From Pleomorphomonas carboxyditropha (GTDB taxonomy: Bacteria > Pseudomonadota > Alphaproteobacteria > Rhizobiales > Pleomorphomonadaceae), in contig NZ_NQVN01000002.1 in NCBI RefSeq assembly GCF_002770725.1, forward strand, positions 88,622-152,621: a DNA stretch of 64,000 nt, given 5' to 3'. Below the pieces are notes generated by a model. It was not told the DNA's origin, made no database searches, and worked only from the letters and a program-made list of their open reading frames with translations. The translations under genes were made by a program, and so were the position numbers. Of this stretch, positions 1 through 64,000 are shown piece after piece (within the stretch, counting starts at the first letter, position 1; each line of letters begins with the position of its first letter).

Positions 1-1
1 C

Positions 2-169
2 AATATCACCATGACGCTCGGCTATCTGTCGATGAACGGCACCTACGCCACCGACCAGGGTGCGCTGATGGCCGGCGCCTTCATCCTGATTGCTCCGGTG
101 ATCGTCCTGTTCCTCGTCCTGCAACGCTTCTTCATCTCCGGCATGACCGCCGGTGCCGTCAAAGGATAG
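2..169 (+). CDS. Carbohydrate ABC transporter permease, MalG type (3' end only)
   Basis: Only the last 55 codons are in the window, and the gene enters from the left edge. The visible residues contain one hydrophobic segment (AGAFILIAPVIVLFLVLQ) followed by RFFISGMTAGAVKG, the usual C-terminal ending of MalG-type permeases (family knowledge). The stop codon lies 3 bases before the ADP-ribosylglycohydrolase gene, so the two are in one operon. It most likely forms one half of the membrane channel of the importer whose ATPase is at 2326-3402 and whose binding protein is at 11300-12616 (inference from position). The partner permease must lie to the left of the window. Confidence 0.85.
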   Translation, partial: NITMTLGYLSMNGTYATDQGALMAGAFILIAPVIVLFLVLQRFFISGMTAGAVKG

Positions 170-172
170 ACC

Positions 173-2323
173 ATGATCGCACCCGCTCCTCAGCCGCCGT
201 CGCCGGGCATTGCCGAACGCACCTATGCCGGCGTGCTCGGCAAGCTGATCGGCGTCTATCTCGGACGGGCCGTCGAGGGCTGGTCATACGAGGCGATCAC
301 CGACACCTTCGGCGAAGTTGCCGACTACGTGAACCATCAGGTCAACTGGCCGCTGATCGTGCCGGACGACGACATCTCCGGCACCTTCCTGTTCTACCGG
401 GCGCTCGAGGACAACGGCTGTCCGGCCGATATCGACGCCGGCGCCATCGGCGACAGCTGGCTGAACTATATCGTCGAGGACAGGACGGTGCTCTGGTGGG
501 GCGGCCTCGGCCGGTCGACCGAGCACACCGCCTACCTGCGGCTGAAAGCCGGCGTCCGGGCGCCCGCCAGCGGCTCGATCGCCCTCAACGGCAAGGGCAT
601 GGCCGAACAGATCGGCGCCGAGATCTTCATCGACACCTGGGCGATGGTCAATCCGGGCGATCCGGAGCGTGCCGCCGCCATGGCGCGCGCCGCCGCCTCG
701 GTCAGTCACGACGGCGTCGCCGTGGAGGCCGCCGTGCTGCTCGCCGCCATGGAGGCGGCGGCCTATGGCGAACGCGATCTCGATCGTCTGCTCGACCTCG
801 GCCTCGCCTATTGCCGCAGCGACGAACTCAGGACGGTGATCGCCGACGTCCGCGGTGTTTGCGCCCGGTCCGGCGACGACTGGCGAGCGGTGCGTGCCTG
901 GCTCGGCGCCCACCATGGCTACGAGCGCTACCCGGGCAACTGCCCGATGGTTCCCAACCATGCGCTGCTGATTGCCTCGCTGCTGCTCGGCGGCGACGAT
1001 TTCCAGAAAGGGCTGAAGATCGCCGTGTCGTCGGGCTGGGATACCGATTGCAACGCTGGCAACCTCGGTGCCCTCAACGGCATCCGTCTCGGACTGGCCG
1101 GCCTGGAGACCGGCCCGGATTTCCGCGGCCCGGTGGCCGATCGCATGTATGTGGTCGGCGCCGATGGCGGCGAATGCCTGACCGACGCGGTGATCGAAAC
1201 CAGGCGGATCCTGCGCACCGCCGCCCGGCTGCGCGGCGAGACCTGCGCCGAGCCGCCGGCCCGCTTCGCCTTCGAGTTCCCCGGATCGGTGCAGGGATTT
1301 GGCCCTTGCCCGCTGCACCGGGGGCGGCAGGCGGTGACGCGGGTCGGCAACCTCGACCGGACGGGCGACGGCAACGGCCTCGAAATCGCCTTCGAAGGAC
1401 TGGCCGCCGGCGTCACCGGTACCGTCTCGGTTCCGACCTTCATCGATCCGAAGCCGCGCGGCGTCTCCGACACCTCCTATTTCGAGGTGGTCGCCAGCCC
1501 GTCGCTCTACGCCACGCAGACGGTGACCGGCGTCGTCCGCAGCTTTGCCGAAACCAACCCGTCGCTGCGCTTCTTCATCCATTATTTCGACGGGACCGAA
1601 CAACTTGCCCGCCTTGACGGGCCGTGGATCGCCGTCGGCAGGGGCGACAATCCGGTGCGCTTCGAGGTGCCGGATACCGGGGGGCGGCCGATCCACCGGC
1701 TCGGCATCGAGCTCGGTGCGCCGCGGCGTCTCGACGGCCGCATCGGCCTCCTGTCGCTCGACTGGAAGGGAGCGCCGGCGAACCTGGTGTTCGGCACCGC
1801 CAGGGAGCTGACGCCGGCACTCACACCGTGGGACACCGCCACCTTCTGGACGCGGCAATTCGTCGCCTCGGCGCGGCACTGGGCGACCGATATCTACAAT
1901 ACCTTCACGCTGTCGCATCCCGGCGACAACGGCGTCATCACCTTTGGCGGCCGCGACTGGACGGATTATGCGATCGCCTCCGAACTGGTGCTGGAGCTGC
2001 ACGAAACGGCGGGCCTCGTCATCCGGGCGCGCGGTCATCGTCGCTACTACGCCGGCGTCGTCCACGCCGGCCGGGCCTCGATCGTCCGCCGGCGGGACGA
2101 CCGGCTCGACGTGCTCGCCTCGGTGCCGTTCGGCTTTGAGCCCAACAGCCGCCAGCGCTTCGAGGTCAGTGCCGAAGGCGACCGGATCGCGCTCGCCATC
2201 GGTGGTGTGCCGCTGCTCTCGGCAACCGACGACGCCTACGCGTCGGGCGGCGCCGGCTTCCTCATCGAGGGCGGTACGGTACCGGCAAACGGCCTCAGCG
2301 TGCGAAGGATCGGAGGAAATTAG
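173..2323 (+). CDS. Long ADP-ribosylglycohydrolase family protein (copy 1)
   Basis: 716 residues with no signal peptide, so cytoplasmic. The N-terminal half (about residues 15-350) is an ADP-ribosylglycohydrolase (DraG/ARH) fold: YAGVLGKLIGVYLGRAVEGW near the start, the metal-binding DDDISG at 65-70, and WDTDCNAGN at about 289-297 supplying the second set of Mg ligands. DraG/ARH enzymes cleave N- or O-glycosidic bonds to ADP-ribose. The C-terminal ~350 residues are beta-rich, with DWTDYAIASEL and AGLVIRARGHRRYYAG resembling a concanavalin/LamG-like sandwich. Classical DraG proteins are about 300 residues, so the protein is more than twice the usual length. It lies between a sugar permease and its ATPase, so the substrate is more likely an imported N-glycoside than a modified protein (inference). 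A full-length paralogue is at 5738-7798. Confidence 0.85.
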   Translation: MIAPAPQPPSPGIAERTYAGVLGKLIGVYLGRAVEGWSYEAITDTFGEVADYVNHQVNWPLIVPDDDISGTFLFYRALEDNGCPADIDAGAIGDSWLNYIVEDRTVLWWGGLGRSTEHTAYLRLKAGVRAPASGSIALNGKGMAEQIGAEIFIDTWAMVNPGDPERAAAMARAAASVSHDGVAVEAAVLLAAMEAAAYGERDLDRLLDLGLAYCRSDELRTVIADVRGVCARSGDDWRAVRAWLGAHHGYERYPGNCPMVPNHALLIASLLLGGDDFQKGLKIAVSSGWDTDCNAGNLGALNGIRLGLAGLETGPDFRGPVADRMYVVGADGGECLTDAVIETRRILRTAARLRGETCAEPPARFAFEFPGSVQGFGPCPLHRGRQAVTRVGNLDRTGDGNGLEIAFEGLAAGVTGTVSVPTFIDPKPRGVSDTSYFEVVASPSLYATQTVTGVVRSFAETNPSLRFFIHYFDGTEQLARLDGPWIAVGRGDNPVRFEVPDTGGRPIHRLGIELGAPRRLDGRIGLLSLDWKGAPANLVFGTARELTPALTPWDTATFWTRQFVASARHWATDIYNTFTLSHPGDNGVITFGGRDWTDYAIASELVLELHETAGLVIRARGHRRYYAGVVHAGRASIVRRRDDRLDVLASVPFGFEPNSRQRFEVSAEGDRIALAIGGVPLLSATDDAYASGGAGFLIEGGTVPANGLSVRRIGGN

Positions 2324-2325
2324 GC

Positions 2326-3399
<1,074 letters not shown>

Positions 3400-3402
<3 letters not shown>

Positions 3403-3448
3403 AGCATCGGACCGAAAAGTGGACTCCGGTTTTCGGAGAATCCGATGC
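3400..3448. repeat. Intergenic palindromic repeat starting at the stop codon
   Basis: An inverted repeat, gcatcgga (3404-3411) with tccgatgc (3441-3448), encloses a second partly palindromic portion (ccgaaaag / ttttcgg). The element opens with TAGAGC, and its TAG is the stop codon of the ATPase gene. It resembles the mosaic palindromic repeats common between genes in Rhizobiales genomes. It may also end transcription or stabilise the mRNA. Related elements with the same opening are at 4583 and 28463. Confidence 0.6.
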
Positions 3449-3583
3449 GATAACAAAGATTGGATCGCCATGCGTCCGTCGGGGCGCACGGCGATCAAGG
3501 GCAAGGGTGCCGATCGCGGCATTGAGGAAAGGCGAGCACATTCCGCCTGAAAAGATCGGCCGCCCGCCGATGAAAGCTGGAAG

Positions 3584-4585
3584 ATGGTCGGGTTCGGGAA
3601 GAAGAAGGCAGCAACCATTCGGGACGTGGCGCGCGAAGCGGGGGTTTCCATCGCCGCGGTGTCCTATGCCCTCAACCGCGGCGGTACCATCGGCGAGGAG
3701 GTGCGGCAGCGCGTCCTCGATGTGGCCGAACGCCTTGGCTATCGGGCCAATCAATCGGCGCGCGCCGTACGCACGGGCCGAAGCATGACGCTCGGTTTGC
3801 TGGTGCCCGATCTCAACAATCCTTATTACCCGGCGCTCGCCCAGTCGTTCGAGCGGGCGGCGCGACGGCAAGGCTACACGGTGATGCTGATCGATACCGC
3901 CGGCGAGACCGCCGAGGAGATCCCCGGCATTCGCAGGCTCGAACAGCACGGGGTCGACGGCATCGTCTGGTGTCAGACGGCGGCGCACGACGCGATGTCG
4001 CCGACCGACTTCTCCATCCCGGTGGTGATCATCGGCACGCCGATCGACGGCGTCGACAACGTCACCACCAAAGACATCGACGGCGGTGCCATCCTCGGCC
4101 GCCATCTCATCGATATGGGACACCGCCGCATCGGCATGCTGACGGCCGGCGCCATCGCCGATAGCAAATACGACCGGCGGAGCGGCTTCGTCGAGGCCAC
4201 GCGGGCGGCCGCCGATATTGTCTGGGAGGAGAAGGTGCCGTTCGCCGTCGACCTGCCGGAGAACGCCCGCGCCGCGCTGGCCCGCCGCGACGTCACGGCG
4301 GTGATGTGCGGCAACGATCTCATCGCCGTCGGCGCGTTGCGCGCCGCCCGGCAGCTCGGCATCGCCGTTCCGGACGAGCTGTCGGTGGTCGGCTTCGACG
4401 ACATCCCTTGGGCGGGCATCGTCGAGCCGCCGCTGACCACCATCCGCCAGCCGGTCGGCGAGATGGCCGAAGCGGCGCTGACGCTGCTGCTCGACCGCTT
4501 CGCAAAGCCCGATCGGCCGGCGCACTACCTCAAGGTCGGCGTCGATCTCGTCGTCAGGGCGAGTGTCGCCCGCCGTATGCCTTAG
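3584..4585 (+). CDS. LacI family transcriptional regulator
   Basis: 333 residues. The N-terminal helix-turn-helix AATIRDVAREAGVSIAAVSYALN (about 8-30) is the LacI DNA-recognition unit. It is followed by a periplasmic-binding-protein-like sensor domain (GLLVPDLNNPYYPALAQSFERA; later VVGFDDIPWAGIVEPPLTTIRQP). LacI proteins bind palindromic operators and respond to a sugar ligand. It is the last gene of the plus-strand group and faces the long minus-strand catabolic operon, so it probably controls both arms of the ADP-ribosylglycohydrolase system (inference). The 181-base gap before it holds a palindromic repeat, so it may have its own promoter. One candidate operator is the AAACGTTT palindrome at 12695-12702. 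Confidence 0.93.
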   Translation: MVGFGKKKAATIRDVAREAGVSIAAVSYALNRGGTIGEEVRQRVLDVAERLGYRANQSARAVRTGRSMTLGLLVPDLNNPYYPALAQSFERAARRQGYTVMLIDTAGETAEEIPGIRRLEQHGVDGIVWCQTAAHDAMSPTDFSIPVVIIGTPIDGVDNVTTKDIDGGAILGRHLIDMGHRRIGMLTAGAIADSKYDRRSGFVEATRAAADIVWEEKVPFAVDLPENARAALARRDVTAVMCGNDLIAVGALRAARQLGIAVPDELSVVGFDDIPWAGIVEPPLTTIRQPVGEMAEAALTLLLDRFAKPDRPAHYLKVGVDLVVRASVARRMP

Positions 4586-4682
4586 AGCGCTGTTCGATCT
4601 GATTGAATCAGATCAGCGCTCCAAGTTTTTGTTCCTTAAGCATCATCTTTTCGATCCTCGTTTCACTCCGGTCGGATGATGC
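4583..4682. repeat. Composite palindromic intergenic repeat between convergent genes
   Basis: Two adjacent palindromes fill the space between the convergent LacI and phosphorylase genes. The first pairs gagcgct (4585-4591) with agcgctc (4615-4621) and has an inner stem gatctgatt/aatcagatc. The second pairs gcatcatc (4640-4647) with gatgatgc (4675-4682). The element opens with TAGAGC, whose TAG is the stop codon of the LacI gene. The form fits rhizobial REP-like mosaic repeats. It may serve as a bidirectional terminator, although no strong T-run follows the first stem. Confidence 0.6.
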
Positions 4683-4714
4683 CCTAGCGGCTTCGGCGAA
4701 TGGCTTGCCGGCGG

Positions 4715-5632
4715 TCAGAGCCCCATCGACGGCAGCCAGTGGCGCTTGCCGGCGGCGGTCCGCTTCTTGTCCATCCGGTCGAGCAGGACGCAGCCCTCGA
4801 GCGCCACCTCGATCGCGCGGGCGTGGCCGGCGCCGTGGCTGAAGGCGGCGTTGGTGATGACGTTGTCGGCCACCGAGCAGATCGAGCCGCCGCGGAAGCC
4901 GAACAGCGCGGCGAGCGTCACCACGGCCGCCGATTCGCGGTCGCCGTTGAGCACACCGGCGCGATTGTAGGTGGCGAGCATCTCGATGTTCCAGGGTTGC
5001 AGATAGCCGCCGACGCCCGGCCGGCCGACGCCGACGAAATCGCTGTCGACCGACAATGTCACGCCGACGTGGTAGTCGGCGCCGAGCGTGTCGGCCGCCT
5101 CGGCCATGGCGGCGACCACCTCATAGTGGCTGGCCGCCGGATAGGCCCGGTCGACATAGGCGCGCGTCATGCCTTCCTCGCGCACCACGCCCGAGGAGAT
5201 GACGATGTCGCCGGGCTTGACGTCGGTGCCGATGCCGCCGGATCCGCCGACGCGCAGATAGGTGTGGGCCGGCGAGAACTCCATGAAGTCATAGAGCAGC
5301 AGCTCGGCCTCCGACGAACCGGAACCGCCGGACACCACGGTGATGCGCGTGCCCCGGTAGCTGCCGGTGATCGAGGTGAACATGCCGGACTGGCCGATGA
5401 CCTCGGCGTCCTCCAGCAGTTCGCCGATATGGCTGGTCGGATCGCCGGCATAGGCGATCAGCGGATCGCGCACCGTCACCAGCACGAAGCCGCCGACCTT
5501 GTCCGGGTCGATGCGGGTCATCGCCGGCCGGCCATCCACCATGAGGCCGCGGTGCGGCACGTTGTTCCAGTAGGGATAGCGGTCATGGATCTGGGAGAGC
5601 GCGGCCCGCCGGGCCACTTCGTCACGGGACAT
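4715..5632 (-). CDS. Nucleoside phosphorylase (PNP/UDP family)
   Basis: 305 residues of the purine-nucleoside/uridine phosphorylase family, which split nucleosides with phosphate into base and (deoxy)ribose-1-phosphate. Visible family features are VTVRDPLIAYAGDPTSHIGELLEDAEV near residue 50, the phosphate/ribose region VVSGGSGSSEAELLLYDF and the glycine-rich LRVGGSGGIGTDVKPGDIVIS. The C-terminal part (NIEMLATYNRAGVLNGDRESAAVVTLAALFG) corresponds to the M-E ribose-binding and base-binding region. It is somewhat longer than E. coli Udp (about 250). It is the last gene of the minus-strand catabolic operon, 105 bases after the second ADP-ribosylglycohydrolase. Base specificity cannot be read from the sequence. 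Confidence 0.85.
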   Translation of the reverse strand: MSRDEVARRAALSQIHDRYPYWNNVPHRGLMVDGRPAMTRIDPDKVGGFVLVTVRDPLIAYAGDPTSHIGELLEDAEVIGQSGMFTSITGSYRGTRITVVSGGSGSSEAELLLYDFMEFSPAHTYLRVGGSGGIGTDVKPGDIVISSGVVREEGMTRAYVDRAYPAASHYEVVAAMAEAADTLGADYHVGVTLSVDSDFVGVGRPGVGGYLQPWNIEMLATYNRAGVLNGDRESAAVVTLAALFGFRGGSICSVADNVITNAAFSHGAGHARAIEVALEGCVLLDRMDKKRTAAGKRHWLPSMGL

Positions 5633-5737
5633 CTCGGTTTCTTTCTAAGGCCTCCGCCCAGTCCGGCAGTCTGCAACTCTTCGGGCCAAACGGATGCGCG
5701 AAAACAAGAAGATAGAGCAAAAGTCGGTTTTGTTGCC

Positions 5738-7798
5738 CTAGCGAATGGCGTGGACCAGAAAGCCGTCGGCAACCACGGTTCCCTTTTCCACGATGAAGCC
5801 GGCGCCGCCGCTGGCGAATGCGGCGTCACGCGCCTCGCCGGCCGGCTTGCCGTCGACTTTCAGCGTCAGGCGGTCGCCGGCGAGGCTGAATTGCAGGTCG
5901 CGCTTGCCCTCGGCGTCGGGATCGATGGCGACGCGCGACAGCACGGTGACCTCGTCGTCGCGGCGCCTGATGATCAGCGCCTCGCGACCTCTCAGCATGG
6001 CGGCATAGTAGCGGCGATGGCCGCGCGCCCGGGCGACCAGGCCGGCGCCGTCGTTGATCGAGAAGTCGAGCGAGCTTGCGACGGAATAGTTGTCCCAGTC
6101 GCGGCTGCCGGTGGTGACGACGCCGTTGCCGTCGGGATGGGAAATGCACAGCGTGTACTTGAAGTCGGGGGCAAAATGCCGGGCTGAGCTGACCCAGGCC
6201 CTGACCCAGAACGGCGTCAGGTTCCAGATCGACTTGATCAGCATGCCTCGGATTTCATAGGCGGCCGGCGCGCCCGACCAGTCGATGCTGCGGACCGTCG
6301 CGACGCCGTCGCAGCGACCGTCGCTGGCGAACTCGACGCCGAGCCGGTAGAGCGGCAGGCCGTTGGTGTCGGGCACCGTCCAGAGCAGATCGCGCTCCTC
6401 GGACCATGGTCCGTCGAGGCGCAGCGTCTCGTCGTCGCGGCCGTAGACGACGGCATAGAGGCGCGCCCGCACACCGGTTGGCCGGTCGATCTCCGCCGTC
6501 ACCGTCTGGCCCGGATAGAGGGTCGGACTTGCCACCATGGCGAAGCTCGACTGGGCGGCGAAGGGCTCGACGAACACCGGCGTCGAGATCGAGCCGCTGA
6601 TGCCGCGCGACAGCCCGTGGAACAGCACCTCGAGCCCCGATCCATCGTTCGTGAGGCGGGCGACCGCCTGCCGTCCGTCATGGCGAGGGCAGGGCGCAAA
6701 TCCCTGCACCGAGCCGGGATAGTCGAAGCCGTATTTCGGCCGGCGCGCCGGTTGCGGCCGGCCGTTGAGCGCGTCGGCCGCCGCGGCGACGGCGCGGGTC
6801 TCCCGCACGGCATCGGTGATGCCGGCCGCGCCGTCCGCCGTGACGACATACATGTAGTCGCCGACCGCGCCGCGCAGGTCCGGCCCGCGATCGATGGCGG
6901 CGAGGCCGAGGCGAATGCCGTTGAGGCAGCCGACGTTGCCGGCGTTGCAATCGGTGTCCCAGCCGGCGGTGGTGGCGATGGTCAGCGAGCGGCCGAAGTC
7001 GTCGCCGGCCATCAGCAGCGCCATCAGCACGACGGCATGATTGGGAACGATGTGGCATGGCCCGTCGTAATGGGCATAGCCGTGATTGGCGGCGATCCAG
7101 GCGCGGACGCGATGCCAGTCGTCGGTCGCCGCGCACTGTTCGCGGATGTCGCCGACCACGCGGAGCAGGTGCCGGTCGGAGACGTAGCGAAGGCCGGCGT
7201 CGAGCAGCCGGTCGACATCCGGCTCCCCGAAGGCCAGCGCCTCCATGGTGCCGAGCAGCACCGCCGCGTCGAGCGCGATGCCGTCGTGGCTGACCGAGGC
7301 GGCGGCCCGCACCATCTGCGCGGCGCGATCGGGGTCGCCGGGCGAGGCCATGGCGAAGGCGTCCATGAAGATCTGCGCGCCGATCTGGGCCGGCATCCAT
7401 GGGCCGTTGAGGTCGTGGCTGCCGGACAGCGGGGCGGGCACCCCGTCCCTGAGGCGCAGGTAGGCGGTGTGTTCGGTCGACCGGCCGAGGCCGCCCCACC
7501 ACAGGATGGTCTTCTCGTCGACGATGTAGTTGAGCCAGGTGCGGCCGACCGCCGCCGGATCGAGCGGCGCCGGATAGCCGTTGTCCTCGAGCGCCCGGAA
7601 GAAGGCGAAGGTTCCGGAAATATCGTCGTCGGGCAGGACGATCGGCAGCTTCATCCGATCGTTGACGAAATAGTCGATCTCGCCGAACGTCTCCATGATG
7701 CGTTCATAGGACCAGCCCTCGACCGGACGGCCGTGATAGACGCCGAGGATCTTGCCGAGGACGCCCGCGTAGATCTTCTCTTCGATTGTCCGTTCCAT
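5738..7798 (-). CDS. Long ADP-ribosylglycohydrolase family protein (copy 2)
   Basis: 686 residues, a full-length paralogue of the protein at 173-2323. It has the same start (YAGVLGKILGVYHGRPVEGW), DDDISG at 57-62, WDTDCNAGNVGCLNGIRLGL, and the same extra C-terminal beta-rich region (DWDNYSVASSLDFS, AGLVARARGHRRYYAAML). There is no signal peptide. Its start is 3 bases after the nucleoside hydrolase stop, so the two are translationally linked. Keeping both metal sites and the extension in both copies argues that each is active, perhaps on different leaving groups (inference). The family relation to DraG/ARH is clear, but the substrate is not. Confidence 0.85.
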   Translation of the reverse strand: MERTIEEKIYAGVLGKILGVYHGRPVEGWSYERIMETFGEIDYFVNDRMKLPIVLPDDDISGTFAFFRALEDNGYPAPLDPAAVGRTWLNYIVDEKTILWWGGLGRSTEHTAYLRLRDGVPAPLSGSHDLNGPWMPAQIGAQIFMDAFAMASPGDPDRAAQMVRAAASVSHDGIALDAAVLLGTMEALAFGEPDVDRLLDAGLRYVSDRHLLRVVGDIREQCAATDDWHRVRAWIAANHGYAHYDGPCHIVPNHAVVLMALLMAGDDFGRSLTIATTAGWDTDCNAGNVGCLNGIRLGLAAIDRGPDLRGAVGDYMYVVTADGAAGITDAVRETRAVAAAADALNGRPQPARRPKYGFDYPGSVQGFAPCPRHDGRQAVARLTNDGSGLEVLFHGLSRGISGSISTPVFVEPFAAQSSFAMVASPTLYPGQTVTAEIDRPTGVRARLYAVVYGRDDETLRLDGPWSEERDLLWTVPDTNGLPLYRLGVEFASDGRCDGVATVRSIDWSGAPAAYEIRGMLIKSIWNLTPFWVRAWVSSARHFAPDFKYTLCISHPDGNGVVTTGSRDWDNYSVASSLDFSINDGAGLVARARGHRRYYAAMLRGREALIIRRRDDEVTVLSRVAIDPDAEGKRDLQFSLAGDRLTLKVDGKPAGEARDAAFASGGAGFIVEKGTVVADGFLVHAIR

Positions 7799-7801
7799 CG
7801 A

Positions 7802-8749
7802 TCACTCCAGGACCCGCTGCATCACCAGTTCGAGGAAGCGGGCGAAATTGGCGCTCGACGCCACCTCGATCTCGGGCAGATGCGCCCAGGCGTGATGGTG
7901 GCGGAAATCGGCCACCGTCTGGCCGAGCGTCAGCTCGCCGCGCGTTTCGACGCCGACCCGCGCCCGCGTCGTGCCGATCAGGCTGGGATCGATCACCGCG
8001 GCGACGGCGAGCGAGTCGATCAGCACGCAGTAGGACTCGAAGCCGCGGCCCTGGACGAAGCGCACCATCTTTTCGACGATGTTGGCTTCCGGACGCGGCG
8101 ACGCCCTGAGCGCCACCAGTTGCGCCTCGGAAAAGTTGATGTCGAAATGGGTGGCGACGTCGATGCCGACGGCGCGGACCGGCACGCCGGATTCGAACAC
8201 CAGCTTTGCCGCTTCGGGATCGACGAAGACGTTCCATTCGCTTTGCGGCGTGTCGCCGGTGGCGTTGGCGAAGGCATAGCGGTTGAGCCCGAAGGAGCCG
8301 GCGATGGAGACCACCTCCCTGATTGCCGGCCCGATCGACGGCTCCTTCATCAGCGCCATGGCAAGATTGGTGAGCGGGCCCAGCGTCACGATCGTCACCT
8401 CGCCGGGATGGCCGCGGACGGTATCGATGATCTGGTCGATGCCGTGCCTTGCGGCCGGCGCCGTCACCGGCTCGGGCAGGTAGATCTCGGCTTGACCGTC
8501 GGCGCCGTGCGAGAACGGATCCTTGGCGAGGGGCCGGGCCAGCGGCTTGCCCATGCCGCGCGCCACCGGTATGTCGGTCCGCTTGAGGAGTTCCAGCGTT
8601 TTCAGCGCGTTGCGCGTGGTGACGTCGATCGGGTAGTTGCCGGCCACCGACGAAATGCCGAGCACGTCCACCTCGGCCGACTTCACGGCGAGAATGATGG
8701 CGAGCGTGTCGTCCATGCCGGGATCGGTGTCGATCAGGATCTTCTTCAC
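7802..8749 (-). CDS. Nucleoside hydrolase (IunH/RihA-like)
   Basis: 315 residues counted from GTG at 8749, which overlaps the stop of the kinase gene as GTGA. A longer frame exists upstream, but VKKILIDTDPGMDDTLAI is the classic N-terminus of the family and supplies the Ca-binding Asp cluster. Further family features are VTLGPLTNLAMAL and NVFVDPEAAKLVFESG in the ribose/Ca pocket. Nucleoside hydrolases cleave the N-glycosidic bond of ribonucleosides to give free ribose and base. With the phosphorylase and the PfkB kinase this gives a plausible route from a ribosylated compound to a sugar phosphate. The exact nucleoside is unknown. Confidence 0.9.
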   Translation of the reverse strand: MKKILIDTDPGMDDTLAIILAVKSAEVDVLGISSVAGNYPIDVTTRNALKTLELLKRTDIPVARGMGKPLARPLAKDPFSHGADGQAEIYLPEPVTAPAARHGIDQIIDTVRGHPGEVTIVTLGPLTNLAMALMKEPSIGPAIREVVSIAGSFGLNRYAFANATGDTPQSEWNVFVDPEAAKLVFESGVPVRAVGIDVATHFDINFSEAQLVALRASPRPEANIVEKMVRFVQGRGFESYCVLIDSLAVAAVIDPSLIGTTRARVGVETRGELTLGQTVADFRHHHAWAHLPEIEVASSANFARFLELVMQRVLE

Positions 8750-9669
8750 GGGGTCTGCTCCAATCGGGACATCAAGGTGGCGGTGAGATCGGCGGCGGCC
8801 TGGCGGACCGGCTCGCTGCCGCTCTCGGGCGGGCCATATTGGGAAATGGCGAGGCGGGCGGCTGCCGTCGCCATGGCGGCGCATTCGACCGGCGATCGCC
8901 CCTCGGCGAGGCCGATCGACGCCGCGCCGCCGAAGGCGTTGCCGCCGCCGGTGACGTCGACGGCGTCACCGGCAAGGCTCGGCACGAAACGCACGGCGTC
9001 GGGCGTCAGCACGTAGCTGCCGCGCGCGCCGGCCCGCAGGAACACCGTACCGGTACCGATGGCCCTCAGGCCGGCGATGAGCGTCGCCTCGTCGCGGCTG
9101 CCGTAGATGAGCGACGCCTCGTCGAGGTTGATCGACAGGGCGGCGACCCGGCGCGCCCGGTCTTCGATCTCGACGCGGTTGGCCGGCGCGCAGGCGTCAA
9201 GAGCGATCTCCCAGAGGGTCACCGGCCGGTGGCGGGCGAGAAGCGGCTCCAGCCCGGACCAGAAGGCGGCATCGAGGTTGCGGAACAGATAGAGCGAGCG
9301 GGCATCGCCGATCACTCTGGCGACGTCGTCGGGGCCTGGTTCGATCGCCCGGAAATGCGCCATGCCGTAGACCGGCATCTCGGTCCGCGTCCGTTCGTCG
9401 ATATAACGCAATATGTTGCGCGGCGCGTGCTCTTCGCTGAGGCGGAGCCCGGCCGCCGACAGGCCGTTGCGTTGCAGCCAGGGGCCGAATGTGTCGGGCA
9501 GATCGCGGCCGGTGCCGGTCACCAGCACGGCGCTGCGGCTGAACAGCGCCGCGCCGGCCAGCGCGTAGAGGCCGGCGCCGCCCGGCACCGAGCGGCGGCT
9601 GGTGCCGTCGGCATAGACGATGTCATCCATCAGGACGGCGCCGACGACGAGATCGGACCGCTCAGCCAT
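8746..9669 (-). CDS. PfkB family carbohydrate kinase with an altered active-site motif
   Basis: 307 residues, the normal PfkB length. The N-terminal signature (SVPGGAGLYALAGAALF, about 28-44) and the C-terminal region DVTGGGNAFGGAASIGLAEG (238-257) are present. PfkB kinases phosphorylate sugars or nucleosides, and the catalytic base is normally the Asp of a GAGD motif. Here it reads GGGN, with Asn at residue 244. This variant occurs in some eukaryotic PfkB relatives (family knowledge), so loss of activity should not be assumed. The gene overlaps YjbQ by 8 bases at its start and the nucleoside hydrolase by 4 bases at its end. Ribose or a fructosamine-like compound are reasonable substrate guesses. 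Confidence 0.85.
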   Translation of the reverse strand: MAERSDLVVGAVLMDDIVYADGTSRRSVPGGAGLYALAGAALFSRSAVLVTGTGRDLPDTFGPWLQRNGLSAAGLRLSEEHAPRNILRYIDERTRTEMPVYGMAHFRAIEPGPDDVARVIGDARSLYLFRNLDAAFWSGLEPLLARHRPVTLWEIALDACAPANRVEIEDRARRVAALSINLDEASLIYGSRDEATLIAGLRAIGTGTVFLRAGARGSYVLTPDAVRFVPSLAGDAVDVTGGGNAFGGAASIGLAEGRSPVECAAMATAAARLAISQYGPPESGSEPVRQAAADLTATLMSRLEQTP

Positions 9670-10066
9670 GACACTTCACGAAGAACTGCCGCTGGCGCGG
9701 CCCGTCGAATTCGTTGAAGAATACGCCCTGGGAGTGGCCGAGCAGCGGCGCGCCCTCGCTGATGATCAGCGTCAGGCTGACGCCGACCAGCACCGACTTG
9801 ACGTGACCGGCGGCGTCCTGCGGCGTGTCGAACTGGTGCTTGAAGTCGATGCGGGTCGGCACCAGGCGGTTGATGTCGTCATGCACATCCTCGAGCCCCT
9901 TGGGATCCCAGAAGGAGGTGATCGACAGGCCGGCGGTGGTATGCGGCACGAACACGACGCAAAGCCCCTCGCGGATGCCCGACGCGCCGACCGCTTCGCG
10001 GATATCGGCGGTGATGTCGAAGGCGCGGTTGCCGTCGGTCGAAAGCTTGTGGTTGGTGAGCGTCAT
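9662..10066 (-). CDS. YjbQ family protein (UPF0047, secondary thiamine-phosphate synthase-like)
   Basis: 134 residues from ATG at 10066, which overlaps the SIS gene stop as ATGA. This start is preferred over the longer frame because the family begins with a short strand such as MTLTNHKLSTDGNRAFDIT. The hallmark sequences VPHTTAGLSI and GHSQGVFFNEFDGPR are present, and the length is typical of YjbQ. E. coli YjbQ has weak thiamine-phosphate synthase activity, but its real role is not settled. Its fixed place in a sugar operon between a SIS protein and a kinase suggests an auxiliary metabolic role (inference). Confidence 0.88.
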   Translation of the reverse strand: MTLTNHKLSTDGNRAFDITADIREAVGASGIREGLCVVFVPHTTAGLSITSFWDPKGLEDVHDDINRLVPTRIDFKHQFDTPQDAAGHVKSVLVGVSLTLIISEGAPLLGHSQGVFFNEFDGPRQRQFFVKCHG

Positions 10067-11214
10067 CGGCCGGGCTCCCAGAGCAGGCTCTGCTGGACGG
10101 TGGCGGCGGTGGAGCTGTCGGCCCATGGGCCCTTGCCGCCGCGGCCGTACTCGGCACCGTCCTGCTCGCTGAGATGGGCGGCGAGCAGCGCCAGCACGGC
10201 GCTGGTCGGAAGCGGCGACCAACCCTCGGCGATCGGCGGGGTGATCTCCAGCACGGCGTGGCCGAGCGAACGGGCGAGCGCCGCCGTCGCACCGCCGCCG
10301 ACCAGCAGCAGGCGGCGCCCGAGTCTATGCATGTAGGCGACGAGTTCGAGGGCGCGGCTTTCGGCGACGCTGCCGGCCGGTACCACCACGACGGTGGCGA
10401 TCTCCTGCGGCGCCGCGTCGAAATAGTTGAGATGCGTCCATTCCTCGAGGTCGCGGGCGAGGGCGTGGCGGCCCGATGCCTCGAGCAGCTTGGCGGCGCC
10501 GTATTCGGCGACCGCGAAATTCGGCCCGGCGCCAACGAACTCGAACAGCCGGCGGTCGGCGAGGCCGGCGGCGGCCGCCCTGGCGGGGGCGTCGAGGGCG
10601 GCAATCACCTCGCCGATGTCACCGAGGTGCCGCCGGAGGCCGGCGCGGCGCGCCTGCGCCTCGTCCATGGTGATCCGCATCCGCACTTCGCCAAAGCGGA
10701 TGGCGAGGAGCTGAAGGCCGAGCAGCGCGAACACATAGGGACAGAACCCCGGCGCGCTCGGCAGCTCGGGGACGGGCAGGACGAGGCGGCGGTCGGCGGT
10801 GACGGCAAGGCGGCCTTCGGCGTTCCGGGTCACGGCAAGCACCCGGCCGCCGGCAGCCTTCCACAGGCCGGCGGCCTCCACCACCCGGGCGGCGGCTCCG
10901 GAGTTGGATAGGGCAACGAGCAGCGCATTCTCGATTTCGCGGCGCGGGAACAACTGCGACTGGTAACGGCCGGCCTCCAGCGGCGTCCTGACCTCGGCAG
11001 CGACGCCGCCATCGGACCAAAAGGCTGTCTCGGCGGCCTTGGCGGCAAACCAGGAATCGCCGCTGCCGGTCAGCACGACGCGGCGGCTGCGGTAGATGTC
11101 CGGCGTCTCGACGGCGAGGCGTGCGCCGCGTTCCAGCGCGTCGAACGCGGCGAGCGCGGCGGAGGGTGTCGCCAGGATCTGTTCGCGCATTGGATTGGAT
11201 GAAGACAAGTTCAA
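10063..11214 (-). CDS. SIS domain protein (sugar-phosphate isomerase/deglycase family)
   Basis: 383 residues with two SIS (sugar isomerase) lobes: VVLTGSGDSWFAAKAAETAF at about residues 47-66 and a second lobe with FVGAGPNFAVAEYGAAKLLEASG followed by EEWTHLNYFDA. The layout is that of the GlmS isomerase half and of deglycases such as FrlB, which process amino-sugar or fructosamine phosphates. The glutamine-amidotransferase domain of GlmS is absent. It follows the binding-protein gene after an 85-base gap containing a strong hairpin. A deglycase/deaminase acting on the PfkB kinase product is a plausible role (inference). Confidence 0.82.
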   Translation of the reverse strand: MNLSSSNPMREQILATPSAALAAFDALERGARLAVETPDIYRSRRVVLTGSGDSWFAAKAAETAFWSDGGVAAEVRTPLEAGRYQSQLFPRREIENALLVALSNSGAAARVVEAAGLWKAAGGRVLAVTRNAEGRLAVTADRRLVLPVPELPSAPGFCPYVFALLGLQLLAIRFGEVRMRITMDEAQARRAGLRRHLGDIGEVIAALDAPARAAAAGLADRRLFEFVGAGPNFAVAEYGAAKLLEASGRHALARDLEEWTHLNYFDAAPQEIATVVVVPAGSVAESRALELVAYMHRLGRRLLLVGGGATAALARSLGHAVLEITPPIAEGWSPLPTSAVLALLAAHLSEQDGAEYGRGGKGPWADSSTAATVQQSLLWEPGR

Positions 11215-11253
11215 CCTCCCGGAACGGGTCCGGATACGGAGAGAAAAAGCGGG

Positions 11254-11288
11254 CGGCGCGGGCCTCGCTGGGGAGTAGGCCCGCGCCG
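11254..11288. other. Intercistronic hairpin after the binding-protein gene
   Basis: A perfect 11-base-pair stem, cggcgcgggcc (11254-11264) with ggcccgcgccg (11278-11288), and a 13-base loop. It lies just after the binding-protein stop on the minus strand and before the SIS gene. There is no T-run, so it is not a classical terminator. Such stems after binding-protein genes are known to stabilise the upstream message and raise its level relative to downstream genes. Confidence 0.65.
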
Positions 11289-11299
11289 TGGACTGGCGG

Positions 11300-12616
11300 T
11301 CAGAGAGAAGGCTTGGGCAAATTCTGGGTGAGCCCTTGTGCCTTTTCTTCGGCGAAGGTCGTTTCTGCCTTCTTGAGCATATCGGCAGCGCTCATCCTGC
11401 CGAGCCAGACGGATTCGATGTCCTCGAACATCACCTGGTTGGTGGCAGGGGGAAAGAACGTGCCGATCTTGAAGCCGAAGCTGCCCTTGTCGACCGCGGT
11501 CGTCATATCGGCCATGGCGTCGAGGAAGGACTTGGTAAGACCGGTGGCCTCGGGATCCCTGGGGAACTGTTTCAGCGGAATGCCCCAGTAGCCCGGCCAG
11601 ACTTCGGCCATGCCGGCGGCGAACTCGGGCGAGAAAATGCGGTCGAGCACAAGGGCGGCGCCGTCCTTGACCTCGGAATGGGCATTGATCGACAGCGTGA
11701 AGGCGACGCCGATGTCGTAGATCGGATAGGGCTGCGCGGCATCGAGACGGGGGATCGGCGCGAAGGCGAAATCGTCGGCCGTGGCATCCTTGAAATAATT
11801 GGTCGCCCACTGGAAGCCGATCGACGGCGCGAAGAAGAACGGCGCCTTCTTTTGGCTGACCAGGGAAATCGACTCGTCGAAGTTCAGCGAGAAATAGTCC
11901 TTGCCGCCGAGATAGCCGGCGTTGAACCAGCGGGCGGACTCGTCGATCGCCCTGGTCATTTCCGGCGAGGTCCAGCCCTCGCCGCTGGTCAGGATGTCGT
12001 AGAACTTGGCGGGCCCGACGATGTTGTTGACGAAGATCGAGGCGTAGTTCTCGTTGACCGGCTGCCAGCCCTTGTTGCCGGTCACCGAGGCGTAGAGGCC
12101 GTCGGCCTGCGCCGCCTTCATCACCGTCTCGACCTCCTCGAGGGTCTTGGGAACGGCCCAGCCTTTTTCGGCCAGCAGCGCCTTGTTGTAGAACATGCCG
12201 TCGGAGATCAACGACGGCGGCAGGCAGTAGAGGTGGCCGAGCTGCTGGCAGGTATCGAGCACCGGCTTCAGCAGCCTGTCGGACCAGCCGTATTTCTCGG
12301 CGTAGGGCTCGAGGGGCTCAAGCGCGCCGGCCTTGGCGAGCGGGGCGATGTAGGACGGCCCCGAGGTGTAGACCAGGTCGGGGCCTTCGCCGGCCAGTAC
12401 GGAGACGCGGACATTGTTGTCCACGTCGTTGTTGTAGTCCATCTGCAATTCATATTGGTCCTGGCTGGCGTTGAACGGCTCGACCAGGTTCTTTTGAAAG
12501 GCTTCCTGCAGGTTGGGCGGAGCTCCCCAGAACCATAGCGTGATCGGCTCCCTGGCCAGGGCCTGCGAAGACGCGGCGACCAGCAGCGATGCTGCTGCAA
12601 TGGCGACTTTCGACAT
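11300..12616 (-). CDS. Sugar ABC transporter substrate-binding protein (family 1)
   Basis: 438 residues. The N-terminus MSKVAIAAASLLVAASSQALA is a signal peptide with a probable cut after ALA, so the mature protein is periplasmic. The start of the mature chain, REPITLWFWGAPPNLQEAFQKNLVEPFNAS, is typical of MalE/UgpB-type binding proteins, and the length is normal. It delivers substrate to the permease and ATPase at 1-169 and 2326-3402 (inference), and it is the first gene of the seven-gene catabolic operon. The substrate is unknown. The operon content suggests a glycoside with an N-linked or ribosyl group. Confidence 0.9.
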   Translation of the reverse strand: MSKVAIAAASLLVAASSQALAREPITLWFWGAPPNLQEAFQKNLVEPFNASQDQYELQMDYNNDVDNNVRVSVLAGEGPDLVYTSGPSYIAPLAKAGALEPLEPYAEKYGWSDRLLKPVLDTCQQLGHLYCLPPSLISDGMFYNKALLAEKGWAVPKTLEEVETVMKAAQADGLYASVTGNKGWQPVNENYASIFVNNIVGPAKFYDILTSGEGWTSPEMTRAIDESARWFNAGYLGGKDYFSLNFDESISLVSQKKAPFFFAPSIGFQWATNYFKDATADDFAFAPIPRLDAAQPYPIYDIGVAFTLSINAHSEVKDGAALVLDRIFSPEFAAGMAEVWPGYWGIPLKQFPRDPEATGLTKSFLDAMADMTTAVDKGSFGFKIGTFFPPATNQVMFEDIESVWLGRMSAADMLKKAETTFAEEKAQGLTQNLPKPSL

Positions 12617-13152
12617 ATGTGAACTTCCCTGTTGGTGTCCTTTCCGGACGTTCCCCTGAGAGCCCGTTATTCAGGTCTCTCCAGCAAGGAAGTTAAACGT
12701 TTCATTTAATGCGTCAAGTCCATTTCCCACGGGAGGGAGATGGCATTTCCGCCTTCAGTTCGAGGAGGAGGTTGGGCTATGGAAGTGGGAAACCGGTCGA
12801 AATCTGCAAGGTCTTCGGAATCGATAAGACGTTTTGGATGGGGCCATCAGCTTCGGCTCATATGCTTCCAAGGACCGCCTTCTCCATGGAGAACAGTTGA
12901 AGCGGAAGGTGGTGGCCAGTTGGCTCCCGCGGATATAGCTATTGCGCACGGAAACAGTATGCCGGCAATCCACGTGGCTACAGGCCTGCTGTCATAAACT
13001 GCATCATGTCGTGGAAACGTCCTCGCCGCGGCAACCCCCCACAAGCTTGTTGTCGCCGCTGTCGCAAGAAGATTGGTAACTACCGCAAATGCTATCCTGA
13101 AAGCCAGCTATTCCAGGAGACGTCAGAGCCTCGCACAAATACAGTTGCGGGT
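12617..13152. other. Intergenic region (536 bases) upstream of the binding-protein operon
   Basis: It holds the promoter of the minus-strand binding-protein operon. Close to that gene is an AT-rich stretch with an AAACGTTT palindrome at 12695-12702. The rest contains short open frames on both strands (for example 12740-12997) with unusual composition and no family resemblance that I recognise. I support no gene here. Confidence 0.5.
12691..12709. promoter_or_regulatory. Candidate LacI-type operator
   Basis: The 8-base palindrome AAACGTTT (12695-12702) sits in an AT-rich setting about 80 bases upstream of the binding-protein start codon. LacI-family operators often have a central CG flanked by A/T half-sites. 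It is a candidate target of the LacI protein at 3584-4585. It is short, and chance occurrence cannot be ruled out. Confidence 0.35.
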
Positions 13153-14409
13153 TTAGGGGTGTTCAACTTCGACGGATTCGGGAACCGTTATTTCAGGAGA
13201 GCCGGCTGCAAACCACCGCGCCAGTTCCTGTGGCGAGAACAGCTCGTCGAGCACCATGTTTGCCGCGCCGATCAGGCCGGCTGTCTGAGGATGTTCCACT
13301 GCCTGAATGGTCAGTCCTTCGGTGACGAACGGCAGGGAGTGATGAAGGATCGCCTCGCGCAACGCGGCAAAAAACAACGTGCCGGTCTGGAGCAAACGGC
13401 CGCCGACGATCAGCAGCGCGGGGTTCATGACATTGATGGTGGCTGACAGAATTCGGCCGATGTTGTATCCGGCGGCCCGCGACAGCTCGATGGCAAATGG
13501 GTCGCCCAGCCGGGCTGCCTCCCCGATAGCACCGAGATCGATGTCGGCCTGGCGCGCAAGGGCGGGACTCTCCCCGGACTCGGCGGCGGCCACCGCTTTG
13601 CGAACCAAGGCCTCGCCACCGAATACCGCCTCGATGCATCCCCGCCGGCCACAGCGGCAAAGGGCGTCATCGGTGCCGTATGCAGCGATATGGCCAATGT
13701 TGCCGGCCGCTCCTTGGGCTCCGCGCACAAGCGTGCCGCCGGTGACAATGCCGCACCCCAATGCGAGATCGGCGTGGACGTAGATGAAGTTCTCGTGGTC
13801 GCGGGCGTTGCCGGTTCTGAGCTCGGCAACGGCCAGGAGGTTGTCGTCGGTGTCGAGCCACGCCGGCGCGCCAAAGGGCGCCGAAAGATGCTTTCTGAAA
13901 GGAAAGCCGCGCCAGGAGGCCGGCAGCGAGGGCGAGTCGATAAGCGTGCCGCTGGCAAAGTCGATATGGGCCGGAATACCTCCTCCGATACCCCAGACGT
14001 CCGTCCTGGTCTTGCCCAGCTCCGAAAGTTGGCCGTCCCAGGTCTTGATCAGCCATTCGACGAGAGGTTCAGGGCCGGAGGCGAAGTCGTTCTCGGCGTG
14101 TTGCCGGTGCAGAAGATGTCCGGAAAGATCGGTGATGCCGACATCGACGCCTTTGAGATTGACGTAGAAGACGAGCAGCACCCCGGCCTCGGCGTTGATC
14201 TGCAACTCACGCGCCGCGCGCCCACCCGTCGAAGCCCCGAGCTCGCCTTCGCGCACGAGACCAGAGGCCAGCAGTTGCGCGACCCGTTCGACGACGATCG
14301 TTCGACCGAGGCCGGTTGCCCGCTGGAGTTCGGGCTTCGACCGTGCCCGGCCACTGCGGATATGGTCCAGTACAGTGGCCAACGCCGTCATTTGCACGTC
14401 CGCGCCCAT
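13153..14409 (-). CDS. ROK family transcriptional regulator (NagC/XylR type)
   Basis: 418 residues from ATG at 14409, chosen because ggaag lies a few bases upstream; a GTG 24 bases earlier is possible. The N-terminal winged helix (RSGRARSKPELQRATGLGRTIV) is followed by a sugar-kinase-like ROK domain. Visible ROK parts are WGIGGGIPAHID, YVHADLALGCGIV, and the zinc-binding CRCGRRGCIEA, which keeps the usual GxCxCGxxGCxE pattern. It is divergent from the ribose-type importer operon starting at 14643. A 23-base inverted repeat between the two genes is a good candidate operator. The ligand is probably the imported sugar or glycoside (inference). Confidence 0.92.
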   Translation of the reverse strand: MGADVQMTALATVLDHIRSGRARSKPELQRATGLGRTIVVERVAQLLASGLVREGELGASTGGRAARELQINAEAGVLLVFYVNLKGVDVGITDLSGHLLHRQHAENDFASGPEPLVEWLIKTWDGQLSELGKTRTDVWGIGGGIPAHIDFASGTLIDSPSLPASWRGFPFRKHLSAPFGAPAWLDTDDNLLAVAELRTGNARDHENFIYVHADLALGCGIVTGGTLVRGAQGAAGNIGHIAAYGTDDALCRCGRRGCIEAVFGGEALVRKAVAAAESGESPALARQADIDLGAIGEAARLGDPFAIELSRAAGYNIGRILSATINVMNPALLIVGGRLLQTGTLFFAALREAILHHSLPFVTEGLTIQAVEHPQTAGLIGAANMVLDELFSPQELARWFAAGSPEITVPESVEVEHP

Positions 14410-14501
14410 GCTCTCTTCCGATCCGAAACCCACCGATCTTCAATACGATACCAGGTGGCCAGCAAGTCAATTGGGATACCTGTTGTAACACGCCCCTTGC
14501 A

Positions 14502-14524
14502 CTTTTGCATTAATAATGCAAAAG
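14502..14524. promoter_or_regulatory. Candidate ROK operator, 23-base perfect inverted repeat
   Basis: Arms cttttgcatta (14502-14512) and taatgcaaaag (14514-14524) are perfect complements around a single central A. The site lies between the divergent ROK gene and the importer operon, about 120 bases before the binding-protein start. Length, AT-richness and position fit an operator for a dimeric regulator such as the adjacent ROK protein. A second role as a -35/-10 region is possible. Confidence 0.65.
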
Positions 14525-14642
14525 ATTGATCGTCATGTGCAGATACATGGTGCGGGAGGAGACCTCACTAACACTGCATCGAGCGGTGGCGCACCTCGCC
14601 AGGCGTCCGGTCGTGCGTGAGGACTTGCAAAAGGAGGATTTC

Positions 14643-15632
14643 ATGAGCGCGAGAACTCTCTGGATCGCCTCGGCGACAATCGCCGGCGTAACCCTGCTGG
14701 CAGCGACCGGCCTTGCCGCTGCGAAGGATGCGCCCAGGCATATTTCCATCGCCTATAGCGTCGACGTGCTCGACGAAACGCAGAACGTGGCGCTGCAATA
14801 CATGCTGGATCGCGTCAAGCAGATCAACGCCGAACGCGACGACATCGAGGTCACCTTCGAGACCTATGATGCTCAGACCAGCGTCGACAAACAGCTTTCC
14901 GACGTGCAGACGGCACTGATCAAGAAGCCGGATGTGCTGATCTTCAGCGCCGTCGACGCGGTTGGTTCGCTGCCGGCCGCCGAGGCCGCCAAGAGAGCTG
15001 GTGTCCTAGTCATCGACCGCCGGCCGTCCGATCCGGAGCCCGCCGCCTATGACGTGGCCTTCTACGCCTATGACGAGGCGCGCTACGCCAACACGACGAA
15101 CGATTGGATCAAGGCCTATCTCGACGCCCATCCCGATGTCGTCCTCAAGGTCGGCCTCATCTATGGCGCCCCGGCCCAGACGGCCCAGCTCCGCCGCGCC
15201 GATACCATCAAGGAACTCACCAAGCAGATCCCCGACCGCATCAAGATCGTGGCCGAAGGCTACGGAAACTGGCTGACCACGACGGCGCAGAACCTAACCC
15301 AGGATTGGCTGCTTGCCCATCCGGACATGAACTATGTGGCCGCCGCCAACGACATCATGGCCCTTGGCGCGTCCAACGCACTGATCAATGCCGGCCGTTC
15401 CGACGTGCTGGTCAGCGGCTATGATCTGACTGCCGACGGCGTGCAGCGCGTGTCGAAAGGTACCCAGACCCTGACAGTCGGCACCAGCCTGGCCGACAAC
15501 GGCCAGATCGTCGATGTCGCGGTGGGCCTCGTCGAAGGCACCTTCAAGGACAAGACCTACTACGTCAGTCCCGTCTACGCCATCGACGCGAGCAATGTCG
15601 GCGACTATCTCGCCAAGACATCCAAGCCCTGA
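14643..15632 (+). CDS. Ribose-type ABC transporter substrate-binding protein
   Basis: 329 residues from ATG at 14643, preceded by a strong aaaggagg ribosome-binding site; the frame is open further upstream but without such a site. The signal peptide is MSARTLWIASATIAGVTLLAATGLAAA. The mature chain has the periplasmic-binding-protein type I pattern: HISIAYSVDVLDETQNVALQYMLDRVKQIN, then DVLIFSAVDAVGSLPAAEAAKRAGVLVIDR. Family members bind monosaccharides or small glycosides for RbsABC/XylFGH-type importers. It is the first gene of a five-gene operon under the ROK regulator. Confidence 0.92.
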   Translation: MSARTLWIASATIAGVTLLAATGLAAAKDAPRHISIAYSVDVLDETQNVALQYMLDRVKQINAERDDIEVTFETYDAQTSVDKQLSDVQTALIKKPDVLIFSAVDAVGSLPAAEAAKRAGVLVIDRRPSDPEPAAYDVAFYAYDEARYANTTNDWIKAYLDAHPDVVLKVGLIYGAPAQTAQLRRADTIKELTKQIPDRIKIVAEGYGNWLTTTAQNLTQDWLLAHPDMNYVAAANDIMALGASNALINAGRSDVLVSGYDLTADGVQRVSKGTQTLTVGTSLADNGQIVDVAVGLVEGTFKDKTYYVSPVYAIDASNVGDYLAKTSKP

Positions 15633-15648
15633 CCTTCCTCTTGGCAGC

Positions 15649-15672
15649 GGGGCCGGATCTGCATCCGGCCCC
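15649..15672. other. Intercistronic hairpin after the binding-protein gene
   Basis: A perfect 10-base-pair stem, ggggccggat (15649-15658) with atccggcccc (15663-15672), and a 4-base loop, between the binding-protein stop and the permease start. No T-run follows. It probably protects the binding-protein message from 3' decay. Confidence 0.7.
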
Positions 15673-15688
15673 GAACCGGAGTTTCGCC

Positions 15689-16708
15689 ATGAGTTTTAAT
15701 GCTTCGACCGCCGACGCAAGTCCGGTCCGACGGTTGCTGCTTGCCAACAAGGCGGTCATCTTCGCCATTCTGCTGGCGGCGGCGCTGTCGGCCACCTCGC
15801 CCTATTTTCTTCTGCAGGCCAATCTCCTGGCCCTGCTCGACCAGATCGTCGTGATGACGGTCGTGGCGCTCGGCTATACGCTGATCCTGGCGATGGGCGA
15901 GATCGACCTGTCGCTCGGCGGCGTCATCCCGCTGATCGGCATCGTCATGGCCAAGCTCATGGCCAATTATGGCGTGCCCTTCGAGTTCGCCATTGTCATC
16001 GGCATCATGCTCGGCGCGCTGTGCGGCGCGATCAACGCCACACTGATCTCCCGTTTCGACCTGCCGCCGTTCATCGTAACGCTGGCGACCGGCGCGCTAT
16101 TCACCGGCACGCTCTACATCGTGTCCAACCTCATCCCGGTGTCGAACCTGCCCGAGGGCTTCCTGGCCATTGCCAGAACCCGCGTCGCTACGGTCATTCC
16201 GCTGCCGGTGATCCTTCTCTTCCCGGTCGCCATCGCCTTCTACCTCGTCGCCAAGCGGTCGGTGTTCGGCCAGCATGTCATCGCGCTCGGCGGCAATCCC
16301 GAAGCCGTCCGCGTCGCCGGCATCAACATCGAAATGTTGCGGCTGAAGGTCTACGCGCTGGCCGGAGCCTGCTATGCCCTCGCCGCCGTGCTGCTCACGG
16401 CCCGGTCGGCGTCCGCGCAGATCGCCGCCGGCTCCAACCTCATGCTGCTCGTCATCACCGCGGTGGTCGTCGGTGGCACACCGCTGCTCGGTGGCAAGGC
16501 CGACATGATCGGCACCTTCTTCGGCTGCCTGATCCTCGGCATGATCAGCAACGGCCTCAACCTTCTGGGCGTCAACGCCAACTTCCAGGTGATCGTACAG
16601 GGCTTGCTCATTCTTCTTGCCCTCGTTCTCGATGTCGAATCCGCCAAGCTCCTGTTGCGGCTGGACAAACGGCGCATGCAGCGCCTGCGTGGGGAGGGTG
16701 GACGATGA
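15689..16708 (+). CDS. Ribose-type ABC transporter permease
   Basis: 339 residues from ATG at 15689. It is a multi-spanning inner-membrane protein of the RbsC/BPD_transp_2 family: [21 protein letters not shown] as first helix, then [21 protein letters not shown], the conserved region after helix 2, and [22 protein letters not shown] near the C-terminus. It forms the channel with a homodimer or partner as in ribose importers. It ends in ATGA shared with the ATPase gene, so translation is coupled. Confidence 0.92.
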
Positions 16709-17469
16709 CCGACCAGCCGATTGTCGAAATGATCAATGTCAGCAAGGCATTCGGAGGCGTGCAAGCCGTCGATGACGTGTCCCTTGCGGTCGCCCCCGGC
16801 GAGGTCGTCGGCCTGCTCGGCCACAACGGCGCCGGCAAGTCGACGCTCATCAAGATGCTTGCCGGCGCCCAGCCACTCGACAGCGGGGAAATCAGAATTT
16901 CCGGGCAGCCGGTCAACATTAGCTCGCCGCGCGATGCCAAGGACCTCGGCATCGAGACCATCTACCAAACGCTGGCGCTGGCCGACAATCTCGACGCCGT
17001 CGGCAACCTCTTCCTCGGCCGGGAAATCCGCCAGGCCGGACTGTTCCTCGATCGCCGGAAAATGTTGTCGGAGGCGCGCGAGGTGTGCGCGCAGATCAAC
17101 CCGCGCTTCACCAACCTTACCTCGCCGGCGCGCAACCTGTCCGGCGGACAGCGCCAGTCGATCGCCATCGCCCGGGCGGTCTATTTCAACGCCAAGGTTA
17201 TCATCATGGACGAACCCACCGCCGCGCTCGGCCCGGGCGAGACGGCGCAGGTTAAGGAACTGGTCGAGCGCCTCAAGGCCCGGGGCGTCGGCATCATCCT
17301 CATCAGCCACGACATCGAAGACGTCTTCGAGCTCGCCGACCGCATGGTGGTGATGGCCGGCGGACGCGTCGTCGGCCGCGTCGACACTAAAGACGCCACC
17401 CGGGAGCAGATACTCTCCATGATCATCATGGGCTCTGCGTCCCCGGCTGCCCAGATAAGCCCAATCTGA
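16705..17469 (+). CDS. Ribose-type ABC transporter ATP-binding protein, single-domain
   Basis: 254 residues from ATG at 16705, overlapping the permease stop as ATGA. Walker [10 protein letters not shown], signature [15 protein letters not shown], Walker [14 protein letters not shown] and the switch [14 protein letters not shown] are all present. Classical RbsA is a tandem of two such domains (about 500 residues, as at 29547-31052). This protein has only one and resembles the FrcA subfamily, so it should work as a homodimer. It energises the importer at 14643-16708. Confidence 0.93.
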
Positions 17470-17483
17470 TAAGGACATAGCCA

Positions 17484-17930
17484 ATGCCGGCAGGCACGAA
17501 CTACTGCATTTCCGAGGGAATGCTCGGCAAGCAGTTCATCGAACTCGACCGCGACCGGGACGGCGTCACCGACCATGTCGCCATTCCGGTTTTCAACCAG
17601 TTTCTGCACCCTAACCATCCGCTGGGCTGGATCCGCAAGCTCGACGTGGCCATCGACGGCAAGTCCGTGCCCCCCGAGCGCATGGCCTTCGTCGTGCGGG
17701 ACCAGTGGATCGCCTTCGAACATCTCGCCTCGATCACCGACATCTGGTGGTACATGCACGAGGAGGCCAGGATCGTAATCAAGGGGCCGCCCATACCCGC
17801 TGGCGAGCATCAGGTAACCTGCACTTTCGCCGTTTCCCTGCATGTCCACACGCCCAACATCGACCGGGACGATTGCTGGCCGTCGCTGGAGCAAACCATA
17901 ACTGCCACTCTCATTGCCGGAACACTCTGA
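17484..17930 (+). CDS. DUF6379-like protein, candidate C-glycoside deglycosidase beta subunit
   Basis: 148 residues without a signal peptide. The pattern LGWIRKLDVAIDGKSVPPERMAFVV, then an aromatic stretch (ITDIWWYMHEEARIVI) and PPIPAGEHQVTCTFAVSLH resembles the small beta-sandwich family DUF6379. That family includes beta subunits of bacterial C-glycoside deglycosidases (DgpB/CarB type). Those enzymes pair with a TIM-barrel alpha subunit and break the C-C bond of 3-keto C-glycosides. Here the next gene encodes exactly such a TIM-barrel protein, 1 base downstream, which strengthens the call. The assignment rests on recalled family pattern and gene pairing and is not certain. Confidence 0.6.
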   Translation: MPAGTNYCISEGMLGKQFIELDRDRDGVTDHVAIPVFNQFLHPNHPLGWIRKLDVAIDGKSVPPERMAFVVRDQWIAFEHLASITDIWWYMHEEARIVIKGPPIPAGEHQVTCTFAVSLHVHTPNIDRDDCWPSLEQTITATLIAGTL

Positions 17931-17931
17931 A

Positions 17932-18825
17932 ATGCAGCACAGCCTCGCCGTCAGCGTCTGGTCGCTGCAACGGCTCACCCTGACATTGGGCACTCCGCTC
18001 AACGACCTCATGGGCATCATCGCCGGCATGGGCGTCGACCAGATCGAAATCAACGAAGATTACCTTCGCCTTGCGCCCTACGACACGCCGCACGGCCATC
18101 GCTTGCTCCGCAAAGCTGCCGCCGAAAACGGGGTGAAGATAGCTTCGCTCTGGTTCTACACCGACCTGATCGGGGCTAGCGTATTGACCAGCGTCGACGC
18201 GGTCGCCGACCAGTTGAAGGATTACCTCGCCATCGCCGCCCTGGTCGGCAGCCCGCGCATTACCATTCCGATCGGGGAAGGGCCGTCCGACCTTTCCTTT
18301 GAGCGCGGATACGGCATCCTGACTGATGTATTCGCCAAAACCCTTCCCGTAGCGGACGATTACGGCGTCGACATCGGCCTTGAAGTGGGCCGGATGATCG
18401 GCCGCTACCAGACGCCCGAGGGTGCCCTGAAATTGATCGCCGACCTGTGCTCCACCCGGCTGAAAGTGGTGCCGGACTTCGAGGCTTGGCGCCATGAAAC
18501 CCCGGACTTGCCACTGACTCACGTCGAAAGCATGAGCCTACCGACGGAGCCGGCGTCGATCGACCTGTTCAGGCGATGTCTCCCGCATGCGTCGCTCATC
18601 CACGCCAAGCTGCTACGGCTCGACGAGACGGGCAGCGAGCCGCATTTTCCGCTCGACGAGCTGATGCGCGCGGTCCGGGAGAGCGAAAAGGACCATATCC
18701 TCGACATCGAGTTCGAAGGATGGATCCCCGATATCGATCCGGACCGCGATTGCATCGTCGAGACCCGGCGGTGCGTTGCTTTGCTGAAGGCCCATTTATC
18801 GGTCGGCACAAAGCCTTCTCATTGA
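17932..18825 (+). CDS. Sugar phosphate isomerase/epimerase family TIM barrel, candidate C-glycoside deglycosidase alpha subunit
   Basis: 297 residues from ATG at 17932, right after the stop of the beta-like gene; a TTG 18 bases upstream would overlap it. The fold is the xylose-isomerase-like TIM barrel (AP endonuclease 2 family): IAGMGVDQIEINEDYLRL, ENGVKIASLWFYTD, VDIGLEVGRM with the metal-ligand Glu, LKVVPDFEAWRHE with an Asp in place of the usual ligand position, SLIHAKLLRLD, and HILDIEFEGWIP near the end. Such barrels use a divalent metal for isomerase, epimerase or deglycosidase chemistry. Being last in an importer operon beside a DUF6379-like partner, a C-glycoside deglycosidase heteromer is the best hypothesis. 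A plain sugar epimerase is the alternative. Confidence 0.7.
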   Translation: MQHSLAVSVWSLQRLTLTLGTPLNDLMGIIAGMGVDQIEINEDYLRLAPYDTPHGHRLLRKAAAENGVKIASLWFYTDLIGASVLTSVDAVADQLKDYLAIAALVGSPRITIPIGEGPSDLSFERGYGILTDVFAKTLPVADDYGVDIGLEVGRMIGRYQTPEGALKLIADLCSTRLKVVPDFEAWRHETPDLPLTHVESMSLPTEPASIDLFRRCLPHASLIHAKLLRLDETGSEPHFPLDELMRAVRESEKDHILDIEFEGWIPDIDPDRDCIVETRRCVALLKAHLSVGTKPSH

Positions 18826-18958
18826 GCCGTGCCTTCTTCCAAAACCAACTAGACTGAGATGTCTTGAACTTGAGCCTTGTGATTTCGCACGTTCACTGTG
18901 GATTGCCGCAAGACAGCCCATCTAGACCAAAACTCCGTACCGCCGATTATCGGATAGA

Positions 18959-18990
18959 GCTTCCGCCGGTCCAAACGGGTCGGCGGAAGC
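18959..18990. terminator. Hairpin downstream of the deglycosidase-like operon
   Basis: A perfect 10-base-pair stem, gcttccgccg (18959-18968) with cggcggaagc (18981-18990), and a 12-base loop, 134 bases after the stop of the TIM-barrel gene. No clear T-run follows on either strand. It may mark the operon end, but the case for termination is weak. Confidence 0.35.
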
Positions 18991-19018
18991 GTTTGCCAAA
19001 CCGGACAGATCTGGTGGC

Positions 19019-19189
19019 TCAGCGCGTCGTGCCGGCGGGAACATGGTCCATCGGGTAGCTGGCGCTGGCCTTGATCGACGCAGCCGCATCGGTGGGGGCA
19101 TTGGGATCGTCCTGCTCGATGATGTACCACTTCGCGCCGGCGGCATTGGCGGCCGGTAGGACCTTCGTCCACGGCATAATCCCGGCGGC
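19019..19189 (-). pseudogene. Remnant (C-terminus) of a sugar phosphate isomerase/epimerase
   Basis: On the minus strand the frame ending at the TGA at 19019-19021 reads GIMPWTKVLPAANAAGAKWY, then IIEQDDPNAPTDAAASIKAS and an ordinary C-terminus. This is the typical last part of TIM-barrel sugar phosphate isomerase/epimerases, which often end WYIVEQD plus a short helix. Nothing before residue GIMPW matches the family, so only about 55 codons remain. The sequence directly upstream switches frame and content to a transposase-like fragment. It is clearly not a working gene. The identity of the parent is inferred from the motif. Confidence 0.6.
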
Positions 19190-19190
19190 T

Positions 19191-19304
19191 ATAGTGCGAG
19201 GCGGGCAGCGCCCGGCCGGTCAGATGGCTGGCAAGATGCGACAGGTTCACCGTGCGCGACTGCGCAAGGCCGGTGATCAAAGCCGCGAGGCTCGATAGAC
19301 GGCT
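19191..19304 (-). mobile_element. IS4-type transposase N-terminal remnant
   Basis: The minus strand encodes SLAALITGLAQSRTVNLSHL followed by ASHLTGRALPASHY, resembling the conserved N-terminal region of one branch of IS4-family transposases, where it precedes an arginine/leucine-rich RRLQRFF segment. Here that segment is missing. The frame runs into an unrelated sequence at about 19190, where an isomerase remnant begins in another frame. Only about 38 codons remain and no DDE catalytic core is present. The call rests on recalled family pattern. Confidence 0.5.
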
Positions 19305-19318
19305 CTTGCTCGAACCAA

Positions 19319-19711
19319 TCACTTCCGCTGCTGTTTAGCCTCTCTGTCGTATAATGCCTGGTGGGCTTCAATGTCGCTTATGTGCCCCAGCACCCACATC
19401 GAGAGTTGCATAAGGGGTATAGCGAGTGATTGGCCGCGCTCAGTAAGACCATACTCGACCTGGGGCGGCACGGTTGGAAAGACTTGGCGTGTCACCATGC
19501 CGTCGCGTTCCAGAGACCTCAGCGTACGAGTGAGCATTTGCTGAGAAATTCCACCGATCAGGCGCTTCAATTCGTTGAAACGTCGCGGCTGCCCGCTGAG
19601 CATCGTAATGGCGAGAATAGTCCATTTGTCTCCCAGGCGGCCGAAGATGGCGTTGACTTTCCGACAGTCGGCGTTGGTACCGGGCTGGTCTGGGGGCGTA
19701 GGCATATCCAT
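19319..19711 (-). CDS. HxlR family transcriptional regulator
   Basis: 130 residues, usual for HxlR winged-helix regulators. The N-terminal Cys (DCRKV) precedes the conserved IFGRLGDKWTILAITMLSGQPRRFNELKR. The helix-turn-helix region GGISQQMLTRTLRSLERDGMVTR and PPQVEYGLTERGQSLAIPL follow. HxlR proteins often sense electrophiles or redox state and control a neighbouring oxidoreductase. The SDR gene is divergent 93 bases away, the standard arrangement for this family. The stop codon borders the transposase remnant. Confidence 0.92.
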   Translation of the reverse strand: MDMPTPPDQPGTNADCRKVNAIFGRLGDKWTILAITMLSGQPRRFNELKRLIGGISQQMLTRTLRSLERDGMVTRQVFPTVPPQVEYGLTERGQSLAIPLMQLSMWVLGHISDIEAHQALYDREAKQQRK

Positions 19712-19804
19712 GTGACTAGGCCTCTAAAATATGCGTTCTTGCAGTAAAGGCAGTCAGTAAACCATATCTGGTCAGCAAAACATACCGCCCTCCAGGAGTA
19801 GGTT

Positions 19805-20530
19805 ATGGCTGACAAGAAGACGATTGCCATTTTTGGTGCCGGGTCCGGGCTTGGTGCCTCGCTTGCCACGCGGTTCGGACGGGAAGGATATGCGGTAGCG
19901 CTCGTTGCACGTCGTGCCAATCCGCTCGACCAGAGCGTCGCCGAACTCGCGCGTACAGGCATCGAGGCCGCCGCTTTCCCGGCCGATCTTACCAATCTCG
20001 ACGGCATTCCTGCGCTCGTGCGCTCCATTGAACAACGCTTCGGTTCCATCGATGTCGCTATTTATGCGGCCCTCCCGTCCAACGTCGGGTTCGTGCCTGC
20101 CGTGGATCTTGATGCGGCAACTCTTCGGTCCATGGCTAGCGTTTTTACATTCGCGCCCGTCGAGGTCGCGCACTCTGTGCTGCCCGGCCAGTTGGCACGC
20201 GGTGATGGCGCGATCGTCATCGTCGGCGGACTGAGCGCGTTGGTTACGATGCCTGGGCTGAGTGGGGTTGGTCCGTTGATGGCGGCCGCACGTAATTATG
20301 CTCTTACACTCAATGCTGAGGTGGCACGGCAGGGCATCTACGCTGGAACCGTGAATATCGGTGCAATGATCGATCGTTCCGCAGGCCTTCGCGCGGCGAC
20401 CGCTGGAGGCAAGGAACTGGACCCGAGTTTTCCGGTGGTCGATCCCGACGACATCGCCGAAGAAATATGGGTCTTGATCAACAAACGCGATAGGGCTGAA
20501 CTCATCCTGCCGCCACTACCTCAGTCCTGA
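19805..20530 (+). CDS. SDR family oxidoreductase lacking the usual catalytic Tyr-Lys
   Basis: 241 residues. The Rossmann nucleotide-binding start TIAIFGAGSGLGASLATRFG (6-25) and VALVARRANPLDQSV are clear, and DVAIYAALPSNVGF stands where classical enzymes have NNAG. The catalytic YxxxK normally found near residue 150 is replaced by a region reading GPLMAAARNYALTLNAEVAR, with no such motif. Other divergent SDR proteins paired with HxlR regulators share this trait (family knowledge), so the reaction may differ or the protein may be a binding partner. It has an aggag ribosome-binding site. It is divergent from the HxlR gene and probably its target. Confidence 0.85.
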   Translation: MADKKTIAIFGAGSGLGASLATRFGREGYAVALVARRANPLDQSVAELARTGIEAAAFPADLTNLDGIPALVRSIEQRFGSIDVAIYAALPSNVGFVPAVDLDAATLRSMASVFTFAPVEVAHSVLPGQLARGDGAIVIVGGLSALVTMPGLSGVGPLMAAARNYALTLNAEVARQGIYAGTVNIGAMIDRSAGLRAATAGGKELDPSFPVVDPDDIAEEIWVLINKRDRAELILPPLPQS

Positions 20531-20665
20531 TGGAAGAATGTAGCTGCTCCCTTCAAGATGATGAAACGTAGCCCATGCCGCATGGTCACGAGCATTTGGC
20601 ATTCCGGTCGATCGCCATCGAGGCCGCATGGAACGGGCTCGGAAACGGAAAACGGAGATTTGAAA

Positions 20666-20838
20666 ATGGCGACCATCGGCACCTTCAAGAAGACCGGCTC
20701 GAACGAATTCACCGGCGACATCGCCCCCCTCAGCGTCCAGGCCAAGGGCGTGCGCATCGTCCCCGACACCCGCGCCACCGGCGAGAACGCCCCCAACCAC
20801 CGCATCATGGTCGGCCGCGCCGCCTTCGGCGCCGCCAC
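20666..20838 (+). pseudogene. Truncated DUF736 gene
   Basis: From ATG at 20666 the frame reads MATIGTFKKTGSNEFTGDIA and continues with SVQAKGVRIVPDTRATGENA and HRIMVGRAAFGAA. This is the strongly conserved first half of DUF736 proteins, found on rhizobial plasmids and integrative elements. Normal members have about 100-110 residues and continue GAAW..., but here the match stops after about 58 codons. The frame then runs through unrelated sequence to a stop at 20924-20926, across the end of the convergent ATPase gene. It is a broken gene and a trace of a lost mobile element. Confidence 0.8.
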
Positions 20839-20864
20839 TGCGGTGCCCCCACTGATGGCTTTGT

Positions 20865-21932
20865 TCAGTGCAGCCGCTTGCCGCTCGCCAGATCGAACAA
20901 ATGTACCTTATTCGCATCGATCCTGAGTGGGACAGGCTGGCCAACCGATACCGAGGGGCGATCCCTGACAGCAGCAATGATCGATTGAGAGCCCACCTGC
21001 AATTGCAGATGCGTGTCGGAGCCCGTTGGCTCAACGATGTTTACTCTGGCCTGGACCCCGTCCGGGCCGACGGCGATATGCTCTGGTCGGATTCCAAGGC
21101 GAACCGACTGTCCGAGATAAGCGCGGGCGCTCTCCGGTAGTGGCCAGTGCACACCCTCTTCCGTTTGCAGCTCCGCCGTTCCGCCCCGTTCCACGACAAG
21201 ACCGTCGATAAAATTCATCGACGGCGAGCCAATGAACCCGGCGACGAAACTGTTGGCAGGCTCATCGTAAATTTGGAGCGGGGGACCGACCTGTTCGATA
21301 CCGCCACCGTGCATCACCACGATGCGATCGGCCATGGTCATCGCTTCCATCTGGTCATGAGTTACATAGACCATGGTGGTGCCTAGTCGCTGATGCAGCG
21401 TCTTGATTTCCGTGCGCATCTGCACGCGCAATTTGGCATCGAGATTGGAGAGCGGCTCATCGAACAGGAAGACTGCCGGATTGCGTACGATCGCGCGCCC
21501 CATTGCCACGCGCTGGCGCTGTCCGCCGGACAATTGCCGTGGGTAGCGATCGAGAAGCGCGGTGAGATCGAGAATGCCGGCGGCGTCATCGACCTTTTGT
21601 TCGATCTCCTGCCTGCTGCGACGCGCAAGCTTGAGCGAAAAGGCCATATTGTCGCGAACGGTCATATGCGGATAGAGCGCATAGGTTTGGAAGACCATGG
21701 CGATGTCGCGCTCATTGGGCTCAAGATCGTTGACGACACGGTCGCCGATTTCGATTTCGCCGTCGCTTATGCTTTCCAGCCCGGCGATCATCCGAAGCAA
21801 AGTGGATTTGCCGCAGCCCGACGGGCCGACGAGCACTACGAACTCTCCGTCCTGTGCGGCAACGGATACGCCATGCAGTACCTCAAGCGCGCCATAACGC
21901 TTGATGACGTTGCGGATCGTCAGTTTCGCCAT
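20865..21932 (-). CDS. Sugar ABC transporter ATP-binding protein, UgpC/MalK type
   Basis: 355 residues from ATG at 21932 ([14 protein letters not shown], the family N-terminus); an upstream in-frame start would add 18 residues. Walker [10 protein letters not shown], signature [15 protein letters not shown], Walker [13 protein letters not shown] and a C-terminal TOBE region are present. It is the last gene of the six-gene fucosidase/importer operon, 31 bases after the MalG-type permease. Its 3' end borders the DUF736 fragment, so the operon end sits at a rearrangement point. Confidence 0.93.
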
Positions 21933-21963
21933 GTCCCAGCTCCCGAGAGTGTTTGCAAGGTGC

Positions 21964-22818
21964 CTAGCGCCCGCCCATGCCCGCATTGAGAGCGATGCTG
22001 TTGTAGATGAGCTTCTGGAGGATGATCGCGAGGAAAATCCCGGGAAGCATGGAAAGGGTCGCGCCCGCCATCAAATAGTTCCACTGCGTGCCCTGCTGGG
22101 TCTGGAACATGGTGAGCCCCACCGGCAGCGTTGCATTGTCGGCGCCGGTCATCACGATCAATGGCCAGAGAAAGTTGTTCCACTGCCCCATGAAGGTGAA
22201 CAGCGACAAAAGCCCGATGGCCGGCATCGACAGCGGCACGATGATGCCGATTAGGATGCGTAGCCGTGAGGCACCATCGATCCTCGCGGCCTCCTCCAGT
22301 TCCATGGGAATGGAGAGGAAGAATTGCCGCATCAGGAAAGCGCCGAAGGTGCCGAACGAGATCGGCAGGATAACCCCTGGAAAGGTATTGACCATGCCCA
22401 GTCTGTTGATGATCAGAAACAGCGGGATAATCAGCATCAGCGGCGGCACCATGAGTGTGCCGATATATCCGAGCAACAGCGTCTCGCGCCCTTTGAATTT
22501 CAGCCGCGCGAAGGCATAGCCGGAAAGACATGAAACCACGACGGTGATCGCCGTAACGCAGACGGCGATGATGGCGCTGTTGAGGAAGAACCGGCCGAAG
22601 GGCAATCTGGTCCAGGCGGCTACAAAATTGCCCCATTCGAAAACCTTCGGCAGGATGCGCACCGGTATCGCCATCACCTCGGCGTTGGAGCGCACGGCGT
22701 TGGAAACCATCCAGAAGAACGGGAACAAGAAGGCAACCGCGACGATGGCCAATGCGGCATGATTGATAACGTCGAGCACCAGTCTTCGGCGTGCCTTGGC
22801 CTTGGACTTAGTTGTCAT
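21964..22818 (-). CDS. Carbohydrate ABC transporter permease, MalG type
   Basis: 284 residues with about six membrane segments ([25 protein letters not shown] first). The permease loop that contacts the ATPase reads [30 protein letters not shown] (conserved EAA motif). The C-terminus [12 protein letters not shown] resembles the usual TAGAVKG-type end. It overlaps the partner permease gene by 11 bases. It forms the channel of the importer with the protein at 22808-23740. Confidence 0.93.
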
Positions 22819-23740
22819 AATGCACCCATTTACGCTGGAACCAGAATTGCAGCGCCGTCAGTGCCATGATCAACGCGAACATGACCCAGGCGATGGCCGA
22901 AGCGTAGCCCATCTGGAAATTCTGGAAGCCTCGCTGATAGATGGCATAGCCGAGCGTTGCGGTTGCCGAGCCTGGCCCACCCTTGGTCATGACGAAGATC
23001 TGGTCGAAGACCTGCAGCGAGGTGATCGCCGTCATGACCGTGCCGAAGAACAGCGTCGGCGAGATCAAGGGCAGACGGATTTTCCAGAAGCGATCCCAGG
23101 CTGTGGCGCCGTCGATCCGCGCGGCCTCCAGGTAGCTTGCCGGCACCATGTCGAGTGCGGCGTTGAACAGCACCGTATTGTACCCGACGCCGGCCCAGAT
23201 CGAGGTGAGGATCACCGCCTGCATGGCCAGGGTTTGGCTGTTGAGCACGCCCGAAAACGGCAGCGAGAGCCGCTCCATAAGACTGTCGAAAAGGCCGCCG
23301 CTGGTGAAGATCAGCATCCAGACGATCGCAACCGCGATGAGCGGCGTGAAGGTGGGAAGAAAGAAGATCCCCCGGAACCATCGCTGCCCGAACTTCAGGC
23401 TGGAGATCCATGTCGCCAGTCCAAGCGATACGACGATGTTGAGGATCAGATATTCTACCGTGAAGAACACGGTATTGCGCAGGACCGTCCAGAATTGCGG
23501 ATCGGCCGTAAACAGGCGGGTATAATTGGCAAAGCCGACGAAATGCGGCGTACCGAGCAACTGCCAGTCGGTGAAGCTCAGTGCGATCGAAGCAAAGATT
23601 GGCAGGACGAGAAACAACAGAATGCCGATCAGGCCCGGCAGCAGGAAGAAGAATGCCGTTCGTCCTTCCCCGGCCCGAAACCATCTTCTCGGGCGCGTTT
23701 TTGATTGCGTGATTGCACTGCGGTGTTTGTCCAGCATCAT
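22808..23740 (-). CDS. Carbohydrate ABC transporter permease, MalF/UgpA type
   Basis: 310 residues from the first of two adjacent ATG codons at 23740, with aaggag 6 bases upstream. The longer open frame further upstream is the out-of-frame shadow of the binding-protein gene. Membrane helices begin with TAFFFLLPGLIGILLFLVLP, and the EAA loop is [25 protein letters not shown]. It pairs with the MalG-type permease. The 74-base gap after the binding-protein gene contains a stable hairpin. Confidence 0.93.
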   Translation of the reverse strand: MMLDKHRSAITQSKTRPRRWFRAGEGRTAFFFLLPGLIGILLFLVLPIFASIALSFTDWQLLGTPHFVGFANYTRLFTADPQFWTVLRNTVFFTVEYLILNIVVSLGLATWISSLKFGQRWFRGIFFLPTFTPLIAVAIVWMLIFTSGGLFDSLMERLSLPFSGVLNSQTLAMQAVILTSIWAGVGYNTVLFNAALDMVPASYLEAARIDGATAWDRFWKIRLPLISPTLFFGTVMTAITSLQVFDQIFVMTKGGPGSATATLGYAIYQRGFQNFQMGYASAIAWVMFALIMALTALQFWFQRKWVHYDN

Positions 23741-23783
23741 AGGCCTCTCCTTTCCGGCAGGGCCGTGTCGGCCAGGCCGGCGC

Positions 23784-23806
23784 ACCCGGCCGAAGACCGG
23801 CCGGGT
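23784..23806. other. Intercistronic hairpin after the binding-protein gene
   Basis: A perfect 9-base-pair stem, acccggccg (23784-23792) with cggccgggt (23798-23806), and a 5-base loop. It lies just after the binding-protein stop on the minus strand and before the permease start. Same position and probable role as the stems at 11254, 15649 and 33642. Confidence 0.65.
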
Positions 23807-23814
23807 ACCGAGGG

Positions 23815-25029
23815 TTAGGGAAGCTGGTTCTGAATGTCGGCGAGCACCGCCTTGGGTTCCGTGTCTCCCGTCAACGCCACGGGTACATATTGCATCACAA
23901 GATTCTCGAACTGGTTCCATTTCTCGTTGATGCGGAAGGGGGTTGTGTGGGCGAACATGTATTGCAGGGTATCGCGGGTGCCGCTGACGCTCTTGGCGGC
24001 GACGTCGTACCAGTAGGTCTGCTCGGCAAGCCGTGCCGGCAGAGCACGGCCGGCTGAGCCGAGGATTTCTGCGGCCTTCGGACCGGTCAGCACCTGCAAT
24101 GCCTTGAAGGCGGCATCCTTGTGCTGGCTGGTTGCGGAAATACCCCAGCCCGAACCGGCGGTGATGAAACGCGATCGATCGTTTCCGCGTGGCAACGGCG
24201 CGGTGCCGATCTCGAAGTCGGCATTGGCCTGGGCCGTGAGCAATGTCCAGGGACCGTCGATATACATGGCCACATTGCCCGAGGCAAAACGACCGCTGGC
24301 CGCAGACGCGTCGGCAGCGGACGCAAAAACGGGCGAGAGCTTGTCCTTGGCGGTCAGGTCGACATATTTGCCGAACGCCTCGACAAAGCCCGGATTGGTC
24401 AGGTCGAACTGGTTGTCCGCGTTGAAATATTCGGCACCCAGAGCGATGGGGCCGGCGATGAAGTCGAAGGCCTGCGTCCCGTAGCCGTAAGTCCCGTCTT
24501 TGGTCAGCGCCTTGGCCGCAGCCTTGAAATCGTCGAACGTCCAGTCCTTGGCCGGCTCCTTCAATCCGGCCGCTGCAAACTTGTCCCGGTTGTAGAACAC
24601 CATCCACGGACCGACGTCGTAGGGCAGCGCATAGAGCCTGCCATCATAGGAAAGTCCGGCCATGATCGAGGTCTCGAAATCTGCAACCTCCACTCCGCCG
24701 TCTTTCACATAGTCGTCCAGCGGCTCAAGCAGCGAATAGAAGTTCGGCATGCGCATGGACTGCATCGAGATGATGTCGGCAACTTGCCCCGATGCTGCCA
24801 GAACCGGCAGGCGCGTCCAGTAATCCGTCCAGCCCGAGAGCTGCAGTTCGACCTTGATGTCCGGGTATTGCCGCGTGACGAGATCGGCCAGTTGCTGCCA
24901 GAGCTGCGTATCGTTCGGCGCACCCCACATTTGCCATGTGATGGTGACGGTCGAGTCCTGTGCTTGCGCGCCGATGCCCAGCAGGGAACTGGCAGCAAGG
25001 GCCGCAGCGAAGATCGATGAACGTTTCAT
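23815..25029 (-). CDS. Carbohydrate ABC transporter substrate-binding protein (family 1)
   Basis: 404 residues from ATG at 25029, with a ggagga ribosome-binding site upstream. The signal peptide MKRSSIFAAALAASSLLGIGAQAQ is cut after AQA or AQAQ. The mature chain STVTITWQMWGAPNDTQLWQ has the family-1 pattern, and the interior YALPYDVGPWMVFYNRDKF is typical of sugar-binding members. In the same operon are an alpha-L-fucosidase and two permeases, so a fucosylated oligosaccharide or fucoside is the likely ligand (inference). Confidence 0.92.
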   Translation of the reverse strand: MKRSSIFAAALAASSLLGIGAQAQDSTVTITWQMWGAPNDTQLWQQLADLVTRQYPDIKVELQLSGWTDYWTRLPVLAASGQVADIISMQSMRMPNFYSLLEPLDDYVKDGGVEVADFETSIMAGLSYDGRLYALPYDVGPWMVFYNRDKFAAAGLKEPAKDWTFDDFKAAAKALTKDGTYGYGTQAFDFIAGPIALGAEYFNADNQFDLTNPGFVEAFGKYVDLTAKDKLSPVFASAADASAASGRFASGNVAMYIDGPWTLLTAQANADFEIGTAPLPRGNDRSRFITAGSGWGISATSQHKDAAFKALQVLTGPKAAEILGSAGRALPARLAEQTYWYDVAAKSVSGTRDTLQYMFAHTTPFRINEKWNQFENLVMQYVPVALTGDTEPKAVLADIQNQLP

Positions 25030-25113
25030 GCTGGTTCCTCCTCTTTGACGACGGTTGCGGTGACGGTCTTCAGAGCCCGGGTCTCTCCCTTCCGGTTCGA
25101 CCAAGCAGTTCTT

Positions 25114-25902
25114 TCAGGCTGCGATCAGATCCTCCAAGTCGGCGATCATTCTGATCAGTTCCGCTCTCTGGCGTTGCCAGGCGTCGGGATCGTGTCCCGG
25201 CTCCAGGATAGCGGTCATCCGCTGAAGGAAATCGGGCGGCAGCCGCTCGAGCTCGGCCGCCATGGGCAAGTTCCAGCCATCGCCCGGATAGTAGGTCCGG
25301 TTGAAGGCAAAGACGGTCTGCAAAATGGCGTTGACCAGTTTCCCCGTAAGCCCGACCAGAAAGACGAGGTCACGGCGAACGACCTTGCTCTCGTAATGGT
25401 AGTCCTTGGCCCAGTAGCGTAGAATGTCCATATGCTGTTGCAGGATCGAGGCTCTGAGCGCCTCGGGATATTGTGCAAGCTGTTGTTTCCATCCGGCCAG
25501 CAAACCGCGTGGATCAACGATGATCCGCTGGCTGGCGAGATCTGTCGGCAAGTGATACCCCCAGATCGTCCACTCGAAATTTCTCGGCACGGCAACACCG
25601 GCCAGCCAGGCGTCGAGATCGCGGCGCACCCCGGCGTAGCGGCGCATCCAGACCCCTTCCATCCGGATTCCCTTGACCTGCCAGTCGCGCATGGCTTCCT
25701 CGAACCGCTTCCACGAACCTGTGCGCCTGAGCTCCGGCCCGCGATAGGCATCGGCATAGACCCGGAAGTCGAAATCCGATTGCGCATCCGACCATCCCTT
25801 GCCGCGCGAGCCAGCCAACGCGACGGCGCCATCGCCGTCTTCGGCCAGGTCGGCGATCAACGGTGTCATCGTTGCAACGAGTTCGGCTTCGCGGCTCATC
25901 AT
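25114..25902 (-). CDS. Nucleotidyltransferase-fold protein (DUF4037-like)
   Basis: 262 residues. The N-terminal part has the minimal nucleotidyltransferase pattern: VALAGSRGKGWSDAQSDFDFRVY, with the glycine-serine loop and two Asp residues of the DxD metal site at about 40-43. The remainder is helical with many Trp/Tyr and resembles DUF4037-type proteins, sometimes grouped with aminoglycoside nucleotidyltransferases. It lies between the fucosidase and the binding-protein gene in a sugar-uptake operon, 31 bases after the fucosidase stop. A role in nucleotidyl transfer to a sugar or in regulation is possible, but no function is established. Confidence 0.7.
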   Translation of the reverse strand: MMSREAELVATMTPLIADLAEDGDGAVALAGSRGKGWSDAQSDFDFRVYADAYRGPELRRTGSWKRFEEAMRDWQVKGIRMEGVWMRRYAGVRRDLDAWLAGVAVPRNFEWTIWGYHLPTDLASQRIIVDPRGLLAGWKQQLAQYPEALRASILQQHMDILRYWAKDYHYESKVVRRDLVFLVGLTGKLVNAILQTVFAFNRTYYPGDGWNLPMAAELERLPPDFLQRMTAILEPGHDPDAWQRQRAELIRMIADLEDLIAA

Positions 25903-25933
25903 AATGGCACCGCAGACCCGTGCCGAAGCACGC

Positions 25934-27256
25934 TTAATCCTTGAGGATCAGTTCGATCACCGGCACCACGACATCGGGCTTGATGACCGGCAACTCGAGG
26001 CTCAGCATGTCTTCTCCGACGGCAACGCCGATATTGGAATCGACTTCGGCATCCGGATCGAGCCAATGGATTTCGCTGGCGTCATGCAGGAATTGCGCAT
26101 ACCTGACCTTGCGTCCCAAGCCTTCGATATGAATGTGCCGGAACGGCCAAGTCTGGACATGCAGATAGAGCCGGTTGCCCTTCTGGGTGAAACGGCAACC
26201 ATTCGGCGCCTTGTATATCGACGGCCCGGCCCCGTAGATCGCGCGTCCGTTGAGACGCATCCATTCGCCATAGACGTCGAGCGCCTTGATGACGCGGGCG
26301 TCGAACGTGCCGCGTCCGGTGGGGCCGACATTCATCAACAAATTGCCGCCGAGCGAGACCGTATCGATCAGGATGTTGAGAAGCTGACCCGCATCCTTCC
26401 AACTCGTCTCGTCGCGATGATAGCCCCAGGAGCCGCTGAAGGTGTGGCAGGCTTCCCAGCGCACCGGCAGCCCGGCGACGGTCGGCGCGATACGCGGCGT
26501 ATATTGTTCCGGCGTCACGAGATCGGGCAGATGGTTTTCGTCGCGCGGCAGGTCGAGGCGGTCGCCGACGATGATGTCGGGCTGCAACTCCCGCACCAGC
26601 TTGATCAGGCTCTCGCTCTCCCAGTCGGCACGCCCCTTGCCGGGGAATCCCTTGTAGTCGCGGCAGGGATAGCTGAAGTCGAACCAGATCACGTCGATTT
26701 TGCCAAATTCCGTCAAAAGCTCCGTCACCTGATCGCGCATGTATTTGGCATAGCGGGTCATGTCGCGGCCCTGATTGAGCTTGGCCGCATCGGGATGGTT
26801 GCGTAGCGGGTGATGCCCATCGATCGGGAAATCGGGATGATGCCAGTCGAGCAGCGAGTAATAGAAGCCGACCTTGAGCCCTTCGGCCCGCAGAGCTTCG
26901 ACATAGGGGCCGATAAGGTCCTTGCCGTAGGGCGTATTGGTCACTTTGTAGTCGGTGACCTTGCTGTCCCACAAACAGAAGCCTTCATGGTGCTTGGCGG
27001 TCAGCACCACATACTTCATGCCGGCTGCGCGGGCGCGGCGCGCCCATTCGCGAGCGTCGTAGAGATCTGGATCGAAGTTGTCGAAATATTTCTGATAAGC
27101 CTCGGTGGTGAACTCTTCGCGGCTCTTCAGCCATTCGTGCCGAGCGCCGAGCGTATAAAGCCCGAAATGGATGAACATGCCGAACCGATCGTGCGCAAAC
27201 CACGCCTTGCCATCGGTCGCATCAGGACCTCCTCTGACCGTTCCCACGTTGCTCAC
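25934..27256 (-). CDS. Alpha-L-fucosidase, GH29, cytoplasmic
   Basis: 440 residues from GTG at 27256, preceded by gggagga at a good distance. A longer frame begins 72 bases earlier but would include the LacI-type operator at 27282-27297 in coding sequence, so it is rejected. Family features are RFGMFIHFGLYTLGARHEW, MKYVVLTAKHHEGFCLWDS, and WFDFSYP, where Asp193 stands at the nucleophile position of GH29. There is no signal peptide, so hydrolysis happens after import. GH29 enzymes release alpha-L-fucose from glycans. It is the first gene of the operon. An acid-base residue cannot be assigned with certainty by eye. Confidence 0.9.
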   Translation of the reverse strand: MSNVGTVRGGPDATDGKAWFAHDRFGMFIHFGLYTLGARHEWLKSREEFTTEAYQKYFDNFDPDLYDAREWARRARAAGMKYVVLTAKHHEGFCLWDSKVTDYKVTNTPYGKDLIGPYVEALRAEGLKVGFYYSLLDWHHPDFPIDGHHPLRNHPDAAKLNQGRDMTRYAKYMRDQVTELLTEFGKIDVIWFDFSYPCRDYKGFPGKGRADWESESLIKLVRELQPDIIVGDRLDLPRDENHLPDLVTPEQYTPRIAPTVAGLPVRWEACHTFSGSWGYHRDETSWKDAGQLLNILIDTVSLGGNLLMNVGPTGRGTFDARVIKALDVYGEWMRLNGRAIYGAGPSIYKAPNGCRFTQKGNRLYLHVQTWPFRHIHIEGLGRKVRYAQFLHDASEIHWLDPDAEVDSNIGVAVGEDMLSLELPVIKPDVVVPVIELILKD

Positions 27257-27281
27257 AATATCCTCCCAGATATTTTGCTCA

Positions 27282-27297
27282 ATCGAACCGGTTCGAT
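27282..27297. promoter_or_regulatory. LacI-type operator, perfect palindrome
   Basis: ATCGAACCGGTTCGAT is a 16-base perfect palindrome with central CG, the form preferred by LacI-family repressors. It lies 26 bases upstream of the fucosidase GTG start and about 160 bases upstream of the divergent LacI gene. A partial copy (gcggttcga, 27442-27450) lies just before the LacI start, and another (ccggttcga, 25092-25100) before the binding-protein gene. It is the likely target of the regulator at 27458-28465. Confidence 0.7.
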
Positions 27298-27457
27298 AAT
27301 CCGTAGATCCTTTCATTGCGGATGTCAAGCATGCTGTTGAAAACTTCAGCCATTGTATTGTGTGAATTCATATAGATGTTAGTTCTATGGTAGAAGCTTT
27401 AGGGAATGCGCCTTTCGTCGGGAAGGCTTGAAATTATAGAAGCGGTTCGAAGGACTG

Positions 27458-28465
27458 ATGGCCACAATTCGTGATGTCGCCAAGCTCGCTGACGTATCCG
27501 TATCGACGGTCTCATTGGCCTTGAGCAATCCGGCCCGTGTCAGTCAGAAGACTCTTGAAAAAATCCGGGAGGCCGTTACGGCGGTCGGCTTCGTCGCCGA
27601 TCCGCTTGCCCAGAGCCTTGCTCGCGGGCGCAGCCGCATGATCGGCTTTATCGTCGGCAATGTCGGCAACCCGTTTTTCGGGGACATCCGGCGCGAGTTG
27701 GAAAACTACGCGCTCGATCGCCAGCACTTCGTCGTCGTCACCGATTCCTCGGGCAAGACGACGCGCGAGAAGGCGATGGTTGAGCACCTGATCGGCCTTA
27801 AGGTCGCGGGCCTGGCGCTAGCGCCTTCCGGCTACGATCAGGAGTATGTTGACTTCATCGCCGGCTTGAACGTTCCGGTCGTCTGCTTCGACCAGAAGGT
27901 GGCCGGTATCGAACGCGATTTCGTCGGCTCCGACAACCATCTTGCCGGCGCGATGTTGACCGAGCATCTCCTGCAACTCGGCCACAGACGTATTGCCTTC
28001 ATTACCGGCCCGAGCCACATGCATACGGCGACGGAGCGTTATCGCGGGTTCACGGACACGATGGCAAGTGCCGGTGTGGAGGTGAATCCCAATTTCGTCG
28101 TCGATGGGCAGTTTACCCGCACAGCCGGTTACGATGCGGCGATGCGCCTGCTCATCCAGCCCGAACGGCCCACCGCAATCATCGGCGCCAACAATACGGT
28201 GGCTCTGTCTGCGCTGCAGGCCATGCAGGAATTGGGCTTCCGCTGCCCTGAAGACATTTCGCTGGCCATGATCGACAATGTGCAATGGAGTTCGGTCATC
28301 ACCCCGCGCATCACCATGGTGGTCCAGGATACCTTGGCTTTGGGTAGCATCATTGCCCGGCGCCTCATGCACCGGATTACCGACCCTCAAGGCGCCGTCG
28401 AGCCGCCGCAGGATTTCGTCCTGACCCCGAAATTCGTTCCTGGCAATTCCTGCCGAAGGGTCTAG
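27458..28465 (+). CDS. LacI family transcriptional regulator
   Basis: 335 residues with N-terminal helix-turn-helix MATIRDVAKLADVSVSTVSL and a sensor domain starting RSRMIGFIVGNVGNPFFGDI. It is divergent from the fucosidase operon with a perfect operator in between, so it almost certainly controls that operon in response to fucose or a fucoside (inference). The gene ends at a TAG that is also the first three bases of a palindromic intergenic repeat. Confidence 0.94.
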   Translation: MATIRDVAKLADVSVSTVSLALSNPARVSQKTLEKIREAVTAVGFVADPLAQSLARGRSRMIGFIVGNVGNPFFGDIRRELENYALDRQHFVVVTDSSGKTTREKAMVEHLIGLKVAGLALAPSGYDQEYVDFIAGLNVPVVCFDQKVAGIERDFVGSDNHLAGAMLTEHLLQLGHRRIAFITGPSHMHTATERYRGFTDTMASAGVEVNPNFVVDGQFTRTAGYDAAMRLLIQPERPTAIIGANNTVALSALQAMQELGFRCPEDISLAMIDNVQWSSVITPRITMVVQDTLALGSIIARRLMHRITDPQGAVEPPQDFVLTPKFVPGNSCRRV

Positions 28466-28567
28466 AGCGTTTCCTCGTTTCATGGAAACGCGAAAACACT
28501 CTATCTTTTTGAATTGACGCATTTTCTTCACGCGAACCGGTGTCCACTTCGCTCGAAAATGCTTTAG
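28463..28567. repeat. Mosaic intergenic repeat of rhizobial type
   Basis: It begins TAGAGCGTTTCC, whose TAG is the stop codon of the LacI gene. It contains a short stem (cgtttc / gaaacg around 28469-28491) and runs through a second block with cgcgaaccggtgtccacttc and ends near aaatgctttag. Similar mosaic sequences occur in many copies in Rhizobiales genomes (recalled, not searched). It lies between convergent genes and may act as a terminator. Confidence 0.55.
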
Positions 28568-28580
28568 ATCTCGTTCGGCT

Positions 28581-29528
28581 TCAATGAGCGGTCGAGACAC
28601 GCCGTTTGGCGCTCTCGAGCAAGACAGCGAGAACGATGATCACGCCCTTCACCACCTGCTGATGATAGCCGGGAATGTCCATCAGGTTCATCAGGTTGGA
28701 GATCATGGACAGGATCAGCGCGCCGATCAGCGTGTTGATCACCGTGCCGCGGCCGCCGGCCAAGCTGGCGCCGCCGACCACAACCGCCGCGATGGCATCG
28801 AGCTCGAAGCCGATGGCAAGGATTGGCGAACCGACGCCGGTGCGCGTTGCCGAAACAACGCCGGCGATGGCACAGGTGAAGCCGGAGATGGCATAAACGG
28901 CGAGCTTGATGGCGGTGAGGTTGATGCCCGAGAAGCGCGCTGCCGTCTCGTTGGAGCCAATGGCGATAACCAGGCGGCCGAAAACGGTCTTCCGATTGAG
29001 GAACAGCGCGGCGGCCGTAATGAGGATTAGCAGGAAAAACAGAAGAGGAATGCCGGCGAAGGAGGCGCTACCGAAATCCATGAACGACTGATTGTCGATG
29101 AAGATCGGCTGTCCCTTGGAAACGATCAGCGACAGGCCGCGCGTAATCGTCATGGTGGCGAGCGTGGCGATGAAAGGCGCAATGCCGAAGTTCGCGACCA
29201 GCGAGCCGCTGACCAGACCGCAGAGAATGCCGACGATGAGCGAGATGACGATGGCGCCGGTCACGCCATAGTCGGGGATGGCGAGCGCCGTCACCACCGA
29301 TATCAGCGCCATGATCGAGCCGACGCTAAGGTCGATGCCGCCGGTCAGGATGACGTAGAGCAGGCCAAGCGACACGATGCCGAGCGGCACGCTCTGACGC
29401 AGGATGTTGGTTATGTTGTCGGGCGTAAAGAAACGGTCGGACAGAAGGCCGGCGGCGATCAGCATCAGCACGAAGACGACGACGGTCGACTGGGTGAGCA
29501 CCAGACGGAACAGCTTGTTGGCAGTCAT
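28581..29528 (-). CDS. Ribose-type ABC transporter permease
   Basis: 315 residues with about eight to ten membrane helices (STVVVFVLMLIAAGLLS first), the conserved LLYVILTGGIDLSVGSIMAL and VVGGASLAGGRGTVINTLIGALIL near the end. RbsC family. It is the last gene of the operon that starts with the binding protein at 34661 and lies 18 bases after the tandem ATPase gene. The substrate is probably a hexitol or ketose, from the catabolic genes in the same operon. Confidence 0.94.
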   Translation of the reverse strand: MTANKLFRLVLTQSTVVVFVLMLIAAGLLSDRFFTPDNITNILRQSVPLGIVSLGLLYVILTGGIDLSVGSIMALISVVTALAIPDYGVTGAIVISLIVGILCGLVSGSLVANFGIAPFIATLATMTITRGLSLIVSKGQPIFIDNQSFMDFGSASFAGIPLLFFLLILITAAALFLNRKTVFGRLVIAIGSNETAARFSGINLTAIKLAVYAISGFTCAIAGVVSATRTGVGSPILAIGFELDAIAAVVVGGASLAGGRGTVINTLIGALILSMISNLMNLMDIPGYHQQVVKGVIIVLAVLLESAKRRVSTAH

Positions 29529-29546
29529 GAATTCCCCCGAAAACTC

Positions 29547-31052
<1,506 letters not shown>

Positions 31053-31183
31053 ATATCCTCCTCGGCCCTGTCCTGTGGCGGCTCCCGTAAAGGCTTGAAT
31101 CGCAAGCAGTTGTCGCCAGCTATTATGGCCCGGCGCCGATTTGCCCCTCCACAAATCGGCGCCGGATTGGTCGGCCAGCAGTG

Positions 31184-32446
31184 TCAGTTCAATTGCCCGT
31201 AACAACCGAACCGATAGTCGTCGAGCACCTGCCAAATTTTGTCCAGCACGATGGCTTCGGCCGTCACCGCCCCATTTCCGAGGCGAGCGCGTTCGTGGCC
31301 CGCGTACTGCCGGACGAGACCGATCGGCAGCGCGATGGACGACAGGTTGGCAAACAGCCGGTCGACGCTGGCGTTCACGGCCGGGTGAGGCCAATAGTAG
31401 CGAATACGATCCGACTGGCTGTAGATACGCAGCAACGACTGCTCCGAGAAGGTGCCCGGATAGTATTTCTGCCAGTAGCCGGGCTCGTCGAGCATCACGC
31501 GGTCAATGACGCGCCGGAGATCCGAGCGATTTTCGACTGGTATCAGTTCATCTTCGATAGCAGCCAGCGCGAACAGCCCCTCGCGCAGAGCGTAAGTGAG
31601 CGCCGGTCCGACCTTCAGGATGGCAAAATGATCACGCACCAGCTCGCGAAGCTGTTCGCGCGGCTGGAAATCGGTCGAGTGGGCTTCGTAGACAAGCCCC
31701 TTGCGACCTTCGATGAACCGGGAAAGACTGGCCGCCTTCTCGGAAGCATAGGCGATGATGCCGGCATTGTCGAAGTCGACACCCGGCTGGACGACTACGC
31801 CAACGACGCGCTCGAAAGCCGCCTCGAGGCCCCGGGAGGCAAAGGCCCGGCGGTGCGTCTCGATCGTCGATTCAACGTCGGCGGTGCGGGTAACCTGGAT
31901 GCCGGCCAGACCGTTGGCCTCGCCTCCGGGTACCGGAACTTCGGTTCCGATAATGTAGAGCGGCTCGACGCCCTCGGGGCGGGCAGCTTCAGCCGCAGCG
32001 CACAGGTCGGCGGCGCGTTCTGCGGCGAGCGCCGGGTCGATCGGGTCGGTTTCTCCGGCGACGGCCATCGAGGCGTCGAGATGAATCTTCCGGAAGCCGG
32101 CGGCCACATAATCGGCAAGCAGACGCCGGGACAGTTCCATCGCCTCGGCAGGTTGCTTGTTGCGCCACGTATTGGGGCCGAGATGATCGCCGCCGAGGAA
32201 CAGGCGCTCGCGCGGGAAGCCGATCTCGTCGGCGATGCCCCAGACGAAATCCCGAAAGTCCGCCGCTGTCATGCCGGTGTAGCCGCCGAACTGGTTGACC
32301 TGATTGGAGGTCGCCTCGATCAACACTACCCGATCGGTGTGAAGATCGTAGAGGAGAGCGGCGCGGATCACCAAGGGATGGGCCGAGCAGACCGAGCAAA
32401 TTCCGACCGGTTCGCCGCTGGCATGCCGAGCTAGAATGTTCTTCAT
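31184..32446 (-). CDS. GatZ/KbaZ family protein, probable D-tagatose-6-phosphate 4-epimerase
   Basis: 420 residues. LARHASGEPVGICSVCSAHP at the start, IEATSNQVNQFGGYTGM, FLGGDHLGPNTWRNKQPAEA and FRKIHLDASM are hallmark stretches of GatZ/KbaZ. In E. coli GatZ is the non-catalytic partner of the GatY aldolase. No GatY-type class II aldolase gene is present in this window. A lone GatZ homologue from Agrobacterium was shown to be a D-tagatose-6-phosphate 4-epimerase in altritol/galactitol catabolism. That role fits here, giving fructose-6-phosphate. It sits between the importer ATPase and a polyol dehydrogenase gene in one operon. Confidence 0.88.
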   Translation of the reverse strand: MKNILARHASGEPVGICSVCSAHPLVIRAALLYDLHTDRVVLIEATSNQVNQFGGYTGMTAADFRDFVWGIADEIGFPRERLFLGGDHLGPNTWRNKQPAEAMELSRRLLADYVAAGFRKIHLDASMAVAGETDPIDPALAAERAADLCAAAEAARPEGVEPLYIIGTEVPVPGGEANGLAGIQVTRTADVESTIETHRRAFASRGLEAAFERVVGVVVQPGVDFDNAGIIAYASEKAASLSRFIEGRKGLVYEAHSTDFQPREQLRELVRDHFAILKVGPALTYALREGLFALAAIEDELIPVENRSDLRRVIDRVMLDEPGYWQKYYPGTFSEQSLLRIYSQSDRIRYYWPHPAVNASVDRLFANLSSIALPIGLVRQYAGHERARLGNGAVTAEAIVLDKIWQVLDDYRFGCYGQLN

Positions 32447-32509
32447 CTTTTCCTCGTCAAGTCATCGCAGGAGAAAGCAACCTCATCGATGAAGCCCTTT
32501 CCCCAAGCA

Positions 32510-33523
32510 TCAGTGAGTGAAGTCGGTGACCGTCACTTTCCGGAGATCACCATCGCTAGCCTGCATGCGCAGGATGTAATCCGGGCACTCGGAAAGCTTG
32601 ATCTGATGGGAGACGATGTCGCTGACGTCGATGGTCTTGCTCTTCATGAGATCGATCGCCTGGATGCTGTTCTTCAGCGAAGTGAAGGAGGCAATGACAG
32701 AGATTTCCTCGCGATAGACACGGAAATGGTCGAGAGCAATCTGTCCGGTCTTGTGCGGCACGCCGAAAATCAGAACTCGTCCACGCGGGCGGGTCAGCCG
32801 GTTGGCGGCCTCGGCAACGAGGGCCGAGCTGCCGGAGGCGTCAGCGACGGCATCGTAGACTTTGTCGGCGATGTCGCTGGAACTGGAATAGACCTCGCCG
32901 AATCCCATCGCAGCGGCATTGGCAAGGCGCTGAGGATTCCTTTCGAGATAGTCGACGCGGGCAGCGCCACGCGCCTTGATCAGGCGCCCCATCAGAATGC
33001 CGATCGGACCGGCCCCCAGGATGAGAACATGTTCCGCCCAACCGACGCCCAACCGTTCGGTGGCGTGCACGACGCAGGAGAGCGGCTCGACCAGGGCGCC
33101 TTCGACGAACGAAAGATCGCCGATATCGAAAACGCCCCGCTCATTGACGATGACGTACTCGGCCATGCCGCCGGACCGATTGACGCCCGGCACCACCATG
33201 TTGCGGCAGAAGTGATGCTCGCCGCGCAGACATTCCGGACAATTGTTGCAGGGCACATTGGGCTCAACCGCCACGCGGGACCCGATCGATATCCGCGTGC
33301 AGGCGGGGCCCACGGCGACGACTTCACCGGCAAACTCATGACCCGGCACCACCGGATAGGAGGCGGTAAAGCCGCCGTTGTAGATGTGAACATCGGTGCC
33401 ACAGATGCCGCTGGCCCGAACCCGGATCAGAACTTCGTCGGCCTTGGGGTCGGGGCGCGGTACATCGGCAATCGCCATCTTGCCAGGCTCGGGAATGATC
33501 AGGGATTTCATCAAGGATTGCAT
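32510..33523 (-). CDS. Zinc-dependent polyol (sorbitol-type) dehydrogenase
   Basis: 337 residues of the medium-chain dehydrogenase family. The catalytic-zinc ligands Cys in GICGTDVHIY and His-Glu in VPGHEFAGEV are present. The four structural-zinc cysteines in PCNNCPECLRGEHHFC are all kept. The Rossmann part reads HVLILGAGPIGILMGRL. Such enzymes oxidise hexitols or related sugars to ketoses with NAD. In an operon with a sugar importer and GatZ, galactitol, altritol or tagatose-related polyols are likely substrates. The start could be MQS (33523) or MKS (12 bases later). Confidence 0.9.
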   Translation of the reverse strand: MQSLMKSLIIPEPGKMAIADVPRPDPKADEVLIRVRASGICGTDVHIYNGGFTASYPVVPGHEFAGEVVAVGPACTRISIGSRVAVEPNVPCNNCPECLRGEHHFCRNMVVPGVNRSGGMAEYVIVNERGVFDIGDLSFVEGALVEPLSCVVHATERLGVGWAEHVLILGAGPIGILMGRLIKARGAARVDYLERNPQRLANAAAMGFGEVYSSSSDIADKVYDAVADASGSSALVAEAANRLTRPRGRVLIFGVPHKTGQIALDHFRVYREEISVIASFTSLKNSIQAIDLMKSKTIDVSDIVSHQIKLSECPDYILRMQASDGDLRKVTVTDFTH

Positions 33524-33641
33524 AGACGCTCTCCAGAAACCGATCGGGCACTGCTCGGATAATCACTGACCGAGATTGCTAGTGGTTCGATCCCGACGGT
33601 TAGGTCGCTAGGGGACCTGAGGACTCAGTCTGTTGTTGGTT

Positions 33642-33664
33642 GGAAGCGGCGATACGCCGCTTCC
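33642..33664. other. Intercistronic hairpin after the binding-protein gene
   Basis: A perfect 10-base-pair stem, ggaagcggcg (33642-33651) with cgccgcttcc (33655-33664), and a 3-base loop, between the binding-protein gene and the dehydrogenase gene on the minus strand. There is no T-run downstream. Probable mRNA-stabilising stem. Confidence 0.7.
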
Positions 33665-33698
33665 GTTCTCGTGGGGAAGGAGAAATGAAGCCGCCGGT

Positions 33699-34661
33699 TC
33701 AGAACAGCGAGTCGGGGTTATAGACCTTCTCGGCGTTGTCCTTGTTGACCATCAGAGGCGGGCAGAGCGAGTAATCAGGAAACTGGTGTTCACCAGCGTC
33801 ATACTTCTTGATGGTGTCGACGACCATCTGGGCCATGATTTCCGGGTTGTTTTCGCCGGTGGCTTGCATTTCGCCATCGATGATCGACTTGTAGGCGTTC
33901 TTGTTGCCGTCGTAGCTGTAAACCTTGACGTCCTTAAGCTTGCCGGCGGCCTTCAGGGCGTGCACGGCACCGAGAGCCATGTCGTCGTTCTCCGTGTAGA
34001 CGGCGTTGGTCTCCGGATGAGCCGCGAGCACATCCTCCATCGCCTTCAGACCGCCTTGCTGATCCCAGCCGCCCCAGACCTGCGTCACGATCGAGAAGTT
34101 GGTCTTGGCGGCCGCGCGGAGCTGGCCATCGATGATGCCCCTGAAAAAGTTCATCGACCGGGTCTGACCGACCAAGTTGCCCTGATTGCCGGAGATCAGC
34201 GCCACCTGTATCGGCGTATCGCCGAACTGGCTGACGGCGTACTCGCCGATCAACTGGTTGTTCTTCGCGTTGTCGGGTGCGATGCGGGTGATGACGTCGG
34301 CGCCGATGGCCAGGTCACTGTCGATGATGATCACCGGCACCTTCTTGGCGTTGGCTTCCTTGACGATGCGCAGGCCTGCGGCTGGATCCTGCGGGTTGAG
34401 AATCAGGTAATCCAGATCGCGCGCCAGCATATCCTCGACGTCGGCGATCTGCTTATTGAGATCGGCGCGAGCGTCCGTGGTGATCACGGTCCAGCCTTCG
34501 GCCGCGCCCTTGTTCTTGATGTGCTCGGTGAGCGCGCTGAAGTAAGGGCCGTTCAGTGTGCGGTTGGAGAACCCCACCTTGAGGTCCTTGGCCATAGTCG
34601 TCCCCGAGACACACAAGGCGGCAACGGCAGCAGCCGCCAGGGCAAGACGCTTGAAGCTCAT
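33699..34661 (-). CDS. Ribose-type ABC transporter substrate-binding protein
   Basis: 320 residues. The signal peptide MSFKRLALAAAAVAALCVSG is followed by TTMA and the mature chain KDLKVGFSNRTLNGPYFSAL. The interior DYLILNPQDPAAGLRIVKEANAKKVPVIIIDSD is the typical periplasmic-binding-protein type I hinge region. It is the first gene of a five-gene operon with a polyol dehydrogenase, GatZ, tandem ATPase and permease. The ligand is probably a sugar alcohol or ketose (inference). Confidence 0.94.
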   Translation of the reverse strand: MSFKRLALAAAAVAALCVSGTTMAKDLKVGFSNRTLNGPYFSALTEHIKNKGAAEGWTVITTDARADLNKQIADVEDMLARDLDYLILNPQDPAAGLRIVKEANAKKVPVIIIDSDLAIGADVITRIAPDNAKNNQLIGEYAVSQFGDTPIQVALISGNQGNLVGQTRSMNFFRGIIDGQLRAAAKTNFSIVTQVWGGWDQQGGLKAMEDVLAAHPETNAVYTENDDMALGAVHALKAAGKLKDVKVYSYDGNKNAYKSIIDGEMQATGENNPEIMAQMVVDTIKKYDAGEHQFPDYSLCPPLMVNKDNAEKVYNPDSLF

Positions 34662-35296
34662 CGTTTTCCTCCTAAACAGCCCTCAGCCATCCTCTCTCGG
34701 CCGAGAGCGAAATCAGTGTTGAACACTAAGGCCTGCTAGACCCCACGCTTCGGACGCCCGGCGTCCTTGGCGTGCCGCGATAGTCTTCCGAACCGACAGA
34801 TCGTGAAGGAGAACTCTTGCTCCGCGCACGATCAGAAGCCTCGTCCGAAATCTGCTCGGCCTCCCATTGCCCAGAGCGCCGCAGCCATTCTTGGGCAACT
34901 GCTCAGACAAGAAACATTATCTCCAATCATATGTCAACATGATGGGCTAATACGTACATTAAAAATCTATTTTAGAGGGTGAATTTATGATCAAATCAAC
35001 TTTGAATGGCATTAACTCGGCGATCCGTTGAATGGTTTCAACGGAAAATCGCCAAAAAAGACATTTATGGAATAATATTGCACCTTATTCGCATTACATG
35101 AAGGAATCGCTGTGTCCCACAGGGATATGGCATATGCCCTATCGATTGGCAATTGCTCTATCAACGGCGACTTGCTAAGCTCATTTGAGGGTCGGCATTG
35201 GGGAGGGTTAACCGGGCGCGGGAAAAGTCTATTTTGGCAAGTGAGACCAGATATGGACTGAATCAAAGTGTTCGAGTCGATTCCGGGGAGGCCCAT
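34662..35296. other. Divergent intergenic region (635 bases) with leader-like features
   Basis: It is AT-rich compared with its surroundings and holds the promoters of the divergent binding-protein operon and kinase operon. Inside are a 14-codon frame starting at 34987 with gagggtg upstream, a strong hairpin at 35019-35053 overlapping the stop of that frame, and a 10-base palindrome ggcatatgcc at 35129-35138. No longer gene is supported. Confidence 0.55.
35019..35053. promoter_or_regulatory. Strong hairpin in the kinase operon leader
   Basis: Two nearly continuous stems, ggcgat with atcgcc (35019-35024, 35048-35053) and ccgttgaa with ttcaacgg (35025-35032, 35037-35044), around a 4-base loop. 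An A-run, not a T-run, follows on the plus strand, so it is not a classical terminator for the kinase direction. It may be a leader structure or a tandem operator for the SorC or DeoR regulator. Confidence 0.45.
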
Positions 35297-36793
35297 GTGG
35301 ATTTCATACTGACGATAGACGTTGGAACGTCGAGTCTAAAGGCCGCGTTGTTCGACGCCGCGATGACAATAGTCGCGCAGTCGAAACAAGAATATATAAC
35401 AAACTACCCGAAGATTGGTTGGGCTGAGCAGAATCCCGACGACTGGACTCGTGCCTTGATATGGGCCGTACACGATATCCTCGATCGGACGCGTTTACCG
35501 CCCGACGCTATTGCCGGTATCGGAATTGATGGCATGTCGAGTCTGATGCTGCCCGTGGATAGCCAAGGCAAGCCGCTCTGTCCCGGCCTTATCTGGCTTG
35601 ATCGCCGCGCTCAGGAGCAAAGCGACTTCATCAATCGACAGCATGGGGCTCTTCATCTGAGCATTTCGGGCAATCGCTCCGATCCATCGAACTTTGGTCC
35701 TAAGGCAATGTGGCTCCGCGACTGCCGGAGAAACGTCTATGACGCCAGCGCGGTACTGCTTCATTGCAGTTCCTATCTCGTTCATCAGTTGACCGGCGTG
35801 TTCGTCATGAACCGCTCCGAGGCCGGGCTTTCACAGCTTTGCGATATCCGCACCGGTGCCTATTCCGACGAGCTTATCGAGGTATCAGGGCTCGATAGAG
35901 GGAAATTGCCGGAGATCGCTGGTTGCAGCGAGGTCGTCGGTCGTGTCACGCCGGCCGCCGCGGTAACATTTGGCTTGGCGGCCGGCACTCCGGTTATCGC
36001 GGGCGCCATGGATAATGTCGCCGCAACGACGGGCCTCGGTCTTCGAAACGACGGGGACGCGTACGTGGCGGCGGGCACAGCAACGAATGTTGGTGTCCTT
36101 GTCGATGCTCCACCTGTCGATGGTCACGGTCTCGTCTATCATTCGGGAATCGACGGCAAATGGCTGGTTAACGGCAGCGTCGATTACGGCAGTGCCGGAC
36201 TTCTGTGGTTTCGCAACCTTCTCGGGGAGCGCGACTTCGACAAGCTGTGCGCGGCTGCCGCGGAAACCGGCTTTGCCAGCCATCCCCTCATATTCCTCCC
36301 ATATATGACCGGCCAAAGAGCGCCGCTTTGGAACGATGCTCTGTCGGGCGTGATGATTGGCATTACGCCAGGGACCGATCGGCGGCACTTGGCCCGCATG
36401 TTCATGGAGAGCACGGCCCTCGGAGCTCGTCACGCATTCCGGAAACTGAGGACGGAGCGCCCTTCCGCGGCGGCGCTGACCGGCGGTATTACCAATAACC
36501 TGCTGTGGACCGAGATTTTTGCCGACGCCACCGGAATGCGTCTGATCCCATCCGGTCAAACGGAAGTGGGCAATCTTGGTCTTGCCATCCTGGCCGGCAT
36601 TGGTATCGGCAGCTTCCGATCGATCGATGATGCCTTTGCTCTGCTTCCACGTGGAGAGTTGCGGGAGCCGAATCCTGCCCGCAGCAAATATTACGACGAT
36701 CTCTTCTCAATATTTGACATTGCTTACGAGAGCAATCTCCACGCCCTGGCGCAGCTCAATCAAATCCGAGAGAATTACGAGGTAGAAAAATGA
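35297..36793 (+). CDS. FGGY family carbohydrate kinase (xylulokinase-like)
   Basis: 498 residues from GTG at 35297, with ggggag 6 bases upstream. An earlier start would add 33 residues without family resemblance before the phosphate-binding strand FILTIDVGTSSLKAALFD. Other FGGY features are GIGIDGMSSLMLPVD, GLIWLDRRAQEQSDFI, a first-domain Asp in GAMDNVAATTGLG and the ATP-site ALTGGITNNLLWTEIFADAT. These kinases phosphorylate ketoses or polyols such as xylulose or tagatose. The GatD-like dehydrogenase overlaps its end by 4 bases. Base composition is slightly more AT-rich at the start than in neighbouring genes. Confidence 0.9.
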   Translation: MDFILTIDVGTSSLKAALFDAAMTIVAQSKQEYITNYPKIGWAEQNPDDWTRALIWAVHDILDRTRLPPDAIAGIGIDGMSSLMLPVDSQGKPLCPGLIWLDRRAQEQSDFINRQHGALHLSISGNRSDPSNFGPKAMWLRDCRRNVYDASAVLLHCSSYLVHQLTGVFVMNRSEAGLSQLCDIRTGAYSDELIEVSGLDRGKLPEIAGCSEVVGRVTPAAAVTFGLAAGTPVIAGAMDNVAATTGLGLRNDGDAYVAAGTATNVGVLVDAPPVDGHGLVYHSGIDGKWLVNGSVDYGSAGLLWFRNLLGERDFDKLCAAAAETGFASHPLIFLPYMTGQRAPLWNDALSGVMIGITPGTDRRHLARMFMESTALGARHAFRKLRTERPSAAALTGGITNNLLWTEIFADATGMRLIPSGQTEVGNLGLAILAGIGIGSFRSIDDAFALLPRGELREPNPARSKYYDDLFSIFDIAYESNLHALAQLNQIRENYEVEK

Positions 36794-37821
36794 AGGCTGC
36801 TGTTCTCCACGGCAACGCTGACCTTCGGGTCGAAGACATCGCAGATCCGGAAGTTGGTGAAGGAGAGCTTCTGGTCCGCGTTGCTTACAGTGGCGTTTGC
36901 GGCTCTGATGTTCCGAGGCTTATTCACGACGGCGCTCATTTCTACCCGATCATTCTGGGACACGAGTTCTCGGGAACAGTTGAGGCGGTGGGGGAGGGGG
37001 TCGAGGAGAGCTTGATCGGCACCAAGGTGGCATGTGCTCCCCTGGTTCCGATCTTCGAGCATCCTCAGTCGCAACGCGGCAACTTCGCGTTGGGCAAGGG
37101 CTATAGTTTCATCGGTTCGCGGCGGTCCGGCGGTTTCGCCGAGTATGTGACAATGCCGAGGATCAACGCTGTTCCTCTAGACGATTCGATCGACCTGTTG
37201 GCGGGCGCCTTCATGGAGCCGGTAACGGTCGGCCTTCATGCCATCAACATCATGGACTTTCGTCCGGGCCGTTCGACCGCGATTGTCGGACTTGGCACGA
37301 TCGGCCTCTTGCTGATGCAGTCCGCCAAGCTTCTGGGGGCTGGTCCGATCAGCGCCTTTGACATCGACCCCAGCAAGCTTGAGTTGGCCAAGAACTACGG
37401 CGCCGACACGGTGGTTGACTCGCGTGATGTCGAGGCGGTTGACGCCGCTATCGCTGATGGTGGCTACGAAATCGTCTTCGAGACCGCCGGTGTCCCGGAT
37501 GCCGAGATCCTGGCGCTGAAAATCGCGGCCGGCAAGGGACGGGTCATGTACGTTGGCACGCCACATGTGCCATTGACGCTGCAGCCGGCCGAATTCGAGG
37601 AAATCAACCGCAAGGAACTCACCGTTCAAGGATCGTGGATGAACTATTCCGCTCCATTTCCGGGGTGGGAGTGGGCCTTTGCGGCTGAGGCCCTCGGCAA
37701 CAACCGTATCCGGTTGGAAGGCTTGATCGACCGTGTGCTACCGCTGAATGAAGCCGGGACAATTCCAGAGCTTCTTCTTTCGAAGGCGGTCCGCGGAAAA
37801 ATCATGCTCGATACAAAATAG
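36790..37821 (+). CDS. GatD-like dehydrogenase without structural-zinc cysteines
   Basis: 343 residues of the zinc-type medium-chain dehydrogenase family, closest by eye to galactitol-1-phosphate 5-dehydrogenase: GVCGSDVPRLIHDGAHFYPI, LGHEFSGTVEAVG, SFIGSRRSGGFAEYV and KELTVQGSWMNYS all match GatD-style stretches. The catalytic-zinc residues Cys37 and His58-Glu59 are kept. The structural-zinc loop at 88-102 reads IFEHPQSQRGNFALG: all four cysteines of GatD are replaced (Ile88, His91, Ser94, Gly102). It starts in an ATGA overlap with the kinase gene. It probably oxidises a polyol phosphate or polyol to a ketose form. Confidence 0.85.
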   Translation: MKAAVLHGNADLRVEDIADPEVGEGELLVRVAYSGVCGSDVPRLIHDGAHFYPIILGHEFSGTVEAVGEGVEESLIGTKVACAPLVPIFEHPQSQRGNFALGKGYSFIGSRRSGGFAEYVTMPRINAVPLDDSIDLLAGAFMEPVTVGLHAINIMDFRPGRSTAIVGLGTIGLLLMQSAKLLGAGPISAFDIDPSKLELAKNYGADTVVDSRDVEAVDAAIADGGYEIVFETAGVPDAEILALKIAAGKGRVMYVGTPHVPLTLQPAEFEEINRKELTVQGSWMNYSAPFPGWEWAFAAEALGNNRIRLEGLIDRVLPLNEAGTIPELLLSKAVRGKIMLDTK

Positions 37822-37953
37822 TAATTTTCAAAAGCAACCAGGGGAAATTCCCCCTATAGCTTGAGTGTATCCAATAATAAAAATTTGAGATCGATGTAAT
37901 AATGCGGGCGATGGCAGATATAAAATTGTCTGGATATATCAAGAGGCCCCAGT

Positions 37954-38760
37954 GTGAAAGATAATCGCCTGTCGGCCATCCGCCATTACCTGTTCGAAAA
38001 AACGTCGGCCTCGATCCACGAGATCGCCGAGGCGGTAGGGGCTTCGCTGCCGACCGTCCGGCGCGACCTGCTCACGCTCGAAACCGAAGGGGCGGTTCAT
38101 CGCACCCATGGCGGCGCCCGCATCGCCGATTCCGCCGGTATCGAGGCGGCCTTCGAGGTGCGCGAGCAGACCTGCATCGCCGCCAAGCGGGCGATCGGCC
38201 TCGCCGCCTATGCCGACCTCAGGCCGGACATGTCGGTGTTTCTCGCCGCCGGCACCACCGTGCTGCAGGTCGCCCGCCGCATCCGGATGAATCCGCTGCC
38301 GCTTTCGGTGTTCACCAATTGCCTGGCGGTGGCGCAGGTGCTGACCGACATCCGCGACGTCCAGGTGACGCTGCTCGGCGGCCGTCTCCGCTCGCGCAAC
38401 GCCTCGGTGCTCGGCGCGCTGGCCGAAAGCATGCTGGAACGGCTGTGGTTCGATCAGCTTTTCCTCGGCGCCAGCACGGTCGGCGACGACGGCTGCACCT
38501 ATACGATGGACGAGGACGAGGCGCGCCTCAACGAGAAGATGATCACCCGGGCGGCGCGCACCACCGTCCTCGCCGACGCCAGCAAGTTCGGCCCGCGCGC
38601 CACCTACAAGGTGACGCCGCTCGACGAGCGGCTCGACCTGATTACCGACGACAGCTTGTCCGTCGCCTGGTTAGAGAAGCTCGACCGCGCCGGCTGCCGG
38701 ACGCGAACGGTCGGCCTCGATGTCGACGAGGCCATCAAGCAAGATGGAAACGCGGCATGA
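37954..38760 (+). CDS. DeoR family transcriptional regulator
   Basis: 268 residues from GTG at 37954, with aagagg upstream. The winged helix DNRLSAIRHYLFEKTSASIHEIAEAVGASLPTVRRDL is followed by ETEGAVHRTHGGARI, the DeoR signature, and the C-terminal sugar-phosphate-sensing domain (FLAAGTTVLQVARRI, VTLLGGRLRSRNASVLG). It is on the same strand as the kinase/dehydrogenase genes with a 132-base gap. It likely senses a phosphorylated ketose of the pathway (inference). Its coding composition is more G/C-rich than the two genes before it. Confidence 0.93.
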   Translation: MKDNRLSAIRHYLFEKTSASIHEIAEAVGASLPTVRRDLLTLETEGAVHRTHGGARIADSAGIEAAFEVREQTCIAAKRAIGLAAYADLRPDMSVFLAAGTTVLQVARRIRMNPLPLSVFTNCLAVAQVLTDIRDVQVTLLGGRLRSRNASVLGALAESMLERLWFDQLFLGASTVGDDGCTYTMDEDEARLNEKMITRAARTTVLADASKFGPRATYKVTPLDERLDLITDDSLSVAWLEKLDRAGCRTRTVGLDVDEAIKQDGNAA

Positions 38761-38820
38761 ACGGATAGACAAGGGCGCGGAAAGCTCCTGGTTTCTCCAT
38801 GGTATGACATGCAATGGCTG

Positions 38821-39792
38821 CTAAATCTCAGGAGTGCCAGCGAGCAAGGCCGATCCAGTGGCCATATCGGTGATCAGCCCTTTAATCAATTTGCCGCGCA
38901 AGGCTGCACGAACAGCTTGAACCTTATGAATACCGGAACCGGCAGCGACGATGGGTAAGTCGGCCATTGTCCGCAATGGAACGCCAGCGACGCGCAAGTT
39001 CGTTGAGCCTTCGATGATCTGGCCTGCAGCGTTGAAGGCCCAACCGGCAATCTCGCCAACGGCGCCACGATCCGCTAGTTCCACCACCTCCGATTCGGTG
39101 AGGAAGCCGTCTCGTTGAAGGGGGCAATTCCAAGCGATTTCGCAGACGCCAACGAAGCAAGCGCTAGCTTTCTCGGCCAGCGACAAGATGGTCTGGTAGG
39201 ACCGTTGAGACTGCAGGAGGATGCGCTCCTCGACCGTCGAGGTGACGACCGGCGTCGGCATCGGGTAGCACTGGGCGTTGGTTCGATCGGAAAGCCTTGA
39301 AACGACCTCGTAGTGGCTCGCCCGTCCATCTCGCGACATTGCGCCAATCAGCGATACGATCTTATGTTCAGGCTGATTCATAGTCGGCACTTCGGCCACG
39401 GCAGCCAACAGTGTTCGCCCTGTCGAAATGCCGATGATTGTTGGCTCGCGAACCGATAGCGATGCTTCAATACGCTCGGCTAACGCCAAGGCTACACCAC
39501 CAGATGAATCTGAGTTGCTCTCCGCAGTCGGTACAATAGTGCAAATATCCAGTTCGAAATGCTCTCGAATGCGCTCTTCGAGTTCGACACATGCGGCAAT
39601 GGGATGATCAAGGCGAAATTTAATCAGTTTCTCTGAGACAGCGATAGAGACAAGGCGCTGAGCGGTTTGTCGAGAGACATTAAGTTTAGCGGCAACCTCT
39701 TCCTGAGTATTGCCGGCGATATAGTAAAACCAAGCTGCCCTTGCGGCCTGATCAAGTTTGCGCTCTTGTAGATCCTTTGCCGTCGAGCTCAT
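38821..39792 (-). CDS. SorC family sugar-responsive transcriptional regulator
   Basis: 323 residues. The helix-turn-helix AARAAWFYYIAGNTQEEVAA (17-36) continues KLNVSRQTAQRLVSIA. The SorC/DeoR-type sugar-binding domain follows (IIGISTGRTLLAAVAEVP, KIVSLIGAMSRDGRASHYEVVSRLSD, and ending in PIVAAGSGIHKVQAVRAALRGKLIKGLITD). SorC regulators act as activators or repressors of polyol operons with a phospho-sugar ligand. It is convergent with the DeoR gene. Together they give two regulators for the polyol locus. Confidence 0.92.
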   Translation of the reverse strand: MSSTAKDLQERKLDQAARAAWFYYIAGNTQEEVAAKLNVSRQTAQRLVSIAVSEKLIKFRLDHPIAACVELEERIREHFELDICTIVPTAESNSDSSGGVALALAERIEASLSVREPTIIGISTGRTLLAAVAEVPTMNQPEHKIVSLIGAMSRDGRASHYEVVSRLSDRTNAQCYPMPTPVVTSTVEERILLQSQRSYQTILSLAEKASACFVGVCEIAWNCPLQRDGFLTESEVVELADRGAVGEIAGWAFNAAGQIIEGSTNLRVAGVPLRTMADLPIVAAGSGIHKVQAVRAALRGKLIKGLITDMATGSALLAGTPEI

Positions 39793-40402
39793 TTCCTCGC
39801 CTAATCCTTTATTTAGTGGGAATCATCCGCCAACAATCCCCCATGCTACAGCGGCAAGCGATCTGCCCATTTCGCTGTGTTTCAGTCCTTTGTTCGGTGC
39901 CCCTCGATTATGCCGTGCCGACGAAATTGGCATCCTCTTCCATCAAAGCGGAAGTTCGGCGATCTCTCAAGGGCCGCTATTCATTTCCGATGAGCGTCAC
40001 GCGCAACAGTAGTGCTCCGCAGCTACTGCACGAACTGCAATGAGAAGATGGCTTGCTGGGAAAGCGGCTATCCGCCGCGACGTGCCGGGAAAACTCTACA
40101 AACCGGAAGAGGTGGTCGTCAACTGCGCAGGGTATATGTGGTTTTGCCGCCTGAAGAGAGCCATAGATGCCCGGATCAAAGATGACCAACGACACATGGG
40201 CCGCATGCCGTACGCGACACCGACCCAAGCAGCTCTTACGAGCAGGCAAGTTATGCCATTCAGGATACGCCGGAGATGGTTCCCGAACACCACAGTCGTT
40301 TCCTGTCGCAGATAGGGCCGAGATCGTTGCGTGTGTAGGCTTACAACAGGAGCCTGGGCTTTTGTCTTGCCGGGCCTCGGATCCATCACACGGGCCAAGG
40401 GA
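39793..40402. other. Intergenic region (610 bases), possibly decayed coding sequence
   Basis: No intact gene is supported. Short stretches look protein-like in different frames on the plus strand, for example KLYKPEEVVVNCAGYMWF near 40090-40145 and a short frame ending at the stop near 40339, but neither extends far and I do not recognise a family. The SorC promoter lies at its left end (ggcgaggaa before the start at 39792). Confidence 0.4.
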
Positions 40403-41506
40403 TCATGCCTCCTTGCGGAATACGGTCCTCGGCAGTTCGGAGAGGATTTCCGGTCCGTCCTTGCGCAGGATGACGATCTCCTCGAGCCGGATGCCGAAAC
40501 GGCTGGGCAGATAGATGCCGGGCTCGATCGAAAACACCATGCCTTCGTCCAGCACGGTCTCCGAAGTCGCGGTGAGGAACGGCGGCTCGTGGCCGTCTAT
40601 TCCCATGCCGTGGCCGGTGCGATGCAGGAAATAGTCGCCGTAGCCGGCGGCGGCGATCACCCCGCGGGCGGCGGCATCGACCTCCCTGGCCGCGACGCCG
40701 GGTCTGGCGGCGGCAAGCCCCGCCCGAACGGCGGCTTCGACGACGGCATGCACGGCGTCGTAGCCCTCGGGCGCCGGCCCGACGATCGCCATGCGCGTGA
40801 TGTCCGATGGAAACATGCCGTTGCGGCCGCCGATGTCGATGACGACGGCGTCGCCGGCTTCGATGACTCGGTCGCTCGCCGTATGGTGCGGGAAGGCGCC
40901 GTTGCCGGCGGCGCCGACGATCCAGAACTGCGGCGCGGCTTCCTCTGACAGGAAATGCGCCTTGACGACGTTGGCGAGCTCAAGTTCGGTCATGCCCGGC
41001 CGGAGGGCGGCGAAGGCCGCCAGCATCGCCCGGTCGGCGATGAGGGCGTTGCGCTTCAGTTCGGCATATTCGTCGGCGTCCTTGCGCATCCTGAGGGCGC
41101 CGAGCGTCGAGGCGGTGAATTCCCGCGCCGTCCCGGCGGGCAGGGCGTCGAGAAGCAGCAGTCCGAAATCGAGGCGCATGCATTCGTCGAGCGCGACGCG
41201 GCCGGGCTGGGCGGCCCCGGCATCGGCCAGCGCCGCGCGCAGCGCCTCGTCGGGGCCGGCCTCGTCGGCCCAGGTGTGGAAGGCGATGTCGGTGAAGGTG
41301 CGGGCGCCGTCGGCGTTCAGCGCCGGCATCAGGAAGGCTTCGCGCTCCGGCCCGATCAGGAGCAGGCACGGCCGCTCGTCGGCATGGGGGTGAAACCCGA
41401 CGATCCAGTCCATGTGCGAACCGGGGGCGACGGCGACGAGGCCGACGCCGGCTTTCGCCATGCAGCTGCGGAGGGCGGCGAGGCGCCGGGTGGTCGATGG
41501 GGACAT
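40403..41506 (-). CDS. M24 family peptidase (Xaa-Pro aminopeptidase/creatinase-like)
   Basis: 367 residues with the pita-bread metallopeptidase fold. Metal ligands can be placed: Asp in VVIDIGGRNGMFPSDITRM (two Asp), His in FLHRTGHGMGIDGHEPP, Glu in VFSIEPGIYLP and Glu in GIRLEEIVIL. The N-terminal creatinase-like domain (about 1-130) is present. M24 enzymes cleave Xaa-Pro bonds or small amidino/amide compounds. It is the last gene of the long dpp-hyu operon, 28 bases after the racemase gene. An aminopeptidase acting on imported small peptides is more likely than creatinase, but the sequence does not settle this. Confidence 0.88.
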   Translation of the reverse strand: MSPSTTRRLAALRSCMAKAGVGLVAVAPGSHMDWIVGFHPHADERPCLLLIGPEREAFLMPALNADGARTFTDIAFHTWADEAGPDEALRAALADAGAAQPGRVALDECMRLDFGLLLLDALPAGTAREFTASTLGALRMRKDADEYAELKRNALIADRAMLAAFAALRPGMTELELANVVKAHFLSEEAAPQFWIVGAAGNGAFPHHTASDRVIEAGDAVVIDIGGRNGMFPSDITRMAIVGPAPEGYDAVHAVVEAAVRAGLAAARPGVAAREVDAAARGVIAAAGYGDYFLHRTGHGMGIDGHEPPFLTATSETVLDEGMVFSIEPGIYLPSRFGIRLEEIVILRKDGPEILSELPRTVFRKEA

Positions 41507-41534
41507 GGCAACGGCTTCCTTCGGTTGGTGGACT

Positions 41535-42344
41535 TCAGCTCGCCTCGACGACGATCCGGCTGCCGAACACCGGCCGCGAACCGCCGAAGGCGTCGAATCT
41601 GGCGATCTCGGCTTCCGTGGGCGCCTCGCAACTGCCGGTCCGGCTCGGCACCCAACCGCACTGATGCCTGAGCAGCGCGGCGTATTCGGCCCGCTTCAGC
41701 GAGGCGATGGCCGAATCGATCACCGGCACGCCGAGCTCGGCCTCCATTTCCTTGTAGAAGCCGATCTCCATGGTGCAGCCGAGGACGATCATCTCGGCGC
41801 CGTCGTCGACGGCGCGCCGGCCCGCCGCCTTGAGGCGACGCTCGGTCTCGGCGTGGTCGCGCTGGAGGTCGTCGACGCCGAGGCCGATCTCGTAGAAGCC
41901 GGAGAAGCGATCGCCATAGCCGTATTCGCGGATGTTGGCGCCCATCTGGACGTTGCATTTGCTGCGCACGACGATGACGGCGAAGCGGTTGGCAAGGCTC
42001 GCGGCGATCTCGCAGGAGGCGATGCAGGGCGCCGTCACCGCCATGGCTCCGGAAATCTCCCGGGCGTCGTGCAGAGCGGTGTCGTAGAAGCAGCCGATGG
42101 TGAAGGCGTCGAATCCCTCGCGGGCGGCGGCCCGCGCCGCGCGGACGATGCCGCCGGTCACCAGCGCCTCGTAGGTGCGATACTCGATGTGCGAGAAGGG
42201 ATAGTCGGCGCGCGGCAGCGCGGTGACGTGCACCTCGGTGCCGGCGAGCTTGTAGGCCCTCGCCATGTCGGCGAACAGGCGGTCGACCTCCGGATTGTCG
42301 GCGACCGGGTTGAGATACATGATCTTGACGGGGGGCATGTCCAA
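41535..42344 (-). CDS. Asp/Glu/hydantoin racemase family protein
   Basis: 269 residues, near the family norm of about 250. The two catalytic cysteines are visible in FTIGCFYDTALHDAR (about residue 84) and MIVLGCTMEIGFYKEM (about residue 188). Members racemise hydantoins or acidic amino acids without cofactor. It sits 8 bases downstream of the HyuB gene, so it probably interconverts enantiomers of the substrate or product of the hyu enzymes (inference). Confidence 0.9.
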   Translation of the reverse strand: MDMPPVKIMYLNPVADNPEVDRLFADMARAYKLAGTEVHVTALPRADYPFSHIEYRTYEALVTGGIVRAARAAAREGFDAFTIGCFYDTALHDAREISGAMAVTAPCIASCEIAASLANRFAVIVVRSKCNVQMGANIREYGYGDRFSGFYEIGLGVDDLQRDHAETERRLKAAGRRAVDDGAEMIVLGCTMEIGFYKEMEAELGVPVIDSAIASLKRAEYAALLRHQCGWVPSRTGSCEAPTEAEIARFDAFGGSRPVFGSRIVVEAS

Positions 42345-42352
42345 TCTCCTGT

Positions 42353-44017
42353 TCAGGGCGTGACGCCATAGATTTCAGCAGCCCTCTCGGGGCCGAGATA
42401 GCCGTTGCGGACGTCGGCCAGCACCTTTTCCGGCGCGCGCTTCTTCGGATCGCCGAACCCGCCGCCGGCGCCGGTGACGATGCGGATGACGTCGTCGCGG
42501 TCGACGCGGATGCCGGAGCCGTAGGCGAAGCGTTCGGAGGAGCCGTCCTTGCGCAGGATCAGCGCGTAGTTGGCCGAGCCTTCGCGGCCGCCGTCGAGCG
42601 CCCAGGGCAGGATGCGGCTGCGGGTGTAGCCGAGCGTCAGGAAGCTGTCGTCGCGGCGGATGCGGTAGTCGAGGCGGATGCCGCGGCCGCCGATGAACTC
42701 GCCCTCGCCACCGCCGTCGCAGTTGATCTCCATGCGATCGATGGTGAGCCCGTTGCGCGCCTCGGAAATCTCGGCCGGGCAGTTGAAGGTCTCGCCGTGC
42801 ACGGCCGAGAAGATCGCCGAGTTGCCGTCACGACCGGCGGCGGCGCCCCAGCCGCCGACCTGCGGCTCGATGATGGTGTACTGGCGGCCGGTGTCGGGAT
42901 GGATGCCGCCGATGAAGGTGCCGGCGATGGAGGCGAAATGGCCGGCCGGCAGCCGGCCGGGAATGTGCGGCGCCAGGCAGCGCCAGATGAGGTCGGTGAC
43001 GCGGATGCCGACCTCGTAATAGAAGCCGACCGCCGCCGGCTCCCTGGCGTGGAACACGGTGCCCTCGCGGGTCAGCAGCCTGAGCGGGCGGAACGAGCCT
43101 TCGTTGGCCGGCGCCTCCGGCGAGGTCAGCGCCTTGAAGATGACCTGGGTCGACACCATGGTGTCGTCGTGCCCGGCGTTGGTCGGCCCGTCGCTCTGCT
43201 CGGGATTGTCGCGCAGGTCGACCACGAATTCCGTGTCGGAAATGGTGATCCGGACGTTGAAGAAGCGGCCGTCGTCCTGCTCCTCCGCGAGTTCGAAGGT
43301 GCCATGGGGCAGGCCGGCGAGGGCGGCGAGGGAGATTTCCTCGCCGAAGTCCATGAAGCCGGCCATGGCGGCGTCGAAGGTCTCGACGCCGTATTTCTCC
43401 GCGAGGTCGGCAAGGCGGCGCGCGCCGATCCGCACCGAGGCGATGGCGGCCCAGAGGTCGCCCTCGATGAAGTCGGGCATGCGCGAATTGACCGTGATGA
43501 TGTCGAAGATGCCGGCGATCGGCTGGCCTTTCGAGATCATCTTGATGGCGGGAAGACGCAGGCCTTCCTGGAAGATTTCGCGGGCGTCGGCCGACAGCGA
43601 GCCGGGCGACTTGCCGCCGACGTCGGAATTGTGGGCGATGTTGGCGGTCCAGGCGATCAGCCGGTCGCCGACGAACACCGGCATGGCGACCACGAGGTCG
43701 TTGAGGTGGGTGACGCCGCCGTAATACGGGTCGTTGGTGATGAAGACGTCGCCGGGCTCGATGTCGCCCGGCTTGCCGAACTTGGCGATCAGCACCTTCA
43801 CCGACTTGTCGAGTACGCCGATGAAGCCGGGAATGCCGGCGCCGGAGCTGGCGAGCTGGCCCTTCGCGTCGAGGATGCCGGTGCCCATGTCGAGCACCTC
43901 GTAGATGATCGAGCTCATCGCCGTCTTGCGCATGGCGGCGAACATCTCGTCGGCTGTCGCCTGCAGGGAATTCTGGATGATCTCCAGGGTGATCGGGTCG
44001 TAGGCCGTGGCGGTCAT
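42353..44017 (-). CDS. Hydantoinase B / oxoprolinase subunit (HyuB, copy 1)
   Basis: 554 residues from ATG at 44017 (MTATAYDPITLEIIQNSLQA), the family N-terminus. The much longer frame upstream is an out-of-frame shadow of the HyuA gene. The next stretch, TADEMFAAMRKTAMSSIIYE, is the strongly conserved HyuB start, and GDVFITNDPYYGGVTHLNDL is another hallmark. HyuA and HyuB form ATP-dependent hydantoinases, oxoprolinases or related carboxylases. It follows HyuA copy 1 after 11 bases. Substrate unknown. Confidence 0.9.
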   Translation of the reverse strand: MTATAYDPITLEIIQNSLQATADEMFAAMRKTAMSSIIYEVLDMGTGILDAKGQLASSGAGIPGFIGVLDKSVKVLIAKFGKPGDIEPGDVFITNDPYYGGVTHLNDLVVAMPVFVGDRLIAWTANIAHNSDVGGKSPGSLSADAREIFQEGLRLPAIKMISKGQPIAGIFDIITVNSRMPDFIEGDLWAAIASVRIGARRLADLAEKYGVETFDAAMAGFMDFGEEISLAALAGLPHGTFELAEEQDDGRFFNVRITISDTEFVVDLRDNPEQSDGPTNAGHDDTMVSTQVIFKALTSPEAPANEGSFRPLRLLTREGTVFHAREPAAVGFYYEVGIRVTDLIWRCLAPHIPGRLPAGHFASIAGTFIGGIHPDTGRQYTIIEPQVGGWGAAAGRDGNSAIFSAVHGETFNCPAEISEARNGLTIDRMEINCDGGGEGEFIGGRGIRLDYRIRRDDSFLTLGYTRSRILPWALDGGREGSANYALILRKDGSSERFAYGSGIRVDRDDVIRIVTGAGGGFGDPKKRAPEKVLADVRNGYLGPERAAEIYGVTP

Positions 44018-44028
44018 CGGTCCCTCCC

Positions 44029-46101
44029 TCAGTTCTTCAGCCGGATGTGGATGTTGCCGTAGCCGTCGATCTCGACCCGGTTGCCGGGATGGACGACCAC
44101 CGTGGTGCCGGAATCCTCGACGACGGCCGGGCCGGCGAAGGCCATGCCGGGCTCCAGCTTGTCGCCGTCGTAGATCGCGGCGTCCTGGATGCCGTCGAGC
44201 GCATAGTCCACGGAGCGCCGGCCCTTGAGGGCCGCGGAGGCGGGCTTGCCGGACGGCGGCCTCGCCTTCATCTCGAGCTTGCCGACCTCGGCGGCGGCGA
44301 CCAGGTGGATGCCGACGAGTTCGACGGGCGCGGCGAGGCGATAGGTGTATTCCCGCTCGTAGGCCTCGTGGAAGGCGGTCTCGATGGCGCCGAGGCGGGC
44401 GTCGGTGATGGGGCCTTCCAGGAGCACCTCCGTGGTGTGCTCCTGGTTCTGGTAGCGGAACTTGCCGTAGCGCAGGAAGCGCACCTTGCCGGCGGCGATG
44501 CCCTCGGTGGCGAACTGGTCGAGCGCCAGCTTCTCGGTTTCGGCGTAGAGCGCCTCGATCTCGGCCGCGGCCCCGGTCTTGAGATCGGCGAGATGGGTGA
44601 CGAAGAAGTCGCGCCTGAGGTCCGACATCATCATGCCCCAGGCCGAGAAGACGGAGGCGCCGGCCGGGATCACCACCTTGGCGACGCCGAGTTCGGCGGC
44701 CAGCGCCGCGGCGTGCATGGCGCCGCCGCCGCCGAAGGCGACCAGGGTGAAGTCGCGCGGGTCGTGGCCGCGGTTGAGCGACACCAGCTTCAGCGCGTTG
44801 ACCATGTTGTTGTTGGCGATGCGGATGATGCCGCGCGCCGCCTCGGTGACGGATACGCCGAGACGGTCGCCGACCGCCTTCAGCGCCGCCTCGGCGGCCT
44901 TCATGTCGGCCACCACCGAGCCGCCGCAGAAATAGTCGCGGTTGATGCGGCCGAGCCAGAGATTGGCGTCGGTGGTGGTGGCGCTGGTGCCGCCGCGGCC
45001 GTAGGCGGCCGGGCCCGGCATGGCGCCGGCGGACTGGGGCCCGACGTGCAGCTTGGCGAAATCGTCGACCCAGGCGATCGAGCCGCCGCCGTTGCCGATC
45101 TCGACGAGGTCGACCACCGGCACCATGATCGGGTAGCCGGCCGACCGCTTGTCGCGCTCGATCCAGTAGTCGGTCATGATGCGCACCCGGCCGTCCTCGA
45201 TCAGCGAGCACTTGGCGGTGGTGCCGCCGATGTCGAGGGCGAGCACATTCGGTTCGCCGATAAGTCTGCCGAGTTCGGCCGCCCCCCAGAAGCCGGAAGC
45301 GGGGCCGGATTCCACCATGGTGATGGGAATCTTGGAGACGGATTCGACCGAATCCACGCCGCAGTTGGACTGCATGATGAAGAGGTTGCCGGCAAAGCCC
45401 TTCGCCGAAAGGCCGTCGCTGAGGCGCGTGAGGTAGCGTTCGGCGGTCGGCTGGACGTAGGCCGACAGCACGGCCGTGCTCGACCGTTCGTATTCGCGCC
45501 ACTCGCGGGTGATCTGGTGCGAGGAGACGGCGGCGACCTCCGGCCACAGCCGCCGGATCTCGTCCAGCGCCGCGCGCTCGTGGGCCGGATTGGCGTAGGC
45601 GTGCAGGAAGCAGACGGCCACCGCCTCGACGCCGTCGGCCCGGAAGTCGGCGAGGATCGCCGGCAGGGCCGACAGGTCGAGCGGGCGCATCTCCTCGCCC
45701 CTGTAGCTCATGCGGCCGGGCAGTTCGCGGCGCAGGTAGCGCGGCACGAAGGGTTCGGGCTTGCGATAATGCAGGTTGAAGAAATCCGGCCGGTTGCCGC
45801 GGGCGATCTCCAGGCTGTCGCGAAATCCCTCGGTGGTGATCAGCCCGACCTTGACGCCCTTGCGCTCGGTCAGCGCGTTGATGACCACCGTGGTGCCATG
45901 GGCGAGAAAATCGACGGTCGACGGATCGACGCCGCCCTTGTCGAGCACGTTGAGCACGCCCTGCTCGAAATTCGGCGGCGTCGTGTCCGACTTCGCGGTT
46001 ATGACGCGGGATTCGCCGGTCGCGGTATCGGTCTCGAAACAGACGAGATCGGTGAAGGTGCCGCCGACGTCGGTGGCGACGCGAATGGTCTTGGTGCTCA
46101 T
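44029..46101 (-). CDS. Hydantoinase A / oxoprolinase subunit (HyuA, copy 1)
   Basis: 690 residues of the ASKHA-fold HyuA family. The N-terminal IRVATDVGGTFTDLVCFETD and LALDIGGTTAKCSLIEDG are the two phosphate loops, and VAFGGGGAMHAAALAAELGV is the adenosine motif. It provides the ATP-binding half for the HyuB partner downstream (44017-42353). ATP-driven ring opening of hydantoins, 5-oxoproline or other lactams is typical of the family. The second pair in the operon is clearly different in sequence, so substrates may differ. Confidence 0.92.
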   Translation of the reverse strand: MSTKTIRVATDVGGTFTDLVCFETDTATGESRVITAKSDTTPPNFEQGVLNVLDKGGVDPSTVDFLAHGTTVVINALTERKGVKVGLITTEGFRDSLEIARGNRPDFFNLHYRKPEPFVPRYLRRELPGRMSYRGEEMRPLDLSALPAILADFRADGVEAVAVCFLHAYANPAHERAALDEIRRLWPEVAAVSSHQITREWREYERSSTAVLSAYVQPTAERYLTRLSDGLSAKGFAGNLFIMQSNCGVDSVESVSKIPITMVESGPASGFWGAAELGRLIGEPNVLALDIGGTTAKCSLIEDGRVRIMTDYWIERDKRSAGYPIMVPVVDLVEIGNGGGSIAWVDDFAKLHVGPQSAGAMPGPAAYGRGGTSATTTDANLWLGRINRDYFCGGSVVADMKAAEAALKAVGDRLGVSVTEAARGIIRIANNNMVNALKLVSLNRGHDPRDFTLVAFGGGGAMHAAALAAELGVAKVVIPAGASVFSAWGMMMSDLRRDFFVTHLADLKTGAAAEIEALYAETEKLALDQFATEGIAAGKVRFLRYGKFRYQNQEHTTEVLLEGPITDARLGAIETAFHEAYEREYTYRLAAPVELVGIHLVAAAEVGKLEMKARPPSGKPASAALKGRRSVDYALDGIQDAAIYDGDKLEPGMAFAGPAVVEDSGTTVVVHPGNRVEIDGYGNIHIRLKN

Positions 46102-46107
46102 GGCTTG

Positions 46108-46599
46108 TCAGGTCCTCCTGATCCGGTCGTGAAGCAGCATGGCCAGGGCGCCCGGCAGCTTCAGCGCCTCGGCGGCCTTGACCCGCTCCTCGGTGTAGTG
46201 TCCCGCCACGTCGAGGCAGTTGATGGTGCCGACGACCTCGCCGGCCACGACGATCGGCACGTTGATGACGGATTCGCAGCCGAGCGACCGGATCAGCGGG
46301 TAGTCGCCGAACACCTTGGCTATGTCCTCGATGCTGTTGGCGACGAACGTCTTCCTCTGGTTCAGGGTGATCTCGGACCAGTGCGTCTCGTTGTAGGGCT
46401 TGGTGCCCGACACCGGATAGGCGTCCGGCATGTTGGAATAGATGCGTTCCGACGACCGGCCGCGCGTGTCGGCGGTCATGACGGTGAACAGCTTCACGCC
46501 GACCAGCCGGCGGGTCAGCGCCTCGAGGGCGGCGAAGGTGGCGTGAGGCTGGTTGCCGGCCGATTCAGTGGCCTTGAGGAAATCGGTCAGATCTGGCAT
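46108..46599 (-). CDS. Small stand-alone GAF domain protein
   Basis: 163 residues that are essentially one GAF domain: FAALEALTRRLVGVKLFTVM, then YSNMPDAYPVSGTKPYNETHWSE, SVINVPIVVAGEVVGTINCLD and the closing helix. There is no output domain, signal peptide or membrane segment. GAF domains bind small ligands or act as sensors, and free-standing ones include methionine sulfoxide reductases. Here the Cys in LGCESVINV and the Cys in TINCLD are two of few cysteines and might allow such chemistry (inference). It lies between HyuB copy 2 and HyuA copy 1 with 6 bases to the latter, so it is an operon member. Confidence 0.88.
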   Translation of the reverse strand: MPDLTDFLKATESAGNQPHATFAALEALTRRLVGVKLFTVMTADTRGRSSERIYSNMPDAYPVSGTKPYNETHWSEITLNQRKTFVANSIEDIAKVFGDYPLIRSLGCESVINVPIVVAGEVVGTINCLDVAGHYTEERVKAAEALKLPGALAMLLHDRIRRT

Positions 46600-46635
46600 G
46601 GGCGGGCGTCCGTCGCGGATCGGGGGAGGGCGGGT

Positions 46636-48285
46636 TCAGCGGAGGCCATAGACGGCCTCCGCGTGCTCGGGCGTGATGTAGCCGTCGCGGAGATCGCGGC
46701 GCACGGCCAAAGGATCGCGCTCGCGCGGATCGCCGTAGCCGCCGCCGACGCCGGTGACGAGATGGATCACGTCGTCGCGGTTCAGGGGAATGTTGGTGCC
46801 GAAGGCGTAGCGCTCGGCCGGCTTGCCGGGGCGCAGCACTTCCACGAAGTTCGGCGTGCCGTCGCCGCCGCCGGCGACGCCCCAGGGCGGAACGCGGGTG
46901 CGGGTGTAGCCGACGCTGAGGAAATTGTCGTCGGCGCGCACGCGGTAGCGCACCGAGATGCCCTTGCCGCCGCGCCAGCGCCCGTCGCCGCCCTCGGCCA
47001 CGGTCAGCGCCAGTTCGTCGACCGTGAGGCCGTAGCGGGCCTCTGCCACCTCGGCGGGGCAGTTGTAGGTCTCGCCGTGGAAGCCGGAGAAGATGGCGGG
47101 GTTGCCGTCCCGGCCCTTCATGGCGCCCCAGCCGCCGAGCTGCGGCTCGACGATGGTGTAGTGGCGGCCGGTGTCGGGGTGCGGGCCGCCGATGACGGTG
47201 CCGCAGATGGAGGCGAAATTGCCGGCCGGCACGATGTCGGGGATATGGGCCGCGAGGCAGCGCAGGATGAGGTCGAACAGGCGGATCTCGACCTCGGAAT
47301 AGTAGCCCATCGCCCCCGGCGCCTCGACGTGGAAGACGGTGCCGGGCCGCGTCAGCACCTTCAGCGGGCGATAGAAGCCGCCATTGCCCGGCGCGTCGGC
47401 GTCGGCCACCGCCTTGAAGGCGAGCTGGGCGGAGATCTCCGAGCCTTCGCGGCTGGAATTGGACGATCCCTTCTGCGGCGGGTTGTCGGTGAGATCGACG
47501 ACGAAGCTGTCGTCGGTGATCTCGACGGTCACCCTGTAGACCGCCCCGTCGTCCTGCTCCTCGGCGAAGGCGTAGCGGCCGTTCGGCAGCCGGGCGACGC
47601 CGGCCAGCGCGTGGCGCTCGCCGAGCCGCATGAAGTCCTCGAGGGCGGCGGTGAAGCAGGCGGCGCCGTACTTGTCGATCAGTTCGAGGATGCGGCGCTC
47701 GCCGATGCGCACCCCCGCGATGCCGGCCCAGAGGTCGCCGCGCAGGAAGTCGGGCAGGCGCGAATTGACCATCAGGATGTCGAACACCGCCTCGTTGGCG
47801 ACCCCGGCGGCGAACAGCTTCACCGCCGGAACGCGGACGCCTTCCTGGAAGATCTCGGTCGCCTCGGACGACATCGAGCCCGGCACATTGCCGCCGACGT
47901 CGTTCCAGTGGGCGATGTTGGCGGTCCAGGCGACGATGCGTCCGTCCGAGAACACCGGCAGCGCCAGGATCATGTCGTTGAGATGGGTGACGCCACCCCA
48001 GTAGGGATCGTTGGTGGCGAAGAGATCGCCGGGGCGGATGGTTGCGGCGGGGTGCTTGTCGAGGATGCGCTTCACCGCCTTGTCGAGCACGCCGACGAAG
48101 GCGGGAATGCCGGCGCCGGAGGCGGCGATCTCGCCCTCGGCGTCGCATATGCCGCTGCCGAGATCGAGCACCTCGTAGATGATGGCGCTCATGGACGTCT
48201 TGCGCTGGGCGGCGAACATCTCGTCGGTGACCGCTTCGAGGGCGTTCTGGATGATTTCGAAGGTAACCGGATCGAAGCCGCTCAT
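46636..48285 (-). CDS. Hydantoinase B / oxoprolinase subunit (HyuB, copy 2)
   Basis: 549 residues from ATG at 48285 (MSGFDPVTFEIIQNALEAVT), the family start; longer frames upstream are shadows. DEMFAAQRKTSMSAIIYEVL and GDLFATNDPYWGGVTHLNDM closely resemble copy 1, so the two are recent paralogues or partners in a three-subunit enzyme. It has no HyuA of its own immediately next to it: upstream is another HyuB, downstream the GAF protein. Confidence 0.9.
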   Translation of the reverse strand: MSGFDPVTFEIIQNALEAVTDEMFAAQRKTSMSAIIYEVLDLGSGICDAEGEIAASGAGIPAFVGVLDKAVKRILDKHPAATIRPGDLFATNDPYWGGVTHLNDMILALPVFSDGRIVAWTANIAHWNDVGGNVPGSMSSEATEIFQEGVRVPAVKLFAAGVANEAVFDILMVNSRLPDFLRGDLWAGIAGVRIGERRILELIDKYGAACFTAALEDFMRLGERHALAGVARLPNGRYAFAEEQDDGAVYRVTVEITDDSFVVDLTDNPPQKGSSNSSREGSEISAQLAFKAVADADAPGNGGFYRPLKVLTRPGTVFHVEAPGAMGYYSEVEIRLFDLILRCLAAHIPDIVPAGNFASICGTVIGGPHPDTGRHYTIVEPQLGGWGAMKGRDGNPAIFSGFHGETYNCPAEVAEARYGLTVDELALTVAEGGDGRWRGGKGISVRYRVRADDNFLSVGYTRTRVPPWGVAGGGDGTPNFVEVLRPGKPAERYAFGTNIPLNRDDVIHLVTGVGGGYGDPRERDPLAVRRDLRDGYITPEHAEAVYGLR

Positions 48286-48350
48286 GACGCTCTGCCTTCT
48301 TGCTTTCTCCACCCCTCGCCACGACGCCCGGGGCGGGCGCCCGCGCCTCC

Positions 48351-50069
48351 TCAGAAGGCCTGCGGATAATGTTCGCGGGCGAACTCCTCGGAGATGTAGC
48401 CGGCCTCGAGATCGGCGAGCACCGCCTCCCTCGGCCGCGCCTTCGGGTCGCCGTAGCCGCCACCGCCGCCGGTGGCGAGCTCCAGCACGGCGCCCTTCGG
48501 GACGGCGAGGCGCGTGGTCTTGGGCACCGGGACGAGCCGGCCGTCGGGAAAGCGCACCGCCGCGCCGTTGGGCACGGCGAAGCCGCCGCCGGAAAGGCCC
48601 CACGGGGCGTTCCTGGTGCGCTCGACGACGGTGGTGATGTAGATGTCCTCGGTCATGCGGAAGAAGAAGTCGACGCCGGCTCCGCCGCGCCACTCCCCGG
48701 GGCCGCCGCTGTCCTGGCGGAGCGCCAGGCGGTCCATGAGCCAGGGGTTCTTGGCCTCCCAGACCTCGATCGGCGAGAAGCGGGTGGCGCTTTCGGAGAT
48801 GTGCAGCATGGTGCCGCCGTCGCCGCCCTTCCAGGCGCCTTGCCCGACCGGGTGCGGCGAGCCGTCGGCCCAGGGCTCGCCGGTCTTCTCGCGGGTGCCC
48901 CACCAGACCACCGAGCAGATGCAGCCGCCGCTCTGGGCCGGCACCGCCTCGGGCAGCGCCGCGGCGATCGCCTTGTAGATCACCTCGATCGCCTGGTCGG
49001 CGGGCCAGCCGTAGAGGAAGCAGGGGGCCGGCGGCAGCGGATGGAACATGGTGCCCGGCCGCGTCACCACTTCAATGGCGCGGAAATGGCCTTCGTGCGG
49101 CGCCTCGCCGTAGCCGGCGAGCATGGTGATGGCGACGCGGGCGCAGGAAATGGTCGACGGCACGGGGCAGTTGACCGGGCCGGGGCGCGACTCCGGCGCG
49201 TTGCTGAAGTCGATGCGGACGTCGGAGCCCTTGACCTCCACCGCGATCTCGAAGGGAATGGGCTCGTCGGAAATGCCGTCGCTGTCCATCTCGCCGCTGG
49301 CGACGTAGCGGCCGTCCGGGATCTTCTCGAAATAGGAGCGGACGACCCGTTCCCCGTGGTCGAACATGTTCTCGACGGAGTTCAGGAATTCGGCGCGGCC
49401 GAAGCGGCCGACCACCTCGCGGAAGGCGGTGGCGCCGACGCGGCAGCCGACCACCTGGGCGTTGAGGTCGCCGGCGACGAATTTCGGCACGCGGCTGTTG
49501 GCGATCACCATGCGGTGGATGTCGTCGTTGAGCTCGCCCTTCTTGTAGATCTTGACGCCCGGATAGATGGTGCCTTCCTGGAAGACGTCGATCGTGTCGG
49601 TGCAGTAGGGATCCTTGCCGGCGATATCGAGCCAGTGGCCCTTGATCGCCGTGTAGCCGATGAGCTCGCCGTCGTCGAGAAAGACCGGGTTGACCACGGC
49701 GAGGTCCTGCGGGTGCGAACCCGTGCCGTAGGGCCAGTTGTACATGATCATGTCGCCGGGGAAGAGGTTCTCCGTGCCGCCGACGTTCCTGACCGCCTCC
49801 TCGACGCAGAAGTTCAGCGTGCCCATGAACATGGGCAGGCTCGGCGCCTGGGCCAGCAGGCGCATCTCCGGATCGTAGATGGCGACGGCGAAGTCGAGCA
49901 CCTCGTAGATGACGGGCGAAAAGGCGGTGCGCACCAGTGCCCGCTTCATCTGGTTGGCGGCCGAGTTCAGCGCGTGACGGATGACCTCGGTGGTGACCGG
50001 GTCGGCGGCCGCCGGATCGCCGGTGCGAACGGCGCCGGCGCGGTGGAGGACGGTGTTGCTGGTCGGCAT
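48351..50069 (-). CDS. Hydantoinase B / oxoprolinase subunit (HyuB, copy 3)
   Basis: 572 residues from ATG at 50069 (MPTSNTVLHRAGAV), 2 bases after the HyuA copy 2 stop. The conserved core is shifted by an N-terminal extension: DPVTTEVIRHALNSAANQMK, ALVRTAFSPVIYEVLDFAVA, and MIMYNWPYGTGSHPQDLAVV in place of the usual NDPYxGGxHxxD. The Asn-Asp-Pro is changed to Asn-Trp-Pro, a notable difference from copies 1 and 2. It presumably pairs with HyuA copy 2. Confidence 0.88.
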   Translation of the reverse strand: MPTSNTVLHRAGAVRTGDPAAADPVTTEVIRHALNSAANQMKRALVRTAFSPVIYEVLDFAVAIYDPEMRLLAQAPSLPMFMGTLNFCVEEAVRNVGGTENLFPGDMIMYNWPYGTGSHPQDLAVVNPVFLDDGELIGYTAIKGHWLDIAGKDPYCTDTIDVFQEGTIYPGVKIYKKGELNDDIHRMVIANSRVPKFVAGDLNAQVVGCRVGATAFREVVGRFGRAEFLNSVENMFDHGERVVRSYFEKIPDGRYVASGEMDSDGISDEPIPFEIAVEVKGSDVRIDFSNAPESRPGPVNCPVPSTISCARVAITMLAGYGEAPHEGHFRAIEVVTRPGTMFHPLPPAPCFLYGWPADQAIEVIYKAIAAALPEAVPAQSGGCICSVVWWGTREKTGEPWADGSPHPVGQGAWKGGDGGTMLHISESATRFSPIEVWEAKNPWLMDRLALRQDSGGPGEWRGGAGVDFFFRMTEDIYITTVVERTRNAPWGLSGGGFAVPNGAAVRFPDGRLVPVPKTTRLAVPKGAVLELATGGGGGYGDPKARPREAVLADLEAGYISEEFAREHYPQAF

Positions 50070-50071
50070 GG

Positions 50072-52096
50072 TCAGGCGCCCCTGCGCTGGAGGACGAGCT
50101 CGCCGTGGCGGCCGGCCGAGGCGGTCCAGCCGGCGTCGAGGTAGAGCGTCGCGGTGCTTTCGGTGACGATGGCCGGGCCGTCGAGGACTTCGCCGATGGC
50201 GGCGCGCGGCACGACGCGGAAGCGCAGGCGGGCTTTCCCGGTGAAGGAATAGGCGTCGAAGGCCTCTTCCGCCCCGGCGGGCGCCGCCGTGGCGGCGGCG
50301 ATCTCGCCACGGCGCGGCAGCGGCGCCCGCTCGGATGCGCGGATGGAGACGATTTCGACCACGCCCGGCAGCACGGCGTCGAAGCTGCGGCGGTATTCCT
50401 CGGCGAAGGCGGCGCCGATCTCGGCGGCGGTGAGGGCGAAGCGGTCGCCCGCCACCGGCACATCGATCGACAGCCAGTGCTCTTGGCCCTTGTAGCGGAG
50501 ATCGAGGCGGCCGCTCCTGACGGTTTCGGGCACCGCGTGGTCGCCGCGGGCGGCAACCTCGCGGAACAGGTCGGCGAGCACGTCGCCGGCGGCGGCGAGG
50601 CCGGCGTCGTCGAGGTCCATGATCTTCGTGCGGGCGGCCGACTGCACCATGTCGGCGCCGAGCAGGCCCCAGGCGGAGAAGTTTCCGGCCAGCGGCGGCA
50701 CGACGATGCGGGTCATGCCGAGTTCGTCGGCGAGCAGCGTCGCCATCAGCGGGCCGGCGCCGCCGAAGGGCAGCAGCACCATCCGGCGCGGATCGAGGCC
50801 CTGCTCGACCGAAACCTCGCGCATCGCGTTGGCCATGGACGACGCGGCGATGCGCAGGATGCCGATGGCGGTCGCCTCGACGTTCTGGCCGATGGCGGCG
50901 GCGACGGGGGCGATCGCCGTCTCCGCCCTGCCGATGTCGAGGGTGATGCCGGAGGCGAGACGGCCGGGGCCGAGCATGCCGAGAAAGGCGGCGGCGTCGG
51001 TCATCGCCGGCTCGGTGCCGCCCTTGCCGTAGCAGGCCGGCCCGGGCGCGGCGCCGGCGCTGCGCGGGCCGACGCGCATCAGGCCGCCGACGTCGATGTG
51101 GGCGATGGAGCCGCCGCCGGAGCCGATCGAGCGCACGTCGACCCAGGGCGTCTGGATCGGCATGTTGTCGATCACGCCTTCGTAGAGGATCTGCGGCTCG
51201 CCGCCCAGGATCAGCGCGGTATCGAAGCTGGTGCCGCCGACGTCGGCGGTCACCATCGCCTCGATGTCGAGCATGCGGGCGATCTCGCTGGCGCCCTGGG
51301 CCCCGGCGACGGGACCGGACATGATGGTCTCGAAGGGGCGGTCCTCGGCCTCGCCGAAGGTCATGGAGCCGCTGCCGGAGCGGGTAATCAGCGACGTGCC
51401 GCGAAAGCCGAGCTCGCGCAGGCGGGCGTCGAGGCGCTTCAGGTAGCCCGACATGCGGGCGCGCACGAAAGCGTCGATCACCGTGGTCGACGTGCGCTCG
51501 TATTCGCGATACTCGCCGGAGATGCGGTGCGACAGCGACATGCTGCCGGCAAAGCCAAGGTCGCGGACGATGGCCGCGACGCGCTCCTCGTGGGCGGGAT
51601 TGGCGTAGGCATTGATGAGGCAGACGGCGATGCTGTCGACGCCCTCGGCCATCAGCGCGGCCACCGCCGTCCGCACCGACGCCTCGTCGAGGGGCCGGTG
51701 GACGCCGCCGTCGGCCCGGATGCGCTCGTCCACCTCGAGGCGAAGGTGGCGCGGCACCAGCGGCTCGGGCTGCTTCCAGAACAGGTTGTACATTTCCGCG
51801 CGGTCGCCGCGGCGGATCTCCAGTACGTCGCGGAAGCCCGCCGTGGTGATGAGGCCGACCTTGGCGCCGCGCCGTTCGAGCAGCGCGTTGAGGCCGACGG
51901 TGGTGCCGTGGAGAAAGAACTCGGCCCGCTCGATCACCTCCTTCGGCACGCACCGGCGGACGGCGTCGACGACGCCTTCGTCCGGAGAGGAGGGCACCGT
52001 GGGAACCTTGCCTTCGACCGTCCGCCCGGTTTCCTCGTCGTAGTAGACGAGATCGGTGAAAGTCCCGCCGATATCGACGCCGATGCGTGTCGCCAT
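50072..52096 (-). CDS. Hydantoinase A / oxoprolinase subunit (HyuA, copy 2)
   Basis: 674 residues. TRIGVDIGGTFTDLVYYDEE at the start, VTADVGGTSFDTALILGG in the second phosphate loop and LPFGGAGPLMATLLADELGM in the adenosine region define a HyuA-type ATPase subunit. It pairs with HyuB copy 3, whose start is 2 bases downstream of its stop. It lies 75 bases after the dipeptide-importer genes and seems to be read from the same promoter. Confidence 0.92.
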   Translation of the reverse strand: MATRIGVDIGGTFTDLVYYDEETGRTVEGKVPTVPSSPDEGVVDAVRRCVPKEVIERAEFFLHGTTVGLNALLERRGAKVGLITTAGFRDVLEIRRGDRAEMYNLFWKQPEPLVPRHLRLEVDERIRADGGVHRPLDEASVRTAVAALMAEGVDSIAVCLINAYANPAHEERVAAIVRDLGFAGSMSLSHRISGEYREYERTSTTVIDAFVRARMSGYLKRLDARLRELGFRGTSLITRSGSGSMTFGEAEDRPFETIMSGPVAGAQGASEIARMLDIEAMVTADVGGTSFDTALILGGEPQILYEGVIDNMPIQTPWVDVRSIGSGGGSIAHIDVGGLMRVGPRSAGAAPGPACYGKGGTEPAMTDAAAFLGMLGPGRLASGITLDIGRAETAIAPVAAAIGQNVEATAIGILRIAASSMANAMREVSVEQGLDPRRMVLLPFGGAGPLMATLLADELGMTRIVVPPLAGNFSAWGLLGADMVQSAARTKIMDLDDAGLAAAGDVLADLFREVAARGDHAVPETVRSGRLDLRYKGQEHWLSIDVPVAGDRFALTAAEIGAAFAEEYRRSFDAVLPGVVEIVSIRASERAPLPRRGEIAAATAAPAGAEEAFDAYSFTGKARLRFRVVPRAAIGEVLDGPAIVTESTATLYLDAGWTASAGRHGELVLQRRGA

Positions 52097-52171
52097 AGTC
52101 AGGGCCCTATTTGCGTGACGGGGTCGAGCGCCCCTTTGGATCAGTCGGTCAATGGACGGTGAGGCCGGCGC

Positions 52172-52996
52172 TCACCCCGCGCCGGGGGTGGGCGGCGCTC
52201 CCGCGCGGATCGTCTCGCGCAGGCGGGCCTCCGCTTCGGTCACGACCGGCACGGCGCCGATCAGCTGGCGCGTGTAGTCGTTGCGCGGAGCGGCGAAGAT
52301 CTCCTCGACGCCGCCGCTCTCGACGAGGCGGCCGCGCTGGAACACGCTCACCGTGGTGGCGACGGCGCGCACCACGGCGAGGTCGTGGGTGATGAAGAGA
52401 TAGGTGAGGCCGCGCTCCCGCCGCAGGTGCTCCAGCAGTTGCAGGACGCGCGCCTGCACCAGCACGTCGAGCGCCGAGGTGGGCTCGTCGAGCACGATGA
52501 GTTCCGGCTCGCAGGCGAGCGCCCGGGCTATGGCGACCCGCTGCCGCTGGCCGCCGGACAGGCCGCGCGGGGAGCGGCGGGCATGAGCGGCTTCCAGCCC
52601 GACCTCTTCCAGCAGGGCGGCGACCCGGGCGGGCCGCTCCGACGAGGTGCCGATGCCGTGCACGTCGAGCGGCAGGCGGACGCTGGCGCCGACGCTGCGG
52701 CGCGGGTTGAGCGCCGACAGCGGGTTCTGCTGCACAAGCTGGATGGCGCGGCGGTGTTCGATGCCGCGCTCGCCGGGCAGGGGAACGCCGTTGAAGCGGA
52801 TGCCGCCGCCGGTCGGCCGGATGAGGCCGAGCACCAGGTTGGCGAGCGTGGTCTTGCCCGAGCCGCTCTCGCCGACGATGGCATGGCAGCCCCGGCGCTC
52901 GAAGGCGAGCGAAACGTCGTCGAGCGCGACGACGCGGCTGCCGTCGGCCTCGAATGTCTTGCCGAGATTGTCGAACTCGAGAATGGGCTCGCTCAT
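52172..52996 (-). CDS. Dipeptide/oligopeptide ABC transporter ATP-binding protein, DppF/OppF type
   Basis: 274 residues from ATG at 52996, overlapping the previous gene stop as ATGA. Walker [41 protein letters not shown] and ITHDLAVVRAVA are all canonical. With AIQLVQQNPLSALNPRRSV and the C-terminal APRNDYTRQLIGAVP it matches the DppF/OppF subgroup. It forms the ATPase heterodimer with the next upstream gene. It is the last importer gene before the hyu genes. Confidence 0.94.
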   Translation of the reverse strand: MSEPILEFDNLGKTFEADGSRVVALDDVSLAFERRGCHAIVGESGSGKTTLANLVLGLIRPTGGGIRFNGVPLPGERGIEHRRAIQLVQQNPLSALNPRRSVGASVRLPLDVHGIGTSSERPARVAALLEEVGLEAAHARRSPRGLSGGQRQRVAIARALACEPELIVLDEPTSALDVLVQARVLQLLEHLRRERGLTYLFITHDLAVVRAVATTVSVFQRGRLVESGGVEEIFAAPRNDYTRQLIGAVPVVTEAEARLRETIRAGAPPTPGAG

Positions 52997-53880
52997 GGCC
53001 GGAGCTCCCATGGCTCGGCGCAGCCCTCGTGGACGATGCGCGGATTCTCGAAATCGGGGCTGCGTTCGGGCAGGTCGGGCAGGCCGCCGCCGGAAATCTT
53101 CGGAATGGCGGCGAGCAGGGCGCGGGTATAGGGATGGCGCGGGTCGGAGAAGAGCTGGGCGGTGCGCGCGTGCTCGACGATGCGCCCGCGGTAGATGACG
53201 TAGACGCGGTCGGCGAATTCCCGCACCACGCCGAGGTTGTGGGAGATGAGGAGCACGGCGGTGCCGCGCGTCGCGGCGAGGTCGCGCATCAGCTCCAGCG
53301 TCTGGGCCTGGACGGTGACGTCGAGCGCCGTGCCCGGCTCGTCGGCGATCAGCAGCGACGGGCGGTTGGCGAGGGCCATGGCGATCATGACGCGCTGGTT
53401 CATGCCGCCGGACAGCTGGAAGGCATAGGAATTGAGCGCCCGGGCCGGATCGGGAATGCTGACCTCGGCCAGCGCCGCCTCGGCGCGGGCATCCGCCTCG
53501 CGATCCGACAGGCCGGGCTCGGCGGTGCGCAGCACTTCGCGGAACTGGCCGCGGATGCGGAACGCCGGGTTGAGGGCCGAGGTCGGGTCCTGGAAGATCA
53601 TGGCGACGCGGCGGCCGCGCAACCGGCGGATCTGCCGGCCGCCGGCGGCGGCCTCGACCCCGTCGACCCGGATGGAACCGGCGACGTCGACGTTGCCGGT
53701 CTCCTGCAGGAGGCCCATGGCCAGGCGGGCGGTGACCGATTTGCCCGAGCCGGATTCGCCCACCAGCGCCACCTTCTCGCCGGCACGGACATGCAACGAG
53801 ACGCCATGAAGCACCTTGGACCGGCGCCAGCGGCCGAAGGTCAGCTCCAGATCGCGGATGGCAAGAACGGGTTCGGTCAT
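52993..53880 (-). CDS. Dipeptide/oligopeptide ABC transporter ATP-binding protein, DppD/OppD type
   Basis: 295 residues. Walker A GESGSGKSV, the signature LSGGMNQRVMIAMALANRPS, Walker B LLIADEPGTALDVTVQ, ISHNLGVVREFAD, and the C-terminal DPRHPYTRALLAAIPKISG are characteristic of DppD/OppD. The Walker B glycine (DEPGTALD in place of DEPTTALD) is a minor variation. The gene is 1 base from the DppC stop. It is part of a complete importer with genes at 53882-57516. Confidence 0.94.
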   Translation of the reverse strand: MTEPVLAIRDLELTFGRWRRSKVLHGVSLHVRAGEKVALVGESGSGKSVTARLAMGLLQETGNVDVAGSIRVDGVEAAAGGRQIRRLRGRRVAMIFQDPTSALNPAFRIRGQFREVLRTAEPGLSDREADARAEAALAEVSIPDPARALNSYAFQLSGGMNQRVMIAMALANRPSLLIADEPGTALDVTVQAQTLELMRDLAATRGTAVLLISHNLGVVREFADRVYVIYRGRIVEHARTAQLFSDPRHPYTRALLAAIPKISGGGLPDLPERSPDFENPRIVHEGCAEPWELRP

Positions 53881-53881
53881 C

Positions 53882-54757
53882 TCAGCCCTCCGCCTCGAAG
53901 GCCTCGCGCAGGCCGTCGCCCAGCAGGTTGAACCCCAGGACGACGACGAGGATGGCGACGGCGGGCCAGACGGTGAGCCACCAGGAGCTCGGCATGTACT
54001 TGGCGCCCTCGGCGACCATCGAGCCGAGATCCGGCGTCGGCGGCTGCACGCCGAGGCCGAGGAAGGACAGCGACGACGCCATCAGGATGACGAAGCCGAC
54101 GTCGAGCGTCATCTTGGTGACGATGGACGGCATGCAGTTGGGCAGGATTTCGCGGAAGACGATGTGGGCGGTCGAGGCGCCGACGGTCTCGGCGGCGAGC
54201 ACGTAGCCTTCCTGCGTCTCGGCCCGGGTGACGTTGTAGACGAGGCGGGCGTACCAGGGCCACCACATGGCGGTGATCGCCAGCATGCCGTTCATCAGCG
54301 TCGGCTGCAGGAAGCCCATGATGGCCATGGCCAGCACCAGCGGCGGCACGGCGAGGAAGATGTCGGTGATGCGCATCAGCGCATAATCGACCCAGCCGCC
54401 CTTGTAGCCGGCGACGAGCCCGACGACGACGCCGACGGGCGTGGCGATCGACAGCACCACCGCGGCCATGATCAGCGCCAGCTGGTAGCCGTAGACGATG
54501 CGGGTCAGGAGGTCGCGGCCCATGGTGTCGGTGCCGAACCAGTAGGCGCCGTCGGGCGGCGCGTTCATGGCGGAGAAGTCGCCGACCGGGCCGACGTGCT
54601 CCGGATAGGGCGTCAGCACGCCGGCGAAGACCGACAGCACCAGGATCACCAGCACGATGATGAGGCCGAGCACCGACAGCGGATTGGCGAAGAAGGTCGC
54701 CCAGGCCTTGGAGGAGGCGAGGCGGAAGAGACGCGCCAAGGGAAGGGACCGGTCCAT
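53882..54757 (-). CDS. Dipeptide/oligopeptide ABC transporter permease, DppC type
   Basis: 291 residues with an N-terminal cytoplasmic helix and about six membrane segments (PLSVLGLIIVLVILVLSVFA first). The sequence HVGPVGDFSAMNAPPDGAYW, followed by FGTDTMGRDLLTRIVYG, is the DppC/OppC signature, and the EAA-type loop reads VGASTAHIVFREILPNCMPS. It forms the channel with the DppB-type permease and starts 1 base after that gene. Confidence 0.94.
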   Translation of the reverse strand: MDRSLPLARLFRLASSKAWATFFANPLSVLGLIIVLVILVLSVFAGVLTPYPEHVGPVGDFSAMNAPPDGAYWFGTDTMGRDLLTRIVYGYQLALIMAAVVLSIATPVGVVVGLVAGYKGGWVDYALMRITDIFLAVPPLVLAMAIMGFLQPTLMNGMLAITAMWWPWYARLVYNVTRAETQEGYVLAAETVGASTAHIVFREILPNCMPSIVTKMTLDVGFVILMASSLSFLGLGVQPPTPDLGSMVAEGAKYMPSSWWLTVWPAVAILVVVLGFNLLGDGLREAFEAEG

Positions 54758-54758
54758 G

Positions 54759-55781
54759 TCAGTCCCTCCTCGACGACAGGCGGATGCGCGGGTTGATGAG
54801 GGTGACCAGAAGGTCGACGACGATGTTCATGATCAGGAAGGCCGCGGCGATGATCAGCACCGTGCCGACGATGGCGTCGAGATCCTTGCGCAGGATGACG
54901 TCGACGCCGTAGCGGCTGAGGCCCGGCCAGCCGAACACTTTTTCCACCAGGAAGGCGTTGCCGAGCAGGGCGGCGAATTCGAGGCCGAGGATGGTCAGCG
55001 TCGGAATGAAGGCGGGAACGAAAGCGTAGCGGCTGACGATACGCCAGGGACGGAAGCCGTAGGCCTCCGCCATCTCGACGTAGGGCTTGCCGTAGACCTC
55101 GATCATGTTCGAGCGGGTGAGGCGGGCGACCTGTCCCATGCCGCCGAGCGCCAGGGCCACCGCCGGCAGGATGAGGTGATGGAGCGCGTCGAGGAAGGTG
55201 CCGGGTTCGCCGGCGATGAGGCTGTCGAGAAGGTAGAAGCCGGTGACGGTCGGCGGAACCGGCGTGGCGTCCATGAGCCGCCCCTGGATGGGGAAGATCG
55301 GCCAGAAGTAGCCGAGGAGAAGCTGGAGGATGACGCCCCAGACGAAGGCCGGGGTGCAGACGCCGAGCAGGGCGACGAGGCGCCCGATCTGGTCGATGGC
55401 GCGTCCCCGGAAATGGGCCGAGATCGCGCCGATCGGCAAGCCGAGCAGCGCCATGATCAGGCCCGAGACGACGACGAGTTCGAGCGTCGCCGGCAGGAAC
55501 TGGGCGATGTCGGTCGACACCGGCCGGTTGGTGAACAGCGACTTGCCGAGGTCGCCGTGCGACAGGGCCTTGACGAACTCCCAGTACTGCAACGGCAAGG
55601 GATCGTCGAGGTGACGGTCGGCCCGCAACGCCGCCACCTGCTCGGCGGAGGCGTTGGCGCCGAGGGCGATGCGCGCCGGATCGCCGGGCATCACCCGGGC
55701 GACGGCGAAGATGAGTATGGAAATGCCGATCATGACGATCAGCGACGCCTTGAGGCGCGAGTAGAGGGTCTTCCAGATCAT
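54759..55781 (-). CDS. Dipeptide/oligopeptide ABC transporter permease, DppB type
   Basis: 340 residues, first helix SLIVMIGISILIFAVARVMPGDPARIALG, the DppB signature. The C-terminal GLEFAALLGNAFLVEKVFGWPGLSRYGVDVILRKD is the usual end of the family. It lies 136 bases after the binding-protein gene, with hairpins in the gap. Transport substrates of such systems include peptides, but also many other small molecules. The hyu genes suggest cyclic amides. Confidence 0.94.
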   Translation of the reverse strand: MIWKTLYSRLKASLIVMIGISILIFAVARVMPGDPARIALGANASAEQVAALRADRHLDDPLPLQYWEFVKALSHGDLGKSLFTNRPVSTDIAQFLPATLELVVVSGLIMALLGLPIGAISAHFRGRAIDQIGRLVALLGVCTPAFVWGVILQLLLGYFWPIFPIQGRLMDATPVPPTVTGFYLLDSLIAGEPGTFLDALHHLILPAVALALGGMGQVARLTRSNMIEVYGKPYVEMAEAYGFRPWRIVSRYAFVPAFIPTLTILGLEFAALLGNAFLVEKVFGWPGLSRYGVDVILRKDLDAIVGTVLIIAAAFLIMNIVVDLLVTLINPRIRLSSRRD

Positions 55782-55839
55782 GAGATCGCCACACCCTGCG
55801 ATGGGAGACGTCGGCGGACCGGGAAGGAACCCGGGTCAC

Positions 55840-55877
55840 GCCGCTTCAGCGGCACGAGGCTCCGCCCCGCTCCGTGC
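55840..55877. other. Intercistronic stems between the binding-protein and permease genes
   Basis: A short stem gccgc/gcggc around ttca (55840-55853) is followed by a weaker one (gcacg / cgtgc, 55852-55877). The position between the binding-protein gene and the next gene matches the other four importers in the window. Less convincing than those because the stems are short. Confidence 0.4.
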
Positions 55878-55917
55878 GAACATCGGGGAAGACCGCCGGC
55901 TTGTCCCGGCGGGGCCG

Positions 55918-57516
55918 TCAGTCCGCGACGCTCATGGTCCGGAAGACTAGGTTGAAGTTGTCGAGCGTCCTCTGCGCCGGATCTTCCAGCGTCGGCACGG
56001 CGACCGCGTCGCGCGCCACGAACACGCCGGTGAACTCGTAGGCGTAGATGGTCGGCGCGAGATCGCGAAGACGGACGTTGAGCTCCTTGTAGATCGCTTC
56101 CCGCTTGGCCGGATCGGCCTCGCTGCGGCCGGCTTCGAGAAGCTCGTCCACCTTGTCGTCCTTGAGGTGCTCGGCGGACATCCAGGTCGGAGGGACCTTG
56201 GACGAATACATGTTGTAGAGCAGCGAGTCCGGATCGGGCGCGACCGCGGCCACGGCGATCTCGACGGCGTGCGGCGCCGTCTCCGGCTTGGTGACCTGAT
56301 CGGAGACCAGGACCCACGGGGTCTTGATGACGTTGACCGGGAAGCCGAGCTGGGAGAAGGCGGCCTGCATCAGCAGCGCGATGCGCTCGCGTGCCGGCAC
56401 CTCGGCGATCCAGGCGATGTCGAGCGGGCTCGACTTCGGATCATACTTGCACTGCGCGAGTTCTTCCTTGGCCTTGGCCATGTCCTGCGTGATGTCGGGC
56501 AGGCTGGGATCGTAGCCGACAAGGCCGGACGGCAGCGGGCCCTTCATCGGGATGCCCTGGCTGATCGTGTCGTTGATCTTCAGGATCTTCAGCGTGTTGC
56601 CGTAGTCGAAGGCATAGGACAGCGCGCGGCGGCAGTGCACGTCGTCGAGCGGCGCCCGGGCGGTGTTGAGCTTGATGTATTCGCCGGTGGCGCCGGCTTC
56701 CTGGAGCAGCTTCATGCCCGGTTCGGCGGCCATGGCCCTGATGACCTCGGGCGGTAGCCAAAGGTCGGAAATCTCGTGCTCGCCACGCGACATCAGCGCA
56801 CGAACCGTCGGCGCCTCGACGCCGTAGCGGTAGTGCACCTTGTCGGGGGCGTTTTCCGCGAAGGGCAGGAAGTAGCCGGAAAACTTGCCCATGACCGTTT
56901 CGGTCTGCGGGTTCTGGCTCTCGACGGTGTAGGCACCCGAACCGGCGTCGTGGGCCGACAGCCAGGCCTCGCCGTAGTCGCCGAATTCGCCGTACTTGCC
57001 GTCCGCCTTGCGGGCCATCACCTCCTTGGAATCGACGATCGGCAGGCGGGCGAGTGCGGCGACGAACGGCGCATAGGGCGACGCCAGCGTGAACTTGACC
57101 GTGTGCGGGTCAACGGCCTCGGCCTTCTCCACCCGGCCGGCGAAAAGGTTCGAAAAGCCTTGCCCCATGGCGATCATGCGGTTCAGCGAGAAGACGACAT
57201 CGTCGGCCGTCAGCGGATTGCCCGAGTGAAACTTGACGTCGGGGCGCAGCTTGAAAGTGTAGGCGGTGCCGTCGGCCGCCCATTCGGATGCCAGCAGCGG
57301 ATCGACGCCCGGGCCGCCCTTCTTCGGCTCGACCAGTGTGTCGTAGAGGTTCTGCATCAGAACCGTGTCGGCATAGTCGGTGGCCTTGGCCGGATCGATC
57401 TCGCCGACGGGAGATTCATCGAGCCGCAGGACCCGTTCAGCGTGGGACTGCGTCGCCAGAAGAAAAGGCGACACCGTCAGCACCGCGGACGCCAAAAGGC
57501 TAGCTTTGAATTTCAT
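55918..57516 (-). CDS. Dipeptide-type ABC transporter substrate-binding protein (family 5)
   Basis: 532 residues from ATG at 57516 (MKFKASLLASAVLTVSPFLL, signal peptide, cut after SHA). The mature chain ERVLRLDESPVGEIDPAKAT, the region DGTAYTFKLRPDVKFHSGNPLTADDVVFSLNRM, and the C-terminal lobe are typical of DppA/OppA-type (family 5) binding proteins, and the length is normal. It is the first gene of the 13-gene operon and is divergent from the XRE-cupin regulator at 57880. Confidence 0.94.
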   Translation of the reverse strand: MKFKASLLASAVLTVSPFLLATQSHAERVLRLDESPVGEIDPAKATDYADTVLMQNLYDTLVEPKKGGPGVDPLLASEWAADGTAYTFKLRPDVKFHSGNPLTADDVVFSLNRMIAMGQGFSNLFAGRVEKAEAVDPHTVKFTLASPYAPFVAALARLPIVDSKEVMARKADGKYGEFGDYGEAWLSAHDAGSGAYTVESQNPQTETVMGKFSGYFLPFAENAPDKVHYRYGVEAPTVRALMSRGEHEISDLWLPPEVIRAMAAEPGMKLLQEAGATGEYIKLNTARAPLDDVHCRRALSYAFDYGNTLKILKINDTISQGIPMKGPLPSGLVGYDPSLPDITQDMAKAKEELAQCKYDPKSSPLDIAWIAEVPARERIALLMQAAFSQLGFPVNVIKTPWVLVSDQVTKPETAPHAVEIAVAAVAPDPDSLLYNMYSSKVPPTWMSAEHLKDDKVDELLEAGRSEADPAKREAIYKELNVRLRDLAPTIYAYEFTGVFVARDAVAVPTLEDPAQRTLDNFNLVFRTMSVAD

Positions 57517-57879
57517 CTTGAACCCCTCTGGATGGTTCGAGAACGGCCCGTTCCGGCCGGTTGGGATGCCCGCGGTTATCGCCCGCATTTTTCATCCCAA
57601 ACTACACAGTTCACCTGACGCAGATGGCAGTCAAGATATTTTTTCTTATTCGCTAATTTTATTGATCTTAGGAAAATGATGTGGCATGACAATGACTGCC
57701 GGTGACAATATGCCGACCGCCTGATGGCTTGCTCATGGGTTGGGAGACACGATAAATTCGCTCAATATTTCAAGGAAAATTCTCTCCTTTAGATTGACTC
57801 CTTATCAAGGGGTGCTACCTATGGGCGCGTTCGGTCTCGGATTTCCGACCTCCGGCAACCACCTTTCCTAAAGGAAAAA
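57517..57879. other. Divergent intergenic region (363 bases) between dppA-like and XRE-cupin genes
   Basis: AT-rich regulatory DNA holding promoters of both divergent transcripts. It contains the perfect palindrome TTTCCTAAAGGAAA type site at 57864-57877 and an aagga/tcctt inverted repeat at 57772-57789. No gene is supported. Confidence 0.55.
57864..57877. promoter_or_regulatory. Candidate operator overlapping the ribosome-binding site of the XRE-cupin gene
   Basis: TTTCCT (57864-57869) and AGGAAA (57872-57877) are perfect inverted copies separated by AA. They directly precede the ATG at 57880, and the right arm doubles as the ribosome-binding site. Binding here by the XRE-cupin protein would give autoregulation. 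A related aagga/tcctt pair lies at 57772-57789. Chance similarity to a purine-rich ribosome-binding site is possible. Confidence 0.4.
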
Positions 57880-58515
57880 ATGACGCCACATTCCAAATCA
57901 AACCGCCGGCCCTCCATCGATGACGGTGCTCCGGGCCGTTCGGGAGACTCCATCGCCGAAATCCTCCGGCGCCGGCGCAAGGACGCCGAATTGACGCTTC
58001 AGGAGTTGGCCGAACGCTGCAACCTCGCCTCGTCGACGCTTTCCAAGATCGAAAACGGCCAGATGTCCCCGACCTACGAGACGATCATCCGGGTGGCGGA
58101 CGGGCTCGACATCGACGTCACGGAGCTGTTTTCGGGCAAGCCGTCGCATCCGGTCGGTGGTCGCCGGACCGTCACCCGCGCTGGGCAGGGCGTCGTTCGG
58201 TCGACGGCGCAATACACATACGAGATGCTGGCGGCCGACCTCACCGGCAAGCAGTTCATTCCGCTTCTCACCACGATCGACGCGCGGTCGCTGACGAGCT
58301 TCCCGGACCTCGTCCGCCACGTCGGCGAGGAATTCTTCTACGTGCTGAGCGGAAGCGTCACGCTGCATACCGAACATTATGCTCCGACGACTTTCCAGGT
58401 GGGGGATAGCTGCTATTTCGACAGCACCATGGGGCATGCGCTTGTCTCCACCGGCGACGAGGCGGCCAGGATCCTCTGGATCTGCTCGCGGGTAATCGCG
58501 CCGCTCGAGGCCTGA
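57880..58515 (+). CDS. XRE family regulator with C-terminal cupin domain
   Basis: 211 residues. The helix-turn-helix RRRKDAELTLQELAERCNLA, continuing SSTLSKIENGQMSPTYETIIRVA, occupies about residues 28-75, and a cupin_2 sensor domain follows at about 120-200 (EEFFYVLSGSVTLHTEHYAP, SCYFDSTMGHALVSTGDEAA). XRE-cupin regulators commonly control amino-acid and amine catabolism. It is divergent from the 13-gene dpp-hyu operon and is its likely controller. The ligand is presumably a product of that pathway (inference). Confidence 0.93.
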   Translation: MTPHSKSNRRPSIDDGAPGRSGDSIAEILRRRRKDAELTLQELAERCNLASSTLSKIENGQMSPTYETIIRVADGLDIDVTELFSGKPSHPVGGRRTVTRAGQGVVRSTAQYTYEMLAADLTGKQFIPLLTTIDARSLTSFPDLVRHVGEEFFYVLSGSVTLHTEHYAPTTFQVGDSCYFDSTMGHALVSTGDEAARILWICSRVIAPLEA

Positions 58516-58531
58516 AGCGCCGGAACGCCAT

Positions 58532-59185
58532 TTACGCGCCTCCATCGAATTCGGAGCGAAGATCGTCCCAGGTGGCGGCGATATGGGCCTGGCTGACGCG
58601 CCGCACGGCTTCGGCGTCGCCGGCCTTCCAGGCGTCGAAGATCGCCGCGTGCTCGCTTTCGGCGCGTTCGGATCGGCCGATCGGCGCCAGATGGCGGACG
58701 ACGTAGCGTTCCGAAATAACGTGAACGCGTTCGAGCGTCTGCTTGGAAATCGGCGCGGCGATCGGCCGCACCAGCGCCATATGGAAGGCGCGGTTGAGGG
58801 GGCCGACGTTGGAGGCATGATCGGAAATCGCCGCGTTGAGCGCCTCGAGGGCCTTGCGGGCCAAGGCGACGTCACCGTCGCCGGCGTGCAGGGCGCCGCG
58901 CGCGGTGGCATCCGGCTCGATCCGTAGCCGCAGGTCGAACACGTCCTGCGCCTCGTCGGCGGTCAGCGGGCGGATGAAGAAGCCGCGATTGATCTGCGAG
59001 GTGATCAGGCCGGTCTGTTCCAACTTGGCGAACGCTTCGCGCAGCGGGATCTTGCTGACCCCGAACTCGGCCGCCAGTTCGTCCTGCCGGAGCGGCGCGT
59101 CGCCGGGAAATTCCCCGGCGATGATCCTTTCCTGCAGGATCACGGCGATCTGCTCGGCAAGGCTTACTTTTTGGAGGATGGTCAT
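58532..59185 (-). CDS. GntR family regulator, FCD type
   Basis: 217 residues from ATG at 59185, preceded by ggagg. The longer frame upstream is a shadow of the epimerase gene. The winged helix LAEQIAVILQERIIAGEFPG, GDAPLRQDELAAEFGVSKIP and LREAFAKLEQTGLITSQINRG are followed by an FCD helical sensor domain (ADEAQDVFDLRLRIEPDATA; LNRAFHMALVRPI). FCD-GntR proteins sense organic acids and control such pathways, including hydroxyproline use in other bacteria. It is the last gene of the minus-strand epimerase operon. The palindrome at 61141-61156 is a likely target. Confidence 0.93.
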   Translation of the reverse strand: MTILQKVSLAEQIAVILQERIIAGEFPGDAPLRQDELAAEFGVSKIPLREAFAKLEQTGLITSQINRGFFIRPLTADEAQDVFDLRLRIEPDATARGALHAGDGDVALARKALEALNAAISDHASNVGPLNRAFHMALVRPIAAPISKQTLERVHVISERYVVRHLAPIGRSERAESEHAAIFDAWKAGDAEAVRRVSQAHIAATWDDLRSEFDGGA

Positions 59186-59196
59186 GTCGTTGCTCG

Positions 59197-60195
59197 CTAC
59201 ACCACCTGAAAGCCGTTCCAGAACTGGTCGGCCCGGTCGATCCAGATCGTATTGAAGCCGGTGGCGATCGCCGAGCCCCGGATCGACGGCACGATCGCCG
59301 GGCGGCCACCGACGGTCGTCGCCCGTTCGACGCCGCCGACGAAGCGGCTGCCGATGTAGCTCTCGTGCACGAAGGTGTCGCCCACCGCCAGGCGGCCCTT
59401 CGAGGCGAGATGGGCGAGGCGCGCCGAGGTGCCGGTGCCGCACGGCGACCGGTCGATTGCCTTGTCGCCGTAGAAGACGGCGTTGCGGCCGTCGGCGCCG
59501 TCTCCCTTCGCCGCATCGGCCCAGAGGACGTGGCTGACGCCGCGGATGGTCGGATCGTCGGGATGGACGGGCTCGAACTTGTCGCGGACCAGCTTCCTTA
59601 CCAGGCCCGACAGGGCGACGATGCGCGCCGCTCCCAGATCGTCGAGGCCCTTGTAGGCGCCCTGCGGCTCGATGATGGCGTAGAAGTTGCCGCCGTAGGA
59701 GACGTCGAGCGTGAGCGGTCCGAAGTCCGGCACCTCGATCTCGATGCCGGTCGCCGCGACGAAGGCGGGAACGTTGGTGATGCGCACGAAGCTCACCCGG
59801 TCGGCCTCGACGCCGTAGTCGATGTCGATGACGCCGGCCGGAACCTCGACGCGCAGCCGGCCCGGCGTCCGCGGTGTGATCAGGCCGTTCTCGAGGCCGA
59901 AGGTGATCATGCCGATGGTGCCGTGGCCGCACATGGGCAGGCAGCCGGAGGTCTCGACGAACAGGATGCCGCAATCGGCATCCGGCAGGATGGGCGGATA
60001 GAGGAAGCCGCCGGACATCATGTCGTGGCCGCGCGGCTCGAAGCAGAGACCGGTGCGTATCCAGTCGAAGCGGGCGAGGAAATCCTGGCGCCGCTCCGAC
60101 ATGCTGGCGCCCTTGAGCAAGGGCGCGCCGCCGGCGACGAGGCGGACCGGATTGCCGGCCGTGTGTCCGTCGATGCAGAAGAAGGTGTGACGCAT
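59197..60195 (-). CDS. 4-hydroxyproline 2-epimerase (proline racemase family)
   Basis: 332 residues from ATG at 60195 (MRHTFFCIDGHTAGNPVRLV); a GTG at 60204 overlapping the previous stop is an alternative. Both catalytic cysteines are present: Cys89 in GCLPMCGHGTIG and Cys252 in RSPCGTGTSARLA. This distinguishes it from 3-hydroxyproline dehydratases, which have Thr or Ser at one of these positions. The enzyme converts trans-4-hydroxy-L-proline to cis-4-hydroxy-D-proline. Its neighbours encode the remaining steps of the pathway to 2-oxoglutarate. Confidence 0.9.
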   Translation of the reverse strand: MRHTFFCIDGHTAGNPVRLVAGGAPLLKGASMSERRQDFLARFDWIRTGLCFEPRGHDMMSGGFLYPPILPDADCGILFVETSGCLPMCGHGTIGMITFGLENGLITPRTPGRLRVEVPAGVIDIDYGVEADRVSFVRITNVPAFVAATGIEIEVPDFGPLTLDVSYGGNFYAIIEPQGAYKGLDDLGAARIVALSGLVRKLVRDKFEPVHPDDPTIRGVSHVLWADAAKGDGADGRNAVFYGDKAIDRSPCGTGTSARLAHLASKGRLAVGDTFVHESYIGSRFVGGVERATTVGGRPAIVPSIRGSAIATGFNTIWIDRADQFWNGFQVV

Positions 60196-60200
60196 GGCGA

Positions 60201-61112
60201 TCACTCCGCGGCGGCGGCAAGGCTCGGGCGGGTGGCCGCGGCCTTTTCCACCATGGCGATGATCTCGGCGCGGCGGGCGCCGGAAAGGACCATGCGCGGC
60301 ATGCGCACGCGTTCCGATCCGCGGCCCATGATCTGCTCGGCCAGCTTGATGGTCTGAACCAGATCGTGTTCGGCGTCGAGATGCAGCAGGGGCATGAACC
60401 AGCGGTAGATGGCACGCGCGGTCGTCCAGTCGTCCCTGGCCGCGGCGGCGACGAGCCGCACCGATTCCTGCGGGAAGGCCGACGTGAGACCTGAGACCCA
60501 GCCCTTGGCGCCCAGCATCAACCCTTCCAGGGCTACGTCGTCGAGGCCGGCGAATACGTCGTAGCGGTCGCCGAAGGCGTTGATGAGGTCGGTGAAGCGG
60601 CGCGAGTCCGGCGCGCTCTCCTTGACGGCGACGACGTTGGGCAAGTCGGCGAGCGCCTCCAGCACCTCGCGGCCGATGCTGACGCGATAGGCGGGCGGGT
60701 TGTTGTAGAGCAGGATCGGCAGGCTGGTCGCTTCGGCCACCATGCGGAAGTGGACGATCAGTTCCTCGGTCTTGGGCACGTAGACCATGGCCGGCAGCAC
60801 CATGAGGCCGTCGGCGCCCGCGCGCTCGGCGTCGCGGGCATAGGCGACGGCGCGGCGGGTATCGAGCTCCGAGACGCCGGTGATGACGGGCACCCGGCCG
60901 GCGTTCACCTCGACGGCCGCCTTCAGCACGGCGCGCTTCTCGTCGGCTTCGAGCGAATTGTTCTCGCCGCAGGTGCCGAGCACGATCAGACCGTCGACAC
61001 CATCGCGAATGAGAGCGTCATAGCCGCGCTGGGTGGCGTCGATGTCGACCGAAAGGTCGGGCGCGAACTGGGTGGTCGCCGCCGGAAATACGCCCCTCCA
61101 TGAAACAGCCAT
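60201..61112 (-). CDS. DapA-family lyase, probable pyrroline-4-hydroxy-2-carboxylate deaminase
   Basis: 303 residues of the dihydrodipicolinate-synthase/N-acetylneuraminate-lyase family. The Schiff-base lysine is Lys164 in VVAVKESAPDSRRF, the tyrosine of the triad is Tyr136 in LLYNNPPAYRV, and GLIVLGTCGENNSLEADEKR is the substrate carboxylate-binding region. In hydroxyproline operons a member of this family deaminates the pyrroline to 2-oxoglutarate semialdehyde. The neighbouring epimerase, oxidase and dehydrogenase make this assignment likely. By sequence alone other aldolase activities are possible. Confidence 0.88.
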   Translation of the reverse strand: MAVSWRGVFPAATTQFAPDLSVDIDATQRGYDALIRDGVDGLIVLGTCGENNSLEADEKRAVLKAAVEVNAGRVPVITGVSELDTRRAVAYARDAERAGADGLMVLPAMVYVPKTEELIVHFRMVAEATSLPILLYNNPPAYRVSIGREVLEALADLPNVVAVKESAPDSRRFTDLINAFGDRYDVFAGLDDVALEGLMLGAKGWVSGLTSAFPQESVRLVAAAARDDWTTARAIYRWFMPLLHLDAEHDLVQTIKLAEQIMGRGSERVRMPRMVLSGARRAEIIAMVEKAAATRPSLAAAAE

Positions 61113-61140
61113 TGTCCAGCCCCTCTTTTCGCTGCAAAAG

Positions 61141-61156
61141 ATATCGTATACGATAT
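61141..61156. promoter_or_regulatory. FCD-GntR operator in the divergent hydroxyproline promoter
   Basis: ATATCGTATACGATAT is a perfect 16-base palindrome. Its core matches the GT-N-AC pattern of FadR-subfamily GntR operators. It lies in the 67-base gap between the divergent DapA-like and oxidase genes, 24 bases before the oxidase start. The GntR protein at 58532-59185 is the likely binder, controlling both arms of the pathway at one site. Confidence 0.7.
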
Positions 61157-61179
61157 TCGATAAGTCAGAGGATGGTCAA

Positions 61180-62421
61180 GTGGACTCGGAGAAGACTGTC
61201 GTCATCGGCGCGGGAGCCGTTGGGCTCTCGATCGCGCTCGGACTTCAGCGGAGCGGCATTGCGACGTTGCTCGTCGACTCGGAAGAGTCGCGCCCGTCCG
61301 CCTCATGGGGCAATGCCGGCCACATCGCCATCGAGCAGATCGCGCCGCTCGCCTCGCCGTCGGCGCTGGCGTCGGTGCCGCGCCGGCTGACGCTCGCGGG
61401 CGGTGCGCTGGCGCTGCCGCCGTCGGGTATCGGCGCCTGGCTGCCGTTCGGCCTGCGCATGGTGGCGGCCTCGCGTCCGTCGGTCTTCGCGGCGGGGAAG
61501 GCGGCTCTCGGCGCCTTGATGGCGGAGGCGCTGCCGGCCTGGCGTGAGCTGGTGCAGGCAATCGGTCGGCCCGAACTGCTCGTGGAATCCGGCCACATCG
61601 TCGTCTGGACTGCGCCTGCCGCCGCGCGGGCCGGCATCGCCGCCTGGCGAGCGACGGATATCGGAACGGCCCGGTTCCACGACGCGACGGCGGACGAGCT
61701 TGCCCGGCTCGGTCCGCTGCTGCGGCGGCCGCCCGCCGCCGGCATCGTGTTCGAGAACACCGCGCAGGTGCTCGACACCGGCGCGGTGCTGCGGGCGCTT
61801 TCCGAGGCGTTCGTCGCTGCGGGCGGCGAGCGGCGCAAGGCATCGGTGCGGCGGATCGCCGTCCGGAACGGCCGGGCGGAAGCGCATGACGATACGGGAC
61901 CGATCGCCGCGGCGCGGATCGTCGTCGCCGGCGGCGTCCGTTCCGGCGAGCTTCTCGCGCCGCTCGGGCTCAAGGTGCCGATCATCGCCGAACGGGGCTA
62001 TCATATCCAGAGCACGGACCACGACTGGCCGGACGGCTTGCCGCCGCTGGTGTTCGAGGAGCGATCGACGATCGTCACGCGCTTTTTCGGCGGGCTCCGC
62101 GCCGCCAGCTTCGTCGAGCTGACGCGCCACGACGCGCCGCCGGACGAGCGGCGCTGGCGCACGCTCGAGCGCCACGTCGGCGAACTCGGCCTGCCGATGC
62201 GCGGGCCGTTCGCGCGCTGGCACGGCTCGCGACCGACGTTGCCCGACTATCTGCCGGCGATCGGCAAGGCGCCACAGACCGGCAACCTCTACTACGCCTT
62301 CGGCCACCAGCATCTCGGGTTGACGCTGGCGCCGGTGACGGCCCGGCACGTGGTCGCCATGCTGAGGAACGGCGAGCCCGCGCCGGCCATCGGCGCATTC
62401 TCATTGGCTCGCTTCCAGTGA
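61180..62421 (+). CDS. FAD-dependent D-amino-acid (D-hydroxyproline) oxidase/dehydrogenase
   Basis: 413 residues from GTG at 61180, with agagga upstream. The longer frame starts inside the divergent DapA-like gene and is rejected. The FAD-binding VVIGAGAVGLSIALGLQRSG (GxGxxG) starts at residue 6, DAO-type features GNAGHIAIEQIAPLASP and APVTARHVVAML near the C-terminus are present, and GFGHQHLGLT-like FGHQHLGLTLAP is the usual second motif. It likely oxidises cis-4-hydroxy-D-proline to pyrroline-4-hydroxy-2-carboxylate. A single polypeptide replaces the multi-subunit dehydrogenase of Pseudomonas. Confidence 0.88.
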   Translation: MDSEKTVVIGAGAVGLSIALGLQRSGIATLLVDSEESRPSASWGNAGHIAIEQIAPLASPSALASVPRRLTLAGGALALPPSGIGAWLPFGLRMVAASRPSVFAAGKAALGALMAEALPAWRELVQAIGRPELLVESGHIVVWTAPAAARAGIAAWRATDIGTARFHDATADELARLGPLLRRPPAAGIVFENTAQVLDTGAVLRALSEAFVAAGGERRKASVRRIAVRNGRAEAHDDTGPIAAARIVVAGGVRSGELLAPLGLKVPIIAERGYHIQSTDHDWPDGLPPLVFEERSTIVTRFFGGLRAASFVELTRHDAPPDERRWRTLERHVGELGLPMRGPFARWHGSRPTLPDYLPAIGKAPQTGNLYYAFGHQHLGLTLAPVTARHVVAMLRNGEPAPAIGAFSLARFQ

Positions 62422-62447
62422 ACCAGAAGCCGCAAGGACAAGGATCG

Positions 62448-63965
62448 ATGCAAGGAACCATGCTGATCGACGGCAAGCCGCGCTTCGGTGCCGGCGCGCG
62501 CTTCCACGGGCTCGACGCGGTGACCGGCGAGGCGCTGTCTCCCGCCTACGGCAGCGCTCTGCCGCGGGATGTCGACGATGCCGCCGAGGCGGCCGCCGCC
62601 GCGTTCCGGATTTACCGCGCCGTGCCGCGCGCCGACCGGGCCGCCTTCCTCGACCGCATCGCCGCGGCCATCGAAGAGCTCGGCGACAGCTTGGTCGAAC
62701 GGGCGATGCTGGAGACCGGCCTGCCGCGGGGGCGCATCGAGGGCGAGCGGGCGCGGACCGTCGGCCAGTTGCGCCTGTTCGGCGACGTCCTGCGGGCCGG
62801 CGACTATCTCGACCGCCGCCGCGTCGACGCGCTGCCCGACCGCACGCCGTTGCCGCGACCCGATCTCCGGATGATGAACGTGCCGCTCGGCCCGGTCGCT
62901 GTGTTCGGCGCCTCCAACTTTCCGCTGGCCTTCTCGGTCGCCGGCGGCGACACGGCCTCGGCGCTGGCCGCCGGCTGCCCGGTGGTGGTCAAGGCCCACC
63001 CGGCGCATCCCGGAACATCGGAGATGGTGGCTGAAGCGGTGGCGACGGCCGTCGGCCGGTCCGGACTTCCGGCGGGCGTCTTCGGCCTTCTCCATGACGC
63101 GGGCATCGAGGCCGGCAGTCGCCTCGTCGCCGACCCGCGCATCAAGGCGGTCGGCTTCACCGGATCGGCGCGAGCCGGCAAGGCGCTCGTCGCCATTGCC
63201 CGAAGCCGGCCGGAACCCATTCCCGTCTACGCGGAAATGAGTGCGATCAATCCGGTCCTGCTCTTTCCCGCCGCTCTCGACGAGCGGGCCGAGGCCATTG
63301 CCGACGGCTTCGTGCCGGCCCTCACCGGTAGTTGCGGCCAGATGTGCACGGCGCCGGGCCTGCTGATCGCGGCGGAAGGGCCGGCGCTCGATCGCTTCCT
63401 CGCCACAGCCGGGGCGAAGATCGCGGCGACGCCCGCTGCGACCATGCTGACGCCGGCTATCGCCGCCAACCACGCCGCCGGCGCCGCCAGGCTGGCGGCG
63501 ACACCGGGGGTCGAGACGATCGCACTCGGCGCCGAGGCCGGACCGCGCGAGGGGCAGGCGGGCCTTTTGGGCGTCGATGCGCCGGTCTTTCTCTCCAATG
63601 CCTTGCTGGCCGAAGAGGTATTCGGCCCCACCGCGCTTTTGGTCCGCTGCTCGGATGTCGACGAAATGGCGGAAGCCCTGGCGGCAATCGGCGGGCAACT
63701 GACGCTGTCACTGCATGTCGCCGACGACGATATTCCGGCGGTTCGGGCGATGTGGCCGCTGATCGAGGACAAGGCCGGCCGCGTCATCAACGGCGCCTTC
63801 GGGACCGGGGTCGAGGTCTGCGAGGCGATGGTGCATGGCGGCCCCTGGCCGGCGACCGCCGATCCGCGCACCACATCGGTGGGAACGCGCGCGATAGATC
63901 GCTTTGTCAGGCCGGTGTGCTATCAGAATCTACCTAAAGCCCTCCTGCCGGCCGATCTAGGATAG
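62448..63965 (+). CDS. 2-oxoglutarate semialdehyde dehydrogenase (ALDH family)
   Basis: 505 residues from ATG at 62448, with aagga upstream. A GTG at 62418 overlapping the oxidase stop is an alternative. Catalytic Cys300 stands in GSCGQMCTAPGLLIA, the general-base Glu in VYAEMSAINPVLLF, and VAVFGASNFPLAFSVAGGDT is the NAD-binding region. The GQMCTAPGL pattern and YAEMSAINPV fit the 2-oxoglutarate-semialdehyde dehydrogenase branch (type II/III). It gives 2-oxoglutarate, the end of hydroxyproline breakdown. The last 35 bases of the window downstream hold nothing recognisable. Confidence 0.9.
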   Translation: MQGTMLIDGKPRFGAGARFHGLDAVTGEALSPAYGSALPRDVDDAAEAAAAAFRIYRAVPRADRAAFLDRIAAAIEELGDSLVERAMLETGLPRGRIEGERARTVGQLRLFGDVLRAGDYLDRRRVDALPDRTPLPRPDLRMMNVPLGPVAVFGASNFPLAFSVAGGDTASALAAGCPVVVKAHPAHPGTSEMVAEAVATAVGRSGLPAGVFGLLHDAGIEAGSRLVADPRIKAVGFTGSARAGKALVAIARSRPEPIPVYAEMSAINPVLLFPAALDERAEAIADGFVPALTGSCGQMCTAPGLLIAAEGPALDRFLATAGAKIAATPAATMLTPAIAANHAAGAARLAATPGVETIALGAEAGPREGQAGLLGVDAPVFLSNALLAEEVFGPTALLVRCSDVDEMAEALAAIGGQLTLSLHVADDDIPAVRAMWPLIEDKAGRVINGAFGTGVEVCEAMVHGGPWPATADPRTTSVGTRAIDRFVRPVCYQNLPKALLPADLG

Positions 63966-64000
63966 ACACTGCCCCACGCAACCATCTCAACTTGCGATGC

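What the first reader, a model, noticed from the sequence alone, without database searches (positions are those of the whole stretch)
1..12616. Two long ADP-ribosylglycohydrolases in a dedicated uptake and N-glycoside breakdown system
Seen directly: two full-length paralogues (716 and 686 residues) keep both metal-binding motifs of the DraG/ARH fold and share a ~350-residue beta-rich C-terminal extension. They lie in a convergent two-operon locus that also encodes a sugar importer, a nucleoside hydrolase, a nucleoside phosphorylase, a PfkB kinase, a SIS protein, YjbQ and a LacI regulator. Known: DraG/ARH enzymes normally remove ADP-ribose from proteins or small molecules and are about half this size. 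Inference: the locus imports an N-ribosylated or related glycoside and dismantles it by two glycohydrolases, a hydrolase and a phosphorylase, with kinase and SIS steps feeding central metabolism. I know of no described pathway with this gene set.
Basis: partly seen in the sequence, partly recalled or inferred. Interest (0 to 1): 0.72.

Follow-up and report, generated by a model that had tools for sequence, protein, structure and literature searches.

The report
Regulated ribosylated-nucleoside uptake and breakdown locus
A bacterium carries two apparently co-regulated gene blocks that look built to import an unusual ribose-containing, nucleoside-like compound and cut it up with two modular ADP-ribosylglycohydrolase-like enzymes; a similar gene set recurs in distant bacteria, but what it eats is not known.

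Summary
Two convergent operons encode a complete sugar-type ABC importer (two permeases lie just outside the window), a LacI regulator, two long ADP-ribosylglycohydrolase-fold proteins (52% identical) and nucleoside-hydrolase, PNP-fold, PfkB-fold, SIS and YjbQ proteins. One 13-bp operator precedes both operons; its 12-bp core pattern has three sites in the genome. The long proteins combine an ARH domain, a beta-rich middle and a CBM66-like domain. They form one clade with two sister clades, each spanning Alphaproteobacteria and Bacillota. The nucleoside-type genes go with this clade (NH in 13 of 19 loci, against 1 of 61 other long-ARH loci; PfkB, SIS, YjbQ and PNP in none of the 61). Some Bacillota versions add adenine deaminase, phosphopentomutase, DeoD or a deoxyribosyltransferase-family protein. 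Best reading: import and hydrolytic dismantling of a ribosylated, nucleoside-like compound; substrate and all activities unproven. Boldest reading: catabolism of ribosyl-adenosines.

The parts
173..2323 (+). Long ARH-fold protein A (716 aa): ARH domain, beta-rich middle, CBM66-like domain
   Evidence: PF03747 E 5.7e-47; clade A of the tree; domain plan by alignment to the modelled paralogue
2326..3402 (+). UgpC/MalK-type ABC ATPase
   Evidence: NF008653 461.4 bits, cut-off 432
3584..4585 (+). LacI-family regulator; best models RbsR and PurR, below their cut-offs
4715..5632 (-). PNP/uridine-phosphorylase-fold protein without three phosphate-site residues; predicted purine nucleosidase (inference)
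   Evidence: PF01048; residue table, 13 of 13
5738..7798 (-). Long ARH-fold protein B (686 aa)
   Evidence: PF03747 E 6.5e-48; AF2 model pLDDT 94.2; Foldseek DraG, MJ1187, ARH3, CBM66
7802..8749 (-). Nucleoside-hydrolase-fold protein; Ile at the usual His/Trp/Cys proton-donor position
   Evidence: PF01156 E 5.2e-82
8746..9669 (-). PfkB-fold protein with GGGN in place of GAGD
   Evidence: PF00294
9662..10066 (-). YjbQ/UPF0047
   Evidence: PF01894, TIGR00149 108 bits, cut-off 67.75; start codon from the sequence
10063..11214 (-). GlmS-like double SIS protein, catalytic-type Glu258 and His261 kept
11300..12616 (-). CUT1-type solute-binding protein
   Evidence: PF01547; AF2 pLDDT 89.4; Foldseek
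12693..12705 (+). Operator-like TTAAACGTTTCAT in front of the - operon; an identical copy lies in front of the + operon (L008 11426-11438, contig C22 about 87047, outside the window)
   Evidence: footprint in genome G287

Best explanation
A LacI-type repressor probably controls two convergent operons that together make one catabolic pathway. A CUT1-type ABC importer (binding protein, two permeases just outside the window, UgpC-type ATPase) brings in a ribose-bearing, nucleoside-like compound. The two long ARH-CBM66 proteins act, probably in the cytoplasm, as ribosidases with different, non-redundant specificities and split off ribofuranosyl residues. The PNP-fold protein (as a hydrolytic purine nucleosidase) and the modified nucleoside hydrolase cut the remaining N-glycosidic bond. 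The SIS protein handles a phospho- or amino-sugar product; YjbQ and the PfkB-fold protein have unknown roles. Shown: gene content, shared operator-like site, domain plan, conservation as a set, residue changes. Inferred: regulation by this LacI protein, substrate class, cell compartment, order of steps and every activity.
For: The same 13-mer stands before both operons, and its core pattern has three sites in the genome; both operons of G287 carry a variant. Window-type long proteins are one clade (100/100) with two sister clades A (100/96) and B (97/89), each holding Alphaproteobacteria and Bacillota. Of 19 window-type loci, NH is in 13 (one, L027, of another NH type), PfkB in 12, SIS in 10, YjbQ in 10 (11 with the window's own, which the script dropped) and the long PNP in 9. 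Of 61 other long-ARH loci, NH is in 1 and the others in 0. Some Bacillota loci add a deoxyribosyltransferase-family protein (7 of 19), adenine deaminase (5), phosphopentomutase (4), DeoD (3). In 10 of 45 loci of the Chloroflexota-rich group a kinase of one cluster is present, in 10 of 10 within 345 bp of the long ARH and on its strand; 4 of these 10 pass the ribokinase cut-off. Two of three annotated plasmid loci viewed have long ARH, second ARH and annotated ribokinase. ARH fold and CBM66-like domain.
Against: No activity, ligand or growth data. SIS, YjbQ and a PfkB-fold protein without its catalytic Asp are not needed for simple nucleoside breakdown. The binding protein's nearest folds bind chitin and xylan oligosaccharides or monosaccharides; a dinucleotide binder appears only from rank 15. 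Six of the ten adjacent kinases score far below the cut-offs of the kinase models they match, and 35 of 45 loci of that group show no such kinase in the stretch held. 15 of 16 rhizobial-type loci lack it too and have little beyond importer, regulator and long ARH, so the general substrate of long ARHs may not be a nucleoside. 6 of 19 window-type loci show no NH and 10 of 19 no long PNP in the stretch held, several being cut by contig ends.
Confidence: 0.55

Rival explanations
1. An Amadori/glycosylamine pathway: the importer brings in a fructosyl- or ribulosyl-amine; the PfkB-fold protein phosphorylates it and the SIS protein deglycates it as FrlD and FrlB do, the long ARHs cutting an N-glycosidic bond first.
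For: The SIS profile matches a putative fructose-amino-acid-6-P deglycase (3eua, E 7.7e-13) and, better, GlmS-type structures (2zj3, E 2.6e-30), and Glu258 and His261 are kept in 14 of 14. SIS and a PfkB-type protein also lie together in L112 near what reads by eye as a BMP-type binding protein.
Against: The PfkB-fold protein has Asn for the catalytic Asp in 14 of 14. It did not match the fructoselysine kinase model at E 0.001. The adenine deaminase, phosphopentomutase, DeoD and deoxyribosyltransferase neighbours are unexplained.
Confidence: 0.15
2. An oligosaccharide or plain-glycoside utilisation system in which the long ARHs are furanosidases of a polysaccharide fragment, and the nucleoside-type genes serve a side product.
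For: CUT1 importer, LacI regulator, CBM66-like domain (reported CBM66 ligands: terminal fructose of fructans, xanthan; PMC11002231 passages); binding protein fold nearest to chitin and xylan oligosaccharide binders; rhizobial-type loci hold little beyond importer, regulator and long ARH.
Against: In the window clade the nucleoside-type genes recur as a set across phyla, and both operons share the operator-like site.
Confidence: 0.2
3. A true ADP-ribose system: removal of ADP-ribose from proteins or small molecules, with accidental neighbours.
For: ARH fold with DraG and ARH3 among the best matches; metal-motif Asp residues kept.
Against: Recurrent company of a sugar importer and regulator; C-terminal CBM66-like domain; Thr before DD lost in 27 of 28 window-clade proteins; Pfam named no macrodomain or ADP-ribosyltransferase among the ten genes scanned.
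Confidence: 0.07

Closest known systems
DraG/ARH family (DraG 2woc, MJ1187 1t5j, ARH3)
   Same: Fold of the first half, metal-motif Asp residues, Glu27
   Different: About twice as long; GWDTDC motif; Pro (clade A) or mostly Ala (clade B) before the DD; sits in importer operons
CBM66 of Bacillus subtilis levanase (4b1l, 4b1m, 4azz)
   Same: C-terminal domain by profile (E about 6e-7) and by fold (TM normalised to 4b1l 0.80)
   Different: Attached to an ARH domain; ligand-binding residues and ligand not compared
E. coli yegTUV (predicted nucleoside symporter, ARH-family YegU, PfkB-family YegV)
   Same: Transporter, ARH-family protein and PfkB-family protein in one operon
   Different: Short ARH (recalled), MFS transporter, GntR regulator YegW, no NH/PNP/SIS/YjbQ; [quoted passage not shown]
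FrlB/FrlD fructosamine catabolism (recalled) and GlmS-type SIS enzymes
   Same: SIS protein plus PfkB-fold protein; SIS catalytic-type residues kept
   Different: PfkB-fold protein lacks the catalytic Asp
Purine nucleoside salvage (DeoD, DeoB, Ade, RbsK)
   Same: These genes join the module in several Bacillota loci
   Different: Not among the genes called in the window's locus; its PNP-fold protein lacks three phosphate-site residues

Membership tests
DraG/ARH ADP-ribosylglycohydrolase | ARH fold and Pfam PF03747 | tested here: met
DraG/ARH ADP-ribosylglycohydrolase | Asp residues of both metal motifs | tested here: met
   D57, D58, D281, D283 in 60 of 60 rows
DraG/ARH ADP-ribosylglycohydrolase | Thr of the TDD motif (recalled as a metal ligand) | tested here: not met
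   Pro in both window proteins; Pro in 15 of 15 clade A, Ala 10, Pro 2, Thr 1 in clade B, Thr in 31 of 32 others; register checked against seven short ARHs
DraG/ARH ADP-ribosylglycohydrolase | Hydrolysis of ADP-ribosyl substrates | not testable with these tools
   needs enzymology
CBM66 | Fold and sequence profile | tested here: met
CBM66 | Ligand-binding residues and binding of a terminal sugar | not tested
   residues not compared; no ligand data
Nucleoside phosphorylase-I (PNP/UDP) | Fold, ribose-binding Glu, purine-type Asp (roles recalled) | tested here: met
   PF01048; Glu 13 of 13, Asp 12 of 13
Nucleoside phosphorylase-I (PNP/UDP) | Phosphate-binding Arg, Arg and Thr/Ser (roles recalled) | tested here: not met
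   Pro, Gly, Gly in 13 of 13, while three DeoD-type proteins of module loci keep them; one further Arg is kept in 13 of 13
Nucleoside hydrolase | DxDxxxDD motif | tested here: met
Nucleoside hydrolase groups I-III | His, Trp or Cys before the last Ca-binding Asp (PMC8910321, passages) | tested here: not met
   Ile in 14 of 16 aligned rows, window included; L027 and L063 differ. The same review notes a CU-NH lacking this His, so its loss does not exclude activity
PfkB sugar kinase | Catalytic Asp of GAGD (role recalled) | tested here: not met
   Asn in 12 of 12 cluster members and in L109 and L113; outgroup L112 keeps Asp
FrlB/GlmS-type SIS enzyme | Catalytic-type Glu and His (roles recalled) | tested here: met
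   E258 and H261 in 14 of 14 rows, aligned to the Glu and His of GlmS-type sequences
FrlB/GlmS-type SIS enzyme | Deglycase or isomerase activity | not testable with these tools
   needs enzymology
CUT1 ABC importer | SBP, two permeases, UgpC-type ATPase | tested here: met

The most novel reading that the evidence does not exclude
The locus is a dedicated pathway for eating disaccharide nucleosides, such as 2'- or 3'-O-ribosyl-adenosine, the dephosphorylated leftovers of TIR-derived signals and (recalled) of poly(ADP-ribose) and initiator tRNA. The clade A and B long ARH-CBM66 enzymes split the ribose-ribose bond (one per anomer or linkage), a hydrolytic purine nucleosidase releases adenine, and the altered NH, PfkB-fold and SIS proteins perform chemistry not yet described for these folds.
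Probability: 0.13. Interest if true: 0.85.

Novelty: new variant of a known kind. Interest (0 to 1): 0.62.

Why it matters
ARH-fold enzymes are studied mainly as erasers of ADP-ribosylation (recalled). The window-type module also keeps several classic enzyme folds with textbook catalytic or binding residues consistently replaced, across phyla, which makes them good targets for new enzyme chemistry. If the substrate is ribosyl-adenosine, it would show where such disaccharide nucleosides go in soil and gut.

Tried and rejected
Fructosamine (FrlB/FrlD) reading: weakened by the missing kinase Asp. Plain nucleoside salvage: weakened by the missing phosphate-site residues and the altered NH. Ring-opened (FAPy) nucleosides, thiamine links (YjbQ; a 5-formyl-THF cyclo-ligase-family gene in L111 and L113) and cytokinin or opine substrates were considered; I ran no test of them beyond the YjbQ paper search and passages. 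A PDB search with the single long protein gave only a chance hit; the 60-row profile was needed.

Paper searches: ten were run. Six were aimed at the gene set or an ARH with such a domain, and no listed paper described it by its listing; the other four were on yegTUV, CBM66, ribosyl-adenosine and YjbQ. Searches list only the top papers of more hits. The library lacks most subscription papers.

Sample searches: the PNP-fold protein was found in 1 of 385 genomes of the class sample and the PfkB-fold protein in 1 of 100 of the phylum sample, the own genome in both. Neither shows a match in G287, which has both genes, so they speak for rarity, not absence.

The kinase cluster first labelled ribokinase proved mixed: 4 of the 10 adjacent ones pass the ribokinase cut-off; the other 6 match a ribose-1-phosphate kinase model best, far below its cut-off (67-78 against 500 bits).

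Limits of the neighbourhood counts: only the best 80 matches of the scan were kept (78 loci), several loci end at contig ends, genes were called by a simple script, and overlapping genes can be dropped (the window's own YjbQ was). Rows dropped from the 60-row alignment: of 31 window-type long-ARH frames in the cluster, five (L020, the longer frames of L022 and L024, two of L026), and 21 of 47 and 11 of 17 frames of the two other clusters, for length or to keep it small. L020 was also left out of the SIS and PfkB alignments. Foldseek's list for the long protein also holds galactocerebrosidase and a phage fibre near the top with poor superposition (rmsd 14-18, TM 0.18-0.24); I set these aside.
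Full report
What is there. The window is contig C22:88622-152621 of a 5.88-Mb assembly in 80 contigs. The + operon starts 5' of the window with two permeases (L008 11448-13169) and continues with long ARH A (173-2323), a UgpC-type ATPase (461.4 bits, cut-off 432) and a LacI regulator. The - operon reads binding protein, SIS, YjbQ, PfkB-fold, nucleoside hydrolase, long ARH B, PNP-fold; each junction overlaps or lies within about 105 bases. The operons converge at 4585/4715. The genome has seven ARH-domain matches, among them a third long protein (702 aa, L012) in an importer-regulator locus without the nucleoside-type genes.

One regulon, probably. Upstream regions of both operons hold the same 13-mer TTAAACGTTTCAT: window 12693-12705 and L008 11426-11438, the only match to it with up to one mismatch in each source, against 0.02 and 0.00 expected in shuffles. 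In the whole genome the pattern TTRAACGTTTMA occurs three times (control pattern once): twice here and once on contig C5, where no related gene was called within the 7 kb looked at. Genome G287, of the same order and another family, has all twelve genes in the same two-operon layout, 56-87% identical, and the 14-mer GTTAAACGTTTGAT before each of its operons. By eye the window's two sites lie between TTGACG/TTGACA and a -10-like hexamer (sequence printed); that promoter reading, and the link to this LacI protein, are inference.

Domain plan. With 60 long proteins as alignment, AlphaFold gave mean pLDDT 94.2 for protein B. Foldseek matches DraG (2woc), MJ1187 (1t5j) and ARH3 with TM 0.64-0.80 of the target, and the CBM66 of the B. 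subtilis levanase (4b1l, 0.80). A profile of the same alignment finds 1t5j (4.6e-7, first half) and CBM66 (5.4e-7 to 5.9e-7, C-terminal) by sequence. Between them lies a beta-rich stretch, about 370-515, not identified. CBM66 is reported to bind terminal fructose of fructans, and one member xanthan (PMC11002231, passages). The metal-motif Asp residues and Glu27 are invariant in 60 of 60; the residue before DD is Thr in 31 of 32 proteins outside the window clade, Pro in 15 of 15 clade A, and Ala 10, Pro 2, Thr 1 in clade B.

Two old paralogues kept together. In the tree of these 60 proteins the 28 window-type rows are one clade (100/100), split into A (15 rows, 100/96) and B (13 rows, 97/89); both hold alphaproteobacterial and Bacillota rows, and A also Actinomycetota. 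The pair is tandem in the Bacillota loci where both were found, and split over two operons in the window and in G287. This argues for two different jobs.

Conservation of the set. The scan gave 78 loci. Of 80 loci examined (78, L012 and the window), 19 have window-type long ARHs: NH in 13 (L027's is of another type), PfkB 12, SIS 10, YjbQ 10 (11 with the window's own, dropped by the gene picker), long PNP 9, importer genes 16, two long ARHs 12. The other 61 have NH in 1 and PfkB, SIS, YjbQ and PNP in none. Some Bacillota loci add a nucleoside 2-deoxyribosyltransferase-family protein (7 of 19), adenine deaminase (5), phosphopentomutase (4) and a DeoD-type PNP (3); the one example each of Ade, DeoB and DeoD tested passes its cut-off: 572.8 vs 472.5, 565.8 vs 256, 317.6 vs 232.25.

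Why ribose. In 10 of the 45 loci of the Chloroflexota-rich group a kinase of one cluster is present, in 10 of 10 within 345 bp of the long ARH and on the same strand. Four (L042, L068, L074, L081) pass the ribokinase cut-off; six match a ribose-1-phosphate kinase model best, far below its cut-off. Of 25 plasmid records hit I viewed four, three of them annotated: two have importer, a second ARH, long ARH and annotated ribokinase; one, in Enterobacter, has only LacI, long ARH and a binding protein. Against this, 15 of 16 rhizobial-type loci lack such a kinase.

Altered enzymes. The PfkB-fold protein has GGGN (or GAGN, GCGN) for GAGD in 12 of 12 cluster members and in L109 and L113, while outgroup L112 and 11 of 11 ribokinase-cluster members with a readable motif keep Asp (3 of 14 had no readable motif). 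The PNP-fold clade has Pro, Gly and Gly where three DeoD-type proteins of module loci have Arg, Arg and Thr/Ser, but keeps one further Arg, the Glu and (12 of 13) the Asp; by recalled knowledge of MTA nucleosidase this suggests hydrolysis. The NH has Ile before the last Ca-binding Asp in 14 of 16 rows, where groups I-III have His, Trp or Cys, though a CU-NH without the His is known (PMC8910321, passages). The SIS protein keeps Glu258 and His261 in 14 of 14. The set is therefore not plain nucleoside salvage.

Distribution. The SIS protein is found in 5 of 297 genomes of the order sample, own included; of the other four only G287 has the whole locus. The PNP-fold protein was found in 1 of 385 of the class sample and the PfkB-fold protein in 1 of 100 of the phylum sample, the own genome each time; neither shows G287. 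The patchiness suggests horizontal spread; direction is not shown.

Substrate. The binding protein model (pLDDT 89.4) is nearest to chitin- and xylan-oligosaccharide binders; a dinucleotide binder of the same fold appears from rank 15, so a nucleoside-type ligand is possible in this fold but not shown. [quoted passage not shown] Their breakdown would need a ribosidase, a purine nucleosidase and, for adenine, a deaminase. Against it: these plant compounds are beta-linked, while ARH3-type enzymes are recalled as acting on alpha-linked ribose (compare the alpha-methyl ligand of 7aqm), and SIS, YjbQ and the PfkB-fold protein are left unexplained. The paper searches named in Tried and rejected listed no description of this module.

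Noticed in passing
L110, L111, L113 (Rhizobium leguminosarum pRL1 785000-817000): A sister module with importer, SIS and the altered PNP-fold protein but no window-type long ARH; L113 also has the PfkB-fold GGGN protein and NH pieces, and L111 and L113 a 5-formyl-THF cyclo-ligase-family gene.
   Followed up: partly
L011 (own genome C22:498000-511000), about 5334-12941: A second PNP-fold relative (272-aa frame, 45% identical) lies with a short ARH (346 aa), a creatininase-like gene and ABC importer genes (the last two read by eye).
   Followed up: partly
L009 (own genome C22:152000-166000): Just beyond the window's right end a BMP-type binding protein (read by eye) and ABC genes stand near a 467-aa ARH protein.
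   Followed up: no
window 37954-38760 and L011 4135-4989: Two DeoR-like regulators with almost the same first 70 or so residues in one genome, suggesting a recent duplication (by eye).
   Followed up: no
window 59197-63965: Proline racemase-family, DHDPS-family, FAD oxidoreductase and aldehyde dehydrogenase genes, a set that looks like hydroxyproline breakdown (families; pathway recalled).
   Followed up: partly
window 25934-27328, 31184-32446, 35198-36793: Alpha-L-fucosidase, GatZ/KbaZ-like and FGGY kinase genes among further sugar-importer genes read by eye.
   Followed up: no
L115 (Enterobacter hormaechei plasmid pMB8072_1, 341535-345994): LacI, long ARH and binding-protein genes without annotated permeases lie between chitoporin and glnS/nagE genes on a plasmid.
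   Followed up: no
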